A stretch of 64,000 nucleotides of DNA, taken from assembly GCF_008831285.2 (NCBI RefSeq), contig NC_045138.2, positions 5,857,205-5,921,204 of the forward strand, read 5' to 3'. The position numbers and the translations under genes were made by a program. Shown here one piece after another: positions 1 through 64,000 of the stretch. The stretch comes from Nymphaea colorata. Its lineage: Eukaryota > Streptophyta > Magnoliopsida > Nymphaeales > Nymphaeaceae. Each line of letters opens with the position of its first letter. Positions within the stretch are counted from its first letter, which is position 1. The notes below the pieces were generated by a model. It was not told the DNA's origin and searched no databases. It saw only the letters and a list, made by a program, of their open reading frames with translations.

Positions 1-780
1 GTCTATAATTTATTTGTTTTAACCACATTGGAAAATTATCAAGAATTGTCTTAAATATTTTAAATTTTTTAATTGTCTCGCACATCTTTACCATGTGGCC
101 TACTTAGAAGAAATGCATGACATCTTTTGTCTTCCCCACATTGGAAAATTATCTTTTCATGTACGAAATTTTTGTGAGATTCGGATTCCTTGTTGTAGAT
201 GAAGTCTTACACTCTATCATGGCTGGTACCAAACCAATTAAATGTACATTTTAATTTTTGTGAGATTCGGATTCCTTGTTGTAAATCAGGTTATATAAGC
301 CAAATAAAAGGCCAACACTTCCTGATAATGGTTAGCATTTTAGGCATTTTAGGCCCTGTCCGGACCATGTCTTTTTTTTTTCCTTCCTCCCAATAAGATA
401 TTTTAAGTTAGAAGATGTGTCAGTCTCTTAAAAATTCTTTATTTTTAAGTAAGAATCTTAAATATTTATCCTTAAGAATCTTAAATATTTATTCTTATAT
501 ATATATAAGTCTCCACCAGCTTTGAGTATTTTAAGTAAATGCCTCGCCAGCCAATTAAACTCTAATAAATCCAAACATAATGAAAGCAATGCTGAAATAA
601 GACTAAAAACAGACCATAACGTATCAACAGAATAAACTTGGTGGAAAATGAGTTTGTGAAGCGTTCTAAATAATGTGGATAAACTCAATTACACCAACAA
701 GAAGGAATATCAAAATCCATCAAAGTTCGGAATACCAACATCCTGTAACCACTTCATAAAATGTCGAACACATTCCAAAC
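1..780. other. AT-rich intergenic DNA, no gene seen
   Basis: No convincing coding region on either strand. Two short direct repeats are visible: a stretch around 28-41 recurs at about 139-153, and a segment ending in GATTCGGATTCCTTGTTG near 178-195 recurs near 264-282. These look like remnants of an old duplication. Confidence 0.6.
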
Positions 781-796
781 CAAGAATTTTCTATAC

Positions 797-1010
797 TTAA
801 TCTCGTCAAGGCTCTTCTCCTCCAACAGCGTCGGACCACCCTCGGACACGAGGTGAGAGAGCGGCTCCTCGCACAAGGCATTGCACTTCATGTGCAGAGT
901 GATGGGGCGCCTGGTCTTTGTCCTGCCACCGACGTGGTTGAACTGGAACCCATAGGCCATAAGTGCCTCCATGAGGGCACTCTTGCCGTCCGATGGCCGA
1001 CGATGATATC
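797..1010 (-). pseudogene. DRP5B/ARC5-like dynamin GTPase exon fragment
   Basis: Reading the minus strand from about 1010 down to 797 gives the start of a dynamin-family GTPase domain. A P-loop remnant (SDGKSALMEALM) is followed by GFQFNHVGG and TKTRRPITLHMK, and then a less conserved tail. This combination is typical of the plant dynamin-related protein DRP5B (ARC5), which constricts dividing chloroplasts and peroxisomes; that assignment is from family knowledge. The exon ends in front of GTATAG (791-796), which looks like a retained splice donor, so this is a genomic fragment and not a processed copy. It is broken: the frame changes just before the P-loop (DIIVG lies in another frame), and an extra AY pair interrupts the normally continuous ALMGFQFN. 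No further dynamin exons are visible. Confidence 0.75.
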
Positions 1011-1049
1011 GGAACGGAAGATCAGAAAACTGATTTTAAGGAAAGATGA

Positions 1050-1223
1050 GATCAAGATTTTGTTGTAACATACACATTGTAACATCCCTAGTGTACATAT
1101 CTCACCATTTGTTAATTTGTATAGCTATAAATACCTGATCAGGATTTTGTTTTAACATACAGATTGTAACATCCCTACTGTACATATCTCACCATTCGTT
1201 AATTTGTATAGCTATAAATACTT
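1050..1223. repeat. Two-copy 87-bp tandem duplication with TATA-like motif
   Basis: Positions 1050-1136 and 1137-1223 are near-identical 87-bp units. Each contains TGTAACATCCCTA and ends in the TATA-like string GCTATAAATAC. The second copy abuts the apparent left end of an LTR-like element at 1223. Confidence 0.85.
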
Positions 1224-2129
1224 GCAATCACCCCAAATTTTTTTCAAGTCCAAAATTCAATTCATGGATCCAAACTAGATCCAAAAAAATTCAAATTAAA
1301 TCCAAATCAAGCATTTTGGACCTAAAACTCGAATTGCATTCAAAATGACAAAATTTGAGCACCGCGCTCACATGGACCTTGGTTTAAGATCTCACCCAAG
1401 TCGCGTACTCGAACCAAAATCAAATTTAAAACCAGTTCAAAATCGCTTAAAACGGAGTTGAGCACTCGTTTTTAACAAAACTTTCCTTTTATTTTAAATC
1501 ATAAATACATATTCAATTCAAAATTAAAAAAAAAAATATTTGACCTCTCGCGTGCGACGAGTGCGATCGAAAGCGCGACCCACCTGCCGCGGTTGCGCGC
1601 GACAGTGCCCGGCGCTGTTGTCTGCCCCTTCCTCCTTCCTTTTTGATGAATAACTGCCCTCTATGGGGCAGTTTTGGTCTTTTGGGGTGGGCAACAGCCC
1701 TGCCCACATCAAAAATTGTTTTTTTGCAGTCCTCATGACCAATCATACCAATTTAAAACTATTTCTTTTTCAAAATAATTCAAAATTATTTGAAATCTGG
1801 ATGAAAATGTTATAAAATTCTAAAAGTTTCAATTTTTGAGTTTTGACTCCAAAACTCCCTATAAATACCCATACAATTCCTCCGGGCAAGAGTTAGCCTT
1901 TGGAAAAACTCTATTGTATTCTCACTTAAAAACTTAAAGTTTTTCCCTTAGCTCTTTCTCTCCCTCTTCCTCTTTTCATTTCTCTTATTCCTCTCCAACT
2001 TAGAGCAAACTACAACTTTCTTGGAGATATCTTCTTCATTATCTTGGAGATTCTTTCAAGGTAAGTCTAAAATCATTTCAAACATGGTTGTTCATTTTCC
2101 TAAGTCATTTCTCATTAGAGGTATGTAAT

Positions 2130-2640
2130 CATCATTTCTCTCATTTCTCACTTATTTTCTTTCTTCTATTCTTCATCTCTCAATGGCCAAAGGAGATAGC
2201 GCTCAACCTCTTTTTAGAGACAAGAGGTTATGCTCAAGTGCATCAGGAGCATGGAAAGATGAAATGATCTTTCATTTCATGATTGAACCATGTTTTCTCT
2301 TTTATTGAATGTACCATTTCTTTCTTCATTTTCTTCTCATCTTCATCAGCCATGGCCAAAAGAGATAGCAATCAACCTCTTTTTATAGACAAGAGGCTAT
2401 GCTCAAGTGCACCGGGAGCATGGAAAGATGAGATGATCTTTCATTTCATGATTGAATCAAGTTTTTTCATTCATTGAATGTAGCATTGTTTTTATTTCTT
2501 CATTTTCTTCTCGTCTTCATGTTTTCACGGTCAAAGGAGATAACATTCAATCTCTTTTTAGAGACAAGAGGCTATGCTCAAGTGCACCGAGAATATGAAA
2601 AGATGAGATGATCTTTCATTTCATAGTTACATCATGTCAT
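2130..2640 (+). repeat. Three-copy ~170-bp tandem repeat
   Basis: Three units are anchored at 2183, 2352 and 2527, with spacings of 169 and 175. Units 1 and 2 keep the same open frame, reading MAKGDSAQPLF and MAKRDSNQPLF, then DKRLCSSA, then GAWKDEMIFHFMIE. Unit 3 has lost its ATG and stops early after CSSAPRI. The array lies inside the LTR-like element, downstream of its TATA-like box. Confidence 0.75.
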
Positions 2641-3318
2641 CCCTCCAAATTGAATCTTTTTCTTTTCATCTCTCTCTCATTCATTGAATATTGTCTATGT
2701 ATTATCCACACGTAGTTGCTTGGATTTCCCTTTTATATGCGAGTGTGCGGTGGGAATGAAAGTGTAGTTAGGGTTATTTTTATTTTTATCTTCATATTGA
2801 TTTTTGAGGTTGAGACTTGTCCAACCTGAAGAAAACTCCCACGAAAATGTACATGTAAATATGCATTTGCATGTCATTTTGAATTAGTTTCTTTTCTAAT
2901 CTCCCAATTAGGATCCCTAACGAGTGCCTTGTTATATTGCTTGTTTTTCTTCCATAACTAACGGTGGAAAGAATATATCCCATGTGATAAACCAAATCAT
3001 AACATCCTATATTTAAATAAATCATATTTTTCAAAAGATTTTCAAAAGCAAATACCCTTTCTAAAGCAGTCTTGGAGACTTAGCTTAGACTCTTGCATGA
3101 GTCCAAGCTCCCATTCGGCCCATATCAAACTTGAAGTCGGTTGTTTTCATTTCTTTATTTCTAATATCATGAAGATGACACATATGTATATACATGGTAT
3201 ATACATATATGTGCACATGATTCCTTCATTTGTCTCTCTTTATGTTTTCACATTTTATTTTACAAATTTTTATATATATATGAATGCATATATACATGTG
3301 TTCTACTTTCTCTCTCTA

Positions 3319-3358
<40 letters not shown>
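3319..3358. repeat. (TA)n microsatellite
   Basis: About 20 uninterrupted TA dinucleotides after a CT-rich run. Confidence 0.95.
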
Positions 3359-3360
<2 letters not shown>

Positions 3361-4253
3361 CTCTTGTTCTTCCTCTCTCTATTTAAGTTTAAGACTTTAT
3401 CTTCAAAAGCTTATACAAATATGTATACATACATATAGAGAATATATATCTCCTCATATTTCAAAATCTTCTATCTAGTGATATTTGAAATCTCTTTTTC
3501 TTTTTCTCGTTATTTTTATGAGAGTATTTCACCTCATCTGTCCTTTTTAATATTTTCCTTTGATGACTTTTTATATCTACCGACTTCACTAAAATCAAAA
3601 CTCATATATATGATATTTACAAAAATAAAATCTTAGATGTATATTATGGTAGGAATGCTTTAGATGAATGTTGTGGTATGAATGTTTCATTCTCTTTTAA
3701 TCATATAGGAAAGATCAATGCATTCATGCATTCACATTCACTTAATATCACAAATAAGCACAATCACATTTCTAAAAGAACTGAAGCAAGATGAGATGAA
3801 ACTCTAACTAGATGGTAACCGAATTAGAGCAAAATCTCAATCCTGCTTAATGTCTTAAGAAAACACTAAAGTGATTTCAAAATAATTTTTCAAACTTTCC
3901 AAATGATATTCATAAGGATTTTTCGTTTCTATTTTTCCCTAAAATATTTCACATTCTCAAGCAACTCTTCAAGAACTTTTTTAAAAGTTTGAAACATCAA
4001 ACTTTTAACGTTTTTTTATACCGCATATAGAATCAAAAAGATGTTTAAGTTAAAATGAAATGCATCAATATTAAACATAGCCCTTGGGTTGATTACCCTT
4101 GATAAAGGCATCGGGAACAGTCGATCCTCGTACCAACGGACGAGTCTTTTTTTTTTTTCATTTCAAAACAAAAACTCATTTTTCTTGAGCACTCTAAAAC
4201 CAACAAAAAATTTTACTCATTCATTTTCTTCGTCTCTCTCGCTTATTTTTTCA

Positions 4254-5340
4254 TGGTATCATAGCAATTTCCGTGAGAAGAATAGTGGGAAGGCGAGCGT
4301 CTCAACTAGGAATCTCGACAGAAGCATTCCTGTCTCCGGCAGATTCGTTTTTTCTTTTTTCTCTTTGCTACGAGTGCTGCCGAGATTGGAACAGGGGAGT
4401 TACCGCCAGTCCACGGCAACCAAATCGGCTGGCGTTGTCAATTCCAGCCACCGTAGCTGTCTAGCACGAGACCTACAGAATCCTACGCATCTGAGGATCA
4501 ATTCAGCATAATTTCAGAATTTATGAAGCTGGCGATGACGAGCTGTTGATTTTCCAAGTGCCGCCTGTTTCCAGGCGACTGTCCTGCGGCTGACGAAAGA
4601 ATCACCACCGCCTCCCCTTTTCTGATAAAAAATTGCGATTTCCCGATTCTCTGGTGATTCGTTTCTACAACTCCTTTGATTTACATTAACTGAGAGCAAG
4701 ATTGATTGATTAATTCTCCGTCTGTGGATTATGAAATGGAGGATCTCGACTGAGACGGTGAACATCCTTCTGCTGCCTGCTATGAATCAGGGAGCGACTG
4801 CAACTTAAACGAGGACAATCCTCGACTGCTTCCCCTTTCTGCCAAAGATTGGGATTTCATCTAGATTCGGTGAATCATTCAATCCGTGTGAAGCATTCCT
4901 TTAATTCATGAACGAACTGTGATTTTTTTGCACTGTCGGTGAAGCATTTGGTGACTGGAGAGACCTGCGACCGAGGAGGAGTAGGAACCGGAAACAGAGA
5001 CTGTTCGTGGGAAGATCCTGCATCCGCCTGCGCATATCCGGCGATTTCATCCCCATTTCCACATAAAAGATTGGGTTATTCCACACTTTCCGGTGAGGCA
5101 ATCCAACATTACACTTTACTGTTATCTAAATGTTGAACTGCAAGCGATCAGTCTTCCTGTGCTGAGACTTCACGCCCGTTCTGTGCTCGTTGATATCGGC
5201 TGAAGCAGGAGACCATTTCTCACATGAACGGGATAAGAAAAATTCGCTACGAGGAGGAAAAGATTTTTTATAGTAAGAAGGGATTATGCCAAGTGGCTCT
5301 TCACTGCTTTTCATTGGAGAATTGGAGAAATCGGGCGGGA
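4254..5340 (+). other. GC-richer, leader-like stretch after a primer-binding-site-like motif
   Basis: TGGTATCATAGC at 4254-4265 differs at one base from the classic copia primer-binding site (complement of the initiator tRNA-Met 3' end) and directly follows TTTTTTCA, as an LTR end would. The next ~1.05 kb is richer in G+C than its surroundings but holds no long open frame. It contains a loose internal repeat of about 200 bp, with related segments around 4610, 4830 and 5050 (each a pyrimidine-rich start followed by an AAGATTGGGATTTC-like core). It may be the leader of a decayed copia element. The segment near 5265-5310 resembles 27985-28035. Confidence 0.35.
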
Positions 5341-5690
5341 GAGAGGGGTTAAGGAAAGAGGAAGGAATATTTTAAGAGAAAATCGAAAAGAAAAAGCAGG
5401 AAAGTGGGAGAAATCAAAGGTACAGAGCAGGACATTAATAAAAGAGAGAAAAAGAAAGAGAGAAAAAGAGATTATAAGAGATAAATCAGAGGGAGAGAGA
5501 GAGATATTAGATAGAGATAAAGAGAGAGAAACCTAAGAAAGAGAGAGAAAAAATTAATAAAAAGAAGATTCTAAGAGAGTAATTGAAGAGAGGGAAAGAG
5601 ATTTAAAAAAAAAGGTAAATAGATGTACCAAAAAAAAAAGATAAATAGAGGAGAGGGAGAAACAGATTAATAAGAGAGAGAGAGAGAGTA
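5341..5690 (+). repeat. Purine-rich degenerate minisatellite
   Basis: Almost every base on the plus strand is A or G. The tract is built from degenerate units of the type GATTAATAAAAGAGAGAAA and TTTTAAGAGAGAAATC. Its order of sub-units matches the tract upstream of NLR1 at about 12160-12830. Open frames here code only for Lys/Arg/Glu runs and are not taken as genes. Confidence 0.85.
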
Positions 5691-6000
5691 TCTTGGTGGT
5701 ATAAAAATAGATTTTTGATATTTTAGATTGTATCAAATATTTATAAAGATAATGTAGCAGCTTTTATGTTTGAATTAAAATTTATAATATATATATATAT
5801 ATATAACTACAATGGCAATGGTCATTTTTGTGGGTAATGCAAAAATATGCTATGGTTGTTACAAATGATTTGATACTCCTAAGAGCCACAGTGTTTACCT
5901 TGCTCCGAAACCCAATAACCACTAAGTTTATAACCACAGCTCCCTCATTTAGTGGACAGGGGAAAGAGATTGGTTGAAAATACATACTCCATGGTTTCAG
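5690..6000. repeat. Dispersed repeat shared with 19170-19460
   Basis: The segment around GATATTTTAGATTGTA and CAAATATTTATAAAG, continuing through a (TA)n run and CAATGGTCATTT, recurs at 19180-19450. In the second copy it lies just upstream of the truncated NLR2. Confidence 0.7.
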
Positions 6001-6929
6001 TGGAGGAGCCAGAAACTTTTGGCTGTGGGGCACTAGTACATAGTATGTAATTTTTTTTTCTAAATTTAAATATATATATATTATTTCTAACCCTTCTTCC
6101 AAACACCGGTTTCAATAACATTTTGACAGTCAAAAGTTACAACTGAATTGGTCCACACCTTTTGCAAAGCGAAAATATCCCTAACCAAATGAAGTTAGCA
6201 AAAGAAATATGGGAAAACTTGGAATGAAGATGACTGCACACAATTGGAAGGCTTTCTACTTCCAAACAGTTATCAACAACTTTTATTAAACATGTCATAA
6301 TCGAGGAAAGAACCCAAATGCTTTATTTCAAGAAAAGTCTAAAAGAAGTTCAGAGAAGTTTGATTTGCTTGATATGAGCAAGCCTGTGTACATCTGCATA
6401 CTCGCTGGCATATAATGATAATAAAAACAGTAAAAAACTTGCATAGCAACCAAAAATCACGACCAGGCAAAAGCGAGAGGAATTGTAAGTTAAATAAACA
6501 GAAAAAAATGATTATGACTCTTATATTATCTTTTATGAAATCTGTTCTTTACTTGTGATTATTGCCATTAGGTATGTTGTGTAACTAAATGGCTTGATGA
6601 AGATTATCCGGCTGGTGCATTCCCAACCTGTGATTAGCAACTAAATTGTGGGGATTTGCTACTAATTGTACTGAGCTCCCATCATGAAAGAACCTTTCCC
6701 ATTTTCATCCGTATCACAACCTACAGCTCTTTTCATCCAATTGACTTGTACAGCCACAACACCTTTTTGATGAGTGATGGCAGAGCTACGCTTGATAGAG
6801 TGACAATTTCAGTGACAGTAAACAGTCTGCTTTCCATTTTGGACTATGGGGCTCGACCCAAGTCTGGCATGGGCATTGGACTTGAGAGAGTCTTGGATGG
6901 ATGGAGCTCTTTCCAATGGAAGCTTTAAT

Positions 6930-6955
6930 GGGCTGGCGTGGGCCCACGCCAGCCC
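6930..6955. repeat. Perfect 26-bp palindrome
   Basis: GGGCTGGCGTGGG followed immediately by its exact reverse complement CCCACGCCAGCCC, with no spacer. It stands out as a GC-rich block in AT-rich DNA. Confidence 0.95.
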
Positions 6956-7180
6956 ACACGTAGCTCCGCTACTGCATGGTTTTAATGGCCTATTATCCAG
7001 CGTTTTTTTTTCTTGGGTATTCAGGCAAACTTCCATGAAACTATATCAATAGTATCAATGAACCCAAATATTGCAATTGCACAGACTACCAGCTTATAGG
7101 GTCTATTCTTAGTTCAAGATCCCTCTTACTAAGTAATTGAAAAAAAAGGATATGTAGATATGTTTTACCGAAGATGGGAA

Positions 7181-7250
7181 TGGTATGGGGTCATGAACTA
7201 ATAATCATGAATCTGACTCCACCATCAGATTATTAGTTCATCCCATACCA
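7181..7250. repeat. Inverted repeat / hairpin
   Basis: The left arm 7181-7206 (TGGTATGGGG, ATGAACTAATAATC) pairs with the right arm 7225-7250 (GATTATTAGTTCAT, CCCATACCA) across a short loop. Only small gaps interrupt the stem. It may be a decayed miniature element. Confidence 0.75.
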
Positions 7251-8079
7251 GATCGGGCCGAAATAAGGTTATGTACATTGTAAATAAGGTATGTACATTG
7301 TCTAAATAGATAAAGATATGGATCCCTGCATCGTAACATTCCATTTAAGATTAAAAATATGCTTAATCGGACCTACACTCATTTATATATTTCAAAAAAA
7401 CATGAACTGAATGATTCTTTCAAAAAGACATAAACTGCCCATTATGTAATATACTTGTGGGGTGTCAGAAAAGGTCCCCACTTAGCTCATAGATCAGAGT
7501 TTCAAGGATCTTTTTAAAATTTTACATGTAGATGTCCGCATTCGAGCATATCTATATGTAATTGGAGTAGACGTAAAATATTTATAAGTATCTTCGAAAA
7601 TTTCCTTAGAAAGTGAGAATATGTAATTAATAGACTTGAAAATGTGTAATTAATAATATTTGGTCCAGCGATCGTAAAGAAAATGACATTCTTGACGCTG
7701 TGTCTTAAATATATTTACTAAGGTTAATGGCAAGACAATGGAAAACGGAGAAGTAAAGTGAGAGGAGGGAATTAATGTAGTGCAATTTTTTTTTTTTTAT
7801 TTTAGGTAAGGGGTACTAAGTCTACACTTATTTCTTTAATTCGAGTGTAGTGTCTGTCATCATTGTATTGCAGAAGCACCCACGAAAATTAAACTAATGA
7901 CCACGCTTTCACGTCTCAAAAAGTAGAAAAAGATCATGACAATAATGACTTCTCAAGATGAATGAAAACATGAAATAAATGGCCAGAGAAATTGGGTCTA
8001 CTTATTCAAAAAGAGGAAATAATTGTGGGCAGCCTGCTCTTTATATCGTTAGTTCTTGACTTCTCGCTATGCCTTTCTT

Positions 8080-8552
8080 TGATGGAGATTTCCTCATACA
8101 TATACAAACAAACAAATATGCCCTAAAGCAGAATCTTGTTCATGCTAAATCACTGAATCAAAACTTTAACTGTAGCTGAAGCGTACGTAAATCCATATGA
8201 ACAAACGGACGGTCAGATCGTGGTAGGATCTTCTAGGGTCTGTGCGGAGCACGTGCTGTTTCTCTCAAATGGGGAAGAGACAACCCTAGAAAGCGACGTT
8301 TCAAGTCTCACTTTCTGCTCCATGCATGACCATAGGGACCACTACCTTTTATATTATGAGCAATTTCGGATTCAACTCATCAAAGAATCCTTAATTGCGT
8401 ACAAGTATCTATACATTATAAAAATACCTCATACCATATAAAATGACGTGATATCCCAAAACGCAATCACTTAATTAGATATTTACATTAAAATGGCCAT
8501 AGTGTCTGAAATTCCTCATTGACATATGTCAGCCCACCAAACGATCCTTACA
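8080..8552 (-). repeat. 3' LTR of the copia element
   Basis: Direct partner of 11433-11839. Shared landmarks are GATTTCCTCAT, GGAGCACGTGC, ATACCTCATACCATA and TGACGTGATATCCC. It lies downstream of the RNase H remnant on the minus strand, hence the 3' copy. Confidence 0.9.
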
Positions 8553-8942
8553 ATTTCCCACTTGGGCCAAATATGTCTTTATACATTCAAACATTACATA
8601 AATTAGGAACTCATAACTACTATCTTATTAAACATCATTTTCACCAGTCTCGTCCATGATCCTATCAACACGGAACCAATGTGACTTTCACTGTATTAAT
8701 ATTAGCTAAACCTTCAACGATCATAAATATTGATACAATCAATGATATAGATCTGGTATGGATGTATAGCATAAGAATTACATGTAATGTGATTACAACA
8801 TGTCTATTCTCAACAGGTCCTAATTTAAAACCTTATGGAGATCAAAAAACACAAACACAAAATGAAACCAAAGAACTTTACACTATATTCTGCAGAAAAT
8901 TAATATGTGTATACATGAGAGCAAACAAAATACAAGCTCCCA

Positions 8943-10490
8943 CTAAACAAGCACATCATCGAATGATAAAACCCCCATACGAACAACATGTTTGTGAAAG
9001 ACCTTGCGTGTTAAACTTTTAGTAAGTGGATCCGCAATCATAGAGTTTGTTTCAATATCCTCTAAAGACATCTGACCATTCTGTATCATTTCTTTGACAG
9101 CCAAAAACTTAATGTCGATGTCCTTCGACTTTGACAAACTGCGGCTGTTATTAGAGTACATGACTGCTAAATTATTGTCACACAATAATCTTAGTGGTTT
9201 TTCTACACCAATCATAATGCGCAACCCTGTGACAAAATTCTGCAACCACAAAGCATGATTGGATGTCTCGTAACATGTTATGAATTCTGGCTATGGTTGA
9301 AATAGCTACTATTGTTTGTTTGACACTTTTCCAGGATATAGCTCATTCAGCCAACAAAAATACATAGCCTGAAGTATATTTTGTACTCTCTTGGCACCCA
9401 GCAAAGTCGGAATCTGAATACCCAATGATCTGCAACTAGCCTGACTTTTTGTACGTAAGTATAAAAATCTTTTGTTCTTTGTAAGTACTTCAATATTCTT
9501 TTGGCTGATTTCCAATGATCCATACCAGGATTAATTAAGTATCTGCCCAACATTCTAACGATAAATGCAATATCCAAACAAGTACAAACCTGAACATACA
9601 TAAGGCTTTCCACAACAGATAAATAGAGAATCTTTTCCATTTCTTTAGATTCGAGTCCACTTTTAGGGCACTGTTTAGGACTAAACTTGTCTACTCTAGT
9701 AACTGGAGTATCTCTTGGTTTGCAATCTTTTATGTCATATCGCTAATGCACCTTATCAGTGTAGGCCTTTTGTGATAATTCAAGAATATCCAGAGAAAGA
9801 TCTCGAAATATCTGGATCCCCAATACAAAAGATGCATCACCAAGATCTTTCATGTCAAATTTTGTTGACAAAGATTTCTTAGTTTCATGCAATATACCTA
9901 CATCATTACTTACCAGCAATATATCATCGACATATAAAAACGGAAAGATAAATTTACCTCTATTGAACTTTTGGTATACATATTTATCAACCATATTAGT
10001 CTCGAAACCAAATGAAACTATAACTTGATGAAATTTGTAATATCACTGATTGAAAGCTTGCTTTAGCCCATAAATGAATTTCTTGAGTTTGCAGACTATT
10101 TTCTTTGCATCCCCTGAAACAAAGTTTTCTGGTTGCACCATATATATCGTTTCATCAATGTCTCTATTTAGAAATACTGTCTCTGCATCCATCTGATACA
10201 ACTCCAAGTCAAAATGAGCTACAAGTGTCATTATGGTCTTAAAAGAGTCTTTCGACGAAACAGGAGAGCAAGTCTTTGTATAATCAATGTTTTTCTTCTT
10301 AGTAAAGCCCTTTGCGACAAAACGTAAATTATACCTTTCGATGTTTCCTAATGAATCACTCTTGGTTTTAAATATCCATTTACAACCAATAGGGCTCGCA
10401 CCTTCAAACAAGAGAACAACGTCTCATACGTCATTATCTGTCATAGACTTTATTTTCTCATTCATAGATCTATCCACTTATGAAATTTAG
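8943..10490 (-). pseudogene. Copia reverse transcriptase-RNase H remnant
   Basis: In minus-strand order the pieces are as follows. First, an RT start with GCKWIFKTKSDSLGNIERY and VAKGF, then LVAHFDLELYQMDAETVFLN (10043-10411). Second, FLYVDDILLVSND with the catalytic YVDD (9743-9994). Third, SLMYVQVCTCLDIAFIV and MLGRYLINPGMDHWKSAKRI (9347-9640). Fourth, an RNase H end with LLCDNNLAVMYSNN, KDIDIKFLAVKE and NSMIADPLTKSL (8943-9251). This is the usual copia RT-RH order. Frameshifts and stops separate the pieces, so no functional polyprotein can be made. The enzymes would normally copy the element RNA into DNA. Confidence 0.92.
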
Positions 10491-10579
10491 AACTCTTTGT
10501 CGCTTGCTAGAGGTTAATAGGATCATCCTCCACTAAGCTCACATCAACATCATATTCTTGGAGATAGACAAAATCATTT

Positions 10580-11400
10580 GAAATTATGTTTTTTCTCTAT
10601 GAGTGGATCTCCTCAGTGGCACCTCTACACGACCCGGGTCCGAAGTTCTTACCGAAAGCAGTCTGAGGCGGCAGTTTTTTTTATTCTTATGGATCCGAGT
10701 CGGGTCTTTCACGACCCAACCAGGTCCAACCCTACTTATGGATCCGGGTCGGGTTTGACATGACCCGACCAGGGTTCGACCGCTACCGCGTGAGCGGTTT
10801 CATTGATTGCTTTTATTTATGATTCATATGATCCGTTCAGGCAGCGACTCCACCACTCGCCGTGACCCGACCTGGGTCCGACCGATATCGCGTGAGCGGT
10901 TTCAGGCAGCGATGCCACCGCTCGCCTGCCGAACGACAGGCGAACGGTGGATCTCCATTGGAAGGCCACCCAAGAACGTGGGTGGCTGCCGGCTTGCCGC
11001 GCCAGGACAGCCGGAGGCCAGCCGTCCCCTTCCCTGTTCCTCTTCCCCTTTTCCCCTTTTGCGGCTGCAATGGAAGCCCAATGGCTTCCATTGCCCACGC
11101 CCCCGATTTCCACCATGGTTGTGTGGAAATGCTCGTGCCACTTCAAAGAACAACCCTGCTTCTTCCGGTGAGCAGATGAAACCCCTCTGCACGTCCCTAT
11201 CCTCTACCAGCAGCCAATAATCGTTCCTTTTTTTTTTTGAAAGAAAGGGAACAGGCCGTTGGACATCCCTTTCTCTTTCGTGATGAAGGAGAGGAAGGGC
11301 GGTCATCAGGCGGTCAGTAGGGAGGTTGTGCAGCCTTGGTGATTTCTGAATCGCAACCGAAGAAAAGGGGAAGATTTGAAAAGGGAATAACAATCCAATG
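10580..11400 (-). other. GC-rich leader region inside the copia element
   Basis: Between the primer-binding site and the RT remnant lies about 0.8 kb that is much richer in G+C than the window average. It contains direct repeats: GACCCGACC followed by CGCGTGAGCGGTTTCA at 10761-10802 and again at 10863-10904, and a GGATCC-GTCGGGT motif twice at about 10690 and 10740. A 163-codon open frame (10902-11393, minus) has no recognisable domain. It is not a gag gene that I can recognise, and may be an expanded leader or acquired DNA. Confidence 0.55.
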
Positions 11401-11432
11401 ATTCAACAATAAACATAGTCTCTAATACCAAT

Positions 11433-11839
11433 TGATGAAGATTTCCTCATGCATATACAAACACAAGACTATAGCGGACGCGTACGTGAATCCATCTGAA
11501 CAAACGGACGATGAGATCGCAGTAGGATCTTCCAAGGTCGACGCGGAGCACGTGCAGTTTCTCTCAGATGGGGAAGAGAAAGCAACGTTTCAAGTCTCAC
11601 TTTTGCTTTATGCACGACCTTAGGGACCACTACCTTTTATATTATGAGTAATTTTGGATTCAACTCATCAAAAAATCCATAATTGCATATATGTATCTAT
11701 ACATTATAAAAATACCTCATACCATATAAAATGACGTGATATCCCAAAACACAATCACTTAATCGGATATTTACATTAAGATAGCCATAATGTCTGAAAT
11801 TCCTCATTGACATATGCCAGCACCCAAACGATCTTTACA
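11433..11839 (-). repeat. 5' LTR of the copia element
   Basis: Partner of the LTR at 8080-8552. It ends in CTTTACA directly before the target duplication TTCTT (11840-11844). The adjacent primer-binding-site-like motif (11418-11431) fixes this copy as the 5' LTR of a minus-strand element. Confidence 0.9.
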
Positions 11840-11908
11840 TTCTTTCCCTTCATTTAAAAATTGTTTCTCTTCCTCTGCTCTTCAGTCTAGTGAGAAACAG
11901 GGGTGGAG

Positions 11909-11971
11909 ATGATAGGAGGGATAGGTGCTCTTGCAGGAACAACTATTTCCAATCTAGTGAGAAAAGTGTAA
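11909..11971 (+). pseudogene. NLR start-codon relic
   Basis: A 20-codon frame starting ATG at 11909 reads MIGGIGALAGTTISNLVRKV and then stops. LAGTTISNLV aligns with the N-termini of the NLR copies (LAEAAISSLL in NLR1, LAETAISNLL in NLR3). The upstream GAGAAAC context also resembles the NLR1 and NLR3 leaders. Homology ends at the purine tract. It is a stub of a coiled-coil domain sitting 0.9 kb upstream of NLR1. Confidence 0.5.
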
Positions 11972-12840
11972 GATTAATAAAAGAGATAGAAAAAGAAACT
12001 TTAAGAGGGAAATCAAAGAGAGAAAGAAGAAAGAAGAGACATTGTACACATCCAAAACAAAGAAGGGATAGATATTAATAAAAAAGAGAAATAAATAGAT
12101 TTTAAGAGAGAAATCAAAGAGAGAAAAGGAAATCAAGGAGAGAGAGGAGTTAAGAAAAGAGAGATATTTAAAGAGAAAAATCAAAAAGAGAGAGAAAGTG
12201 GGAAAGTGATAGAGAAATCAAAGGTAGAAATAACAAAAGATTAATAAAAAAGAGAGAAAAAGAGATTTTAAGAGATAAATAAGAGAGAGAGAGAGAGAGA
12301 GATTAATAACAGATAGGAAGAATGAGAGATTTGAAGTGAGAAATCAAAGAAAGAGAGATGAAGAGAGAGAAACTTAAGAAAGAGAGAAAAGAGGTTTTAA
12401 GAAAGACATCAAAGAGAAAATGATCAACAAAAGAGAGAGACAATGAATTTTATAGAGTAGTCGAAAAGTGAGAGAAAAAGAAAAAAATTGAAGAGAGAAC
12501 TGCATAAGATTAATAGAAAAAATTTGAAGAGAGAAAAGAGTAAGATTAATAAAAGAGAGAGAAAAAGGGATTTTAAGAGAGGAGAGTGAGTGACATTAAT
12601 AAAATAGAAAAAAGATATTGTAAGATATCAATATAAGAGAGTGAGATAAATAGAAGAGAGAAAAAGAGGTTTTAATTTAGAAATCGAAGAAAGGGAGAGA
12701 GAAAAGGGACAGATGTATCAATAAAGGAGAAAAAAAAAGTTCTAAGAGAGTAATTGAAGAGAGAGAAAGAGATTTAAAAAAAGAGAAAAATCAAAGAGAG
12801 GGAAAAAGAGGTTAATAAGAGAGCGAGAGGAGAGACGAAC
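11972..12840 (+). repeat. Purine-rich degenerate minisatellite upstream of NLR1
   Basis: About 0.87 kb of nearly uninterrupted A/G on the plus strand, built from the same GATTAATAAAAGAGAGA / TTTTAAGAGAGAAATC units seen elsewhere. It runs to within about 25 bp of the NLR1 start codon, so any NLR1 transcript would begin in or beyond it. The sub-unit order matches 5341-5690. Confidence 0.88.
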
Positions 12841-12862
12841 TCGAGCTGAGAAACCAGAGAAG

Positions 12863-15018
12863 ATGAAAACAGTAATTGTTGTACTTGCAGAAGCAGCTAT
12901 TTCTAGTCTATTGGGGGCTGTAACTAGTTTGATGAAAAACAAGGTGGACCTCATCCTAAATGCTGAAGACAAACTCGAGCAGCTTCAGGGGAAGCTGGAA
13001 TGCTTGCAGAAGGCCCTCAAAGATGCAGATCGGAAGCCCTTTTACAGCAACGAGCGCAACAGAGGTCTGGAGGGAGACGTGAAGGACGTTGTTTATGATG
13101 CACAGGATATTGTTGAGGAATATCGAAGTAAAATTGAGGTCAGCAAGAAGGATAAGGGTTCTACTTCAACAAACAAGGTATGCAAGCGGCCTTGAACCGC
13201 TCTGTTCTGTTCCATTCCATTAATGAACATGTTTCTTTTCCCTATGAACTTGGTAACGAAATAAAAAAAATCAATGAATGGCTTGATGAAATAAAAAAGA
13301 ATTGGGACATGGATCTGCTCAAACCAAAACCAAAAGAAAATAGCCAGGGCCCTATTGGTGGTGAAAATGACAACCCTCCAGAGACAACCCATCACATAGG
13401 TGCACAACCACCCATAGGAAGAGAGAATGATAAAAGGGTGATAGTAGAAAAACTGTAGTCAAATGGCTCAGGATAGAGTAGAATGACAGAGAAGCATGAT
13501 GTTTCTATTATTTCTATTGTAGGAGAAGGCGGGATCGGCAAGACTACTCTTGCAAAAATGGTCTTTAGTGAAGTCAAACAACAGTTCGGAGAATGCAGGT
13601 GGTGGGTTTGCATTTCTGAGAGGCCAAACCGTAAGGATCTATTGAGGAAAATACTCAAGGAAGTGTGCAAGGGATCTACAGCAGGTCTTGATTGTATCAC
13701 TTCTTTGAGTGACTTGTGCACACAAATACAGAGTGAGCTATGGAAGAATAGATTTTTTCTGGTCTTAGATGATGTATGGGAAATAGATTGGTGGCAGGGA
13801 GAGGCAGAGAGCACTCTTATGAGAGGTGCAATGGGGAGCAAAATTTTGATCACTAGTCGCAATATAGATGTCTCCAAAGGTGTCAAAGCTTTATATAGGC
13901 ATAGATTGGCAATATTGCCAGAAGATGAGAGTTGGAATTTATTTTTTAACAAGGCATTGAGGACTGAAAATGATTTGGTGAGCCACAATTTGCAAGATAT
14001 TGCAAAAAAGATAGTCAAGAAGTGCGGTCGGTTGCCACTTGTGGTCCAAACTATTGGGTCCTTAGTGAAACAAAAAGCATGGAAAAAGCAGAGTGGAAGG
14101 TGGTTGCGGATAGTGTGATCTGGGAATGGAAGATGCCTGCCTTATCCTCTTCCTCTCAATATGGTCCCATTCTTCCTGGTCTTGTACTGAGCTACCATGA
14201 CTTGCCACCTTATTTGACCAGTTGTTTCGTCTATTGCAGCATTTTTCCAAAGGATCATGAGATTGAAAACGAGGGATTGATCATGCAATGGGTGGCACAT
14301 GGATTGATTGAAGAAAAGGAAGCCGTAGGTGTGGAAGTGGCAGCAAATCAGTACATTGAAGATTTGATAAGGCGTTGCTTGATTGAAACACATGATAGAT
14401 TTTTTGAGGGCACTTTTCTCAAATTGCATGATGTTTTGCATGATCTTGCCTCATATATAGGTGGAAAGGAATATAGGCATGCCTCTTTTTCTGAGCAAAC
14501 ACGCCATCTGTCATTACTTGCTATAGACGATGCAGAAGCGGCCATGCAATGCCTCAGAAGCAGCAAATAAGGTGCGGACATTATTGAGTGCATCCTTGTC
14601 TTCGGTGGAATTCACTAATTTCAAGTGGTTGAGGGTGTTGTCATTGATGCAATGTCTAATGGATGAGCTACCGAACTCCATTGAATGCTTTTCACTTCTA
14701 AAATATCTCGATCTAAGCTGGTCTCATGTGAGACGATTGCCCAGGTCAATTGGCAAACTCTATAACTTGCAAACATTGGATTTAAGTTATAGTAAAATTG
14801 AAGAGTTGCAAGAGGAAATGGGTGAACTGTGCAACTTGAGGTATCTTGGGCTGGAAGGAACAAAGTGTTTGAAATCTATAGCCAAAGGCTTGGGTAAGCT
14901 TACCAATTTACAGACATTGCACAGGTTTTTGGTATGCGATGATAGAGGGGACATAAGAGGATGCAATATTAGGGAACTAAAAGACTTGAACAAACTGAAA
15001 GGAAAATTGTTAATAAGG
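12863..15018 (+). pseudogene. NLR1: broken CC-NB-ARC-LRR resistance-type gene
   Basis: Resembles the intact NLR3. It starts at 12863 (ATGAAAACAG) with an Rx-type coiled coil carrying the EDVID-like stretch DVKDVVYDAQDIVEEY. The NB-ARC domain has the P-loop GEGGIGKTTLAK, kinase-2 FFLVLDDVWE, KILITSR, a GRLPLV variant of the GLPL motif, and LKLHDVLHDLA in the MHD position. Six to seven leucine-rich repeats follow. The gene is disabled by a frame change near 13185, stop codons at 13456-13458 and 13474-13476, a one-base deletion near 14075 and a five-base deletion near 14550. The LRR is cut off at about 15018, after NKLKGKLLI, where the ERCC1/hAT block begins. Such proteins normally act in the cytosol as intracellular pathogen sensors; this copy cannot. 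Confidence 0.93.
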
Positions 15019-15734
15019 ATAGCGTCAGCTACCAAAGCACAATGTTTTTTTTTTTATTTCTACTTGCTAATTTTTTAGTTTCTAATTGTTTAATTTCTAC
15101 TTGCACAGGTTGGCAAATGGCAAGATCCACGTTTGCAGATAAATAAATCTGGAAAATTCACCAACCCCGACAATTAAGAAAGAAACATTAGATGCGAAGT
15201 GCGCTCGTGCAGGGTTAAGACAATAGAATGTGAATGATATTAAAATGAAGACGAAAAAATTCCTAAATCAAGTCCTAACTAGCGAACACGGTGCCAAACA
15301 TATTTTGTCCGTGGTCTTACGTGATCATCACTCTTGTAACCGTTAATATTCTATTTGAAGCTTTCGTTTTAAATTAATTTCCATTACGTAGGGACAAAAA
15401 AAAACAAAGTTCATGCAATGAACCACATTGTTATGTGTGCTATACCCGTGAGTAGTTCAGCGTGCCTTTTTTTAACCAACCTAGTCATACGTGTCATGCT
15501 GGTTATGACAAAAATACCCTTAGTTCACACAAAAAAAAAAATCACACAAAAAAAAAAAACTTAAGTGAAGACAAAAATGAAAATCGAAAAAAAGTAAAAA
15601 GACTGGGATATTTAAAAAAAAAGACCAAAATCATCAATAATGTAAAATCACTACAACAAAGAACATTCTGGTGATGCTTACAATGGGCTCGTAGAATAAT
15701 AATTTAGTAATTGAGAATGGTAACCAGAACATAC

Positions 15735-15803
15735 CTGTCGCTTGCCTATCCCTGGACATCGAGCTAGGTCTTCCATCGAGGCATCCATGATACCAGAGAG
15801 AGA
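15735..15803 (-). pseudogene. ERCC1-like exon (MDASMEDLARCPGIG), copy 1
   Basis: Minus-strand translation gives SLSGIMDASMEDLARCPGIG followed by KRQ, in 23 codons. ERCC1 proteins, partners of the XPF nuclease in nucleotide excision repair, carry this segment at the start of their C-terminal helix-hairpin-helix domain (family knowledge). A splice donor GTATGT follows at 15729-15734. The expected acceptor AG in front of the exon has become AA (CTTGCAA), so normal splicing is lost. In codons it follows directly on from the exon at 16251-16307 (phase 0 junction). Confidence 0.82.
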
Positions 15804-16250
15804 TTGCAAGAACCACAAGCTTGGTGAAGAATCACAGCATGACCAACTAACTGGGGGAACAGCAAGATGTTCACCATCATTTTCCAAAATAAGTAGCTTA
15901 TAGTTTTGCTGATGATAATGAGGATAAAGGAAGGCAGGCTCTTGATATTTGCATAGTTAATTGCAGACTCTCTCCCTGACATTCATAAGGAAGGTCATAC
16001 AGAATGAAATTTTCACAACAAGCTGCTACTTGTGGAAAAACAAGGTGGTTTTTGGCATAAAAAAAATTGCATGGATTTATGAAATAACTACTATACCTAG
16101 TTTAGACCATATGCTTTCAACTCTATAACTAGCTTCCATAAATCACTTTACCTGCACATTAGCGCCCTTACGCTGGCTAGCAAGATATGCAACATTGAGA
16201 TAAAAGAGCATAACCAAATGCAGAACCTGCTTCTTGTCAATAGCACTTAC

Positions 16251-16307
16251 CCCAAAAGCGGAGCCAAGGGTGACAACATCACTCTTATTGATATGACGAA
16301 TGCTCAT
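16251..16307 (-). pseudogene. ERCC1-like exon (IRHINKSDVVTLG), copy 1
   Basis: Nineteen codons read MSIRHINKSDVVTLGSAFG between an acceptor TTGTTAG and a perfect donor GTAAGT (16245-16250). ERCC1 has the equivalent segment just before the MDASMEDLARCPGIG exon. Copy 2 (57509-57580) has five more codons at the start (NHALT), which are missing here. Confidence 0.8.
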
Positions 16308-17539
16308 CTAACAAAAGAAGATGGAATTTATAGATCATTGCATCCTGACCTCAGCGCACCAGCTATTTAGCAAAGTCCTTGTTGTTAAGGACATAACAAA
16401 GTAAAAGGGAGATGCAAACAATACCACTTAGAAACTTGAAATCATGTGATTTTGGAAATATAAAACATCGGACCATACTTAGAGGAAAACAGAAAGCCAT
16501 AATGTAGAAACATAAAAATGAATAACAAACACTGCTCCAAGCATATGGACTTTTCTGTTGCAACACTACATCAATAACGTAAAATCACTACAACGAAGAA
16601 CATTCAGGCGATGCTTACAACCACACAAAATCAACAATCCATGAAATTCAAAGGTGGAATTCGCAAAAGAGGATTGGCAATCCATTTTTACACTTTACCC
16701 ATGCCTTCATTAGTAAGGTACACTGGTGGGATACACTTTTGCAAAAATGAGCTCTGTTGAGGGTTCCTTGAAAGCTACCACAAGAGTTTGAATAGAGACC
16801 AGATAACAAGCCAGTACAACCAAATCAGAAGCCTCAATGCACAAATACATTAAATAATAGATTCACATGACCACAAACAAATGTAAATAGCAGGAAAAGC
16901 TCTTTTAAGATGTTTTTTTGACGTTTCAGCACAAACCAACACCCATTCGATACAAGGCCAAAACATTTATCCTTCCTCAAGTCAACTTTATGTCAGTTAC
17001 TTGAATCAATCATCCGACGATTATGAGTAATAAATCCAAGAAAACACTCTTGTGAATCTCCTTTTGAGTCTTTAACAATAGAACCTAAGAAAAACATTAA
17101 AATGTTAGCATAAAAAAGAAGTCATTATTGACTATGTTCGAAAGAGATTCAACTGATATTGTTGTCATCAAGGTAAAATCAAACATCTAAGAACAAAACA
17201 ACTACTAAACTTAAAACAGTACCTGATATTTTGTTATTTGTTACTGCATAATATGTTTGAATTGATGTTCAATCATGTCATATTATCTCATCTTCAGTAG
17301 TGTCCTACAAGAAAACTCACAATAATTGATCAATAAACAACTACTATAACATATAAGCACAAATAAACATGATAAACTTTTATATACATACATTTTAGTA
17401 CTTACCTTTAGCAAATACAGCTACAAGATTCATTGGGTCACCATATTATCTTATCTGATTACCTGCACAAGCTAATTCTTCCACTGTCTTGAACTCAATG
17501 AACTCTTACATTCATCCACAATTCAACCTCTATTACTAA

Positions 17540-17711
17540 AAGTGGCTTCATATGCAATTGTAGTAATATGAATATGCAACATATCTCGTGTCATATGTGA
17601 TAAAATAGGGTATTTCAATTCTTTATCTTTTCTCCAAATCAATATATCAAATGAATAATGAGTGCTAGTATCTCATTTGAGTAACCCATCTTCTAAATAC
17701 ATATCAAGCTC
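17540..17711 (-). pseudogene. hAT transposase C-terminal (dimerisation) remnant, copy 1
   Basis: On the minus strand the frame reads FDILIW-RKDKELKYPILSHMTRD and then MLHIHITTIAYEATFS. This matches the C-terminal dimerisation region of hAT transposases (YP-LS-MARD and the SESAFS motif, here YEATFS). The remnant is cut off at the block edge (17711). The fuller copy is at 58785-59850. Confidence 0.8.
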
Positions 17712-18480
17712 CCATCTAGAGCATCATATCTTCTCATACAATTTGATGGTCAACTCTATTTGGGACTCACTTGGATTTATATCCGGACTTTCCACCCAAG
17801 TCCAAGTCCGATATAAACTTATTACATAATTCATATCTAAATTCAGATATAGATCCAGTCCAAGAACTCATATAGAGACCCATAACGAAAGCCCTAGATC
17901 AATATCTAGATCCAAATCCTGGCCATAGATCCAGACAAATCCCTAGATAAGGTTTCATATTCAAATTCTAGCTTTAGTATCCAAGAAAAGCCTTAGATCC
18001 AAAATAGAGCCCAGATCCAAATCAAACTCAGATCCCAAATAGAATTTCAGATCTGAATCAAGATCCAAATCCAACTTCAAACCCACTCCAGTTATGAGCC
18101 TTGGCTGCAATTTAGAGCCGATCTGGATCTAAGATCCAAAATCTATATCCATATTCTTGTCCAGATTCAAATCCTCGGTCTGGGTCCAAATGTAGATCCA
18201 ACTTTATATTTTTTACTCAATCCGGTTGCAAATATGAGATTGACATCCAAATCTGAAATTCCAGATCCGAATGTGAAAATTCAAATCCAAAACTGAGATT
18301 CTAGGTAAATTCAGAGATTTTGATCCAGATCTAGTCCAGATCTGAACTTTAGAAGCATCTATAGACCCATATCCATTGCTTTTATCCATTTCCAACTCAA
18401 AAATTCCAATGTTGACTTGGCTTACTATTTGGATGTAGTTCATATCCAAATCCAAGTCACAGACCCTTTTCAGGCCCAAG
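17712..18480. repeat. Degenerate GATCCAAATC-type repeat tract
   Basis: The strings AGATCCAAATCC, CCAGATC and AATTCAGATC recur many times with irregular spacing and order. It looks like an old minisatellite or the repetitive part of a decayed element. No gene seen. Confidence 0.55.
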
Positions 18481-19170
18481 GATCAAGACATCGTGGTCAT
18501 TCCCAGACAATTAGTTTTCAGTTCAAAATCCTCAAAAATACCTTTAAATGTTCTCAAGATATCATTGAATTTCCCAAATGCACTTGATTTTGTCAAAATA
18601 TATTTTATTTTTCCAAAAAACCTCATTTTTGTGATAAAAATCTGAAAATGCCTTCTTTTTCTCTCCGAACGAGGCCAAGAGCTAACATTGCAGGACCAGC
18701 CAGGCCGAACACTGGCGAGCAAGGTTCTGTAGGGCCTGACCAGGCCTAGTCTGGCCGCCGGCAAGGCCAGCTCCACCCAGCCAAACAGGCTCAGCCAGGC
18801 AATGGCCCCAACTGACTAGTCTAGGCCAACTTCACGCCATGATTAAAATCCTACCCTTTGCAAGTGCTTTGTACATCACAAGCAATATGGTGATTTATGC
18901 CTACTTGATTGGTTAGGTAGGTTTTTGGGCCTGATGTACATTTCTTTGTTCTTTAAGATAATTGACTTGGCCCATCTATTCCAGTTCATTGGCCGATGGG
19001 TGACTGGGAGATTATAATTTTTGCCTCTTCTCTTTTTGTTCGAACTCCAAGTATTTCGTGGCCCCTCCGAACGAGCGGAGGATTCATCCCAATCATCTGG
19101 AGCTTACGTTGATGTTGGTGGTGTCAATTTACGTTGATATTGGTGGTGTCAAGTTAGTGAAAGAGGGAGA
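18481..19170. other. Unassigned intergenic DNA with a GC-rich patch
   Basis: A patch at about 18665-18830 is rich in CCAGGCC and GGCCAG strings and contrasts with the AT-rich flanks. A 26-bp unit (ACGTTGATGTTGGTGGTGTC) occurs twice at 19107-19152. No gene recognised. Confidence 0.5.
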
Positions 19171-19460
19171 ATGAATTAAACATATGATGTTGGTGGTTCC
19201 AATATCGATTTTTCATATTTTAGATTGTACCAAATATTTATAAAGATTATTATGAAACAAAGATTGTAGCAATTTTTATGTTTGAAATTCAAAGTTGTAG
19301 TTGATATATATTTTGCACCCTCAATGGCCATGGTCATTCCTATGCATAATGCAAATTGCTTCATATAACAGCCATGGTGTTAATTGTCGCTGTTAAAAAT
19401 GTTTGATACGCTTAAAAGCCAATAGCAACCAAGGCTATAACCATGGCTAATGGCCTATTT
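19170..19460. repeat. Dispersed repeat shared with 5690-6000
   Basis: Collinear with the earlier copy around ATATTTTAGATTGTACC, TTTTTATGTTTGAA and ATGGTCATTCCTATG. It ends about 450 bp before NLR2. Confidence 0.7.
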
Positions 19461-19907
19461 TGTTGTTGTGCCTTTGAAGAAAGAGGGTTCTCTCTCTAAG
19501 CTTCCGTGGATTCTCTTCACTCATTTATAGATTCATCCCTATCACCTGAAGCGAGGCCCAAAGACTCATCCCTATCACGTATCACCTGGAGCGAGGCCCA
19601 TTCATATCTTTTGTAGAGTCTCTACAGTCATCTTTGTAAATGTAAATGTATACATAATTGAGAAGACTTATAAGCTATACATGACTTGCGCAAATCAAAT
19701 TACTATAATACGAAGTTCTACAATCAATATTGTCTACTTTTTGTGTTCTCGAAGCAATTGATAATCGCTTCATCGCCAACCAAAAATATGACTCATTCAT
19801 TTATCTCTCCCTTCTACATACAAGCAAGTTTCAACAACATTCATTCTTGAAAATGGCCTTTAAGCATTTGATGTTGAACTAGCAAAGTCAACTGCACATC
19901 TATTTGT
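19461..19907. other. Intergenic DNA upstream of NLR2, no coding signal
   Basis: A short phrase (CATCCCTATCACCTG with GCGAGGCCCA) is repeated near 19545 and 19580. No coiled-coil-coding sequence is visible, so NLR2 has lost its 5' end. Confidence 0.55.
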
Positions 19908-22900
19908 ACATCTATTGGTGGTGAAGATGACAACCCCCGAGAAACAACCCATCACATAGGTGCAGAACCACCCATAGGCAGGGAAAATGATAAAGAGGTG
20001 ATACTAGAAAAACTCTTGTCCAATGGCTCCGAACAGAGTAGTATGACAGGCAAGCGTGATGTTTTTATTATCTCTATTGTAGGAGAAGGCGGGATCGGCA
20101 AGACTACTCTTGCAAAAATTGTCTTTAGTGAAGTCAAACAACAGTTCGAGGAACGTAGGTGGTGGGTTTGCGTTTCTGAGAGGCCAAAGGGTAAGGATTT
20201 ATTGCGGAAAATACTGAAGGAAGTGTGCCAGGAATCTAAAGCAGGACTTGATACTTCCTTGAGTGACTTGTGCACCCAAATACAAAGTGAGCTCTTGAAA
20301 GAAAAATTTTTGTTGGTCTTAGATGATGTATGGGAACTAGATTGATGGCAGGGAGAGGTAGAGAGCACTCTTATGAGAGGTGCAATGGGGAGCAAAATTT
20401 TGATCACTAGTCGAAATATAGATGTCTCCAAAGGGATCGGAGCTTTATATATGCATAGATGGCCAATGTTGAGAGAAGATGAGAGTTGGAATTTATTTTT
20501 GAACAAGGCATTGAGGACCGAAATTGATTTGGTGCGCCACAAGTTGCAAGATATTGCAAAAGCAATAGTCAAGAAGTGTGGTGGGTTGCCACTTGTGGTC
20601 CAAACAGTTGGGTCCTTAATGCGAACAAAAAACATGAAAAAAGCAGAGTGGAAGGAGGTTGCGGATAGTGTGATTTGGGAATGGAAGATGCCTGCCTCTT
20701 CCTCTTCCTCTCAATATGGTAGCATTCTTCCTGGTCTCATACTGAGCTACGATGACTTGCCGCCTTATTTGAGGAGTTGTTTTGTTTATTGCAGCATTTT
20801 CCCAAAGAATCATGAGATCAAAAGGGAGGGATTGATCATGCAATGGGTGGCACATGGATTGATTGAGGAAAAGGAAGGCATAGATGTGGAAGTGACAGGA
20901 AACCAATACATTGAAGAATTGATAAGGCGTTGCTTGATTGAAGAAACCGATGTTAGATATTATGAGGGCACATGTCTCAAGTTGCATGATGTTTTGCATG
21001 GGCTTGCCTCATATATAGGTGGAAAGGAATATAGGCATGCGTCTGCTACTGAGCAAACCCGCCATTTGTCATTACATGGTGAAGCGGCCATGCAATATAA
21101 TGCCTCAGTTGCAGCAAACAAGGTGCGGACAATATTGTTGAGTGCATCCTTGTCTTCAGTGGAATTCACCAATTTTAAGTGGTTGAGGGTGTTGTCATTG
21201 AGGGGATGTCAAATGGATGAGCTACCAAACTCCATTGAATGCCTTTCACTTCCAAAATATCTTGATCTAAGTGTGTCTAATGTGAGACGGTTGCCCAGTT
21301 CAATCGGCAAACTCTGTAACTTGCAAACATTGGATTTAAGTGATGCTAAAATTGAAGAGTTGCCCGAGGAAATGGGTGAACTGTGCAACTTGAGGTATCT
21401 TGGGCTGGAAGGAACAGAGTGTTTGAAATTTATTGCAGAAGGCTTGGGGAAGCTTACCAATTTATGGACCTTCCATAAGTTTCTGGTATGCAATGACAAA
21501 GGGGACACAAGGGGATGCAATATTGGGGAACTAAAAGACTTGAACAAACTGAAAGGGAAATTGGTAATAGAAGGTTTGGGTGGGGGAAGGGTGAAAGTTA
21601 TTGATGCAGAGAAAGCACAGCTTAAGAATAAGCTTGAGCTAAATGGTGTGGAATTAAAGTTTCAGGTGGGAGAGGATGACAAAGTGGATAGTGCCTCTGA
21701 ACAGAGGGGTTTGCTGGAGGCTTTAGAACCTCCACATGGCATAGAGAGGTTGAGAATTTGTGATTATGAAGGAGATAGGCCTGCATGGTTTTTGAACACC
21801 AACTATGTGGAGCTGCAGACACTATGCCTGGAACGTTGCCGATCGTGGGCAACAGTGGTAGGAATCAAATCATTAGAAAAATTGGACATCAAAGCCTGCC
21901 CAAAGCTGTATGAATTACGGTGCTTGCCTTTGCTAAAGTCATTGAGTATTTTAAGCTGTGATGGACTCAATACAATTGCTGACATGGCTGCTCTCAAATC
22001 CTTGGAGGTACCTCCATCTAATAGGCTGAAGACTCTTGCTAATATGCCGTACTTGGAGTCGTTGGAAGTGAAAGGTTGTGGCAGCCTAGAGCGAGTAGCT
22101 GAGATGCCCGCACTTAGGTCACTGAGGGTGGTTGGATGTAATATGTTGAAGACTCTTGCTAATATGCCAGCCTTGGAGTCGTCGGATGTGAGAGCATGTG
22201 GCAGCCTAAAGAAAGTAGCTGAGATGCCTGCACTCACATCACTGAAGGTGGTTGGATGTTATATGCTGACGACTGTTGCCAATATATCGGCTTTGGAGTT
22301 GTTGGAAGTGAGAGATTGTGGCAGTCTAGATCAAGTAGCTAAGATGACCGCACTTAGGTCACTGAGGGTGGTCGGATGTAATATGCTGAAGACTCTTGCT
22401 AATATGATAGCCCTAGAGTCATTGGAGGTGAAAGATTGTGGCAGCTAGAGCAGGTAGCTGAGATGCCTGCACTCAGGTCACTGAGGGTGTATGGATGTAA
22501 TATGCTGAAGACTCTTGCTAATATGCCGGCCTTGGAGTCATTGGAAGTGAGAGATTGTGGCAGCTTAGAGCAAGTTGCTGAGATGCCGGAACTCAGATCA
22601 TTGGAGGTGGACAGATGTAAGAGGCTGAAGACTCTTGCTCATGTGCCTGCCTTACGGTCGCTGCATGTGCATCAGTGTGGTAGGCTAGAGCAAGTTGCTG
22701 ATGATCGCATGCCAGACTTGGAGTCATTGAAGGTGAAAGGTTGTGGCAGCCTAGAGCAATTACCTCATGACATACCTGCTCTCAAGTCATTGACAATGCA
22801 CGGATCTGATAGGCTGACTAATATGCTGGCCTTGGAGTCGTTGAATGTGAGAGATTGTGGCAGCGTAGAGCAAGTAGCTGGGGTGCCTGCACTCAGGTCA

Positions 22901-23893
22901 CTGAGGGTGTGTAGATGTAATGGGCTGAAGACTCTAGCTAACATGCCTGCCTTGGAGTCGTTGGAGGTAAGATATTGTCACAGCCTAGAGCAAGTAGGTG
23001 AGATGCCTGCTCTCAAGTCATTGAAGGTGGACAGATGTGATGGGCTGAAGGCTCTGGCCAACATGCCTGCCTTGGAGTCGCCGGACGTGAGAGATTGTAA
23101 CAGCCTAGAGCAAGTAGCAGATTATCACATGCCAGCTTTAAAAAGATTGAGGTTGTCTGACCTAAACACTCTGAAGCAGCTCCCTACTCGCCTTCCTTCA
23201 CTTGAGGAACTGATAATGGAGAATTTGGCCAACTGGGAGGGGTGGGCAGCAGCTGCAACAGGGGAAACAATATTTACTTCTATGCCATGCTTAAGAGAGG
23301 CGTATTTTTACAAATGTCCAAAGATGCAGACACAAGGCATGATTGATGAGTTGGCACGGCTCCAAACTCTGAGAGTGACGAAATGCCCAAGTGCAAGATT
23401 GGGATGGAAATTGCTTAAAAACATGCCTAACCTCATTTACTTGGAACTAGATGGACCAGCTTTGGAATCAACACTGCCATCACCATTGTCATTGCAGGTA
23501 TCAACATTTCTACCCTCCCTCGAGTCTCTCACATTGAAGGATAACAACACTGAAGATCTCAAATGGGGAAAGGTGCCTGAGTCGGTGTGGGGTCTCTCCC
23601 AACTAAAGGAATTGAGACTCGAAAGCTTCACTGAGGACATCAGCTTGGGAGGCCGCTGGCAATGCCTTCCAAAACTGAAAGACCTTCGGCTTTCTGACTT
23701 CCCCAATCTCAAGTCTCTTGTGGACGTCAATAATATTACTCCCCAACAAAATGAACCAACATGTCCCACAGATGCACAGGAACAGATCGCCTGCCTCTCA
23801 AAGCTTGATTGCATACATATTTCCACATGCCCCGCACTTGATCTGCTGCAGGTTAGAAAGAAGATGACTAGTGTTGCTATAAGATGTCACTGA
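19908..23893 (+). pseudogene. NLR2: NB-ARC-LRR gene lacking its coiled coil
   Basis: Homology to NLR1/NLR3 begins at about 19908 (IGGEDDNPRETTHHI), in the linker between coiled coil and NB-ARC, so the first ~160 residues are missing. The NB-ARC has GEGGIGKTTLAK, WWVCVSE, LLVLDDVWELD, KILITSR, CGGLPLV, and LHDVLHGLA in the MHD position. A TGG-to-TGA change stops the frame at 20343-20345, right after kinase-2; the same frame then stays open to 22448. A missing C near 22445 shifts the frame inside the LRR array, and the downstream frame runs to 23893. The LRR is unusually long, with about 21 repeats of 20 residues (21924-23188). The C-terminus also differs from NLR3, ending DLLQVRKKMTSVAIRCH after a small deletion. 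Confidence 0.93.
21924..23188 (+). repeat. Coding 60/120-bp LRR tandem array of NLR2
   Basis: About 21 LRR units of 20 residues alternate between an MPALESLEVRDCGSLEQVAE-like and an MPALRSLRV-GCNMLKTLAN-like form, so the DNA repeats with a 120-bp period (for example AATATGCC at about 22040, 22160, 22400 and 22519). The one-base deletion near 22445 lies within it. Confidence 0.9.
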
Positions 23894-24069
23894 ACTTTTT
23901 CAGTTCATTTTAAATTGTCTGAAATGTGTGTGGTTTTTAAAATTGGTGTTGGTGGTTAAACATTATCTTTTTGCATTTTGTCATCTCTTTTCTCTCTCCC
24001 CCATATACACACCAGCACTACAAAACACTATATTGGCACTTGCTGTCTTGTCAACGCATCCCACCTTAT

Positions 24070-24124
24070 CTTTTGAACTTAATTTAAAAAGTATCAGTAT
24101 TATATATATATATATATATATATA
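24070..24124. repeat. (TA)n microsatellite downstream of NLR2
   Basis: A TA run (about 24100-24124) precedes GTCATTAGATTGGTACT. That phrase also follows NLR4 (60608) and, reversed, NLR3 (near 49740), marking the shared 3' flank of the NLR copies. Confidence 0.8.
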
Positions 24125-24129
24125 GTCAT

Positions 24130-24965
24130 TAGATTGGTACTGGCTATGATTTATGATACGGCAACGGCTATTGCGGTTTTTCCAATGAATTATGGTTCTG
24201 TTAGAGGTTGTTTGAATGCCTTGAATGTTGATTTTATAATTGAAATTGTAAAAACAAAATTCTACCACAAACTGGAATTCAAATGAAAATTCCACTTCTA
24301 ATTTTCCTTTGTGTTTAATAATATGAAATTTTGATTTTAGAATTGAAAATGATATGTTTGATAAAATAGAAATTAAATTCCGTGATTGATGAACTACAAT
24401 CTTTGTAACATATACCTTAAGGAAAAATGAAAAAAAAAAAAAATCTAGAATGATAATTCTACCTCCTAAGACACGATCACAAGATTCTACAGCCAGCCCA
24501 AAATTCTGAAATTTGGCAACACAATTCCCATATCATAAAAAAAAGAATCCTAATTCTACAATTCTACAATTCTGTCCTCATTACATAATCACTTAGGGAT
24601 GTCAATATATCCGATTTGAATCAGATAATCATACTATTCCGAAAAAATCAAACATTGAAACAAACTGAATATTCAACTAAGGAATCAGATCGGATTCGGC
24701 TTTATGAAATGATACCCGATCGGATTTGGATATACATAAAATCAAATTGGATTTGGATTTGGATTTAGATCACATTTATTTTTAAGCAAATATCCTATAT
24801 ATAGTGCTCTTACATCTTGAAAATTAGCAAAATTTGGTTCAAAGTTCATAATCAGATTCAGATATGAATGTAAAAAATCAGATTCAAATTGTGAAATCGA
24901 ATTTCGGGTTCAGATTTGGATATGAGTTTTTTTTTTTTGTTTGTACTCAAATCCGAACAAAGATT
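24130..24965 (+). repeat. Composite repeat, parts A and B (copy downstream of NLR2)
   Basis: Part A is AT-rich DNA with TTCTACC, AATTCAAATGAAAATTCCAC and AATTGAAAATGAT landmarks. Part B starts at AGGGATGTCAATATATCC (about 24597) and is rich in TCGGATTTGGAT-like strings. The same order occurs at 28330, 49740 to 49045 (reversed), 60620 and 62380. Part B resembles the hAT-like miniature element at 62671 and may itself be an old one. Confidence 0.8.
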
Positions 24966-25785
24966 GATATTAGTGAAAGCGAGAAAGAAAAATTAAAAGA
25001 GAAATCAAGAGAGAGTGAGCGAGAGAGAGACTAAGTGAGTGAGTGAGAGAAATGAAGGAGAGATAAATGAAGAGAGATTAATAGAAAAGCAAGAAAGCGA
25101 GATCTTAAGAGAGAAATTAAAGAAAAGAGTGATTAATAAAAAAAGAAGAGATTTTAAGAGAGAAATCAAAGAGAGAGATGAAGAGAGATTAATGAGAGAG
25201 AGACAAAATAATTAAAGAGAGAAATTAAAGAGAAAGATATTTAAAGAGGAGAGATAAATCGAAGAGAGTGTGAGGGGAATTGATAAGAAACATGGCAAGG
25301 GAAATTTTAAGAGAGATGTTGGAGAAAAGGGGAGAAACATAGATTAATAACAAAAAAGAATGACAGATTTTAAGAGTGAAATCCAAGAGAAGAGAGAGAT
25401 CAAAGATAGAAAGCAATAAACGAGAGAGAAAAATATATTTTAACAGAAAAATAGAAGAGAGAGTGAGACACACATTAATAAAAGAAAAAAAATTAAAAAT
25501 GAAATTGAAGAAAGATATCAAAAATAAAAAGAGAGAGAGACGGAGTGAGAGAGAGCATAAAAGAGAGAAAATATTAATAGATGAATCAAATAGGGGGAGA
25601 AAGAGAGAGAGATTAAAAGCTAATGATAAATTGATAGAGGGATGGAGAAATAGAGAAACTAAAGAAAGAGAGAGAAATTATGAAAGATAAAAAGAGACAT
25701 TTTAAGATAGACTTGAAGAGAGAGAAAGGCTAAAAAAGTGGAAGAGAAACTTTAAGTGAAAAATAGATAAGAGAAAAAGAGTGAT
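24966..25785 (+). repeat. Composite repeat, part C: purine-rich tract
   Basis: About 0.8 kb of A/G on the plus strand, the same strand sense as NLR2. Units are of the form GAGATTTTAAGAGAGAAATC. The open frame of 104 codons at 25376-25690 is a Lys/Arg/Glu run produced by the repeat. Confidence 0.88.
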
Positions 25786-26035
25786 CGAAGAATAATCTAT
25801 TCTGAAGAGAAAGCCTTTTTCCTCTGTGAGTACCCAGACTATTGGCAAGAATAGTCTACTGTAGAAGTTAATGAAAGTAGTTCTTCTTGTTCTCTTGTTA
25901 TATCTCAATCCTATCGAGAATGTACTTCTCCATGAAAATACACTTTTGAGACACTAATAGAATGATCAATAGGTGACTATCAAGAGAATGAAGAAAAGAA
26001 TGTGGTTAAAGTTGTGGTTTAAAAATAAAGAGTAA
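25786..26035 (-). repeat. Composite repeat, part D
   Basis: About 250 bp of ordinary complexity separating two purine tracts. Landmarks are CAATCCTATCGAGAATGTAC, AAAATACACTTTTGAGACAC and GGTTAAAGTTGTGGTTT. Other copies are at 39935-40170, 42665-42905, 48065-48305 and partly 62235-62380. Confidence 0.85.
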
Positions 26036-26990
26036 GTAGCAGAGATTTTAAGAGAGAAATCAAAAAGAGAGAGAAAGAGAGAGATGGATGGGAGAGGCAG
26101 AGAGAGAGATTAATAAGAAAATGAGATATTTTAAGAAAGAAAAATCAAAGAAAGGGATTGATAAAAGAGACAGGAAAATATATTTTAAGAAAGAAATCGA
26201 AAAGAGAGAGATATATTAATAAAAAGGAGAAAAAACAACTTTAATAGATAAATAGGAGAGAGAGAGTAGTGAGAAAAAAGAAAGAAATTGAAAAGATAGG
26301 GAGATAGAAATTGATAAAAAAAGAGAAAAGAGAACTTAAAATATTGATTAGAGAGACAGATTACCAGAAGAGAGAAAAGAGATATTTTAAGAGAAAAATT
26401 AGATTAATAAAAGAGAGAAAAAGAGATATTAAGAGAGAAATTAGGAAGAGGCAAAGGGAGATTAATAAAAGAGAAAAAAATATTTTAAGAGAGAAATCAA
26501 AGCAAGAGAGATAGAGATCAAGAAAAGAGAGGAAAAAAAGAGATTTTAAAAGAGAAATTGGAGAGAGAAACCAAAACTAGAAAGAGAGGTTAACAAAAGA
26601 AGAGAGATAAAGAGAGAGAGGAAAAGATAAATTTTAAAATACAAATCAAAGAGAGAGAGAAGGAGATGTTTTAAGTGAAAATTTAGTGAGATACATACAT
26701 ACATACACACACATACACATACATATATATATAGGAGGAAAAGACATTTAAGAGAAATCAAAGAGAGATGAAGAGATTAGTGTATAAAAGAGAGAAAACT
26801 TTTAAAGGAGAAATCAAAGAAAGAGAGAGACAGAGAAGAAAAAGAGAGAGGTAGGGAGGGAGAAAGTGAAAAGAGAAACAGATTAATACAAGATAGAAAA
26901 AGTGAGATTTTAAAAAAGAAATCAAAGAGAGAGAGAGAAAGAGAAAGAACAAAGAGAAAAGGAAATCAAAGAGAGAGAGAGGGAGATGAA
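26036..26990 (+). repeat. Composite repeat, part C': purine-rich tract
   Basis: Second purine tract of the composite, interrupted only by a short ACATACAT and TA microsatellite near 26693-26733. Confidence 0.88.
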
Positions 26991-27955
26991 TTCACAAAAG
27001 GTCTAAATCTAGCCATAGGACTGTTGGGTTGAATGTTAATTTTAAGGATGTGCACAAGGCAATCAGTTGGAGTAGCCTGCTCCAACTTGTCAATTAGCAT
27101 CAATGCTTGAAATTTGCCCTTGATTTAATTTTTTTTTCTGGCAAGTCACATTGATAGCTGGATGCGGGAGAAGGTGACTAGGAGCTAATTGTCACACAAT
27201 CAAGTAGAAGGAACATAACAAACCTCAGTATTAGCTACTAGCATCCAAGATTTCTCCACCATCGTTATAGTAGAATAAAGATACTAGGAAAGATATTTTT
27301 TTTATGGTATGACAAGTGGATGATTGAGCTTCAAGAAAATGAATTGCAATCAAGCCAAAACAATGAAGAACAATTTTTAACACAAATGGAAGAGGGGGGT
27401 GGGAAGATCTCAAAGAGGTACAAGCCCTTCCCCTTCCCCCTTCCCTCTGCCTCCAAGGTCTTGGATTGCTTCGGGATCTGAGTAAACTTATAATATTACT
27501 CCTTTCAACTTGAAAAGTAGTGTACGCCACCACTTTGCAGTCCAGAAAAGCAGTGTCAATGAAAATCCAATTGAAGACCAGACTTTCGCACATATTATAC
27601 ATTGTGTAGAGTAGTAGAAAGAAGACACAACAACAACTCACAACATTAATAAAACGGGAAATAATTAGTCAGAGAAATTCGATCCTACACATTCAAGATG
27701 GTAATATGTTACCTAAAATGGTAAACCTCACTATGTACAAATGGAGAATATTGAACCGAATAGACCCATTATTATGCAATAAGAATCTCACAAGGTTGAG
27801 CTAAAATGATGTCAATTTCCCCTTGGTCTCCTTTATTTCCTTACATGCTAAGCGTCTTTACAAATTCTTAGGTTCTTATGGCCATTAATGTCTGTGAGGG
27901 GTGATCAATCACTTTAAGAATATGGGCTTTTAAACTGAGTGAAGTGAGTCTTTGT
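26991..27955 (-). repeat. Composite repeat, part E
   Basis: About 0.95 kb reading on the minus strand like 40735-41600, 46430-47020 and 54925-55510. Shared phrases include GGTCTATTCGGTTC, CTTCTTGAAGC-CAATC and CTTGGATG-TAGTAGCTAG. No conserved open frame is shared by the copies, so I treat it as repeat. Confidence 0.8.
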
Positions 27956-28330
27956 TCATTTTTTATTAATGGGAGAGAGAGAAAGCTCTTTGGTAGTAAG
28001 AAGCGATTGTGTCAAGGGGTTCTCAACTGCTTTTCATTGCATGTAGTATTTGAGATGTTCTCAAGACGTCTTAGAAGAGAAGTTCAGAGAAAGAACTTGC
28101 TTCTCCAAGTATATCTTCTGCTGGTGGCATGATAACTGTTAATAGCTGAGCCAAGATCTGTTTTTCTACTAAAAATTTGTGAAGAGCTTGCAGGCAATGT
28201 AGGGCTATGTATTAATAATCAGAAGTCATCCTTTATTGTCTTCCATGTTCAAAGCAAAGTATGTACAAAAATTGCTGGCTTTTTGGGATGGGGCAAAAAT
28301 TCTTGACCATCCCAAGTGCAAGATCGGTAT
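27956..28330. other. Intergenic DNA, no gene seen
   Basis: A phrase around AGTAAGAAGCGATTGTG and AACTGCTTTTCATTG resembles 5270-5310. Nothing else is recognised. Confidence 0.5.
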
Positions 28331-29390
28331 CAGCCAAGGTTTAATGTGCGGCAACTGTTTATGGTAGTTTTAGTGATAAATTATGGTTCTTAAGAGGCGT
28401 TTGATGGCCTTAAAATTGTAAAAACTAAATTCTACCTCAAACTAGAATTCAAATGAGAAATCCACTTTTAGTTTTCCTCAGGGGCGGAGCCAGAATTTTT
28501 TTCAGGGGTTAGCCAAACGGTCCACAGGTCGGGCTAAGAGGAGCGACAGGTCGGGCCAAGAAGAGCGACCGATCAGGCCAAACTAAAAAAATTTGTTTCT
28601 TTAATATAAAAAAAATTCCTACGCTCACCCGCGCCATGGCCCAGGTGGCCCCCCCTTCCCTCCCCCCTGGTTTTCATTTGCATTTAATAATCTGAAATTC
28701 TGGTTTTAGAATTGAAAATGTCTTGTCTGATCAAACAGAAATTCAAATTCTATAGTTGACGAATTACAACCTTCATAACATGCATGCGTCCTCAAGAAAG
28801 ATGAAGAAAAAATATAAAATTTTAGAATTACAATTCCAAGCCCTAAAGTACAATCACAATTCTAGAATTTTGATTCAACAATGAACCAATAATTCAAGAA
28901 TCACTATTCTTCAATTGATAATGCAATTCTCATTTCATCAAAAAATGAGAATTTTGATTCTTGAAGTCCATAATTCTGACCTCATCAAATACTTTCTTAG
29001 GGAAGTCAATATATGAGATTTGAATAGCATATCCAATCTGATTAAGAAATCAGATCGGATTCAGCTTTAAGAAATGACATCCAGTCGGATTCAGTTATAC
29101 ATAAATATTCGATTGGATTGGGATATGAATCCGGATCAAATTTATTTTTAGCCAAATATCCTATATGCAATGCTATTACATTTTGAAAATGGGCCAATTT
29201 GGGTTCAATATTCAGATTTGCATTCTGATATGAATGTAAAAAATGGATTTAAATAAAATTCAGATTGTAAAATTGGATCTAATTTGGGAATTGGATATTG
29301 TTTGTTTGTTTGTACTCGAATCCGAATGGAGATGGGTGCTAAAAAAAGAGAGAACAAAAATTTTGAGGGTGATATCAAGGAGAGTGTGTG
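28330..29390 (+). repeat. Composite repeat, parts A-B and start of C (no NLR attached)
   Basis: Parts A and B as downstream of NLR2, but not preceded by NLR sequence. Part A is split by a small hAT-like element (28479-28669). The purine tract begins near 29340, is interrupted at 29391 by a nested hAT-like element, and resumes at 33925. Confidence 0.78.
28479..28669. mobile_element. 191-bp hAT-like miniature element
   Basis: Starts CAGGGGCGGAG and ends with the near inverted CTCCCCCCTG. The flanks GTTTTCCT (28471-28478) and GTTTTCAT (28670-28677) form an 8-bp target duplication with one mismatch, as hAT elements make. Comparison with the unoccupied copies of part A (24300, 62478) confirms the insertion. 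A relative lies at 55557-55730. Confidence 0.8.
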
Positions 29391-30120
29391 TAGGGCTGCA
29401 CACGAGCCGAGTTGAGCTCGAGCTCGGCTCTACTCATGTTTAGTCACCTCGAGCTCGACACGAGCTTCACAACTTCAGCTCGAGCTCGACTCGAGCTGCT
29501 GCCTTCGAGCTCGAGCTCGACTCGAGCGGCTCGTTTAAACAATTTAGTTATCAGTAATGCCTTTTCCGCTGCATCCGAGGGCTTGCAGCATGCATGGGTG
29601 AAAGTGTCACTTACGACGTGGAGAGGAGGAAAGGCGGTGTGTTGGGAAAAGAGAAAAAAGGAAGGAAAAATGAACCATGACCGTGGTGAGGAAAGAGAAA
29701 AACGGGAGGGAAAATGAAAAAGTAATTCATTGATTAAAAAGTGTAATAATGATTGTGGGGTATAATAATGAGGTTTAAAGAAAAGTGGCTGTGTGGGTGA
29801 AGAGAGGGAAAATAAAAAAACGTAAAACAAAAAAAAATGAGATTAAGCTGCATGGGTGAAAGTAAAAAAAGGAGGGAAAATTAAAAAAGAAAAATAAAAA
29901 ATGATATTAAAGTCCAGTCGAGTTCGACTAACTCGAACTTGACTCATTAACATACTTGTTAACACCCTAAATTTTTTCACATCAAAATTGAAGCAAAGTG
30001 AAAATTTCATAAAAGAATTGTGAAAATTTACAATTTCAAAGTCAATTTCGAATCTAAAGAACAATTAGATTCAAATCGTGAATTTAACCTGAGACACGAA
30101 TCCCAATATAGGATTACGAG

Positions 30121-30199
30121 TCCAAATCCAATTGCAAATGTCATTTGAAATCCAAATCCAATTGCAAATGTCATTTGAAATCCAAATCCAATTGCAAAA
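30121..30199. repeat. 30-bp tandem repeat (about 2.6 copies)
   Basis: Units TCCAAATCCAATTGCAAATG plus TCATTTGAAA at 30121 and 30151, and a partial one at 30181. It lies inside the LTR-like element. Confidence 0.95.
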
Positions 30200-33002
30200 T
30201 TCAAATTTTGACTTAGATCCAAGAATTGGATCTAATTCAGTCTACAATGCTACGTGGGACCCACGTGTGGGCCCACCTAACCCGTGTGGTCAAGAGCCCC
30301 CCAGGGGCCATGCTCCTTCCATTTAAAAAAATAAATAAATAAAATAAATATTTTATCTCAAATTAATTGAAGAAAAGTCATTTTCAAGAAGAAATAAAGG
30401 AGAAACCTAGGAAAAGGGAGACATTTATGTCTCTCTCTTCTTTAACCAGGTCCTCTTTAAAGAAAAAATCATTTTCAAGGAAGCAATTATTAGACTGGTC
30501 AAACTCACCTAACCTACTTAATGCAAGTAGGTTCGACCCTAGTGCACCCAAATCTTAGCTAGGCTCAGTCAACATGAGCTCAGCTCGGCCAAAAAGTAGG
30601 TATGTCTCACAATCCAAGTTTTGGACGAAAATAGACTTTGACCGAACCAAACCCACTTCGACTAAACTCAGTCAAAGTACAATTTAGCTCAATTAAGAGC
30701 TTTCTTGATCCAAATTTATCAAATTACCTCAAATAAAGTCAAACTACTCGCAAATGAGCTTTGACTTTGGTCAATTGATCGAAATTGATCAATTTGGATA
30801 ATTTTGCCCTTCTGTGGTCAAATTAAGATTAAAAAGCCTAAATTGGTTTATGAAAGACAAATAAACATTTGAATTTGTCAAATGTATGAATCAAATACCA
30901 AATTTAAATTGAATTTCTCAAGTGAAAGTTTGATTCAGTTGAAATCCATTTTCAATCAAGTTTTGGACGAAAATACCCTTTTCAAATCAAATTTGATAAA
31001 ATTTTTGAATTTTATTAAAATTTAAATTGAATTATCATAATTCAATGGAATTTAGAGCTTAGTAACTAGGTTTTAACCTTACATGCTCGATTTCAAACAA
31101 AAAATAAATAAATAGTACAAAATAAGAGCAAAACCCTGTGCAAGGGCATTTTTGTCCAAAATTTTGGTCAAGATGGTCACCTAGGTCTGAACCTATGTTG
31201 ACCAAACCTAGCCCAGCCCACCTAGCTCGTGGAAATGGGCTGAGAAATGGTCAATTGGGACCTTTAAAGCCTATTTAACTCATTTTACAAGTCCCCAAGG
31301 TCTTAAGCAAGTTCCTAAAGTGAGTTAAGAAGGTGGTTGAACCCACCTCCTCCTCTATATAAACCTCCCTTTGGCCACCAAGGGGAGAGACGAAATTTTG
31401 GAGCATTCTATCAAATTGCTGCAGCCAAGGAGCTAGGAGGGAGAAGCCAATGAAGAGAGAAGAGGTTCGTCCAAGCCCTCTTCCCCTTTTTCTCCCATTC
31501 TCTTCTTCACTTTCTTTTATTCTCCCCATTGATTTTGCTAAGTTAGGGTGCTTAAGTGAACCCTTACTTAGGATTTTCATGGTGAGAAGCCCTCTTTACC
31601 ACTCCAAATTCCAGCAAGCAAGCTATTTCTTATTTTAGCTTTGCTAAGCTTGAATCCACGATTGGATTCTTGCTTAGGATTGCTTGAGTTAGAAAACAAG
31701 CGAAGACGAAGGACAAACATCAAAACCAACCGCAAGGTAGGTGATCTTAACTCATTTCTCTTCTACTTTAGCTTATTGTTGATTTATTTTGATTCCAGCA
31801 ATTCGTGGGAGGGTTTAATTTCATTTGCTTACGGCTGGGAATGATGTCCAGTTAAGGGAAATCTACGCTTCAATGTACATGTTAATGCATAATGCATACA
31901 TATGTCGTTTTTTTTTCTTAAATATGAACCCAAGTATCAAATTTTGAAATGGGCCCCAAGGCCACGTCCTTTTCAAAGGAACCAACTTAATACCATTTTG
32001 AACTTCCTACCATGAGAGAATCCCACGGTGAGAGAGTGATATTGCTACGCCATGTATGATGAAAATGCCTATAAGGGAAGGATACGTTTTTATGAATGTG
32101 ATCCACCCTTGCATGGCGAAATGATAGACGAATAAGCTTGAGCATTGTTTTATTTTCTTTCTTATTCACAGTCATTTGGATTCATGTCTTTCAATTTAAT
32201 TGATCAAGGGTAGTAGGGAAGATTTGAAACAAATTTTCAATCTTCTTACATAAAAGAACCCACCCATGAATCATCATGATTCATGAGTCATGCGGTCCAT
32301 TGATAAAATTTCATTTTGAAGAGTAAGGTATGTATATATATATACATTGTTATATACATATACATACATGTGTCCAATCTCTTGTTGAAAATCATTTTTC
32401 TTCTCTTAAAATCAGGTTGGAATACGTTTCCAAACTGGTTTTTAAGAATGATGATCGTTTTGATTAATTTTCGTAGTGCAAGGCTATGAAATCATTTTCA
32501 TTTCATTTTTACTTAATTTCAGCAAACCCATATGTAAGATGTATGTATGTTGTTGAAATCAGACCATACTTCATAGGAATTGGTTTAAGAATATCAAAAT
32601 TTACATATTTGAAATACCAACCATTCTAGAATCATCCAAAGGAGTTGATAATTTCATTACTACGAAATCTGGAATTTGCATAGATTTGAAAAACTCATTG
32701 TTTCTATCTAAGGAACGAGTCCTTATTGGAATCAATGTCCACAATTTTCAACTATTTAAATCAACACAAGGTCTGATTTTTAGCTATTTTGAGACAAAAG
32801 TGGACGTCATCCATATCTCCCATCCATTTCAAAGATTGAACTTGACATCATTTATATATTTTCATCATTTTGATAATTTTATGTCAAGCCTCAAGCTTAT
32901 GGACTATATCTGTAATTCATGTGCTTAATTATATAATGAGCACATAAAGAGAAAGTCCTACATTTTAATCATTCTTCATGCATAGATTGTATGACGTGCA
33001 AT

Positions 33003-33100
33003 ATGAATTTTGAGAGATTATGAGAGAGTGAAGAATGTATGTTTCATATGAATGAATTTTGAGAGATTATGAGAGAGTGAAGAATGAATGTTTCATATAG
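33003..33100. repeat. 49-bp tandem duplication
   Basis: ATGAATTTTGAGAGATTATG and its continuation start at 33003 and again at 33052, near-identical. It lies inside the LTR-like element. Confidence 0.95.
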
Positions 33101-33924
33101 TTTCCCTTCTCGTTTCATGCATTCACTTTCACTCAAAATCAATAGCATCACATGCACATTCTCAAGAAATTAAGTTATTCAAATTTGAGTTGCAAAAAGT
33201 GACCAAGTCATATTGCAATGAGAATTTGTAAACCTCACTTAACTTCAAAAAAAAACACAAGCAATGCATTCATAATCTTTTGGTCAAAGTGCATTTGAAA
33301 AACAACATGTTTTCTAACAATTTGGAACCTATATTCTTTCAAAAGAATGAATTCTACAAATTACATGATTTGACAAAAGAAGAGTTCAAGATCAAATTTT
33401 ATCATAAGATGATCATCATCATCTAGAGTTCACAACAAAGAACTCAATTCTAAATCTTCAAAATCCTCAAGAATTATGTGTTTCAAATAACACCAAAACA
33501 AAGGTTTTTAAACCAACTTGAAAACCTCCAATATTCAAATTCATTGAAAAAATGAATTTCGGTTCTTGAATCCAAAAACCTCAATGCATAAGCATATAGG
33601 ATTTGCATCAATAACTCGTATATGATCCAAATGATCCTTAGTCCTTGGTCTAATTACTCCTGTTAAAGGCGGCAGGAATGGTTGGACCTCGTACCGATGG
33701 GCGAATCCCTTTCTCTTGAAAACTTTCTCAAAACCCCAAATTCTAAAAGAATTTTGCTGACTCGCATTTTGACCTCCTTGAAAAAGGGGTGGGGTGCGAA
33801 CAATACTCGAGTTTATATTTAAGCTCGAGCTTGACTTGTATAAAAAGCGAGTCGAGCTCGAATCGAGTTTAGTCGAGTGAGTTGGATTCGAGCCTGAGTT
33901 GGCTTGACTCGTTTTGCAGCCCTA

Positions 33925-34310
33925 AGTGAGAGAGAGAGAGGGGGAGAGGGGAGAGAGAAATCAATGAAAGAGAAAAAGAAATCTTAAGAGAGAAATTAAA
34001 GGGAAAGAGTGATTAATAAAAGAGGAAGAGAGGGAGATTTTGAGAGAAAAATCAAAGAGAGAGATGAAGTGAGATTAACTAAAGAAAGAGAGAAAAATAA
34101 AGAGAGAAATTAAAAGAGACAAAGATATTTAAAGAAGAGAGACACATCGAAGAGGGAGATAGGGAGAACATTTATAAAAAAGAAAAAGAAAATTAAGAGT
34201 GAGGGAGAGCTAGAGACTGATAAAAGAGAGAGAATGAGAAGTTTTAAGAGAGAAATCCGTGGGAGAGATCGAAGAGAGAGAGACTAACAAATGAGAGCCG
34301 ATAAAATGAG
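33925..34310 (+). repeat. Purine-rich tract (rest of part C)
   Basis: Continuation of the tract broken at 29391, with the same unit types. It ends where the LINE begins. Confidence 0.85.
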
Positions 34311-34452
34311 AATATATAGCAAAATTTGGGGACAAGAAGTCCCCTATCTACAAAAACAAACCGCAAAAACAGAAGTAAAAGACGAAATATATAATACAAT
34401 GCACAGTGAAATAAAAGAGGTGTGAATAGAGAGGAAAGGTAGAGCGGAATAG

Positions 34453-35386
34453 TTACTCAGCCGTAGACTGACAGCGGCGCCTCAACCGAATGGCAAAATA
34501 GACATCCCCCTGCACAAGACGAGCCACCGAATCTGGCGAAGAGAAGGTGCCCCTGAAGACCCTGTTGTTGCGCTCCTCCCAAATGCGCCACCAAGTTGAA
34601 ATGAGCCACAACCTCCAAACACGACCCCAGAAAGCAGACAGGTGAGGGGAAGGATAAAACAAGAAAAGAAGACAAATGGATGGTGGGTCTGGAAGACTAC
34701 TAACAAACGAAGGCCAGGTAGATGCAAAAACAATAGAGAAGAATAAGCAAGAAGTAAAAAAGTGGACCCGAGACTCAGCCGCGGCAAGACACAAGAGACA
34801 CTAGTTAGCCAAACTGATTCCAAGGCACTGTAAGTGGTCAAAAGTATTGATGTGGCCAGTAAGTAAAAGCCAGACAAAAGCAATGACATGAGGAGAGGGG
34901 CCAGGGGACCAAAGAGAACGGGGTGGGAGCGACGCAACAGAATGACCAAAGGAAGCGAGGTGAAAAGAAGAAAAAGTGAACTCACAGGTAGGTGAAAGAG
35001 GCCAGGATGAGGATGTGAACGATGAAAGGTCAGCAAGGTAGAGGAAAAAAGGAATGGCAGAAAGCATGTCGCACCAAAAGTGAGAGGGAGAGGTGTGAGA
35101 GATAGAACTATTCCAAACACTAGGGGAAGACAGGTCGAATTTGGAGCAGATGAATAGGGTGATGGAAGAATACTCAGTTGCTAGACGCCACCCATTCTCC
35201 CAGTTGCCAAATGCCACCCCCTAGAACATAAAGAAGACTCACCAGCCCGATTAAGGTTGGTAACCCCAGCACCCCAAGTGGACGCGGAAATACAACCATA
35301 TCCCAACGTGCAAGGCGATCCGAAGGCCGATCACCATCCCAGATAAACTTACGAATAATCTTATCATACCTACTCAGAACAGCCAC
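34453..35386 (-). pseudogene. LINE C-terminal (zf-RVT) remnant
   Basis: Pieces read IRKFIWDGDRPSDRLARWD and LGVLGLPTL, then FVWLLLTGHINTFDHLQ with a downstream CLLCL, and finally WRIWEERNNRVFRG. This is the usual end of plant L1-like ORF2 proteins. The frame changes several times. Confidence 0.85.
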
Positions 35387-35489
35387 AGGAGGCCGAAGAC
35401 AGCCAGAGCATGGAGGGCGACAGACGCAAGATAGTGCTTAGCAAGAGTAATACGACCTGAGAGAGAAAGCAGTTTTTCCTACCAACACT

Positions 35490-36724
35490 AAAGACGATCA
35501 ACAAGTTTTTGCTCTACTCCACTCCAAAAGGAGGGTGCAGGAGGCGACAACGTAATCTGGAGCCCCAAGTAATCCATGGACAGACCAGTTGCCTTACACC
35601 CAAAGCATGCTTCAGCGAGAAGCATCGTAGTTGGATCCGCGTGAGTGAGGGAAATGTGACATTTAGTGGAATTAATAGAAAGACTCGAAATGAGCTCAAA
35701 AATCCGAAGGATGAGCCAAGTTCTCACAATCTGTTGGCGGGAAGCATTGTCAAACAGGAGAAAATCGTCAGCATACTAAAGGGTAAAGAAAGTCTGAAGG
35801 TGGGGGAGTGAATGCGGTGTGAGGAAGTCAACGACCGTTGCGTGATGAAATAAAACAGAAAAGCTCTTAGCAACCAAGTTGAAAAGCGGGCGATAACGGA
35901 CAACCCTGATGGAGGCCACGCTCGAGACTGAAGAAATCGCCACACTTTTCATTGAAGGAGACCGCAAGCTGGGCCCCAGTGACCAACGAAATGATCCACT
36001 GTCTAAATGACGGACCAAAAGCAAAACGGGTGAGGATGTGAGAAAGGAAATTCCAACTAACCGAGTCAAAGGCCTTAGAGATGTCCAATTTAAGGATGAA
36101 GGAAGGAAGCCGCAGACTGCAGAGGGAGTGAACAACCTCATTGGCTAGGACAACAACATCCTGCAATCGCCGATCCTTGATGAAAACAATCTGAAAGGGG
36201 TTAATAATAGAAGACACGACTAGCGCAAGCTGCAAAGAGAGCAACTTAACAATAATCTTGTAAGGCGTGCCTAAGATGGAGATCGGACGAAAGTGGGTGA
36301 CGTCCATAGGGTTAGGGCGCTTAGGCACTAAGACACAGGTAGCTTGGTTAAATTCCTTAAGACATATGAAACTAGAGGCAAACTCATCACAAAACGCAAA
36401 CACATCAACGCTACAAGTCTCCCAAAATGTAAGAAAAAATTCGATAGGGAAACCATCAACGCCGGGCGCCTTACCAGAGCCAAGGGCCCAAGCAGCGTTC
36501 TTGATCTCTTGATGCAGAAAGGGCCGCTCAAGAGAAATCGCACACGAGATAGAGAGGGAGAAGAGGTGAAAATCCGGTAGCAGGACACGAAAGCAAAGAG
36601 GCTTAGAGTAGAAATCCCTAAAATGAGCGGTCAAAGCCGGAAGAATGTCATCACCAAGAAAAACCCTGTGCCCAATAAGCATGGACTGGAGCAACATCTG
36701 ACGGCGCATTTGAGAGGCGGCCAA
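35490..36724 (-). pseudogene. LINE reverse transcriptase remnant
   Basis: An open stretch of 285 codons (35867-36724) contains KAPGVDGFPIEFF, LVPKRPNPMDVTHFRPISI, ILKLDISKAFDSVSWNF and GLHQGCPLSP, the standard non-LTR RT blocks. After a frame change the catalytic YADD appears (near 35770) directly behind a stop codon that replaces the usual glutamine. SMDYLGLQI follows. Confidence 0.9.
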
Positions 36725-36899
36725 GTGGAAGAATCTAGAATTCTAGTCTCTATACGCAAGCCGACCCAGCCTAAAACACTGCTGCCAGTGAATGGACTCT
36801 CTAATCCGCCACTCCTGGGCAATACACTGGAGACAAAGGAGACAAGAAGATTGGTCCGCAGAAATATGGTCAGAAGATTGGAGGGATAGGATCTCCTCA

Positions 36900-37746
36900 T
36901 CTCAAACGGACACCTCAGAAAATTTGCCGCTCCAGAAAATACGTTTCCAGGCAAAGACCTCCCTCCTGATGGAGTGCAACTTCCGCGAGGGCCTGAAAGC
37001 GGCCCACCTACCATTGAGGGTGTGAGCCCACCAATTAGGGACAGCCACAAATGATTCATCTCGGAGCCACCAAAGCTCAGAACGAAACCTGGCGTGCCAG
37101 GTACCAGCCGTACCCCGAAGAAGGAAAAGGAGCAGCGGAGCATAATCAGACAAGTGCCTTGGTCCAAGAACCAAGGAGGACGAAGAAAAAATAGAGAACA
37201 ATTAAGGCAAGAGAAAGATATGGTCCAACCTACGAAGAATAGGAGGATTCCAATTGTTGAACCAAGTAAACATACCATTATTCAGAGGCACGTCAAAAAG
37301 ACCGAACTCATCAACAAACGAACGAAAAGCAGACATAGATGGACTAGAAGTGATAGGGGAGGACGAGTCAGTAGGGCTAAGCAAACAATTGAAGTCTCCT
37401 GCCAACAGCCAAGGTGAAGCAACAAGCTGACGAACATGATGCAAATCAGCCCATAGCTAGTCACGCAAAGCCCCAACGCAAGGGCCATAAACCGCAGTAA
37501 CTAAGACCGGGCCATTGGGCCAGAGACCATTAAGAGAAGTTGAGATAGAGTATCTACCAACATGCACAACAACCCCGTAAGAGGTGGAGACCAAGCCAGC
37601 AAGATGCCGCCAGTGACACCATTAGCCGGCAGGAACCCGAAGGACGGTTGACGAATACAAGCATGGTGGTGAAACGACGAATCACGGAGAGAGTCGCCCG
37701 CCCCTTCCCCATCCACCCCCTTATCGTTCACCTCTGAGCTTAACAC
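36900..37746 (-). pseudogene. LINE endonuclease remnant
   Basis: Pieces in several frames read FLPANGVTGGILLAWSPP, then WLLAGDFNCLL (the catalytic GDFN motif), FTWFNNWNPPILRRLDHIFL, and LSDYAPLLLF, where the usual catalytic SDH histidine is a tyrosine. The enzyme would nick target DNA for insertion; frameshifts and the lost histidine show that it is dead. Confidence 0.85.
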
Positions 37747-37750
37747 CGTA

Positions 37751-38026
37751 CAGTTGAGGTCGAGAGATCGAGAGAGAGAGAGAGAGAGAGAGAGTGACGC
37801 TTCACATGGGGAGCTATAAATGCGATCGTCGACCTGCTCCTATTGTTGTTCGTCTCTTTTCCTCTCTCTCTTTTGTCAGGGAGATTGGGGAGGACTGGTC
37901 TAAAAAGTGTCCTTCGGTTGTCGTCTCTTGCTTTGCTCTGTTGGAAGTGGTGGTGGTGCTGGGTTGCTCTCCCTTCGTGGTGCTATTGGTTAATTGGAAA
38001 GTAATCGCGTAATCGGAAGTAGAGAG
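37751..38026 (+). other. GA run and presumptive 5' UTR of the UVR8-like exon
   Basis: A short GA microsatellite (37766-37794) is followed by a stretch with a TATA-like GCTATAAATGCG at about 37812 and pyrimidine-rich sequence (TCTCTTTTCCTCTCTCTC) upstream of the ATG at 38027. This would fit a plant promoter and leader; it is inference only. Confidence 0.4.
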
Positions 38027-38114
38027 ATGGCAGAGGACGAGGTGAGCAGCGGTAGGACATCGCGGAGGGTTATCCTCATCTCCGCCGGTGCCAGCCACTC
38101 CGTTGTTCTCCTTA
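38027..38114 (+). pseudogene. Orphan UVR8-like first exon
   Basis: ATG at 38027 opens MAEDEVSSGRTSRRV and then ILISAGASHSVVLL. This is very close to the N-terminus of the plant UV-B receptor UVR8, an RCC1-type seven-bladed propeller (start MAED, then ISAGASHSVALLSG). The exon stops at 38114 with one base of the next codon, followed by GTAATC, so a phase-1 splice donor fits the place where UVR8 continues. No downstream propeller exons (the VCSWGRGEDGQLGHG region) are visible before the repeats at 38855. I read it as a first exon stranded from its gene, by capture or by insertion in its first intron. If the other exons lie beyond the window, it could still be functional. Confidence 0.72.
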
Positions 38115-38854
38115 GTAATCTCTCTCTTTCCTCTCTCTGTCTATTTATCTCTCTCTTCGACGTAGTAGTGTCTGTGCTTGTGCTTATTACTGGTTTTAAT
38201 TTAATTGGATACTAAAGGAGTAGAACTGAGGAATGTGTAGAACTTTCTTATTTTGCCTTCTGTTTAATTGCTACCACGGAGGGAGTATGCTCGTTTGAGG
38301 TGGTTGCAGGTTCATCTCTAGTTCTAATGATCTCGTTGTGTTGATCGTCTGTTTTGGCCTATACGACCTGGAATATTTCTGAAATTTGATTATATTGAAC
38401 AGTCCTGATTGTGAGGGAGGGAAGGGGATTGTAGATGGGTAGCATTTCCTGACAACATCTGGTCTGCAGATAACGTGTGTTTTAGCTGTTGATGGGTTGA
38501 CAAATTCTATCTTACAATAGCTATCTATCGTGCTTGGCTTGTTTCACTGTTCAGCATTTGTAATGGGTTCAATTTGTGACCAAGTTCAGATTCTATCTCA
38601 TAAATATGACGCTACATTTGAAATTTTAAATGTCTAAAAGTTTACGTTTCCATTAGATTTTCACAGTATAAAACATCCATTTCTAAACTGTACATCTAAA
38701 AACACACATGACGATCTAAAGGAAGAAGCTTAGGATGCTCCGTGTTTGATGAGTTTAAGAAGTTTAAAGCCCAGGATTTGCATTGGAAGCCTTGACAGAT
38801 CTACCTGCTATGGATGCTCGAAGTTTAATTAGTTAGGATGCTCCGTGTTTTATC
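38115..38854 (+). other. Intron-like DNA after the UVR8-like exon
   Basis: T-rich DNA of normal complexity with no open frame of note. TTAGGATGCTCCGTGTTT occurs near 38733 and 38834 as a direct repeat about 100 bp apart; the second copy abuts the CT tract. Confidence 0.45.
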
Positions 38855-39930
38855 TCTCTTTATCTATCTCTCTTTTTTTTTTAATTTCATTCTCTCTCTT
38901 TTATTCTCCTTTTTTCTCACTTTGATTTCTTTCTCTTTTATTATTCTTCCTCTTCCTTTGGCTTTGTGATTTTGCTCTTTCTTTCTCTTTCGCTCTCCCT
39001 CTCTACGATTTCTCTCTTCAAATATATTTTTCTCTCTCTTTAATTAACTTTTTCTCATTTTGATTCTCTCTCTCTCTCCCTCTCCTTTTTCGATTGCTCC
39101 TTCAAAATCTCTTTTTTCTCTAGTTTATATATTAATCTTTGTGTATCTCTCATTGATTTGTTTCTTAAAATCTTTTTTTTCTCTGCTTTTATTAATGGCT
39201 CTCTCTCTTTCTCTAATTTCTGTCTTACAATGTCTATTTTTCTTTCTTTTATTAGTCCATTTCTCTTTGATCTCCCTCACTCTTTCAATATTTCTTTCTC
39301 TCTCTTTATTTTTTTTCTTAAAATACTTTTTTATTTTTTTATTATTATTTTTCTCTCTCTCTCTTTCGAGTTTCTCTTTTAAAATCTCTTTCTCTTTTCC
39401 TCTCTCTCTTTTATTCACCTCTCTTTCACTTTTTTGTTTTCTCTCCCCAATTTTCTTTTTTCTTTCTTTTTTATTGATCTCTATCTCTCCCTCTCTTTGA
39501 TTTCTCTCTTAAATTTTTTTTCTGTTTCATCAATCTCTCTCTCTCTCGCCAACTTCTCTGTTAAAATGTTGCTTTTTTGCTCTTTTATGAATCCCTCTTT
39601 CTCTCTTTATTTTCCCCTTTAACATCTTTTCTTCTTTCTACACTTAATATCTCTCCTAATCTCTCTTTCTCTCTCTCTTAAAATCCCTTTCTATCTCTTT
39701 ATCAATTCTATCCCTTCAATTTCTCTCTCTCTCTTGAATCTATCTCTATCTTCTACTTCTCTCCTAAAATGTTTTTTCTGCCTTTTATTAATCTCTCTCT
39801 CTCTTTGATTTTTCTCTTCAAATCTCTATTTTATTAATCTCAATTAAAATCGCACTTTCTCTCTATTTTATTAATCTATCTCTCCCTCTCTCTTTCTCTC
39901 TGGATGATTTCTCTCTTAAAATATTTATTT
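38855..39930 (-). repeat. Pyrimidine tract (purine on the minus strand), part C'
   Basis: About 1.07 kb of C/T on the plus strand, the reverse complement of the GATTAATAAAAGAGAGAAA-type repeat. Open frames here on either strand are repeat artefacts. Confidence 0.88.
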
Positions 39931-39934
39931 CTCA

Positions 39935-40170
39935 CATTTTTAGTTTTAAATCACTTTAACCACATCCTCTATCTTCATTTTCTTGATATCTATATATTAA
40001 TTATTTTATTTAGTATCTCAAAAGAGTATTTTTCTTGAAAGGTACAACATCAATAGGATTGAAGTACAACAAAAGTAAGAAAAGAGCTATTTTCATCAAC
40101 TTCTTATAGAGTAGACGAATCTTCCTAACAATTCGGGCTTCTCCCCCATACTCAAAGATCGGAAGGGCAT
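39935..40170 (+). repeat. Composite repeat, part D
   Basis: Phrases AACCACATCCTC, CATCAATAGGATTGAA and GCTATTTTCATCAACTTC match the copies at 42665, 48065 and (reversed) 25786. Confidence 0.85.
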
Positions 40171-40189
40171 ATTTTCATAATTTTTAAAA

Positions 40190-40610
40190 TAGGAAAAAAA
40201 TTTCTTTAATGTTTACACATAAATTAAAAAGTTTCCTATATTTGTATATATTGATAACTTTAAGCTGGTTCAAAATTGTTTGGAAATAAGCCCTAACAAA
40301 GGTCTTGGAGACTTATCTTGGGCTTTTCAATGAACACTAGTTCCTCTCTAACCTACATAAAAAATGATAAAATTGGTAAATATCTAAAATTAGTTTTTAA
40401 ACTTACAATTTTAGTTTCAACAAAAAATCAAGATATCTTCATTAAAGCAAACCTCTTGTTTGCATCCCAAAAATTTTTATTGGTTTTGGAGTGCTCAAGA
40501 AAAATGAGGTTTGGTTGTGAAATAAGAAAGAAAGAGACTCGACCGTCGGTATGATGATTGACCGTTGCTGGTGCCTTTACCGGTGGTAATCAACCCTGAA
40601 AGAGATGCAG
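40190..40610 (-). repeat. Fragment of the long LTR-like element
   Basis: The minus strand of 40480-40610 matches 4081-4205, including the GGTAATCAACCCT block and GAGTGCTCAAGAAAAATGAG, and resembles 33640-33720. GGTCTTGGAGACTTATCTTGG at about 40300 matches the 3070 region in the plus orientation, so the fragment is rearranged. Confidence 0.65.
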
Positions 40611-40734
40611 CTCGGTTCAATTTAAGAAGATAAAGTAGGCTTCCTATAATTGCTTAAGGAATGAGGGACTGTAGGCGAAAATTTTATTACAAAACACGTG
40701 ACAGAATAGGCGTCACCATTTTAAATAAAAATTG

Positions 40735-41600
40735 CACAAAAATTCACTTCACTTAGTATAAAAGCCCATATTCTTGAACTGATTGATCACCCCTCACAGG
40801 CGTTAATGGCCATAAGAACCTAAGAATTTGTAAAGGCACTGTTGGAGTTTGTTCACACATAAGGGGGTGAAGGAGACCAAGGGAAAATTGACATCATTTT
40901 TGCGCAACCTTGTCAGATTCTTATTGCATAATAATGGGTCTATTCGGTTCAACATTCTCCATTTGTACATAGTGAATGTATAGGACCTAATTTCTCTGAC
41001 CAATTATTTTCAGTTTTTGTTAATGTTCAGAGTTGTTGTTGTGGCCTCTTTCTACTACTATACACATTGGGAAATATGTGTGAAAGTCCAGCCTTCAATT
41101 TGATTTTCATGATGCTACTTCTCGGGACAGCAAAGTGATGGCATACACTACATTTTAAGTTCAAAGGAGTAACAGAAGACCTTTGAGGTAGAGGGAAGGG
41201 TGAAAGGCTTCTATTTAAGTTAAAAGTTGTTGTTCATTGCTTTGGCAAGATTGCAATTCATCTTCTTGAAGCTCAATCACCCACTTGTCATACCATCAAA
41301 AATATTTTTTCCAGTGTCTTCATTCTTCTATAATGACGGTGTGGAAATCTTGGATGTTAGTAGCTAGTCCTGATATTTGTTATGTTTTGCGTGCAATTAG
41401 CTCTTAGTCACCTTCTCGTGCTTCTGGCTCTCAAGGTAACCTGCCAAAAAATAAATTAAATCATGGGCCAATTTCAAGTTCTGCTAATTGACAAGTTGGA
41501 GCAGGTTACTCCAAGTGATGTCTGCCATGTGCACAAACTTAAAATTAACCTTCAACCTAAGAGTCCTATGGCTAAGTTTAAATCTTTTGTGGATTATCTC
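40735..41600 (+). repeat. Composite repeat, part E
   Basis: Plus-strand copy of the element seen reversed at 26991-27955. It runs straight into a purine/pyrimidine tract at TTGTGGATTATCTCCC, as the other copies do. Confidence 0.8.
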
Positions 41601-41910
41601 CCTTTGATTTCTTTCTTATAATCTTTCTCCTCTTTTATTAATATTCCTTGCCATTTCTAATCATTATTTTCTCCCTGTCTCTCTCTTTTTGATTTTTCTC
41701 TTAAAATCTCACTTTCTCTCTCTTTTATTAATAGATTTCTTTTTCAATTTCTCCCTCTCTACCTCTCTCTTTCCTTCTATGTCTATCTCTTTCTTCCATT
41801 TCTCCTTCAAAAATTTTATCTCTTTTATATATTAATATATGTTTATCTCTCTTTGATTTATCTCTTAAATGTCTTTTTCTCTATCCTTTATTAATTTCTC
41901 TCTCTCTTTG

Positions 41911-41913
<3 letters not shown>

Positions 41914-41957
<44 letters not shown>
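41914..41957. repeat. (TA)n microsatellite
   Basis: About 22 TA dinucleotides within the CT-rich tract. Confidence 0.95.
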
Positions 41958-41963
<6 letters not shown>

Positions 41964-41988
41964 CCTTTTCTCTCTCTTTTATTAATCC

Positions 41989-42231
41989 TTAAACCAGGGC
42001 ATCCGCTGGCCCAGGTGCAGGCCCAGGTCCACCGGCATGGGTCAGGCCGATGGGGGGCCCGATTCGGCCCGACAAATTTTAAACATTATTTTTATTATAT
42101 TAATAATATATTATAAATTTATTTTGATACTTTAAAAATATTTTTTTATTGTAACCGGACCCGGCTCTTATTGGGCCAGCCCGGACCCAGCTCTTATCGG
42201 ACCGGGCTGGGCCGGCCCGATGCCCAGGTCT
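41989..42231. mobile_element. 243-bp hAT-like miniature element (GGGCAT-GGCCC ends)
   Basis: The inner ends are inverted: CCAGGGCATCCGCTGGCCC on the left, and GGGCCGGCCCGATGCCCAGG on the right. The flanks ATTAATCC (41981-41988) and ATTAATCC (42232-42239) are an exact 8-bp duplication. The centre is AT-rich, with no coding capacity. Confidence 0.8.
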
Positions 42232-42664
42232 ATTAATCCCTCTCTTTGTCTTTCTTTCGATTTTTTTTTTAAATATATATTTTCCTCTCTCTCTCTTCAA
42301 TTTGTCTTTTAAAATTTCTCTTTCTCTCTCTTTGTTAACCAATCTTTCTCTTTTTGGTTTCTCTCTCTGGTTTCTCTTTTAAAATCTATTTTTTTCCTCT
42401 CTTTTGTTGATCTCTATCCTTTATCAATCTCCATCTCTCTTATCTTTTCAATTTTTTTCTGGCTCTTTTATTTGCCTCTTAAAGTATTTTTTTTCTCTTT
42501 TTCATTAATATCTCTCTCTCTTTTTGATTTTTTTCTTAAGATACATTTTTCTGTCTCTTTTATTAATCTCTATCTTTGATTTCTTTCTTAAAATCTTTCT
42601 TTTTATCTCTTTTATTAATATCTCCCATCTCTCTTGCTCTTCAATTTCTCTTTTAAAATTTCTG

Positions 42665-42905
42665 GTAGTTGCTCTTTTATTTTTAAACCAAAACTTTAAC
42701 CACATTCTTTTCTTCATTCTCTTGATAATCACCTATTGACCATTTTATTCGTGTCTCGAAGGTGTATTTTCCTTGAAAAGTACATCATCAATAGGATTGA
42801 AATACAATAAGAGAATGAGAAGAGCTATTTTCATCCACTTCTTCTAGTGCACAATATTCTTGCTCATAGTCTAAGCCCATACAAAACGATGGGAAGGGCT
42901 TTCTC
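42665..42905 (+). repeat. Composite repeat, part D
   Basis: Same landmarks as the 48065 copy (TTAACCACATTCTTTTCTTC, GTACATCATCAATAGGATTG). The composite ends here. Confidence 0.85.
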
Positions 42906-43006
42906 CCCGTTTGCTGGGCGGGTGAAATTTAACGCGGTATTACCATGAAAAATTTTTTTAGAAAAATTTACAGGATGAAATTTCCCCCTCTTCCAATCTG
43001 AAACTC

Positions 43007-43132
43007 TGTTTGATGCACAGGAAGAATTTACCGTGGTAAATTTAACCTTGTCTGATGCACAAGAAAAATTAAACATGGTAAATTTAATCATGTTTGATGC
43101 ACATGAAGAATTTAACGTGGTAAATGTTGTTT
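43007..43132. repeat. Three-copy 42-bp tandem repeat
   Basis: Units start at 43007, 43049 and 43091 with TGTTTGATGCAC or TGTCTGATGCAC and continue to GTGGTAAATTTAAC-like ends. Because 42 is a multiple of three, the minus strand reads a repeated 14-residue peptide (for example FNFSCASDKVKFTT), but no gene is evident around it. Confidence 0.92.
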
Positions 43133-44496
43133 TTTTTGTGTCTTCTCCTCTCCAAATTTAGCTGCCTCTGCCCTTGCTCTTCATCAAAGTATGATTTCTT
43201 CTCCAAAAGAAAGCCGACTCTTGTGATGTATCGAATTTTTGGCCTTTACCAATCATTTGGGTCCCAAAAAGATCATTTGCAAGGTCATAGCTAACTTGTT
43301 GAAGCAGCTCATGCCTCACCTGGTGTCATCTTCCTAGCTTCTTTTTTTTTTTTTTAATTCCTCACTGCTGCCTGCGCTGTGAATTCATTTTTGTTTCTGA
43401 ATTAGCTCATTCTTTGGCTTCTTGCAGCTACCCACTTTACATGTTCCGAAAAAGCTGTTGCACTCGTTTCCATCAAAATTTGGAGGACTGGAGAGACCTT
43501 ACGTTCCCTTGATGGAGAATGTTAAGCAATTCCCTTTCACCATTTGTCTTTGTGTTTACTTGTGAACCAGCAATTGGACCGTCTACCAAAATACCACACA
43601 ACCACATGTGCCAAATCTCCCAGGACGACAGGGCAACTTGCACTTAAAAAAACCTAGGCATTACCGACAACCGGAACATGTGGGTCACTATTCAAGCTAC
43701 AGTAGGCAGCTATTTGGGTTTAATTGTCAAAATTCAGAATCAGAAAAAAACATTTTGCCTAGATCACTAACTAACACAACAATTTTCATTTGCAGAATAA
43801 TATCTTAAGACAAGTGCACAAGTTTTCTAGGTCGATTCAAGAAGATATAACAGCAGGATTAACATCATGGAGTTCTCCATGAGAACCATAAGGACCATCT
43901 GTTATCATTCTTTCCAAAAGAGGCCTAGAATGACAACAATCTACTCATTTTATTCAACCGTAACCACCACTGTGGTGCATCATCCGGACTCGAGAAGGTT
44001 TGACAACTTCAACCTTGAACCATGCAATACAACACTCGTTATATGTACAGGGGAACCAACATTTTATTTATAATTTGGTAAAAGTATAAAGGTAACAAAG
44101 CCAGAAAATTCCCGACCTTTCAAGAAATGCCGCTTGCTCAACATTTTCTTTACAGTTTGGCTACGATATACTCATCTCTACAGACTGTAAAATTTTTACA
44201 TGTACCTCAAGGTGACTTGAGCATCAATATCTGCAATTACTAATCCTAAGAATCGGCATCACCACAGCCATTTACTTGAATTACAGTTAAGGGATTACAA
44301 GATATACACAACAGGAAGATTATTAAGCTGGCCTACCATTTATACAATTAACCTCTGCATCTATTGCCTCTCATTTTCAATCTACCAAAAAGACAAATGA
44401 AGATGGGAAGGAGAACAAAACAAACATGGACTGGTTTCCAATTACGCCAGCCATGTTAGCTGTACAAGGTCTCCTCATCCTCTGTTTTCAAGGTGC
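43133..44496. other. Intergenic DNA, possibly the 3' flank of the Pumilio fragment; one exon-like island
   Basis: At 43438-43520 (plus) an open stretch reading LHVPKKLLHSFPSKFGG and then LERPYVPLMEN lies between a good acceptor (TTCTTGCAG) and a donor-like GTTAAG. I cannot assign it. The rest is AT-rich and may include 3' UTR or downstream DNA of the minus-strand Pumilio gene piece. Confidence 0.4.
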
Positions 44497-44729
44497 TTAG
44501 GAAGTAGATGCCCCCATGCGCCTCTCTGTTACATACAGAATGAACATCAACAACTGCTAAAAGAAAAGAGCATAACTGTTAAGGGTGTTTTGCAACTTTT
44601 TCTACCTCCATTAGCTATGAGCTTCTCCACACGAGCAACAATGTGCTTTCCATAAGTATATCGCTTCAGAGCATTCAAGTGCACCTTGATTCGTGACAGA
44701 ATGAATTCACGTTGTTGGTCATCACAAGT
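44497..44729 (-). pseudogene. Pumilio (PUM-HD) terminal exons
   Basis: Minus-strand exon 44606-44729 reads [20 protein letters not shown] and then [21 protein letters not shown]. This is the last part of the Pumilio homology domain of plant PUF RNA-binding proteins, which bind mRNA 3' UTRs to repress or destabilise them. A donor GTAGAA follows. An acceptor GTATGTAACAG precedes a short last exon (44497-44525) that restores the frame (ERRMGASTS) and ends in TAA, so splicing phase and stop are preserved. Upstream Pumilio repeats are absent: four bases before the exon the sequence becomes an LRR relic from an NLR gene. It therefore looks like the surviving 3' end of a gene cut by rearrangement. 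Confidence 0.8.
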
Positions 44730-44733
44730 AGAA

Positions 44734-44806
44734 AGTCTTCAACTTATTAGATCCATGTACCTTCAATGACTTGAGAGCAGGCATGTCAGCGAGGGTCTTC
44801 AGCCTC
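44734..44806 (-). pseudogene. 24-residue LRR relic of an NLR gene
   Basis: The minus strand reads RLKTLADMPALKSLKVHG and then SNKLKT without gaps. This is one unit of the 20-residue LRR array of NLR2/NLR3 (compare IPALKSLTMHGSDRL in NLR2). It joins the Pumilio exon four bases downstream. Confidence 0.85.
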
Positions 44807-44929
44807 ATCACACATATTTCACACATATCTTCTAATACCATTATTTAGAGTTTGAAGATGGATTTCCAGACCTTTGAAACCTGGGGCAAGAGAAGAGGAC
44901 CCGCCAGCCCATGAGATCTGATTGTCTTT

Positions 44930-46090
44930 AGCATCACTTTGCATTGACTACTTGCATACGATAGGTTACAAGAAAAGGTAGAGAAGAATCAAGAACAGGG
45001 GATGGAGTTCCCTGAATAACCGGTATACCTGGTTCAGCATCTTCCATGGATGCCCTTTTTGTCTCAATCAGGTCTGAATCAACTGCATCTGTAATCACCA
45101 TCTCCATCGCTTCCCTTTCATGTTGATCAACAATTGTCAAATGGGTCTTTTCATTAAAGGAGATGATGGTGTACTCAAACCAAGAGGTTTAACGCTTGAA
45201 TCAGTAGATTGAATAGGCGTACAAACCTTCTTCAAGTAAACTCTTCCCTTGTACACGATTTCCATTATTAGAATTGACAACACCATGGCCAGGCCCTTCT
45301 TTCCTATTACATTTTGAAAATTTTACATCTGACCAACTGACCTTTTTGGGTTCCTCCATATCCAGGCCTTTCATCTCTGCTTGCAAAAACCTGCATTGAC
45401 GGGTCATGTTGGTGGTAACCTTGCAGACAGAGCAATACTTACAATTTTCCTAGATAATCTCTTATAGAGAGACCTGGCTTTCTCCCAATCTGATCTCCAC
45501 GACAGGCTTGGGAGCAAAATTTAAGAGGACGTCAAGAAATCAGCGAGCATGCCCTAGGAATGAGGGTTTTTGTATGTGCGTCTCTTTCCAACTGTTCTCC
45601 AAAGGCTCAGCAATATTCTGAATATCAGCTGATGGCAGACCTCCCCATCTTCCCCTTCCCCCATTTCAACCTCGTTGGAACCATCGAGTTTTTCTCTGCG
45701 GGCGACTGCGACGCAATGTGAAGATCCTGAAAGCCTCTTTCGACTTCGTCGGAGCCTGGGACTCCTGACTAGTGGACTTCCCCTTTGCCCCCTCTCGTCC
45801 TTGCAGGAACCAGCAGGAAACTTTTCCTTGTCTTCCACTTTCCCTCCAGTTTCGATCTCATGAGTGTTTGGAGAACCAGACTGCGGAAGAGGCCGTCGAC
45901 AACCTCCCACCAGATACCACAATAACAGTACAGAAAGAAGGGAACAGGCCGTTGGACCCAGTCATCTTCATTTGTTTCATTTGGTTTTCGAGTCTGTGAA
46001 CTTGCTGCTGCTGCAGCCTGCATAAGAATACAACAGATGCAAATAAGAAGTAACAAATAGTGTTCGGATGTGGTAAACCTTGGCAAACTA
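44930..46090 (-). pseudogene. Possible LINE ORF1/gag-like remnant
   Basis: Three minus-strand open stretches (45769-46086, 45554-45922, 45201-45407) and one at 44934-45140 form a loosely continuous, GC-richer region. Near 45440-45390 the translation reads CKYCSVCKVTTNMTRQCRF, which resembles the zinc knuckle at the end of plant LINE ORF1 proteins, though the histidine is not in the expected place. Stops interrupt the frame. The assignment is tentative, and the region could equally be an unrelated decayed gene. Confidence 0.35.
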
Positions 46091-46430
46091 GGTGCGAATC
46101 TGGCTACTCATCTCATCCTTGCACAAGTGAAGCCAGACCTCAAATTAGGTGAGGGTCCTTCGCCCTTTTCTGGAAATTTTTAAACTCCATCGTCCTCCCC
46201 ACCATCCATCGTCTAATCCTTCGCACATGTGAAGCCAGATTGCAAATTGAAGGTTTTGTAAATAATTTCAATTTTGGAAGTCATCTTAAAAAATTCAGAT
46301 AATAAGTTGCATTAGATCCTTGTTTTTTTGTTTGATTGATTGTTGAGTCACAGCACTACTAATTGAAGAATGTCATGGTTGACACAATGGGGCATGAAGC
46401 CTGATAAGAACTACACTATTAAAATGAAGG
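46091..46430. other. Intergenic DNA, no gene seen
   Basis: GTGAAGCCAGA occurs twice (about 46128 and 46230). No other structure is recognised. Confidence 0.5.
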
Positions 46431-47020
46431 AAATCTGTCTTGCATTGTGAATATGAGTGTAAGTCCGGCCTACAATTTGATTTTCATTGACGCTACTTAT
46501 CTGGACTACAAAGTGGTGGCATACATTACTTTTAGAGTTGAATGAAGTAATATTATAAGCAGCCCAACACCTTGGACGCAAAGGGAAGGGGGAAGGCTTC
46601 TACCTCTTTAAGGTATCCCACCCCAGTCTTCTATCTTTGTTAAAAGTTGTTGTTCATTGCTTTGGCCTGATTACAATTCATCTTCTTGAAGCACAATCAT
46701 CCACTTGCCGTACCATAAATAATGTTTTCCTCAGTCTCTTTATTCTTCTATAGTGATGGTGAAGAGACCTTGGATGCTAGTAGCTAGTCGTGAGATTTGT
46801 TATGTTTCCTTCTTCATGATTTGTGTATAAGTTAGCTCCTAGTCATAGTCACCTTCTCTGGCTTTTAGCTCTCAAGGTAACTTGCCAATAATGGACAATT
46901 GCAAGCATTAATTTTAATTGACCACCTAAGCAGGCTACTCCAACTGATGTCTGCCTTGTGTACAACCTTAAAAGTAACCTTCAACTTAAGAGTTCTATGG
47001 CTACGTTTAAATCTTTTGTG
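46430..47020 (+). repeat. Composite repeat, part E (shortened)
   Basis: Matches the second half of 40735-41600 (AAAGTTGTTGTTCATTGC, CTTGGATGCTAGTAGCTAG) and continues into the next CT-rich tract. Confidence 0.8.
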
Positions 47021-47324
47021 GATTGTCTTCCTTTGATTTCTTTCTTATAATCTTTCTCTCTTCTTTATTAATCTTCCTTTACTTTTCTCATTCTCTCTCT
47101 TTGATTTCTCTCTTAAAATCTCATTTTTTCTCTCTTTTATTAATCTATTTCTCTTTTCAGTTTCTCCCTCTCTACCTCTCTCTTTTTCTTGTCTGTTTCT
47201 CTTTTTCTTCCATTTCTCTTTTAAATTCTTTCCCTCTTTTATATATTAATCTATGTTTATCTCGCTTTGATTTCTCTTTTAAATATATTTTTCTCTCTCG
47301 TTTATTAATTGCTCTCTCTCCTTG

Positions 47325-47359
<35 letters not shown>

Positions 47360-48065
47360 CTCTCTTAAAACATCTTTCTCTCTCTTTTCCGTTTCTTTTT
47401 TAAAATATGTCTTTTCCTCTCTCTCTCTCTATCTCTCTCTTCTCAATTTCTCTTTTAAAATTTATCTCTTTCACTTCCTTTGTTAACCGCACTCTCTTTT
47501 TGATTTCGCTTTCTGATATCTGTTTTGAAATCTCCTTTTTGTCCAATTTTATTGATCTCTCGCTCTTTGATTTCTGTCTTTAAAGTATTTTTTTTCTCTT
47601 TTATTAACCTTCTCTAATTTCTCTATTAAAATCTCTCTTCGTCTCTCTTTTATCAATCTCTTTCTACTTAATTTTCCTCTTAAATTATTTATTTTTCTCT
47701 CTTCTCTTAATCTCTCTCTAATCTCTCTTTTAAACCTCTTTCTCTCTCCTTTGTCAATCTCCATCTCTCTATCTTTTCAATTTTTTCTCTCTCATGAATC
47801 TCTCTCTCTCTCTCTTCTAATTTTCTCTTCAAGCCTTTTTTTTTCTCTTTTCTTTTAATAAATCTCCCTCTCTTTTAGATTTCTTTCTTAAAATATATTC
47901 TTCTGTCTATTATTAATTTGCTCTTTGATTTCTTTCTTAAACTTCTGTCTCTTGCTAATTCGCTGTTTAATTTCTTTCTTAAAATCTATCTTTTTCTCCC
48001 GTTTATTAATCTCTATTTGCTGCTCTCATACCTCTTTCTCTTTGATTTCTCTCTTAACATCTCTG
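47020..48065 (-). repeat. Pyrimidine tract (part C')
   Basis: CT-rich on the plus strand, that is purine-rich on the strand that encodes NLR3. Contains a (TA)n run at 47326-47355. Confidence 0.88.
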
Positions 48066-48305
48066 CTACTTACTCTTTTATTTTTAAACCACAACTTTAA
48101 CCATATTCTTTTCTTCATTCTCTTGATAATCACTTATTGACCATTCTATTAGTATCTCAAAAGTGTATTTTCTTTGAGAAGTACATCATCGATATGATTG
48201 AAATATAACAAGAGAACGAAAAAAGCTACTTTCATCAACTTCTTCTAGAATAGGCTATTCTTCCTCATAGTTTGGGTCCATAACGATTGGAAGGGTTTTT
48301 TTCTT
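48065..48305 (+). repeat. Composite repeat, part D
   Basis: Same landmarks as 42665-42905, followed by a further CT-rich tract. Confidence 0.85.
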
Positions 48306-48445
48306 CTGTAGACTCTTTCTCTTCAATTACTTTCTCTTTCTTTAAATCTCTCTTAAAATGTCCCTTTCTATATTTTATTAATTTTTCTCTCACTTCATTT
48401 TCTCTATTTTTCTCTCTCCCCCCTCAATTTATCTCTAGCTTTTAA

Positions 48446-48492
<47 letters not shown>

Positions 48493-49045
48493 CATATATA
48501 TCTTTAATTCATCTATTAATTTTTTTTCTCTCTTTGATGCTCTTTCTCATTTCCTCTCTCTCTCTCTCTCTTTGATATTCTTCTTCGATTTATTTTTTAA
48601 AATTTTTTCTTTCTTTTATTAATGTCTCTCTCTCTCTTCTATGTTTCTATGAAAATATATTTTTCTCTCTCGTTTATTACATTTTCTCTTCGATCTCTTT
48701 CTCTTTTCATGGATTTCTCTCGTAAAATCTCTCATTCTTTCTCTTTTATTAATCTCTTTTATTAATCTCTGCCTCTCCCCCTCTTTCTTCAATGTCTTTC
48801 TTAAAATTTCTTTTTTCATCGTTCTTATTGATTCCCCTCATACTCTCTCTTCGATTTATCTCTCCTCTTTAAATCTGTTTCTCTTTAATTTCTCTCTTTA
48901 ATTATTTTGTCTCACTTTCATTAGTCTCTCTTCATCTATCTCTTCTATTTCACTCCTAAAATCTCTCTTCCCCTCTCTCACTCAGTCACTCACTCACTTT
49001 CTCTTTCACTAGCTCTCTTTCGATGTCGTTTTTAAATTTTCTTTC
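48305..49045 (-). repeat. Pyrimidine tract (part C)
   Basis: CT-rich on the plus strand with a (TA)n run at about 48470-48500. Mirror of 24966-25785 relative to NLR2. Confidence 0.88.
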
Positions 49046-49740
49046 TTGCTTTTACTACTATCTATGTTTTTTCGGATTTGAGTACAAACAAAAAAAGTCA
49101 TATCCAAATCTGAACTAAAAATCTGAATCTGTTTTTTACATTCATATTTGAATTTTGATTGTGAACTTTGAACCAAATTTGTTCGATTTTTTAAATTTAA
49201 GAGCATTAGATATAAGTTTTTTTTAAATAAATGTGATCCAAATTTATGTATATCCGAATCCGATCTGATTTCTTAATTGGATATTCAATTTGTTTCCATA
49301 TTTGATTTTTTTCGGAATAGTTTGAATTGTAGAATCAGAATTCTTATTTTTGATGATAGGGGAATTATATTATCAGATGAAGAATTTTGATTTGAGAATT
49401 TTGGGATCGTTGTAGAATCTTGTGATTGTATCTTAGGAGGTGGAATTATGATTTCAGATTTTTTTCATTTTTCCGTAGGGTAATCAATTATGGAATTTTA
49501 ATTTCTCTTTTATCAAACACATCATTTCCAATTCTAAAATCAAAATTTCATATTATTAAACACAAAGGAGAATTAGAAGTGGAATTTTCATTTGGATTCC
49601 AGATTGCGGTAGAATTTTGTTTTTACAATTTCAATTATAAAATTAACATTCAGGGCATTCAAACACCCTCTAATAGAACCATAGTTCCGTCGCGATATCC
49701 GTCGCGATATCATAAACCATGGCTAGTATCAATCTAATGA
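49045..49740 (-). repeat. Composite repeat, parts B and A (downstream of NLR3)
   Basis: Read on the minus strand from 49740, this repeats the order seen after NLR2: GTCATTAGATTG, part A landmarks (TTCTACCGCAATC, AATGAAAATTCCAC), then part B with GGATTCGGAT-like strings. It connects the NLR3 3' flank to purine tract C. Confidence 0.82.
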
Positions 49741-50004
49741 CTATATATAATTTTTTAGCAATACTTTTTAAATTAAGTTTAAAAAATCAGCAGGATGGGT
49801 TGACAGGTAGTAAGTGACAATATTTTGGTTTATAGTGCTGGTATTGATAAGGGGGAGAGAAAGAGACAAAAGAGCCAACGGAATGCAAAAAGATGAATAT
49901 TTAACCATAACGACACCGATTTTAAAAAACCACACACATTTCAGACAATTTAAAATGAAGTGAAAAGCTTCAGTAACATCATATAGCAACACTAATCATC
50001 GTTG

Positions 50005-53000
50005 CTATAATGCTAATCTCCTTCCAAGACGGTCTCTTAACTCCTGCGGTAGATCGAGTGCAGGGCAACTGTAAATACCTAAGTGTTCAAGCTTCAAGAG
50101 GCAGGTAATCTGTTGCTTTGCATCAGTAGGACATGTTGTTTCATTTTGTTGGAAAGTAATATTATTGACGTCCATCAGAGACTTGAGATTGGGGAAGTCA
50201 TAAAGCCGTAGTTCTTTCAGTTTCGGGAGGCATAACCAGTGGCCTCCCAAGCTAATGTCATCAGTGAAACGGCGTAGGCACAATTCCTCCAGTTGGGAGA
50301 GAGCCCACACCCAGTCAGGCACCTTTCCCCATTTGAGATCTCCAGTTTTGTTGTCCTTCAAGGTCAGAGACTTGAGGGAGGGTAGAAATGTTGATACCTC
50401 CAATGGCAATGGCGATGGCAGTGTTGATTCCAAAGCTGCTCTATCTAGTTCCAAGTAAATGAGGTTAGGCATGTGATTAAGCAATTTCCATCCCAATCTT
50501 GCACTTGGGCAATTCGTCACTCTCAGAGTTTGGAGCCCTTTCAACTCATCAATCATGCCTTGTGTCTGCATTTGTGGACATTTGTAAAAATACGCCTCTC
50601 TTAGGCATGACATAGAAGTAAATGTTGTTTCCCCTGTTCCAGCTGCTGGCCACCCCTCCCAGTTGGCCAATCTATCCATTGTCAGTATCTTAAGTGAAGG
50701 AAGGCGAGTAGGGACCTGCTTCAGAGCATTACAAGCTCTCACAGCCAGCGACTCCAAGGCAGGCATGCTAGCGAGAGCCTTCAGCCCATTACATCCGTAC
50801 ACACTCAATGACCTGAGTGCAGGCATCTCAACTACTTGCTCTATGCTGCCACATTCAGACACGTTCAAGGACTCCAAGGCCGGCATATTAGCAAGAGTCT
50901 TCAGCTTACATTCGTACACCCTTAGTGACCTCAGTGCAGACATCTCAGCTGCTTGCTCTAGGCTGCCACATTCATCCACCTGCAAAGACTCCAAGGTCGG
51001 CATATTAGCAAGAGTCTGCAGCATATTACATCTGCCCACCTCCAATGACCTCAGTGCAGGCATCTCAGCAACTTGCTCTAGGCTGTCACAATCTCTCGCC
51101 ACCAATGACTCCAAGGCCGGAATATTAGCAAGAGTCTTCAGCATATTGCATCTGTACATCCACAGTGACATGAGTGCAGGCATCTCAGCTACTTGCTCGA
51201 GGCTGCCACAATAGTTTAGCTTCAACGACTCCAAGGCCGGCATATTAGCAAGACTTTTCAGCATATTACATCCGTCCACCCACAAGTTCTTCAGCAGAGG
51301 CATGCTTGGCAATTCACACAATGTTGGGCAGGCGCTGACCTCCAATTGTTCCAATGATTTAATTCCTATCACTGTTGCCAACAATGGGCAACGTCGCAGC
51401 TGTAGTGTCCGCAGCTCCACATAGTTGGTGGTGTCCAAAAACCACGCAGGCCTATCTCCTTCATAATCACAAATTCTCAACCTCTCTATGCCATGTGGAG
51501 GTTCCAAAGCATCCAGCAAACTCCTCTGTTCAGAAGCACTATCCACTTTGTCTTCCTCTCCCACCTTGAAGTTTAATTCTACACCATTTAGCTCATGCTT
51601 CTCATTAAGTTGTGCTTTCTCTGCGTCAATTACTTTCACCCTTCCCCCACCCAAACCTTCTATTAACAATTCCCCTTTCAGTTTGTTCAAGTTTTCTAGT
51701 TCCCTAATATTGCATCCTCTTGTGTCCCCTTTGTCATCGCATACAAGAAACTTATGCAGGGTCCGTAAATTGGTAAGCTTCCCCAAGCCTTCAGCTATAA
51801 ATTCCAAACACCTTGTTCCTTTCAGCCCAAGATACCTCAAGTTGCACAGTTCGCCCATTTCCTTGGGCAACTCTTTAATTTCACTATAACTTAAATCTAG
51901 TGTTTGCAAGTTCCATAGTCTACCGATTGAACTGGGCAACCGTTCCACATTAGAAGAGCATAGATCAAGATATTTTAGAAGTGAAAGACATTCGAAAGAG
52001 TTCGGTAGCTTATCCATCTGACATCCCATCAATGACAACACCCTCAACCACTTGAAATTTGTGAATTCAACCGAAGACAAGTATTTACTCAACAATGTCC
52101 GCACCTTGTGTGCTGCTGCTGAGGCCTTATATTGCATGGCCACTTTTGCATCGTCTGCACCAAGTAATGACAGATGGCGGGTGTGCTCAGAAGCAGAGGC
52201 ATGGCTATATTCCTTTCCACCTATATACGAGGCAAGGTCATGCAAAATGTCATGCAATTTGATTTCCTTATATTCAGTTTCTTCAAACAAACACCGATTT
52301 ATCAAATCATCAATATATTTATTTGCTGTCTCTTCCACATCAGTGCCTTTCTTTTGGTCAATCAATCCATGTGCCACCCATTGCTTGACCAAACTCCCCT
52401 TTTCAATTTCATAATCCTTTGGATAAATGCAGCAATACACAAAACAACTCTTCAAATCATGTGGCAAGTCATCATAGCTCAGCATGAGACCAGGAAGAAT
52501 GCTACCATATATTTCAGAAGATGGTGATGAGGCAGGCATCTTCCATTCCCATATCTCACTCTTCTCAACGCTTTCCCAGACAGCTTTCGTCATCCTTTTT
52601 GTACGCATTAAGGACCCTACTGTTTGGACTACAAGCGGCAACCCACCACACTTGGCCACTATCCTCTCCCCAATACCTTTCAAATTGTAACTCACCAACT
52701 CATTTTCATCTTTCCATGCCACATCCAGAAACAAGCTCCAACTTTCCTCGAAAGTCATTTCTGGTAATTTATGCATTTTAGCACCAATCCATTGGGAGAC
52801 TTCAACCTTTCTACTAGTGATCAAAATCTTGCTCTCCTTTGCACCTCCCATCAGGGTGTCCTCTACCTCTCCCCTCCACCAACCTAATTCCCACACATCA
52901 TCTAAGACCAACAAAAACTTGCTCTTCGAGAGCTCACTTTGTAATTGTGTACACAAGGCAGTCAAAGCGGTACCCTCAAGTTCTCTTTCCGATCTCTGGC

Positions 53001-53805
53001 ATACTTCCTTTACTATCTTTCGCAGCAAACCCATACGGGTTGGCTTCTCTGAAACACAAACCCACCACCTATGTTTCCCAAACTGTTCTTCGGCTTCCTT
53101 AAAAACCATTTTTGCAAGAGTAGTTTTCCCAATCCCACCTTGACCTACAATAGATACAATAGAAACACCACAACTTCCTAGGACACTATTCTCTGTAGAG
53201 CCATCAAGCAAGAGTTTTTTTACTGTCTCCTTATCGTTCACCCTGCCTATGGGTGGTTGGGCAGTACTTATGTGATGGGTTGTCTCTCTAGGATTGTTAT
53301 GTTCATCACCAATAGGACCCTCACCACTACTCTGTTTTGGTGTCCTGTTGAGCAAATCTACCATTTTACTATCGTTTTCTATTCCATCAAGCCTTTGGTT
53401 TATGTATTTAATTTCTTTGCCAAGTTGGTAAGAAGCAGATACATGTTCTTTAAAGCAAGAGCACAGAGTGATCCAGGGATTTCTTACCTTGTTCAATGAA
53501 GTCATAGAATCCTTCTCCCTTTTGCTGAGGTCAACCATGTTTTGGTATTCTTCGATGATGTCCTGGGCATCATAGAAAATGTCCTTCAGCTCTATCTCTA
53601 GATCTCTATCACGCTCATTACTGAAAAAGGGCTTGCAATCTGCTGCTTTGAGGGCTTTCTGCAACCGTTCCAGCTTCCTATTGAGCCTTTTGAGATCGTC
53701 TTTGGCATTCCGTATGAGGTCCACCTTCTCTTTCAATAAAGTGGTTACAGCCCCCAACAGATTAGAAATAGCTGTTTCTGCAAGTGTGTCGATTACTATT
53801 ACCAT
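50005..53805 (-). CDS. NLR3: intact CC-NB-ARC-LRR immune receptor
   Basis: A single uninterrupted frame encodes 1266 residues from the ATG at 53805. I chose this start because its context aligns with the NLR1 start; the frame is open for 15 more codons upstream. Residues 1-95 are an Rx-type coiled coil with the EDVID-like ELKDIFYDAQDIIEEY (72-87). NB-ARC (about 190-530) shows the P-loop GQGGIGKTTL (221-230), WWVCVSE, kinase-2 FLLVLDDVW (297-305), KILITSR (326-332), GGLPLV (387-392), CFVYCCIYPKDYEI (454-467) and KLHDILHDLA in the MHD position. LRRs fill 565-1250, including ten regular 20-residue units (834-1033). There is no intron in the coding part, no signal peptide and no extra domain. Family role: cytosolic pathogen sensing that triggers defence and cell death. 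Length and motif order are typical. It is the only member of the local cluster without lesions. Confidence 0.95.
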   Translation of the reverse strand: MVIVIDTLAETAISNLLGAVTTLLKEKVDLIRNAKDDLKRLNRKLERLQKALKAADCKPFFSNERDRDLEIELKDIFYDAQDIIEEYQNMVDLSKREKDSMTSLNKVRNPWITLCSCFKEHVSASYQLGKEIKYINQRLDGIENDSKMVDLLNRTPKQSSGEGPIGDEHNNPRETTHHISTAQPPIGRVNDKETVKKLLLDGSTENSVLGSCGVSIVSIVGQGGIGKTTLAKMVFKEAEEQFGKHRWWVCVSEKPTRMGLLRKIVKEVCQRSERELEGTALTALCTQLQSELSKSKFLLVLDDVWELGWWRGEVEDTLMGGAKESKILITSRKVEVSQWIGAKMHKLPEMTFEESWSLFLDVAWKDENELVSYNLKGIGERIVAKCGGLPLVVQTVGSLMRTKRMTKAVWESVEKSEIWEWKMPASSPSSEIYGSILPGLMLSYDDLPHDLKSCFVYCCIYPKDYEIEKGSLVKQWVAHGLIDQKKGTDVEETANKYIDDLINRCLFEETEYKEIKLHDILHDLASYIGGKEYSHASASEHTRHLSLLGADDAKVAMQYKASAAAHKVRTLLSKYLSSVEFTNFKWLRVLSLMGCQMDKLPNSFECLSLLKYLDLCSSNVERLPSSIGRLWNLQTLDLSYSEIKELPKEMGELCNLRYLGLKGTRCLEFIAEGLGKLTNLRTLHKFLVCDDKGDTRGCNIRELENLNKLKGELLIEGLGGGRVKVIDAEKAQLNEKHELNGVELNFKVGEEDKVDSASEQRSLLDALEPPHGIERLRICDYEGDRPAWFLDTTNYVELRTLQLRRCPLLATVIGIKSLEQLEVSACPTLCELPSMPLLKNLWVDGCNMLKSLANMPALESLKLNYCGSLEQVAEMPALMSLWMYRCNMLKTLANIPALESLVARDCDSLEQVAEMPALRSLEVGRCNMLQTLANMPTLESLQVDECGSLEQAAEMSALRSLRVYECKLKTLANMPALESLNVSECGSIEQVVEMPALRSLSVYGCNGLKALASMPALESLAVRACNALKQVPTRLPSLKILTMDRLANWEGWPAAGTGETTFTSMSCLREAYFYKCPQMQTQGMIDELKGLQTLRVTNCPSARLGWKLLNHMPNLIYLELDRAALESTLPSPLPLEVSTFLPSLKSLTLKDNKTGDLKWGKVPDWVWALSQLEELCLRRFTDDISLGGHWLCLPKLKELRLYDFPNLKSLMDVNNITFQQNETTCPTDAKQQITCLLKLEHLGIYSCPALDLPQELRDRLGRRLAL
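50707..51306 (-). repeat. Coding 60/120-bp LRR tandem array of NLR3
   Basis: Residues 834-1033 are ten LRRs of 20 residues, alternating MPALESL- and MPALRSL-type units, with one unit a residue short (YECKLKT). NLR2 has about 21 such units in the corresponding place. Confidence 0.92.
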
Positions 53806-54364
53806 TTTCCCTGGTTTCTCAGGTAAATGGAGCAAGAGGAAGAGAAACAATTTTCAAGTGGTGGGAAGAAAGGCAAATAGCTAAAAGAGAAACACCATGC
53901 TGGCACAATTACTCTTGACAACTACCTCCACCATGCAACAGCTCTCTTCTTCGTTTAATTTATGCTACATGTCAGCAAGTGGGTTTAATGTAATAATATA
54001 TCCAGCCCCTGGTATCCACGTTCTTTCATTAGTTTCAGAGGCGGCTCTTTCTCCCATACAGACTAGCTACATTCAAATTGCTGCTTCTTTTTCCTCCAAT
54101 TCTAGATGTTTATGCCATTCACCTTAATTTTCCCATTTGCAATAGTGTGACCTGTTTTTTTTCTTCAATCCGGTGAAACATGCTTATAATATTGGAGCAC
54201 ATAGCAAAAATATTCAATTATACATATTTTTATTAAGTAGAGCTAAAGAAGAAATTAAATTAGTTATATTTAGTTGCTGCTGAATAAATCTAGTGGAATT
54301 GGAAAGATCCCTAAGCCAAGGCTTCTACATCTCTTAAGAGTTCCCGTTATCAGATTGGCCAGAT

Positions 54365-54438
<74 letters not shown>

Positions 54439-54439
54439 A

Positions 54440-54489
<50 letters not shown>

Positions 54490-54925
54490 CATAACATTAC
54501 TAAAAACACTTGGCCAACGATAGTTGAACCAAGGGAACAATTATTTATGTCTGTAAACACATCAGAAGTTTATAGACCTATCAGTAGACATCGGAAGTTT
54601 AACCTACAGCTGGTCTCCCTCTTTCTTTAATTTCTACTTGCTGATTTGATAAGAAAGATTAATAAACCTTTCAGTGGGCATCGTAACTTTAATCTGCCCA
54701 CCGCTTAGCTTTGACTGTCGTGAGACCATGTGCTCTACAGGAACACATGATAAATAGTACTTGCTGATGAATTTTTTTAGTGAGTTTTATTAAAGAGAAA
54801 GGTTGTTTGTTTACAATCTTGTTGATATACAAAATCATCAGCGGAAGAAGGGAGATTTGTTTTGAACTGATCTTGGAAGCCTGTGCCCTTCACAAACGAA
54901 ATAGAACATAAAGACATTCATTTTA
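53806..54925. other. 5' flank of NLR3 and intergenic DNA
   Basis: Upstream of the NLR3 ATG (minus) is a pyrimidine-rich leader. The start context GAAAATGG has A at -3 and G at +4. No clear TATA box stands out within 200 bp. Unlike NLR1, there is no long purine tract here. Beyond 54500 the DNA is AT-rich, with no gene seen. Confidence 0.45.
54366..54490. repeat. (TA)n followed by (GA)n microsatellite
   Basis: About 33 TA units (54366-54434) run into GA repeats with occasional C or T (54438-54490). It lies about 0.56 kb upstream of the NLR3 start codon. Confidence 0.95.
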
Positions 54926-55510
54926 CTCAGCTTGAAGGCCTATATTCTTGAGATGATTGGTCACCCTTCACAGCCAATGGCCATATAAACATAAGAATTT
55001 GTAAAGACACTGTTAGAGGATGTTAGCACCTAAGCAAATGTAGGAGATCAAGGGAAAATTGTCATGATCACTTTAGCTCAACCTCTTGGGATTCTTATTG
55101 CATAGTAATGGGTCTATTCCTGTGACACAGATTCAATATTCTTCATTTGTGCATATTGAGGTTTAACCTTTTTAGATAACTCATCACTATCTTGAATGCT
55201 GACCACCCCATTTCTCTGCCCACTTGTTTCCTGTTTTCATTAATGCTGAGAGTTATTGTTGCTGTGGTCCTTAACTTTCTACTACACTAGGCATTGTGAA
55301 ATATGTGTGTGCAGTCATCAGTCCGGTTCTTATTGACGCTAATGTTCGGGACAGCAAGAGGTGACGCATACTACTTTTGAGTTGCTAAGTTTACCCACGT
55401 CCCCAAGCAGCTCTGGACCTTAGAGGCAGAGAGGGAAGGAGGCCAGAGGTAGCCAGTCAGAAAAGAAATTAAATCAGGGGCCAATTTCATGCATTGCTAA
55501 TAGTCTTGTA
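54925..55510 (+). repeat. Composite repeat, part E (isolated copy)
   Basis: Matches 40735-41480 (GCCTATATTCTTGAGATGATTG, GTCAATGATC-like and GGTCTATTC phrases) but is not followed by a purine tract. Confidence 0.75.
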
Positions 55511-55556
55511 CATCACATGTTAGGGCCAGTGGGAAGTGGGTGTAGCCCTTTTTCGC

Positions 55557-55730
55557 CAGGGGCGGAGGGAGGGGGGGGCCGCCTAGGCCATGGCCCCACC
55601 CTGGTAAAATGAAAAAAAAAATTTACATTGAAAAAAAAATTATTTTTTAATCACTCTATGTATTTTTAGATTTAAATTTAGTTTGGCCCTACCCAGATCC
55701 AGAGGTTGGACTGCTCTGGCTCCGCCACTG
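55557..55730. mobile_element. 174-bp hAT-like miniature element
   Basis: CAGGGGCGGAG at the left and CTCCGCCACTG at the right are inverted ends. The interior GGCCGCCTAGGCCATGG and the reverse of TAGTTTGGCC match the element at 28479-28669 in opposite orientation. No clear target duplication is seen. Confidence 0.65.
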
Positions 55731-55733
55731 CCC

Positions 55734-55807
55734 ACCACTCTATCTGATCTCTCCCCCTTGGTTTCTTTGTACCACTCTATCTGATCTCTCCCCCTTGGTT
55801 TTTTTGT
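55734..55807. repeat. 37-bp tandem duplication
   Basis: ACCACTCTATCTGATCTCTC and its continuation to TTTGT occur at 55734-55770 and 55771-55807 with one difference. Confidence 0.95.
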
Positions 55808-57009
55808 TCTCTGCTTCCATTTGTTTTCTTCCACACAATCTTTGTAAATCGGTGGAAACTTAAGGAAAGCAATCGTTTGGCAACGCACGCATCCTCTCTC
55901 TCTCTCAAGGGCAGGGCCAGGACTCAATCTTTACCTTCGCATAATATGTTCCTATTTCTTTACGTTCTATTTGCTGATTTTATAAAAAGAATAAACCCAT
56001 CAGCCTGCCATCAGTTAATTTCAGCTAAAGGATGGCAAGATCGATGAAGGGTGCTAAATAAATCCGGAAAAGTCCCTCAACCCCAATCTTTTACGTTTAG
56101 TCACCTAGAGATTTGCCCTTGCTGTTCAAGTTTGTCGGATTCCTTTTTCAAGACTATTTGTTTATCTGATTGAATCATGTAAAAAGTTTGGATGCATGCA
56201 TGAACCTTCGGGAAGCGTATTTATTCAGGCGAGAGTTGATAATTATATTTTGGAAGGACGTTCTTAGTGTCAGCCACCAAAGCACAATGTTTTTTTTTAT
56301 TTATTTCTACTTGCTGATTTTTAATTTCTCGTTGTTTAATTTTGACCGTGTTTGTCTCTACAGTTTGGCAAGATCCACGATTGCAGATAAATAAATCCGG
56401 AAAAATCACCAACCCCAATCTTTCACGTCACCTACAACTTGTATGTCCCGACAATTAAGAAAGGAACATTAGAGGCGAAGTGCGCTTAAGCAGGGTTAAG
56501 CTAATAGAATGTGAAAGATATTAAAATGAAGACGAAAAGAATTCTTTAATCAAGTCCTAACTAGCGAACACCGTGCCAAACATATGTTGCCCGTAGTGGC
56601 ACGTGATCGTCACTTTTATAACCGATAATATTCTATTCGAAGCTTTCGTTTTAAATTAATTTCCTTTAAGTAGGAACAAAAAAGCAAGGTTCATGCAACG
56701 AACCACATTGTTATATGTGCTATACCCGTGAGTAGTTGAGCGTGTCTTTTTAGCGAACCTGGTCATATGTGCCAGCAAGATGGTTATTATGATGAAAATA
56801 CCCCCAGTTCATACAAGGAAAAATTACACAGAAAAAGAAAACTTATGTTTTTGAAAATCGAAAAAAGTAAAAAAACCAGAAAGGATATTTAAAAAAAAAA
56901 TACCAAAATCATCAATAACGTAAAAGCACTTCAACAAAGAACATTCCGGTGATGCTTACAGTGGGCTCGTAGAATAATAATTTAGTAATTGAGAATGGTA
57001 ACCACAACG

Positions 57010-57062
57010 TCGAGCTAGGTCTTCCATTGAGGCATCCATGATAGTATGATACCAGAGAGAGA
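57010..57062 (-). pseudogene. ERCC1-like exon (MDASMEDLAR), copy 2
   Basis: Here the acceptor CTGCAG is intact (57063-57068), but the exon has a 6-bp insertion before MDASMEDLAR and has lost its end (CPGIG and the donor are deleted). Copy 1 has the opposite pattern of damage: good end and donor, lost acceptor. Confidence 0.78.
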
Positions 57063-57508
57063 CTGCAGGAAACACAAGCTTGGTGAAGAATCACAGCATG
57101 ACCACCTGACTGGGTGAGCAGCAAGATGTTCACCGTCATTTTCCAAAATCACTTGCTGATGATAATGAGAATCAAGGAAGGCAGGCTCTTGATATTTGCA
57201 TAGTTAATTGCAGACTCTCTCCCTGACATTCAAAAGGAAGGTCATACAGAATGAAATTTTCACAACAAGTTGCTACTTGTGGAAAAACAAGGTGGTTTTT
57301 GGCATAAAAGAAACTTGCACGGATTTAAGAAATAACTACTAAACTTCCATGTGCGGCACATAGTTTAGACACATGCTTTCAACTCTATAACTAGCTTCCA
57401 TAAATCACTTTACCTGCACATTAGCGTCCTTACGATAGATAGATATGAAGCATTGAGATAAAAGAGCATGACCAAATGCAGAACAGGCTTCTTGTCAATA
57501 GCACTTAC

Positions 57509-57580
57509 CCCAAAAGCTGAGCTAAGGGTGACAACATCATTCTTATTGATATGACGAATGCTTGTCAACGCATGATTCAT
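57509..57580 (-). pseudogene. ERCC1-like exon (NHALTSIRHINK), copy 2
   Basis: Twenty-four codons read MNHALTSIRHINKNDVVTL and then SSAFG between an acceptor TTGTTAG and a perfect donor GTAAGT (57503-57508). Known plant ERCC1 proteins have HALTS, a short variable stretch, then DVVTLGS-FGSL at this place (family knowledge). It is one exon of the XPF-partner protein; the remaining exons were not found in the window. Confidence 0.82.
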
Positions 57581-58784
57581 CTAACAAAAGAAGATGGAAT
57601 TTTATAGATCAATGCATCCTGACCTCAGCACACCAGCTATTTAGCAAAGTTCTTGTTGCTGAGGACATAACAGAGTAAAACGGGGAATGCAAACAATATC
57701 ACTTAGAAACTTGAAGTCATGTGATTTTGGAAATATAAAACATCGGACCATATTTAGAGAAAAACCGAAAAGTCATAAAATTAGAAACATCAAATGAATA
57801 ACAAATACTGCTCCAAGCATACAGATTTTTCCGTTGCAACACTACATCAATAATGTAAAATCACTATAGCAAAGAGCATTCTTGTGGTGCTTACAATCAC
57901 ACAATATCAACAATCCATGAAACTCAAAGGTGGAATTCTCAAAAGAGATTGGCAATCCATTTTTATACTTCACCCATACTTTCATTAGTAAGGTACACTG
58001 GTGGGATACACTTTTGCAAAACTGAGCTCTGTAGAGAGTTCCTTGAAAGCTACCACAAGAGTTTGAATAGAGACCAGATAACAAGCCAGCACAACCAAAT
58101 CAGAAGACTCAACACACAAACACATTAAATAATAGACTCACATGACCACAAATAAAGCTATAATAGAAGGAAAAACTCTTTTAAGATGTTTTTCTGACGT
58201 TTCCGCACAAACCAGCACCCATTCGGTACAAGGCCAAAACATTTATCCTTCCTTAAGTCAAATTCTACTTTATATGTCAGTTACTTGAATCAATCATCCA
58301 ACGATCCTGAGTAAAAAATCCAAAAAAAACACTCTTGTGAATCAACTTTTGAGTCTTTAACAATAGAACCTAACAAAAACTAAAAATGTTAGCATAAAAA
58401 AAAATATTGACTATGTGCAAAAGAGATTAAGCTGATAATGTTGTCATCAAGGTAAAATCAAACATCTAAAAACAAAATGTAAGAACAAAACAACTACCAA
58501 ACTTAGAACATGACTTGGTCTGCATAATATGTTTGGATTGTTGTTCAATCATGTCATGCTATCTCATATTCAACAGTGTCCTACAAGAAAACCAACAATA
58601 ATTGATTAATAAACAACTACTATAACATATAAGCACAAATGAACATGATAAACTTTGGTATACATACATTACTAATACATACATTACTAACCTTTAGCAA
58701 TATCTTATCCAATTACCTACACAAACTAATTCTTTAAATATCTTGGACTCAATGAATTCCTACATTCATCTACAATTCAACCTC

Positions 58785-59850
58785 TAGTACTAAAAGCAGA
58801 TTCAGAGACAACTGTAGTAATATGAATATACAATATATCTCGTGTCATATGTAATAAAATGAGGTATTTCAATTCTTTATCTTTTCACCAAATCAATATA
58901 TCAAATGAATCATGAGTAATAGCATCAAATTTGAGCAATCCATCTTCTAAATACATATCAAGTTGAGACATGGGAGCTTGGAAAGGAATATTCTCTGTTT
59001 TATTTAAAGAGCTAAAAAATCTTACACTATATCTATTGGAATTGTTACATGATGAGTGAGTCTCTCTCATATAAAAGTAGTAGCATCACATTCAATATCT
59101 TTTTTTAGACCTTCAATTTTTGCAACTTAGCTGTTATAGAGCTCTTGCAATGTATCTCTTACTAATGTTATTTGATGTTACTTTTTTTGTATTTGACTAA
59201 AAGTCTTTAAAAAGACAAAGTATGTTCAACTTAACTTTATCATTGGATCTAGTATGGAAGAAATAACAATTAATATATTGTATACTTATCAAACTTTTCT
59301 TTTATTTTAGATGTCATTCTCTTTATAAAGCTGCATCCATTCACAACTTCTTGTAATAGTTATTGAACACTCAAAATTTCTAAGAAAAATAGGTTTGTTG
59401 TAGGATACTTGGACCTGAAAAAAACACAGAAACATTATAAAATGCTTTAAGAAAAGTACATATTTTTTTGTATTCTTTCTCATTCATCTGCATCCATCAA
59501 CCAAGTAAAACTAGCATCTTTCATATTATATCTATCAAAAACATGCTTGTACATAAGTGCATCCTGAAACATCAAATGAGTAGAATTCCATCAAGTTGCA
59601 ATATCTAGCACCAGCTTCTTTTGACCACGACTTTCAAATTCATTTACTATAAGTTGAAAGTTATAAAGTCTTGATGAAAAACATTTTATATGTTTGATTG
59701 TATCTCTGATCTTTTCAAGTTCATCTCTAATAGCTGACAAACTATATTGCACCATCATATTTACAATATGTGCACAACAATAGACATGATAAAATTTACC
59801 GCCTTGGTATAGATGTACACCACTTTTCTCTAAAAATTCTTTCAAAGTTT
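58785..59850 (-). pseudogene. hAT-family transposase remnant
   Basis: In minus-strand order: CAHIVNMMVQYSLSAI and IRDTIKHIKCFSSRL (59845-59650); LDIAT-WNSTHLMFQDALMYK (about 59610-59530); YPTTNLFFLEIL; IKEKFDKYTIY; LDPMIKLS; SQLDMYLEDGLLKFD; FDILIW; and YLILLHMTRDILYIHITTVV with SESAFST (58885-58785). This is the usual order of a plant hAT transposase from the mid-domain to the C-terminal dimerisation region. Several in-frame stops and frame changes kill it, and the N-terminal BED zinc finger was not seen. It abuts the LRR fragment of NLR4, so it probably inserted into an NLR gene. Confidence 0.88.
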
Positions 59851-59984
59851 TTATAGGAAACTTCCATTACAGTGGTAATGAATTTATAAGGGAAATCTCC
59901 ATTACACAAATTTTCGACATCTCCATTAGACCAATTTTTCCAATACTTTACTTAAGCGATATGTTGGTATTGGACAGTAATCCA

Positions 59985-60384
59985 AAATTGCCCAAATGCA
60001 TGATTGGGATGAAAATCGCTTCAGCACCTTCCTAACCTCATTAAGTTAGGATTGGATGGCAGCTTTGGAATCAATAGTACTGCCATCAGAGGTATCGACA
60101 TTTCTACCCTCCCTCGAGAATCTAACTTTGAAGGACAACAATGCTAGAGATCTCAAATGGGGAAAGGTGCCCCGGTGTGGTGTCTCCCCCAACTAGAGGC
60201 TTTGGACCTACACTGTTTCACCAAGGACATCAGCTTGGTAGGCCATTGGCAATGCCTTCCGAAACTGAAAAACCTTTGGCTTTCTGACTTCCCCAATCTC
60301 AAGTCTCTTGTGGATGTCAATGATATTACTCCCCAACAGAATGAAACAACATGTCCTACTGATGCAAAGCAACACATTGCCTAA
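59985..60384 (+). pseudogene. NLR4: C-terminal LRR fragment
   Basis: Starts near a degenerate copy of the NLR2 KCPSARLGWKLL region. It continues through STFLPSLENLTLKDNNARD-like sequence to DISLVGHWQCLPKLKNLWL, DFPNLKSLVDVNDITPQQNE and TTCPTDAKQHIA, where it stops (60382-60384), about 30 codons earlier than NLR3. Frame breaks are present before 60157. The 3' flank (AAATTGTCTGAAATATGTGT) is shared with NLR2 and NLR3. All upstream domains are missing; a hAT remnant lies directly upstream. Confidence 0.9.
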
Positions 60385-60619
60385 ACCTTTTCTCTTCATT
60401 TTAAATTGTCTGAAATATGTGTGGTTTTTAAAATTGGTGTCGTTTTGGTTAAATATTCAACTTTTTGCATTTCATCATCTCTTTTCTCTCTTCTCCTTTA
60501 TCTATACCAGCACTATAAACCACTATATTGCCACTTGCTATTACGTGTCAACCCATCCCACCTTATATCTTAAACTTAATTTTAAAATATTGTTAAAAAA
60601 GATATATAGTCATTAGATT

Positions 60620-61440
60620 GGTACTAGCCATGGTTTACGTTGTCGTGACCGTTTATGAAGGTCTTAGCAACAAATTATGGTTCTTTTAAAGGGTGTTTTA
60701 TTTCCTTAAATGTTTATTTTATAATTAAAATTGTAAAAACAAAATTGTTCCTCAAACTGGATTTCACATGAAAATTTCACTTCTACTGTTCCTTTGGGTT
60801 CCATAATATGAAATTTTGAAAATGATGTGTTTGATAAAAACAGTAATAAAATTCTACAATTGGAGAATTACAACTTTCGTATCTTGTGCCCTAATGTAAA
60901 ATGAAAAAAAAAAGAAAATCCTAGAATCATAATTTCACCTCCTAAGGGATAATCACAATTCCAGAATTTTGATTCAACAATAAGCCCAAAATTTTGAAAT
61001 CAAAATTCTTCATTTGCTAACACATTTCTCATTTCTTCAAAAACGAGAATTTTAATTCTAGAATTCTACAATTCATACCTTGTCAAATACTCACTTTTGG
61101 ATGTCAATGTATCCAATTTGAATGAGATATCCAATCATACTGTTCTGAAAAAATTGAATATGAAAAAAAAAACGAATATCTGATTAAGAAATCAGATTGG
61201 ATTCGGCTTTAAGAAATGAGATATGCTCCGATTCGAATATAAATAAAATCTGATCAGATTCGGATCAGTTTTATTTTTAAGCAAATATCCTACATCTAAT
61301 GCTCTTAGATTTTGAAAATCGGCCAAATTTGGTTCAAAGTTCATATTCGGATTCAAATATGAATGTAAAAATCGGATTCGGATTGTGAAATCAGAATTTG
61401 GGTTCAGATTTGAACATCACTTTTTTTGTTCCTACTCAAA
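60620..61440 (+). repeat. Composite repeat, parts A and B (downstream of NLR4)
   Basis: Same order and strand sense as after NLR2: GTCATTAGATTGGTACTAG, part A, GATGTCAATGTATCC, then part B. Confidence 0.82.
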
Positions 61441-62235
61441 TCTGAACAGAGATAGATATTAATAACAGAGAAAAAAAAATTAAAAGAAAAAAATCAAAGA
61501 GAGAGCGAGAGAGAGAGAGGGAGAGAGAGTGAGTGTGAGAAATCAAAGAGAGATAAAGGAAGAGAGATTAATGAAAGATGGAGAAAGAGAGATCTTAAGA
61601 AAGAAATTAAAGAGAAAGAGTGATTAATAAAAGAGATAGGAATAGAAATTTTAAGAGAGAAATCTAAGGGAGATGAAGAGAAATTAATGAAAGAGAGACA
61701 AAAGAAGTTAAGAGAGAGCAAGATTTTTAAAGAGGAGAGATAAATTGAAGAGAGAGACTGAGGGCATTGGTAAGAAAGATGAAAAAAGGTTTTACAAGAT
61801 ATATTGAAGAAAGAGGGAGAGACAGAGGTTAATAAAGAGGACAGACTGATAGATGTTAAGAAAGAAATCTAAGAGAAGAGGGACAGATTAATAAACGAGC
61901 GAGAAAAATATATTTTAATTGAAAAACTGAAGAGAGACAAAACATTAATAAAAGAAGGAAAAAAAGAATTTAAAAAGGATATCAAAGAGAGAGATGGAGT
62001 GAGGGAAAAGATAAAAGAGAGAGAAAAAAATTTTAATAGATGAATCAAAGAGGAAGAGAAAGAGAGATTTAAAAGCGAAAGATAAAGATAAATTGGTGGA
62101 AAGAAAGAGAAATAGAGATCAAACTAAAGAGAGAAAAAATTAATAAAGGATAGAAAGAGATATTTTAAGAGAGAGACTTGAAGAAAGAGAGGATAAAAAA
62201 AGTAAAAGAGATACTTAAGTGAAAAATAGAAGAGA
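61440..62235 (+). repeat. Purine-rich tract (part C)
   Basis: About 0.8 kb of A/G on the NLR4 coding strand, with units matching 24966-25785. Confidence 0.88.
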
Positions 62236-62380
62236 GAGAAAGAGTAACCAAAGAATAGTTTACTCCAGAAGAGAAAGCCCCTCCCATTGTTGAGTATGGG
62301 AGGAAGCGAGACTATGGGTAAGAATAGTCCACTCTAAAAGAAGTTGGTAAAAGTGTCACTTCTTGTGCTCTTGTTCTAGT
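62235..62380 (-). repeat. Composite repeat, start of part D (truncated)
   Basis: GAAGAGAAAGCCCCTCCC and AATAGTCCACTCTAAAAGAAG correspond to 25800-25880. The copy then breaks off and a new part A begins. Confidence 0.7.
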
Positions 62381-63540
62381 GTTTGATGGACTTGAATTTT
62401 GATTTTAGAATTAAAATTGTAAAAACTAAATTCTACCTTCAATTAGAATTTCAAATGAAAATTCCACTTCTAGTTTTCGTTTGTATTAGTGAAACTTTGG
62501 TTTTAAAAATGATGTGTTCGATAAAACAAAAATTCAAATTCTATGACGAAACCTTCATAACATGCACATGCTCTAAAGAAAGAAAAAAATTGTAAAATTC
62601 TAGAATCATAATTTCACCCCCAAGGTACAATCACAATTCCAAAATTTTGATTCAACAATGTACCCAAAATTAGGGATGTCAACGAATCGGATTCGGATCG
62701 GATACATCTTCAATCATATCTGTTTTTTCGGATATTCATATATTCGGATTCGGATTCGAATTCGAATAGAGCAAAGTCATATCCAAATCCGAAATCCGAT
62801 TTTACAATCCGAATCCGAATTTTGAACCGGATTTTGCCATCTTTCAAGTATTAGATAGAGGATATTTGTCTAAAACTGAATCCGATCCGAATCCGTATCC
62901 GAATCCGATCCGATATTCATGTATATCCAAATCCGAATCCGAATCCGATCGGATGTCATTTATTAAATCCGAATCGGATCCGATTTCTTAATCGGATATT
63001 AAATTTTTATCCATATCCGATTTTTTCGGATCGGATCGGTCGGATATCCAATTCAAATCGGATATATTGACATCCCTACCTATAATTCGAGAATCAGAAT
63101 TCTTCAATTGACAATGCAATTCCCATTTCATTAAAAAATGAGAACTTTGATTCTAGAATTCTACAATTTATGCCTCATCAAATGCTCACTTAAGGATGTC
63201 AATATATCAGATTTGAATCGGATTCTAATCAAACTTTTCAAAAAAATCAAATATGAAAAAAATTGAGTATCTGATTAAGAAATCGGATTGAATTCAGCTT
63301 TAAGAAACGACGTTCGATCAGATTTAGATATGCATAAATATCTGATCGGATTCAGATCAGATTTATTTTGAACCAATCCTATATGCAATGCTTTTACATT
63401 TTGAAACTAGGCCAAATTTGGTTCAATATTTAAATTCGGATTCAGACATGAATATAAAAATCAGATTTGGATCAGATTCATATTCTAAAATCAGATTTCA
63501 TTTTGGATTTGTATTTTTTTTTGTTCATGCTCGAATCTGA
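62380..63540 (+). repeat. Composite repeat, parts A and B, next copy
   Basis: A second A-B unit directly behind the first, interrupted by the miniature element at 62671-63078. Part B restarts at AAGGATGTCAATATATCAG (63193). Confidence 0.8.
62671..63078. mobile_element. 408-bp hAT-like miniature element rich in TCGGAT
   Basis: The ends TAGGGATGTCAA (62671) and TTGACATCCCTA (63078) are exact inverted repeats. The flanks CCCAAAAT (62663-62670) and CCTATAAT (63079-63086) match at 6 of 8 positions. The interior is packed with TCGGATTCGGAT and TCCGAATCCGAAT strings and has no coding capacity. Confidence 0.85.
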
Positions 63541-64000
63541 ATAGAGATAGATGTTAACAAAAAAGAGAAAAAAATTAAGGGAGAAAACAAAGAGAAGCAA
63601 GAGAGACTTAGAGAGAGAAAGTTCAAAGAAAGATAGAGAAATAAATATCTTAAGAGAGAGATTAAACAGAAAGAGTCCTTCATAAAAGAGAGACAAATAG
63701 AGACTTTAAGAGAAAACTCGAAGAAAAATAAAGAGGGATTAACAAAAGAGAAAGAAAAAAAATAAAATAAGAAATTAAAAGAGACAAAGATATTTAAAAA
63801 AGAGAGATAAATTGAAGAGAGAGAGAGGGAGGGAAATTATAAAAAAGAAAAAAAATGAAGAGAAATATTGAAGAGAGAGGGAAAGACAGCTATTTATAAT
63901 AGTGAGAGAAGGAGAGATTTAAGAGAGAAATCCGCGAGAGGGAGAGAGATCAAATCGCGATATTAATAAGCAAGAAAGAAAAAGATATTCTAACATAGAA
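63540..64000 (+). repeat. Purine-rich tract (part C), cut by the window end
   Basis: A/G-rich repeat of the same type, running off the window. Confidence 0.85.

Follow-up and report, generated by a model that had tools for sequence, protein, structure and literature searches.

The question raised by this locus is how two exons resembling those of the DNA-repair gene ERCC1 came to lie near the end of a hAT transposase, twice, among resistance genes. The window, a 64-kb stretch of Nymphaea colorata DNA (C1:5857205-5921204), contains clustered NLR genes and gene fragments, the NLR type of which is judged from translations. The original prediction, made from the letters of the window, was that two collinear blocks each carry a piece of ERCC1 that had been captured by, or fused to, a hAT element before duplication, and that the two copies decayed independently.

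Two Copies of a Five-Part Patchwork

Comparison of the window with itself under sensitive scoring pairs block A (15020-17708) with block B (56265-58962) in one self-match, a single collinear pair with indels at 83.4% identity, bearing out the predicted collinearity. With another scoring the identity is 85.1% over 15166-17708, and homology between the blocks ends at 17708 in A. A search of the 407.8-Mb, 783-contig host assembly with the block as query, in which 40 of 214 candidates were scored, gave 50 match rows, comprising A and B themselves, one ERCC1 locus (L009, C9:22506500-22516000), three ROP pieces and 44 matches to the hAT part. Block A splits into consecutive pieces that each match different genomic loci, in the order NLR spacer, ROP (52 bp), ERCC1 (0.87 kb in A), ROP (0.5 kb) and hAT; the 52-bp repeat belongs to the same intron as the longer piece X, and the order is therefore ROP, ERCC1, ROP. 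The ERCC1, ROP and hAT pieces all run in one sense, on the minus strand of the window (Table 1). A count of genome copies, proposed as a check on the original prediction, yields a lower bound: the chimera is present at least twice, as A and B, which lie 41 kb apart in this NLR cluster, with none further among the matches scored (best 40 of 214).

Table 1. Features of blocks A and B and of their flanks (positions in the window).
Feature	Position	Strand	Match or state
NLR-A, resistance-gene copy truncated at start of block A	12846..15015	+	77% to NLR 51661-53822 and to C1:6603250-6605413
Block A piece Y, NLR upstream spacer	15020..15631	.	15045-15631 73% to C1:6601034-6601605, match stops 15631
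Block A R1, 52-bp ROP-intron piece, first copy	15632..15683	-	92% to 16569-16620; 96% to L011 3872-3924
Block A ERCC1 segment (intron-exon-intron-exon-intron)	15678..16543	-	L009 4343-5301 = C9:22510842-22511800, 80% with gaps, 91% of aligned bases
Pseudo-exon II, copy A	15803..15735	-	full 69 nt, acceptor AG changed to AA
Pseudo-exon I, copy A	16307..16251	-	15 nt of 5′ side lost
Block A piece X, ROP/RAC small-GTPase intron	16543..17040	-	L010 3632-3673 (95%) and 3735-4174 (89%); L011 3864-4255 (90%)
Block A hAT fragment, truncated at both ends	17041..17708	-	84-86% to L012-L015
Block B piece Y and left continuation, NLR upstream spacer	55936..56909	.	69% to C1:6601034-6601864, stops 56909
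Block B R1, first ROP-intron repeat	56910..56960	-	repeat comparison, match to ROP loci
Block B ERCC1 segment	56956..57827	-	L009 4343-5309, 79% with gaps, 92% of aligned bases
Pseudo-exon II, copy B	57010..57062	-	acceptor kept, 8-bp insertion, 3′ end and donor lost
Pseudo-exon I, copy B	57580..57509	-	full 72 nt, both splice sites kept
Block B piece X, ROP intron	57819..58323	-	L010 3632-3673 (90%) and 3739-4173 (88%)
Block B longer hAT fragment with Dimer_Tnp_hAT	58324..59896 (~)	-	80-83% to L012, L013, L014 over 1.5-1.6 kb; PF05699 E 5.1e-16
NLR 3′-end fragment beside B hAT fragment	59986..60382	+	homologous to 23381-23792 and 50103-50514

An Unspliced Internal Piece of ERCC1

The host ERCC1 gene in L009 encodes a Rad10 domain (E 2.5e-46 for the joined exons), and an ERCC1 protein query matches this locus at 7172-7014, 6467-6357, 6178-6104, 5510-5382, 4991-4920, 4462-4391 and 3271-2999, with a weak match at 7833-7807 (E 1.7). 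Two adjacent ERCC1-like exons with intron sequence and splice signals had been predicted in each block, and this description holds: exons I and II, on the minus strand in both copies, recur in L009 as exons of 72 nt and 69 nt in phase 0 with intact splice sites. The segment is unspliced and internal to the gene, corresponding to 0.96 kb in the parent, of which 0.87 kb is left in A, and the two copies cover both exons, the intervening intron and parts of the outer introns. The exons that adjoin these two in L009, where matches to them were found, are missing from A and B, and an ERCC1 query found no more ERCC1 exons in the 64-kb window.

Other helix-hairpin-helix proteins are a poorer match. 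A 43-aa spliced peptide pieced together from both copies finds five ERCC-1 chains in the PDB (E 2e-8 to 1.8e-7), ahead of UvrC as the next protein at 0.052, and Pfam returns generic HHH families only for this peptide. With two exons only, an acceptor or exon end lost, and indels, the ERCC1 pieces are not a working gene copy. The damage differs as originally described, exon II having its acceptor changed to AA in A and its 3′ end removed in B, in keeping with separate decay of the copies. An integrated NLR-ERCC1 domain was considered and rejected because the ERCC1 pieces oppose NLR-A and have no intact frame. A literature search comparing the 72-nt exon with human exon VIII found no paper with "72 bp" among those listed. 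The listed titles and abstract openings on ERCC1 together with hAT or gene fragments, transduplication or the host held no matching report, and such reports may exist in print.

ROP Intron on Both Sides of the ERCC1 Segment

Piece X matches the intron immediately upstream of the exon at 3559 of L010 (C9:24.39 Mb), a minus-strand gene for a ROP/RAC small GTPase. A ROP protein query run against L010 and L011 matches L010 at 8457-8359, 7793-7698, 7295-7032 and 3559-3158; the first two exons give the Ras family at E 2.6e-16, and the last ROP frame has a sub-threshold, unrelated Pfam match only. In the genome search, the match of A 16543-17040 to C9:24390636-24391173 is split into 37 bp at 100% and a remainder at 89%, and A 16561-16957 matches C12:2715363-2715754 at 90%. 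The latter lies in L011 (C12:2711500-2720000), which is a damaged 3′ fragment of a ROP gene that retains 3′ exons only and is itself another scattered gene piece.

The 52-bp repeat is ROP intron as found in L011, with L010 diverging over part of it. Its second copy lies inside piece X (A 16569-16620, B 57845-57895), and the ERCC1 segment is consequently flanked by the 52-bp ROP piece on both sides, in A and in B. About 0.5 kb of ROP intron separates ERCC1 from hAT, so these two do not adjoin.

The 52-bp repeat also holds CACTACAACAAAG, which resembles a CACTA end. CACTACAA occurs at 15649 and 16586, within the ROP-linked direct repeat, and a third, unrelated occurrence lies at 24016; no TTGTAGTG, as would be needed for inverted CACTA...TAGTG ends, is found anywhere in the 64-kb window. 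A CACTA reading was rejected because the CACTACAACAAAG repeat is direct, has no inverted partner and matches ROP-linked DNA.

A hAT Element Cut Internally

The predicted hAT transposase C-terminus, on the same strand as the ERCC1 exons, is confirmed by the Dimer_Tnp_hAT domain in B. Only about 670 bp of hAT DNA is left in A, and Pfam found no family in one A hAT frame. All four of the fetched genomic hAT copies (L012-L015) read past the join by about 120 bp or more, and some pairs of these copies stay alike for 445-740 bp beyond the point where the block leaves hAT. Not one of the 44 other hAT rows extends left of query base 2016 (window 17038) among the best 40 of 214 candidates. The continuation of genomic hAT copies past the join indicates that the element is cut there, and that the ERCC1 segment lies outside any hAT end seen.

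Setting within the NLR Cluster

The spacer matches to C1:6.60 Mb stop at 15631 in A and 56909 in B, one base before R1. At C1:6.60 Mb this spacer precedes a further NLR gene, whose open frame has 1,290 codons, and past the end of the match nothing in the 20 kb retrieved from that site matches window 56910-59985. This locus is an NLR spacer without the patch and shows the left edge of the patch; the right edge was not found in either copy or at the related site. In B the spacer is still upstream of an NLR, and hAT sequence ends at about 59896, with NLR 3′ sequence beginning at 59986. In A the spacer is joined to the interior of a truncated NLR (15015/15020), and A therefore looks like a secondary copy.

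Further rearrangement is visible around the blocks. NLR 19912-23893 starts at a point homologous to 13352, and 1.66 kb of NLR sequence is repeated (88%) on either side of block A, which appears to be an unequal-exchange-like arrangement. The right flank of A (17730-19448) is 83-85% identical to C1:6594595-6596220, about 5 kb from the patch-free spacer locus and in the opposite orientation. The left flank of B contains a MITE-like repeat of about 175 bp (55557-55731) with ends CAGGGGCGGAG...CTCCGCCACTG, which we take to be hAT-like by type; it is present at no fewer than 37 other genomic places at 88-98% (40 of 1324 candidates scored). Elsewhere in the cluster, parts of the spacer repeat at 54881-55501 recur at 27436-27977, 40729-41161, 41434-41488 and 46442-46592.

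Joins and Divergence

The same joins are present in A and B, which supports the earlier claim that the fusion predates the duplication. Seven bases (TTACAAT) at the R1-ERCC1 join are common to the ROP and ERCC1 loci, 1-2 bp are shared at the ERCC1-ROP join and a few bp at the ROP-hAT join, and the spacer-R1 join has no clear shared bases.

Kimura two-parameter (K2P) distances for the ERCC1 piece are 0.074 between A and B, 0.092 between A and the parent and 0.083 between B and the parent. For the ROP piece, the A-B distance is 0.099 and the distances to L010 are 0.125 and 0.144; for hAT, A and B differ by 0.150, A differs from L012-L014 by 0.150-0.161 (L013 0.1495) and B by 0.161-0.193; for the spacer, the A-B distance is 0.170 and those to the C1 locus are 0.231 and 0.201. 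The A-B divergence of the ERCC1 piece is near each copy-parent value, suggesting that duplication came soon after the patch, and the two seem, from these distances, to have been close in time. Since the hAT distance between A and B equals that between A and L013, the hAT part taken by itself gives no grouping of A with B, and it is the join they have in common that unites them. A and B differ about twice as much at the spacer and hAT ends (0.150-0.170) as in the ERCC1 centre (0.074), a rise for which gene conversion over the centre or differing mutation rates are candidate explanations.

Scans for Transposon Ends

Terminal inverted repeats (TIRs) with target site duplications (TSDs) were scanned for in hAT-, MULE-, PIF- and CACTA-type classes, with five mononucleotide shuffles per class and at most six pairs displayed for each. 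Weak TIRs with an exact 8-bp TSD of hAT type number six in A (shuffles 2, 0, 4, 2, 1) and seven in B (4, 7, 6, 8, 4). Pairs of 9-bp MULE type number two in A (shuffles 0-2) and three in B (2-5), those of PIF type seven (4-7) and ten (5-11), and those of 3-bp CACTA type seven (3-8) and ten (9-16); 2-bp CACTA-type pairs, at nine in A (3-8) and 18 in B (10-17), are in slight excess in both. The enclosing TIRs suggested as a check on hAT capture did not emerge: no hAT end pair is convincing among all six in A and the six of seven displayed for B, and none convincingly encloses the ERCC1 piece in either block. For the 8-bp target site, also suggested as a check, the exact repeats are those of the pairs just counted, and the ends of the element have been lost. 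One pair in A, at 14922/18684, has CAG/TAG ends. A simple Helitron scan (hairpin and CTRR-T) was empty for B (53800-62000) and found one site for A (13000-20000), on the minus strand near 16362, which is within the ERCC1 segment and an unexpected place for an end; on average 0.05 Helitron-like sites turned up in mononucleotide-shuffled B sequence. The scans found no convincing element ends, which falls short of proof of absence.

Origin of the Blocks

We consider it probable that the blocks are a patchwork filler scar from template-switching repair in the NLR cluster, later duplicated and decayed, rather than a gene-carrying transposon. The spacer ahead of an NLR gene would have been broken, and repair synthesis would have copied 52 bp of ROP intron before switching to the ERCC1 gene, where about 0.96 kb, introns included, would have been copied. 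Synthesis would then have resumed in the ROP intron, starting a little behind the point where it had left off, and run for about 0.5 kb, so that the 52 bp came to be present twice, and the new strand would have been joined to the interior of a hAT element. The completed patch would then have been duplicated within the NLR cluster, with both copies decaying. The five pieces, the order and joins in which they stand, their related source loci and the two differently damaged copies are observed; from these footprints we infer that a break took place, that templates were switched during its repair and that it all happened in one event. The joins have 0-7 bp of homology and consecutive pieces come from separate genomic sources, as expected of template-switch filler, and the use of several templates, the short join homology and the return to the same intron with re-copying would fit such a footprint. 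Several points count against this explanation. The one-sense layout of the ERCC1, ROP and hAT pieces is also obtainable by transposable element capture, and a single duplication predicts more even A-B distances, barring unequal mutation rates or homogenisation of the centre. The hAT part does not pair A with B by distance, transposon ends may have been lost in that the right end of the patch was not found in A or B, and the TIR/TSD scan gave slight excesses over shuffles (hAT-type in A, 2-bp CACTA-type in A and B).

It is unlikely that the patch was built stepwise, with a ROP intron fragment present first, an ERCC1 filler inserted with duplication of its flank, and the hAT join made later. The direct ROP-intron repeat around ERCC1 is what a filled staggered break would give, and a damaged ROP 3′ fragment does exist elsewhere (L011); however, NLR spacer rather than ROP lies left of R1, and an extra deletion is thus needed. 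This account overlaps with template-switching repair, from which it differs in the number of events, and the likelihoods given to the readings therefore do not sum to one. Break-and-ligate joining, in which free DNA fragments are end-joined and no templates are switched, is rather unlikely: it would suit the short or absent join homology, but a pair of ROP fragments, or a break with a long stagger, must then be supposed for the doubled 52-bp ROP piece, which re-copying explains at once.

Transposon readings fare less well. A Helitron bearing pieces of several genes, its ends decayed or removed by later rearrangement of the NLR cluster, would account for unspliced pieces of two genes and of a transposable element in one orientation with short join homology. 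We regard this as improbable, with the single scan hit inside the ERCC1 segment, no further genomic copies with shared ends (best 40 of 214 candidates) and a left edge that joins NLR spacer straight to ROP intron. Capture of the ERCC1 exons between the ends of a hAT element that then duplicated, the alternative raised by the original prediction, is highly improbable. In its favour, roughly 1.2 kb separates ERCC1 exon I from the hAT C-terminus in B, with both on the same strand, Pack-TYPE elements are known to include hAT forms (PMC8903248), and hAT-type pairs in A are slightly above shuffles (6 vs. 0-4), one being the CAG/TAG pair. That pair, however, has 4/10 mismatches and a left end within NLR-A sequence collinear with other NLRs, and the pairs in B are at shuffle level (7 vs. 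4-8). The ROP intron intervenes, the join falls inside the hAT element, and among the best 40 of 214 candidates 0/44 other hAT rows bear an ERCC1 or ROP part and no repeated copies share ends at unrelated sites.

Relation to Known Systems

Abortive gap repair occurs in Ac/Ds-type hAT elements, and the internally cut hAT joined to filler is similar, although neither hAT end is kept here. The locus could be a frozen intermediate of gene capture, with the break made by hAT excision beside an NLR gene and followed by gap repair that aborted inside the element and wandered through ROP, ERCC1 and ROP before sealing; we think this very unlikely, and if true it would let gene capture through abortive gap repair be read base by base.

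The probable repair patch also has precedents. Double-strand-break repair by SDSA leaves gene-fragment filler in plant genomes including wheat (PMC3445842), and as there a gene-bearing fragment would have been copied from elsewhere into a non-collinear site; in contrast, here two genes and a hAT piece are strung together, the ROP template is used twice and the break is a deduction. The maize p2/p1 chimeric gene contains complex filler of 50 bp from nearby sites (PMC2686159), likewise assembled from at least two templates at the join of a rearrangement among clustered duplicate genes, whereas here the ERCC1 and ROP pieces total about 1.4 kb and have their matches on a different contig (C9). Pack-TYPE transposons, including Pack-CACTA and Pack-hAT (PMC8903248), the capture mechanisms of which are reviewed in PMC13317346, also place host gene fragments beside a DNA transposon. 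Unlike such elements, the blocks have no convincing TIR or TSD, a hAT cut at the join and no further copies among the matches scored (best 40 of 214).

The feature reads as an ordinary though well-resolved repair scar of a known kind, and general views are left unchanged by it. Adjacency in raw sequence can mimic transposon capture, and tracing of the pieces genome-wide points here to a repair patch. What the locus offers is multi-template filler resolved to its joins in an NLR cluster, and such events seed new sequence near resistance genes.
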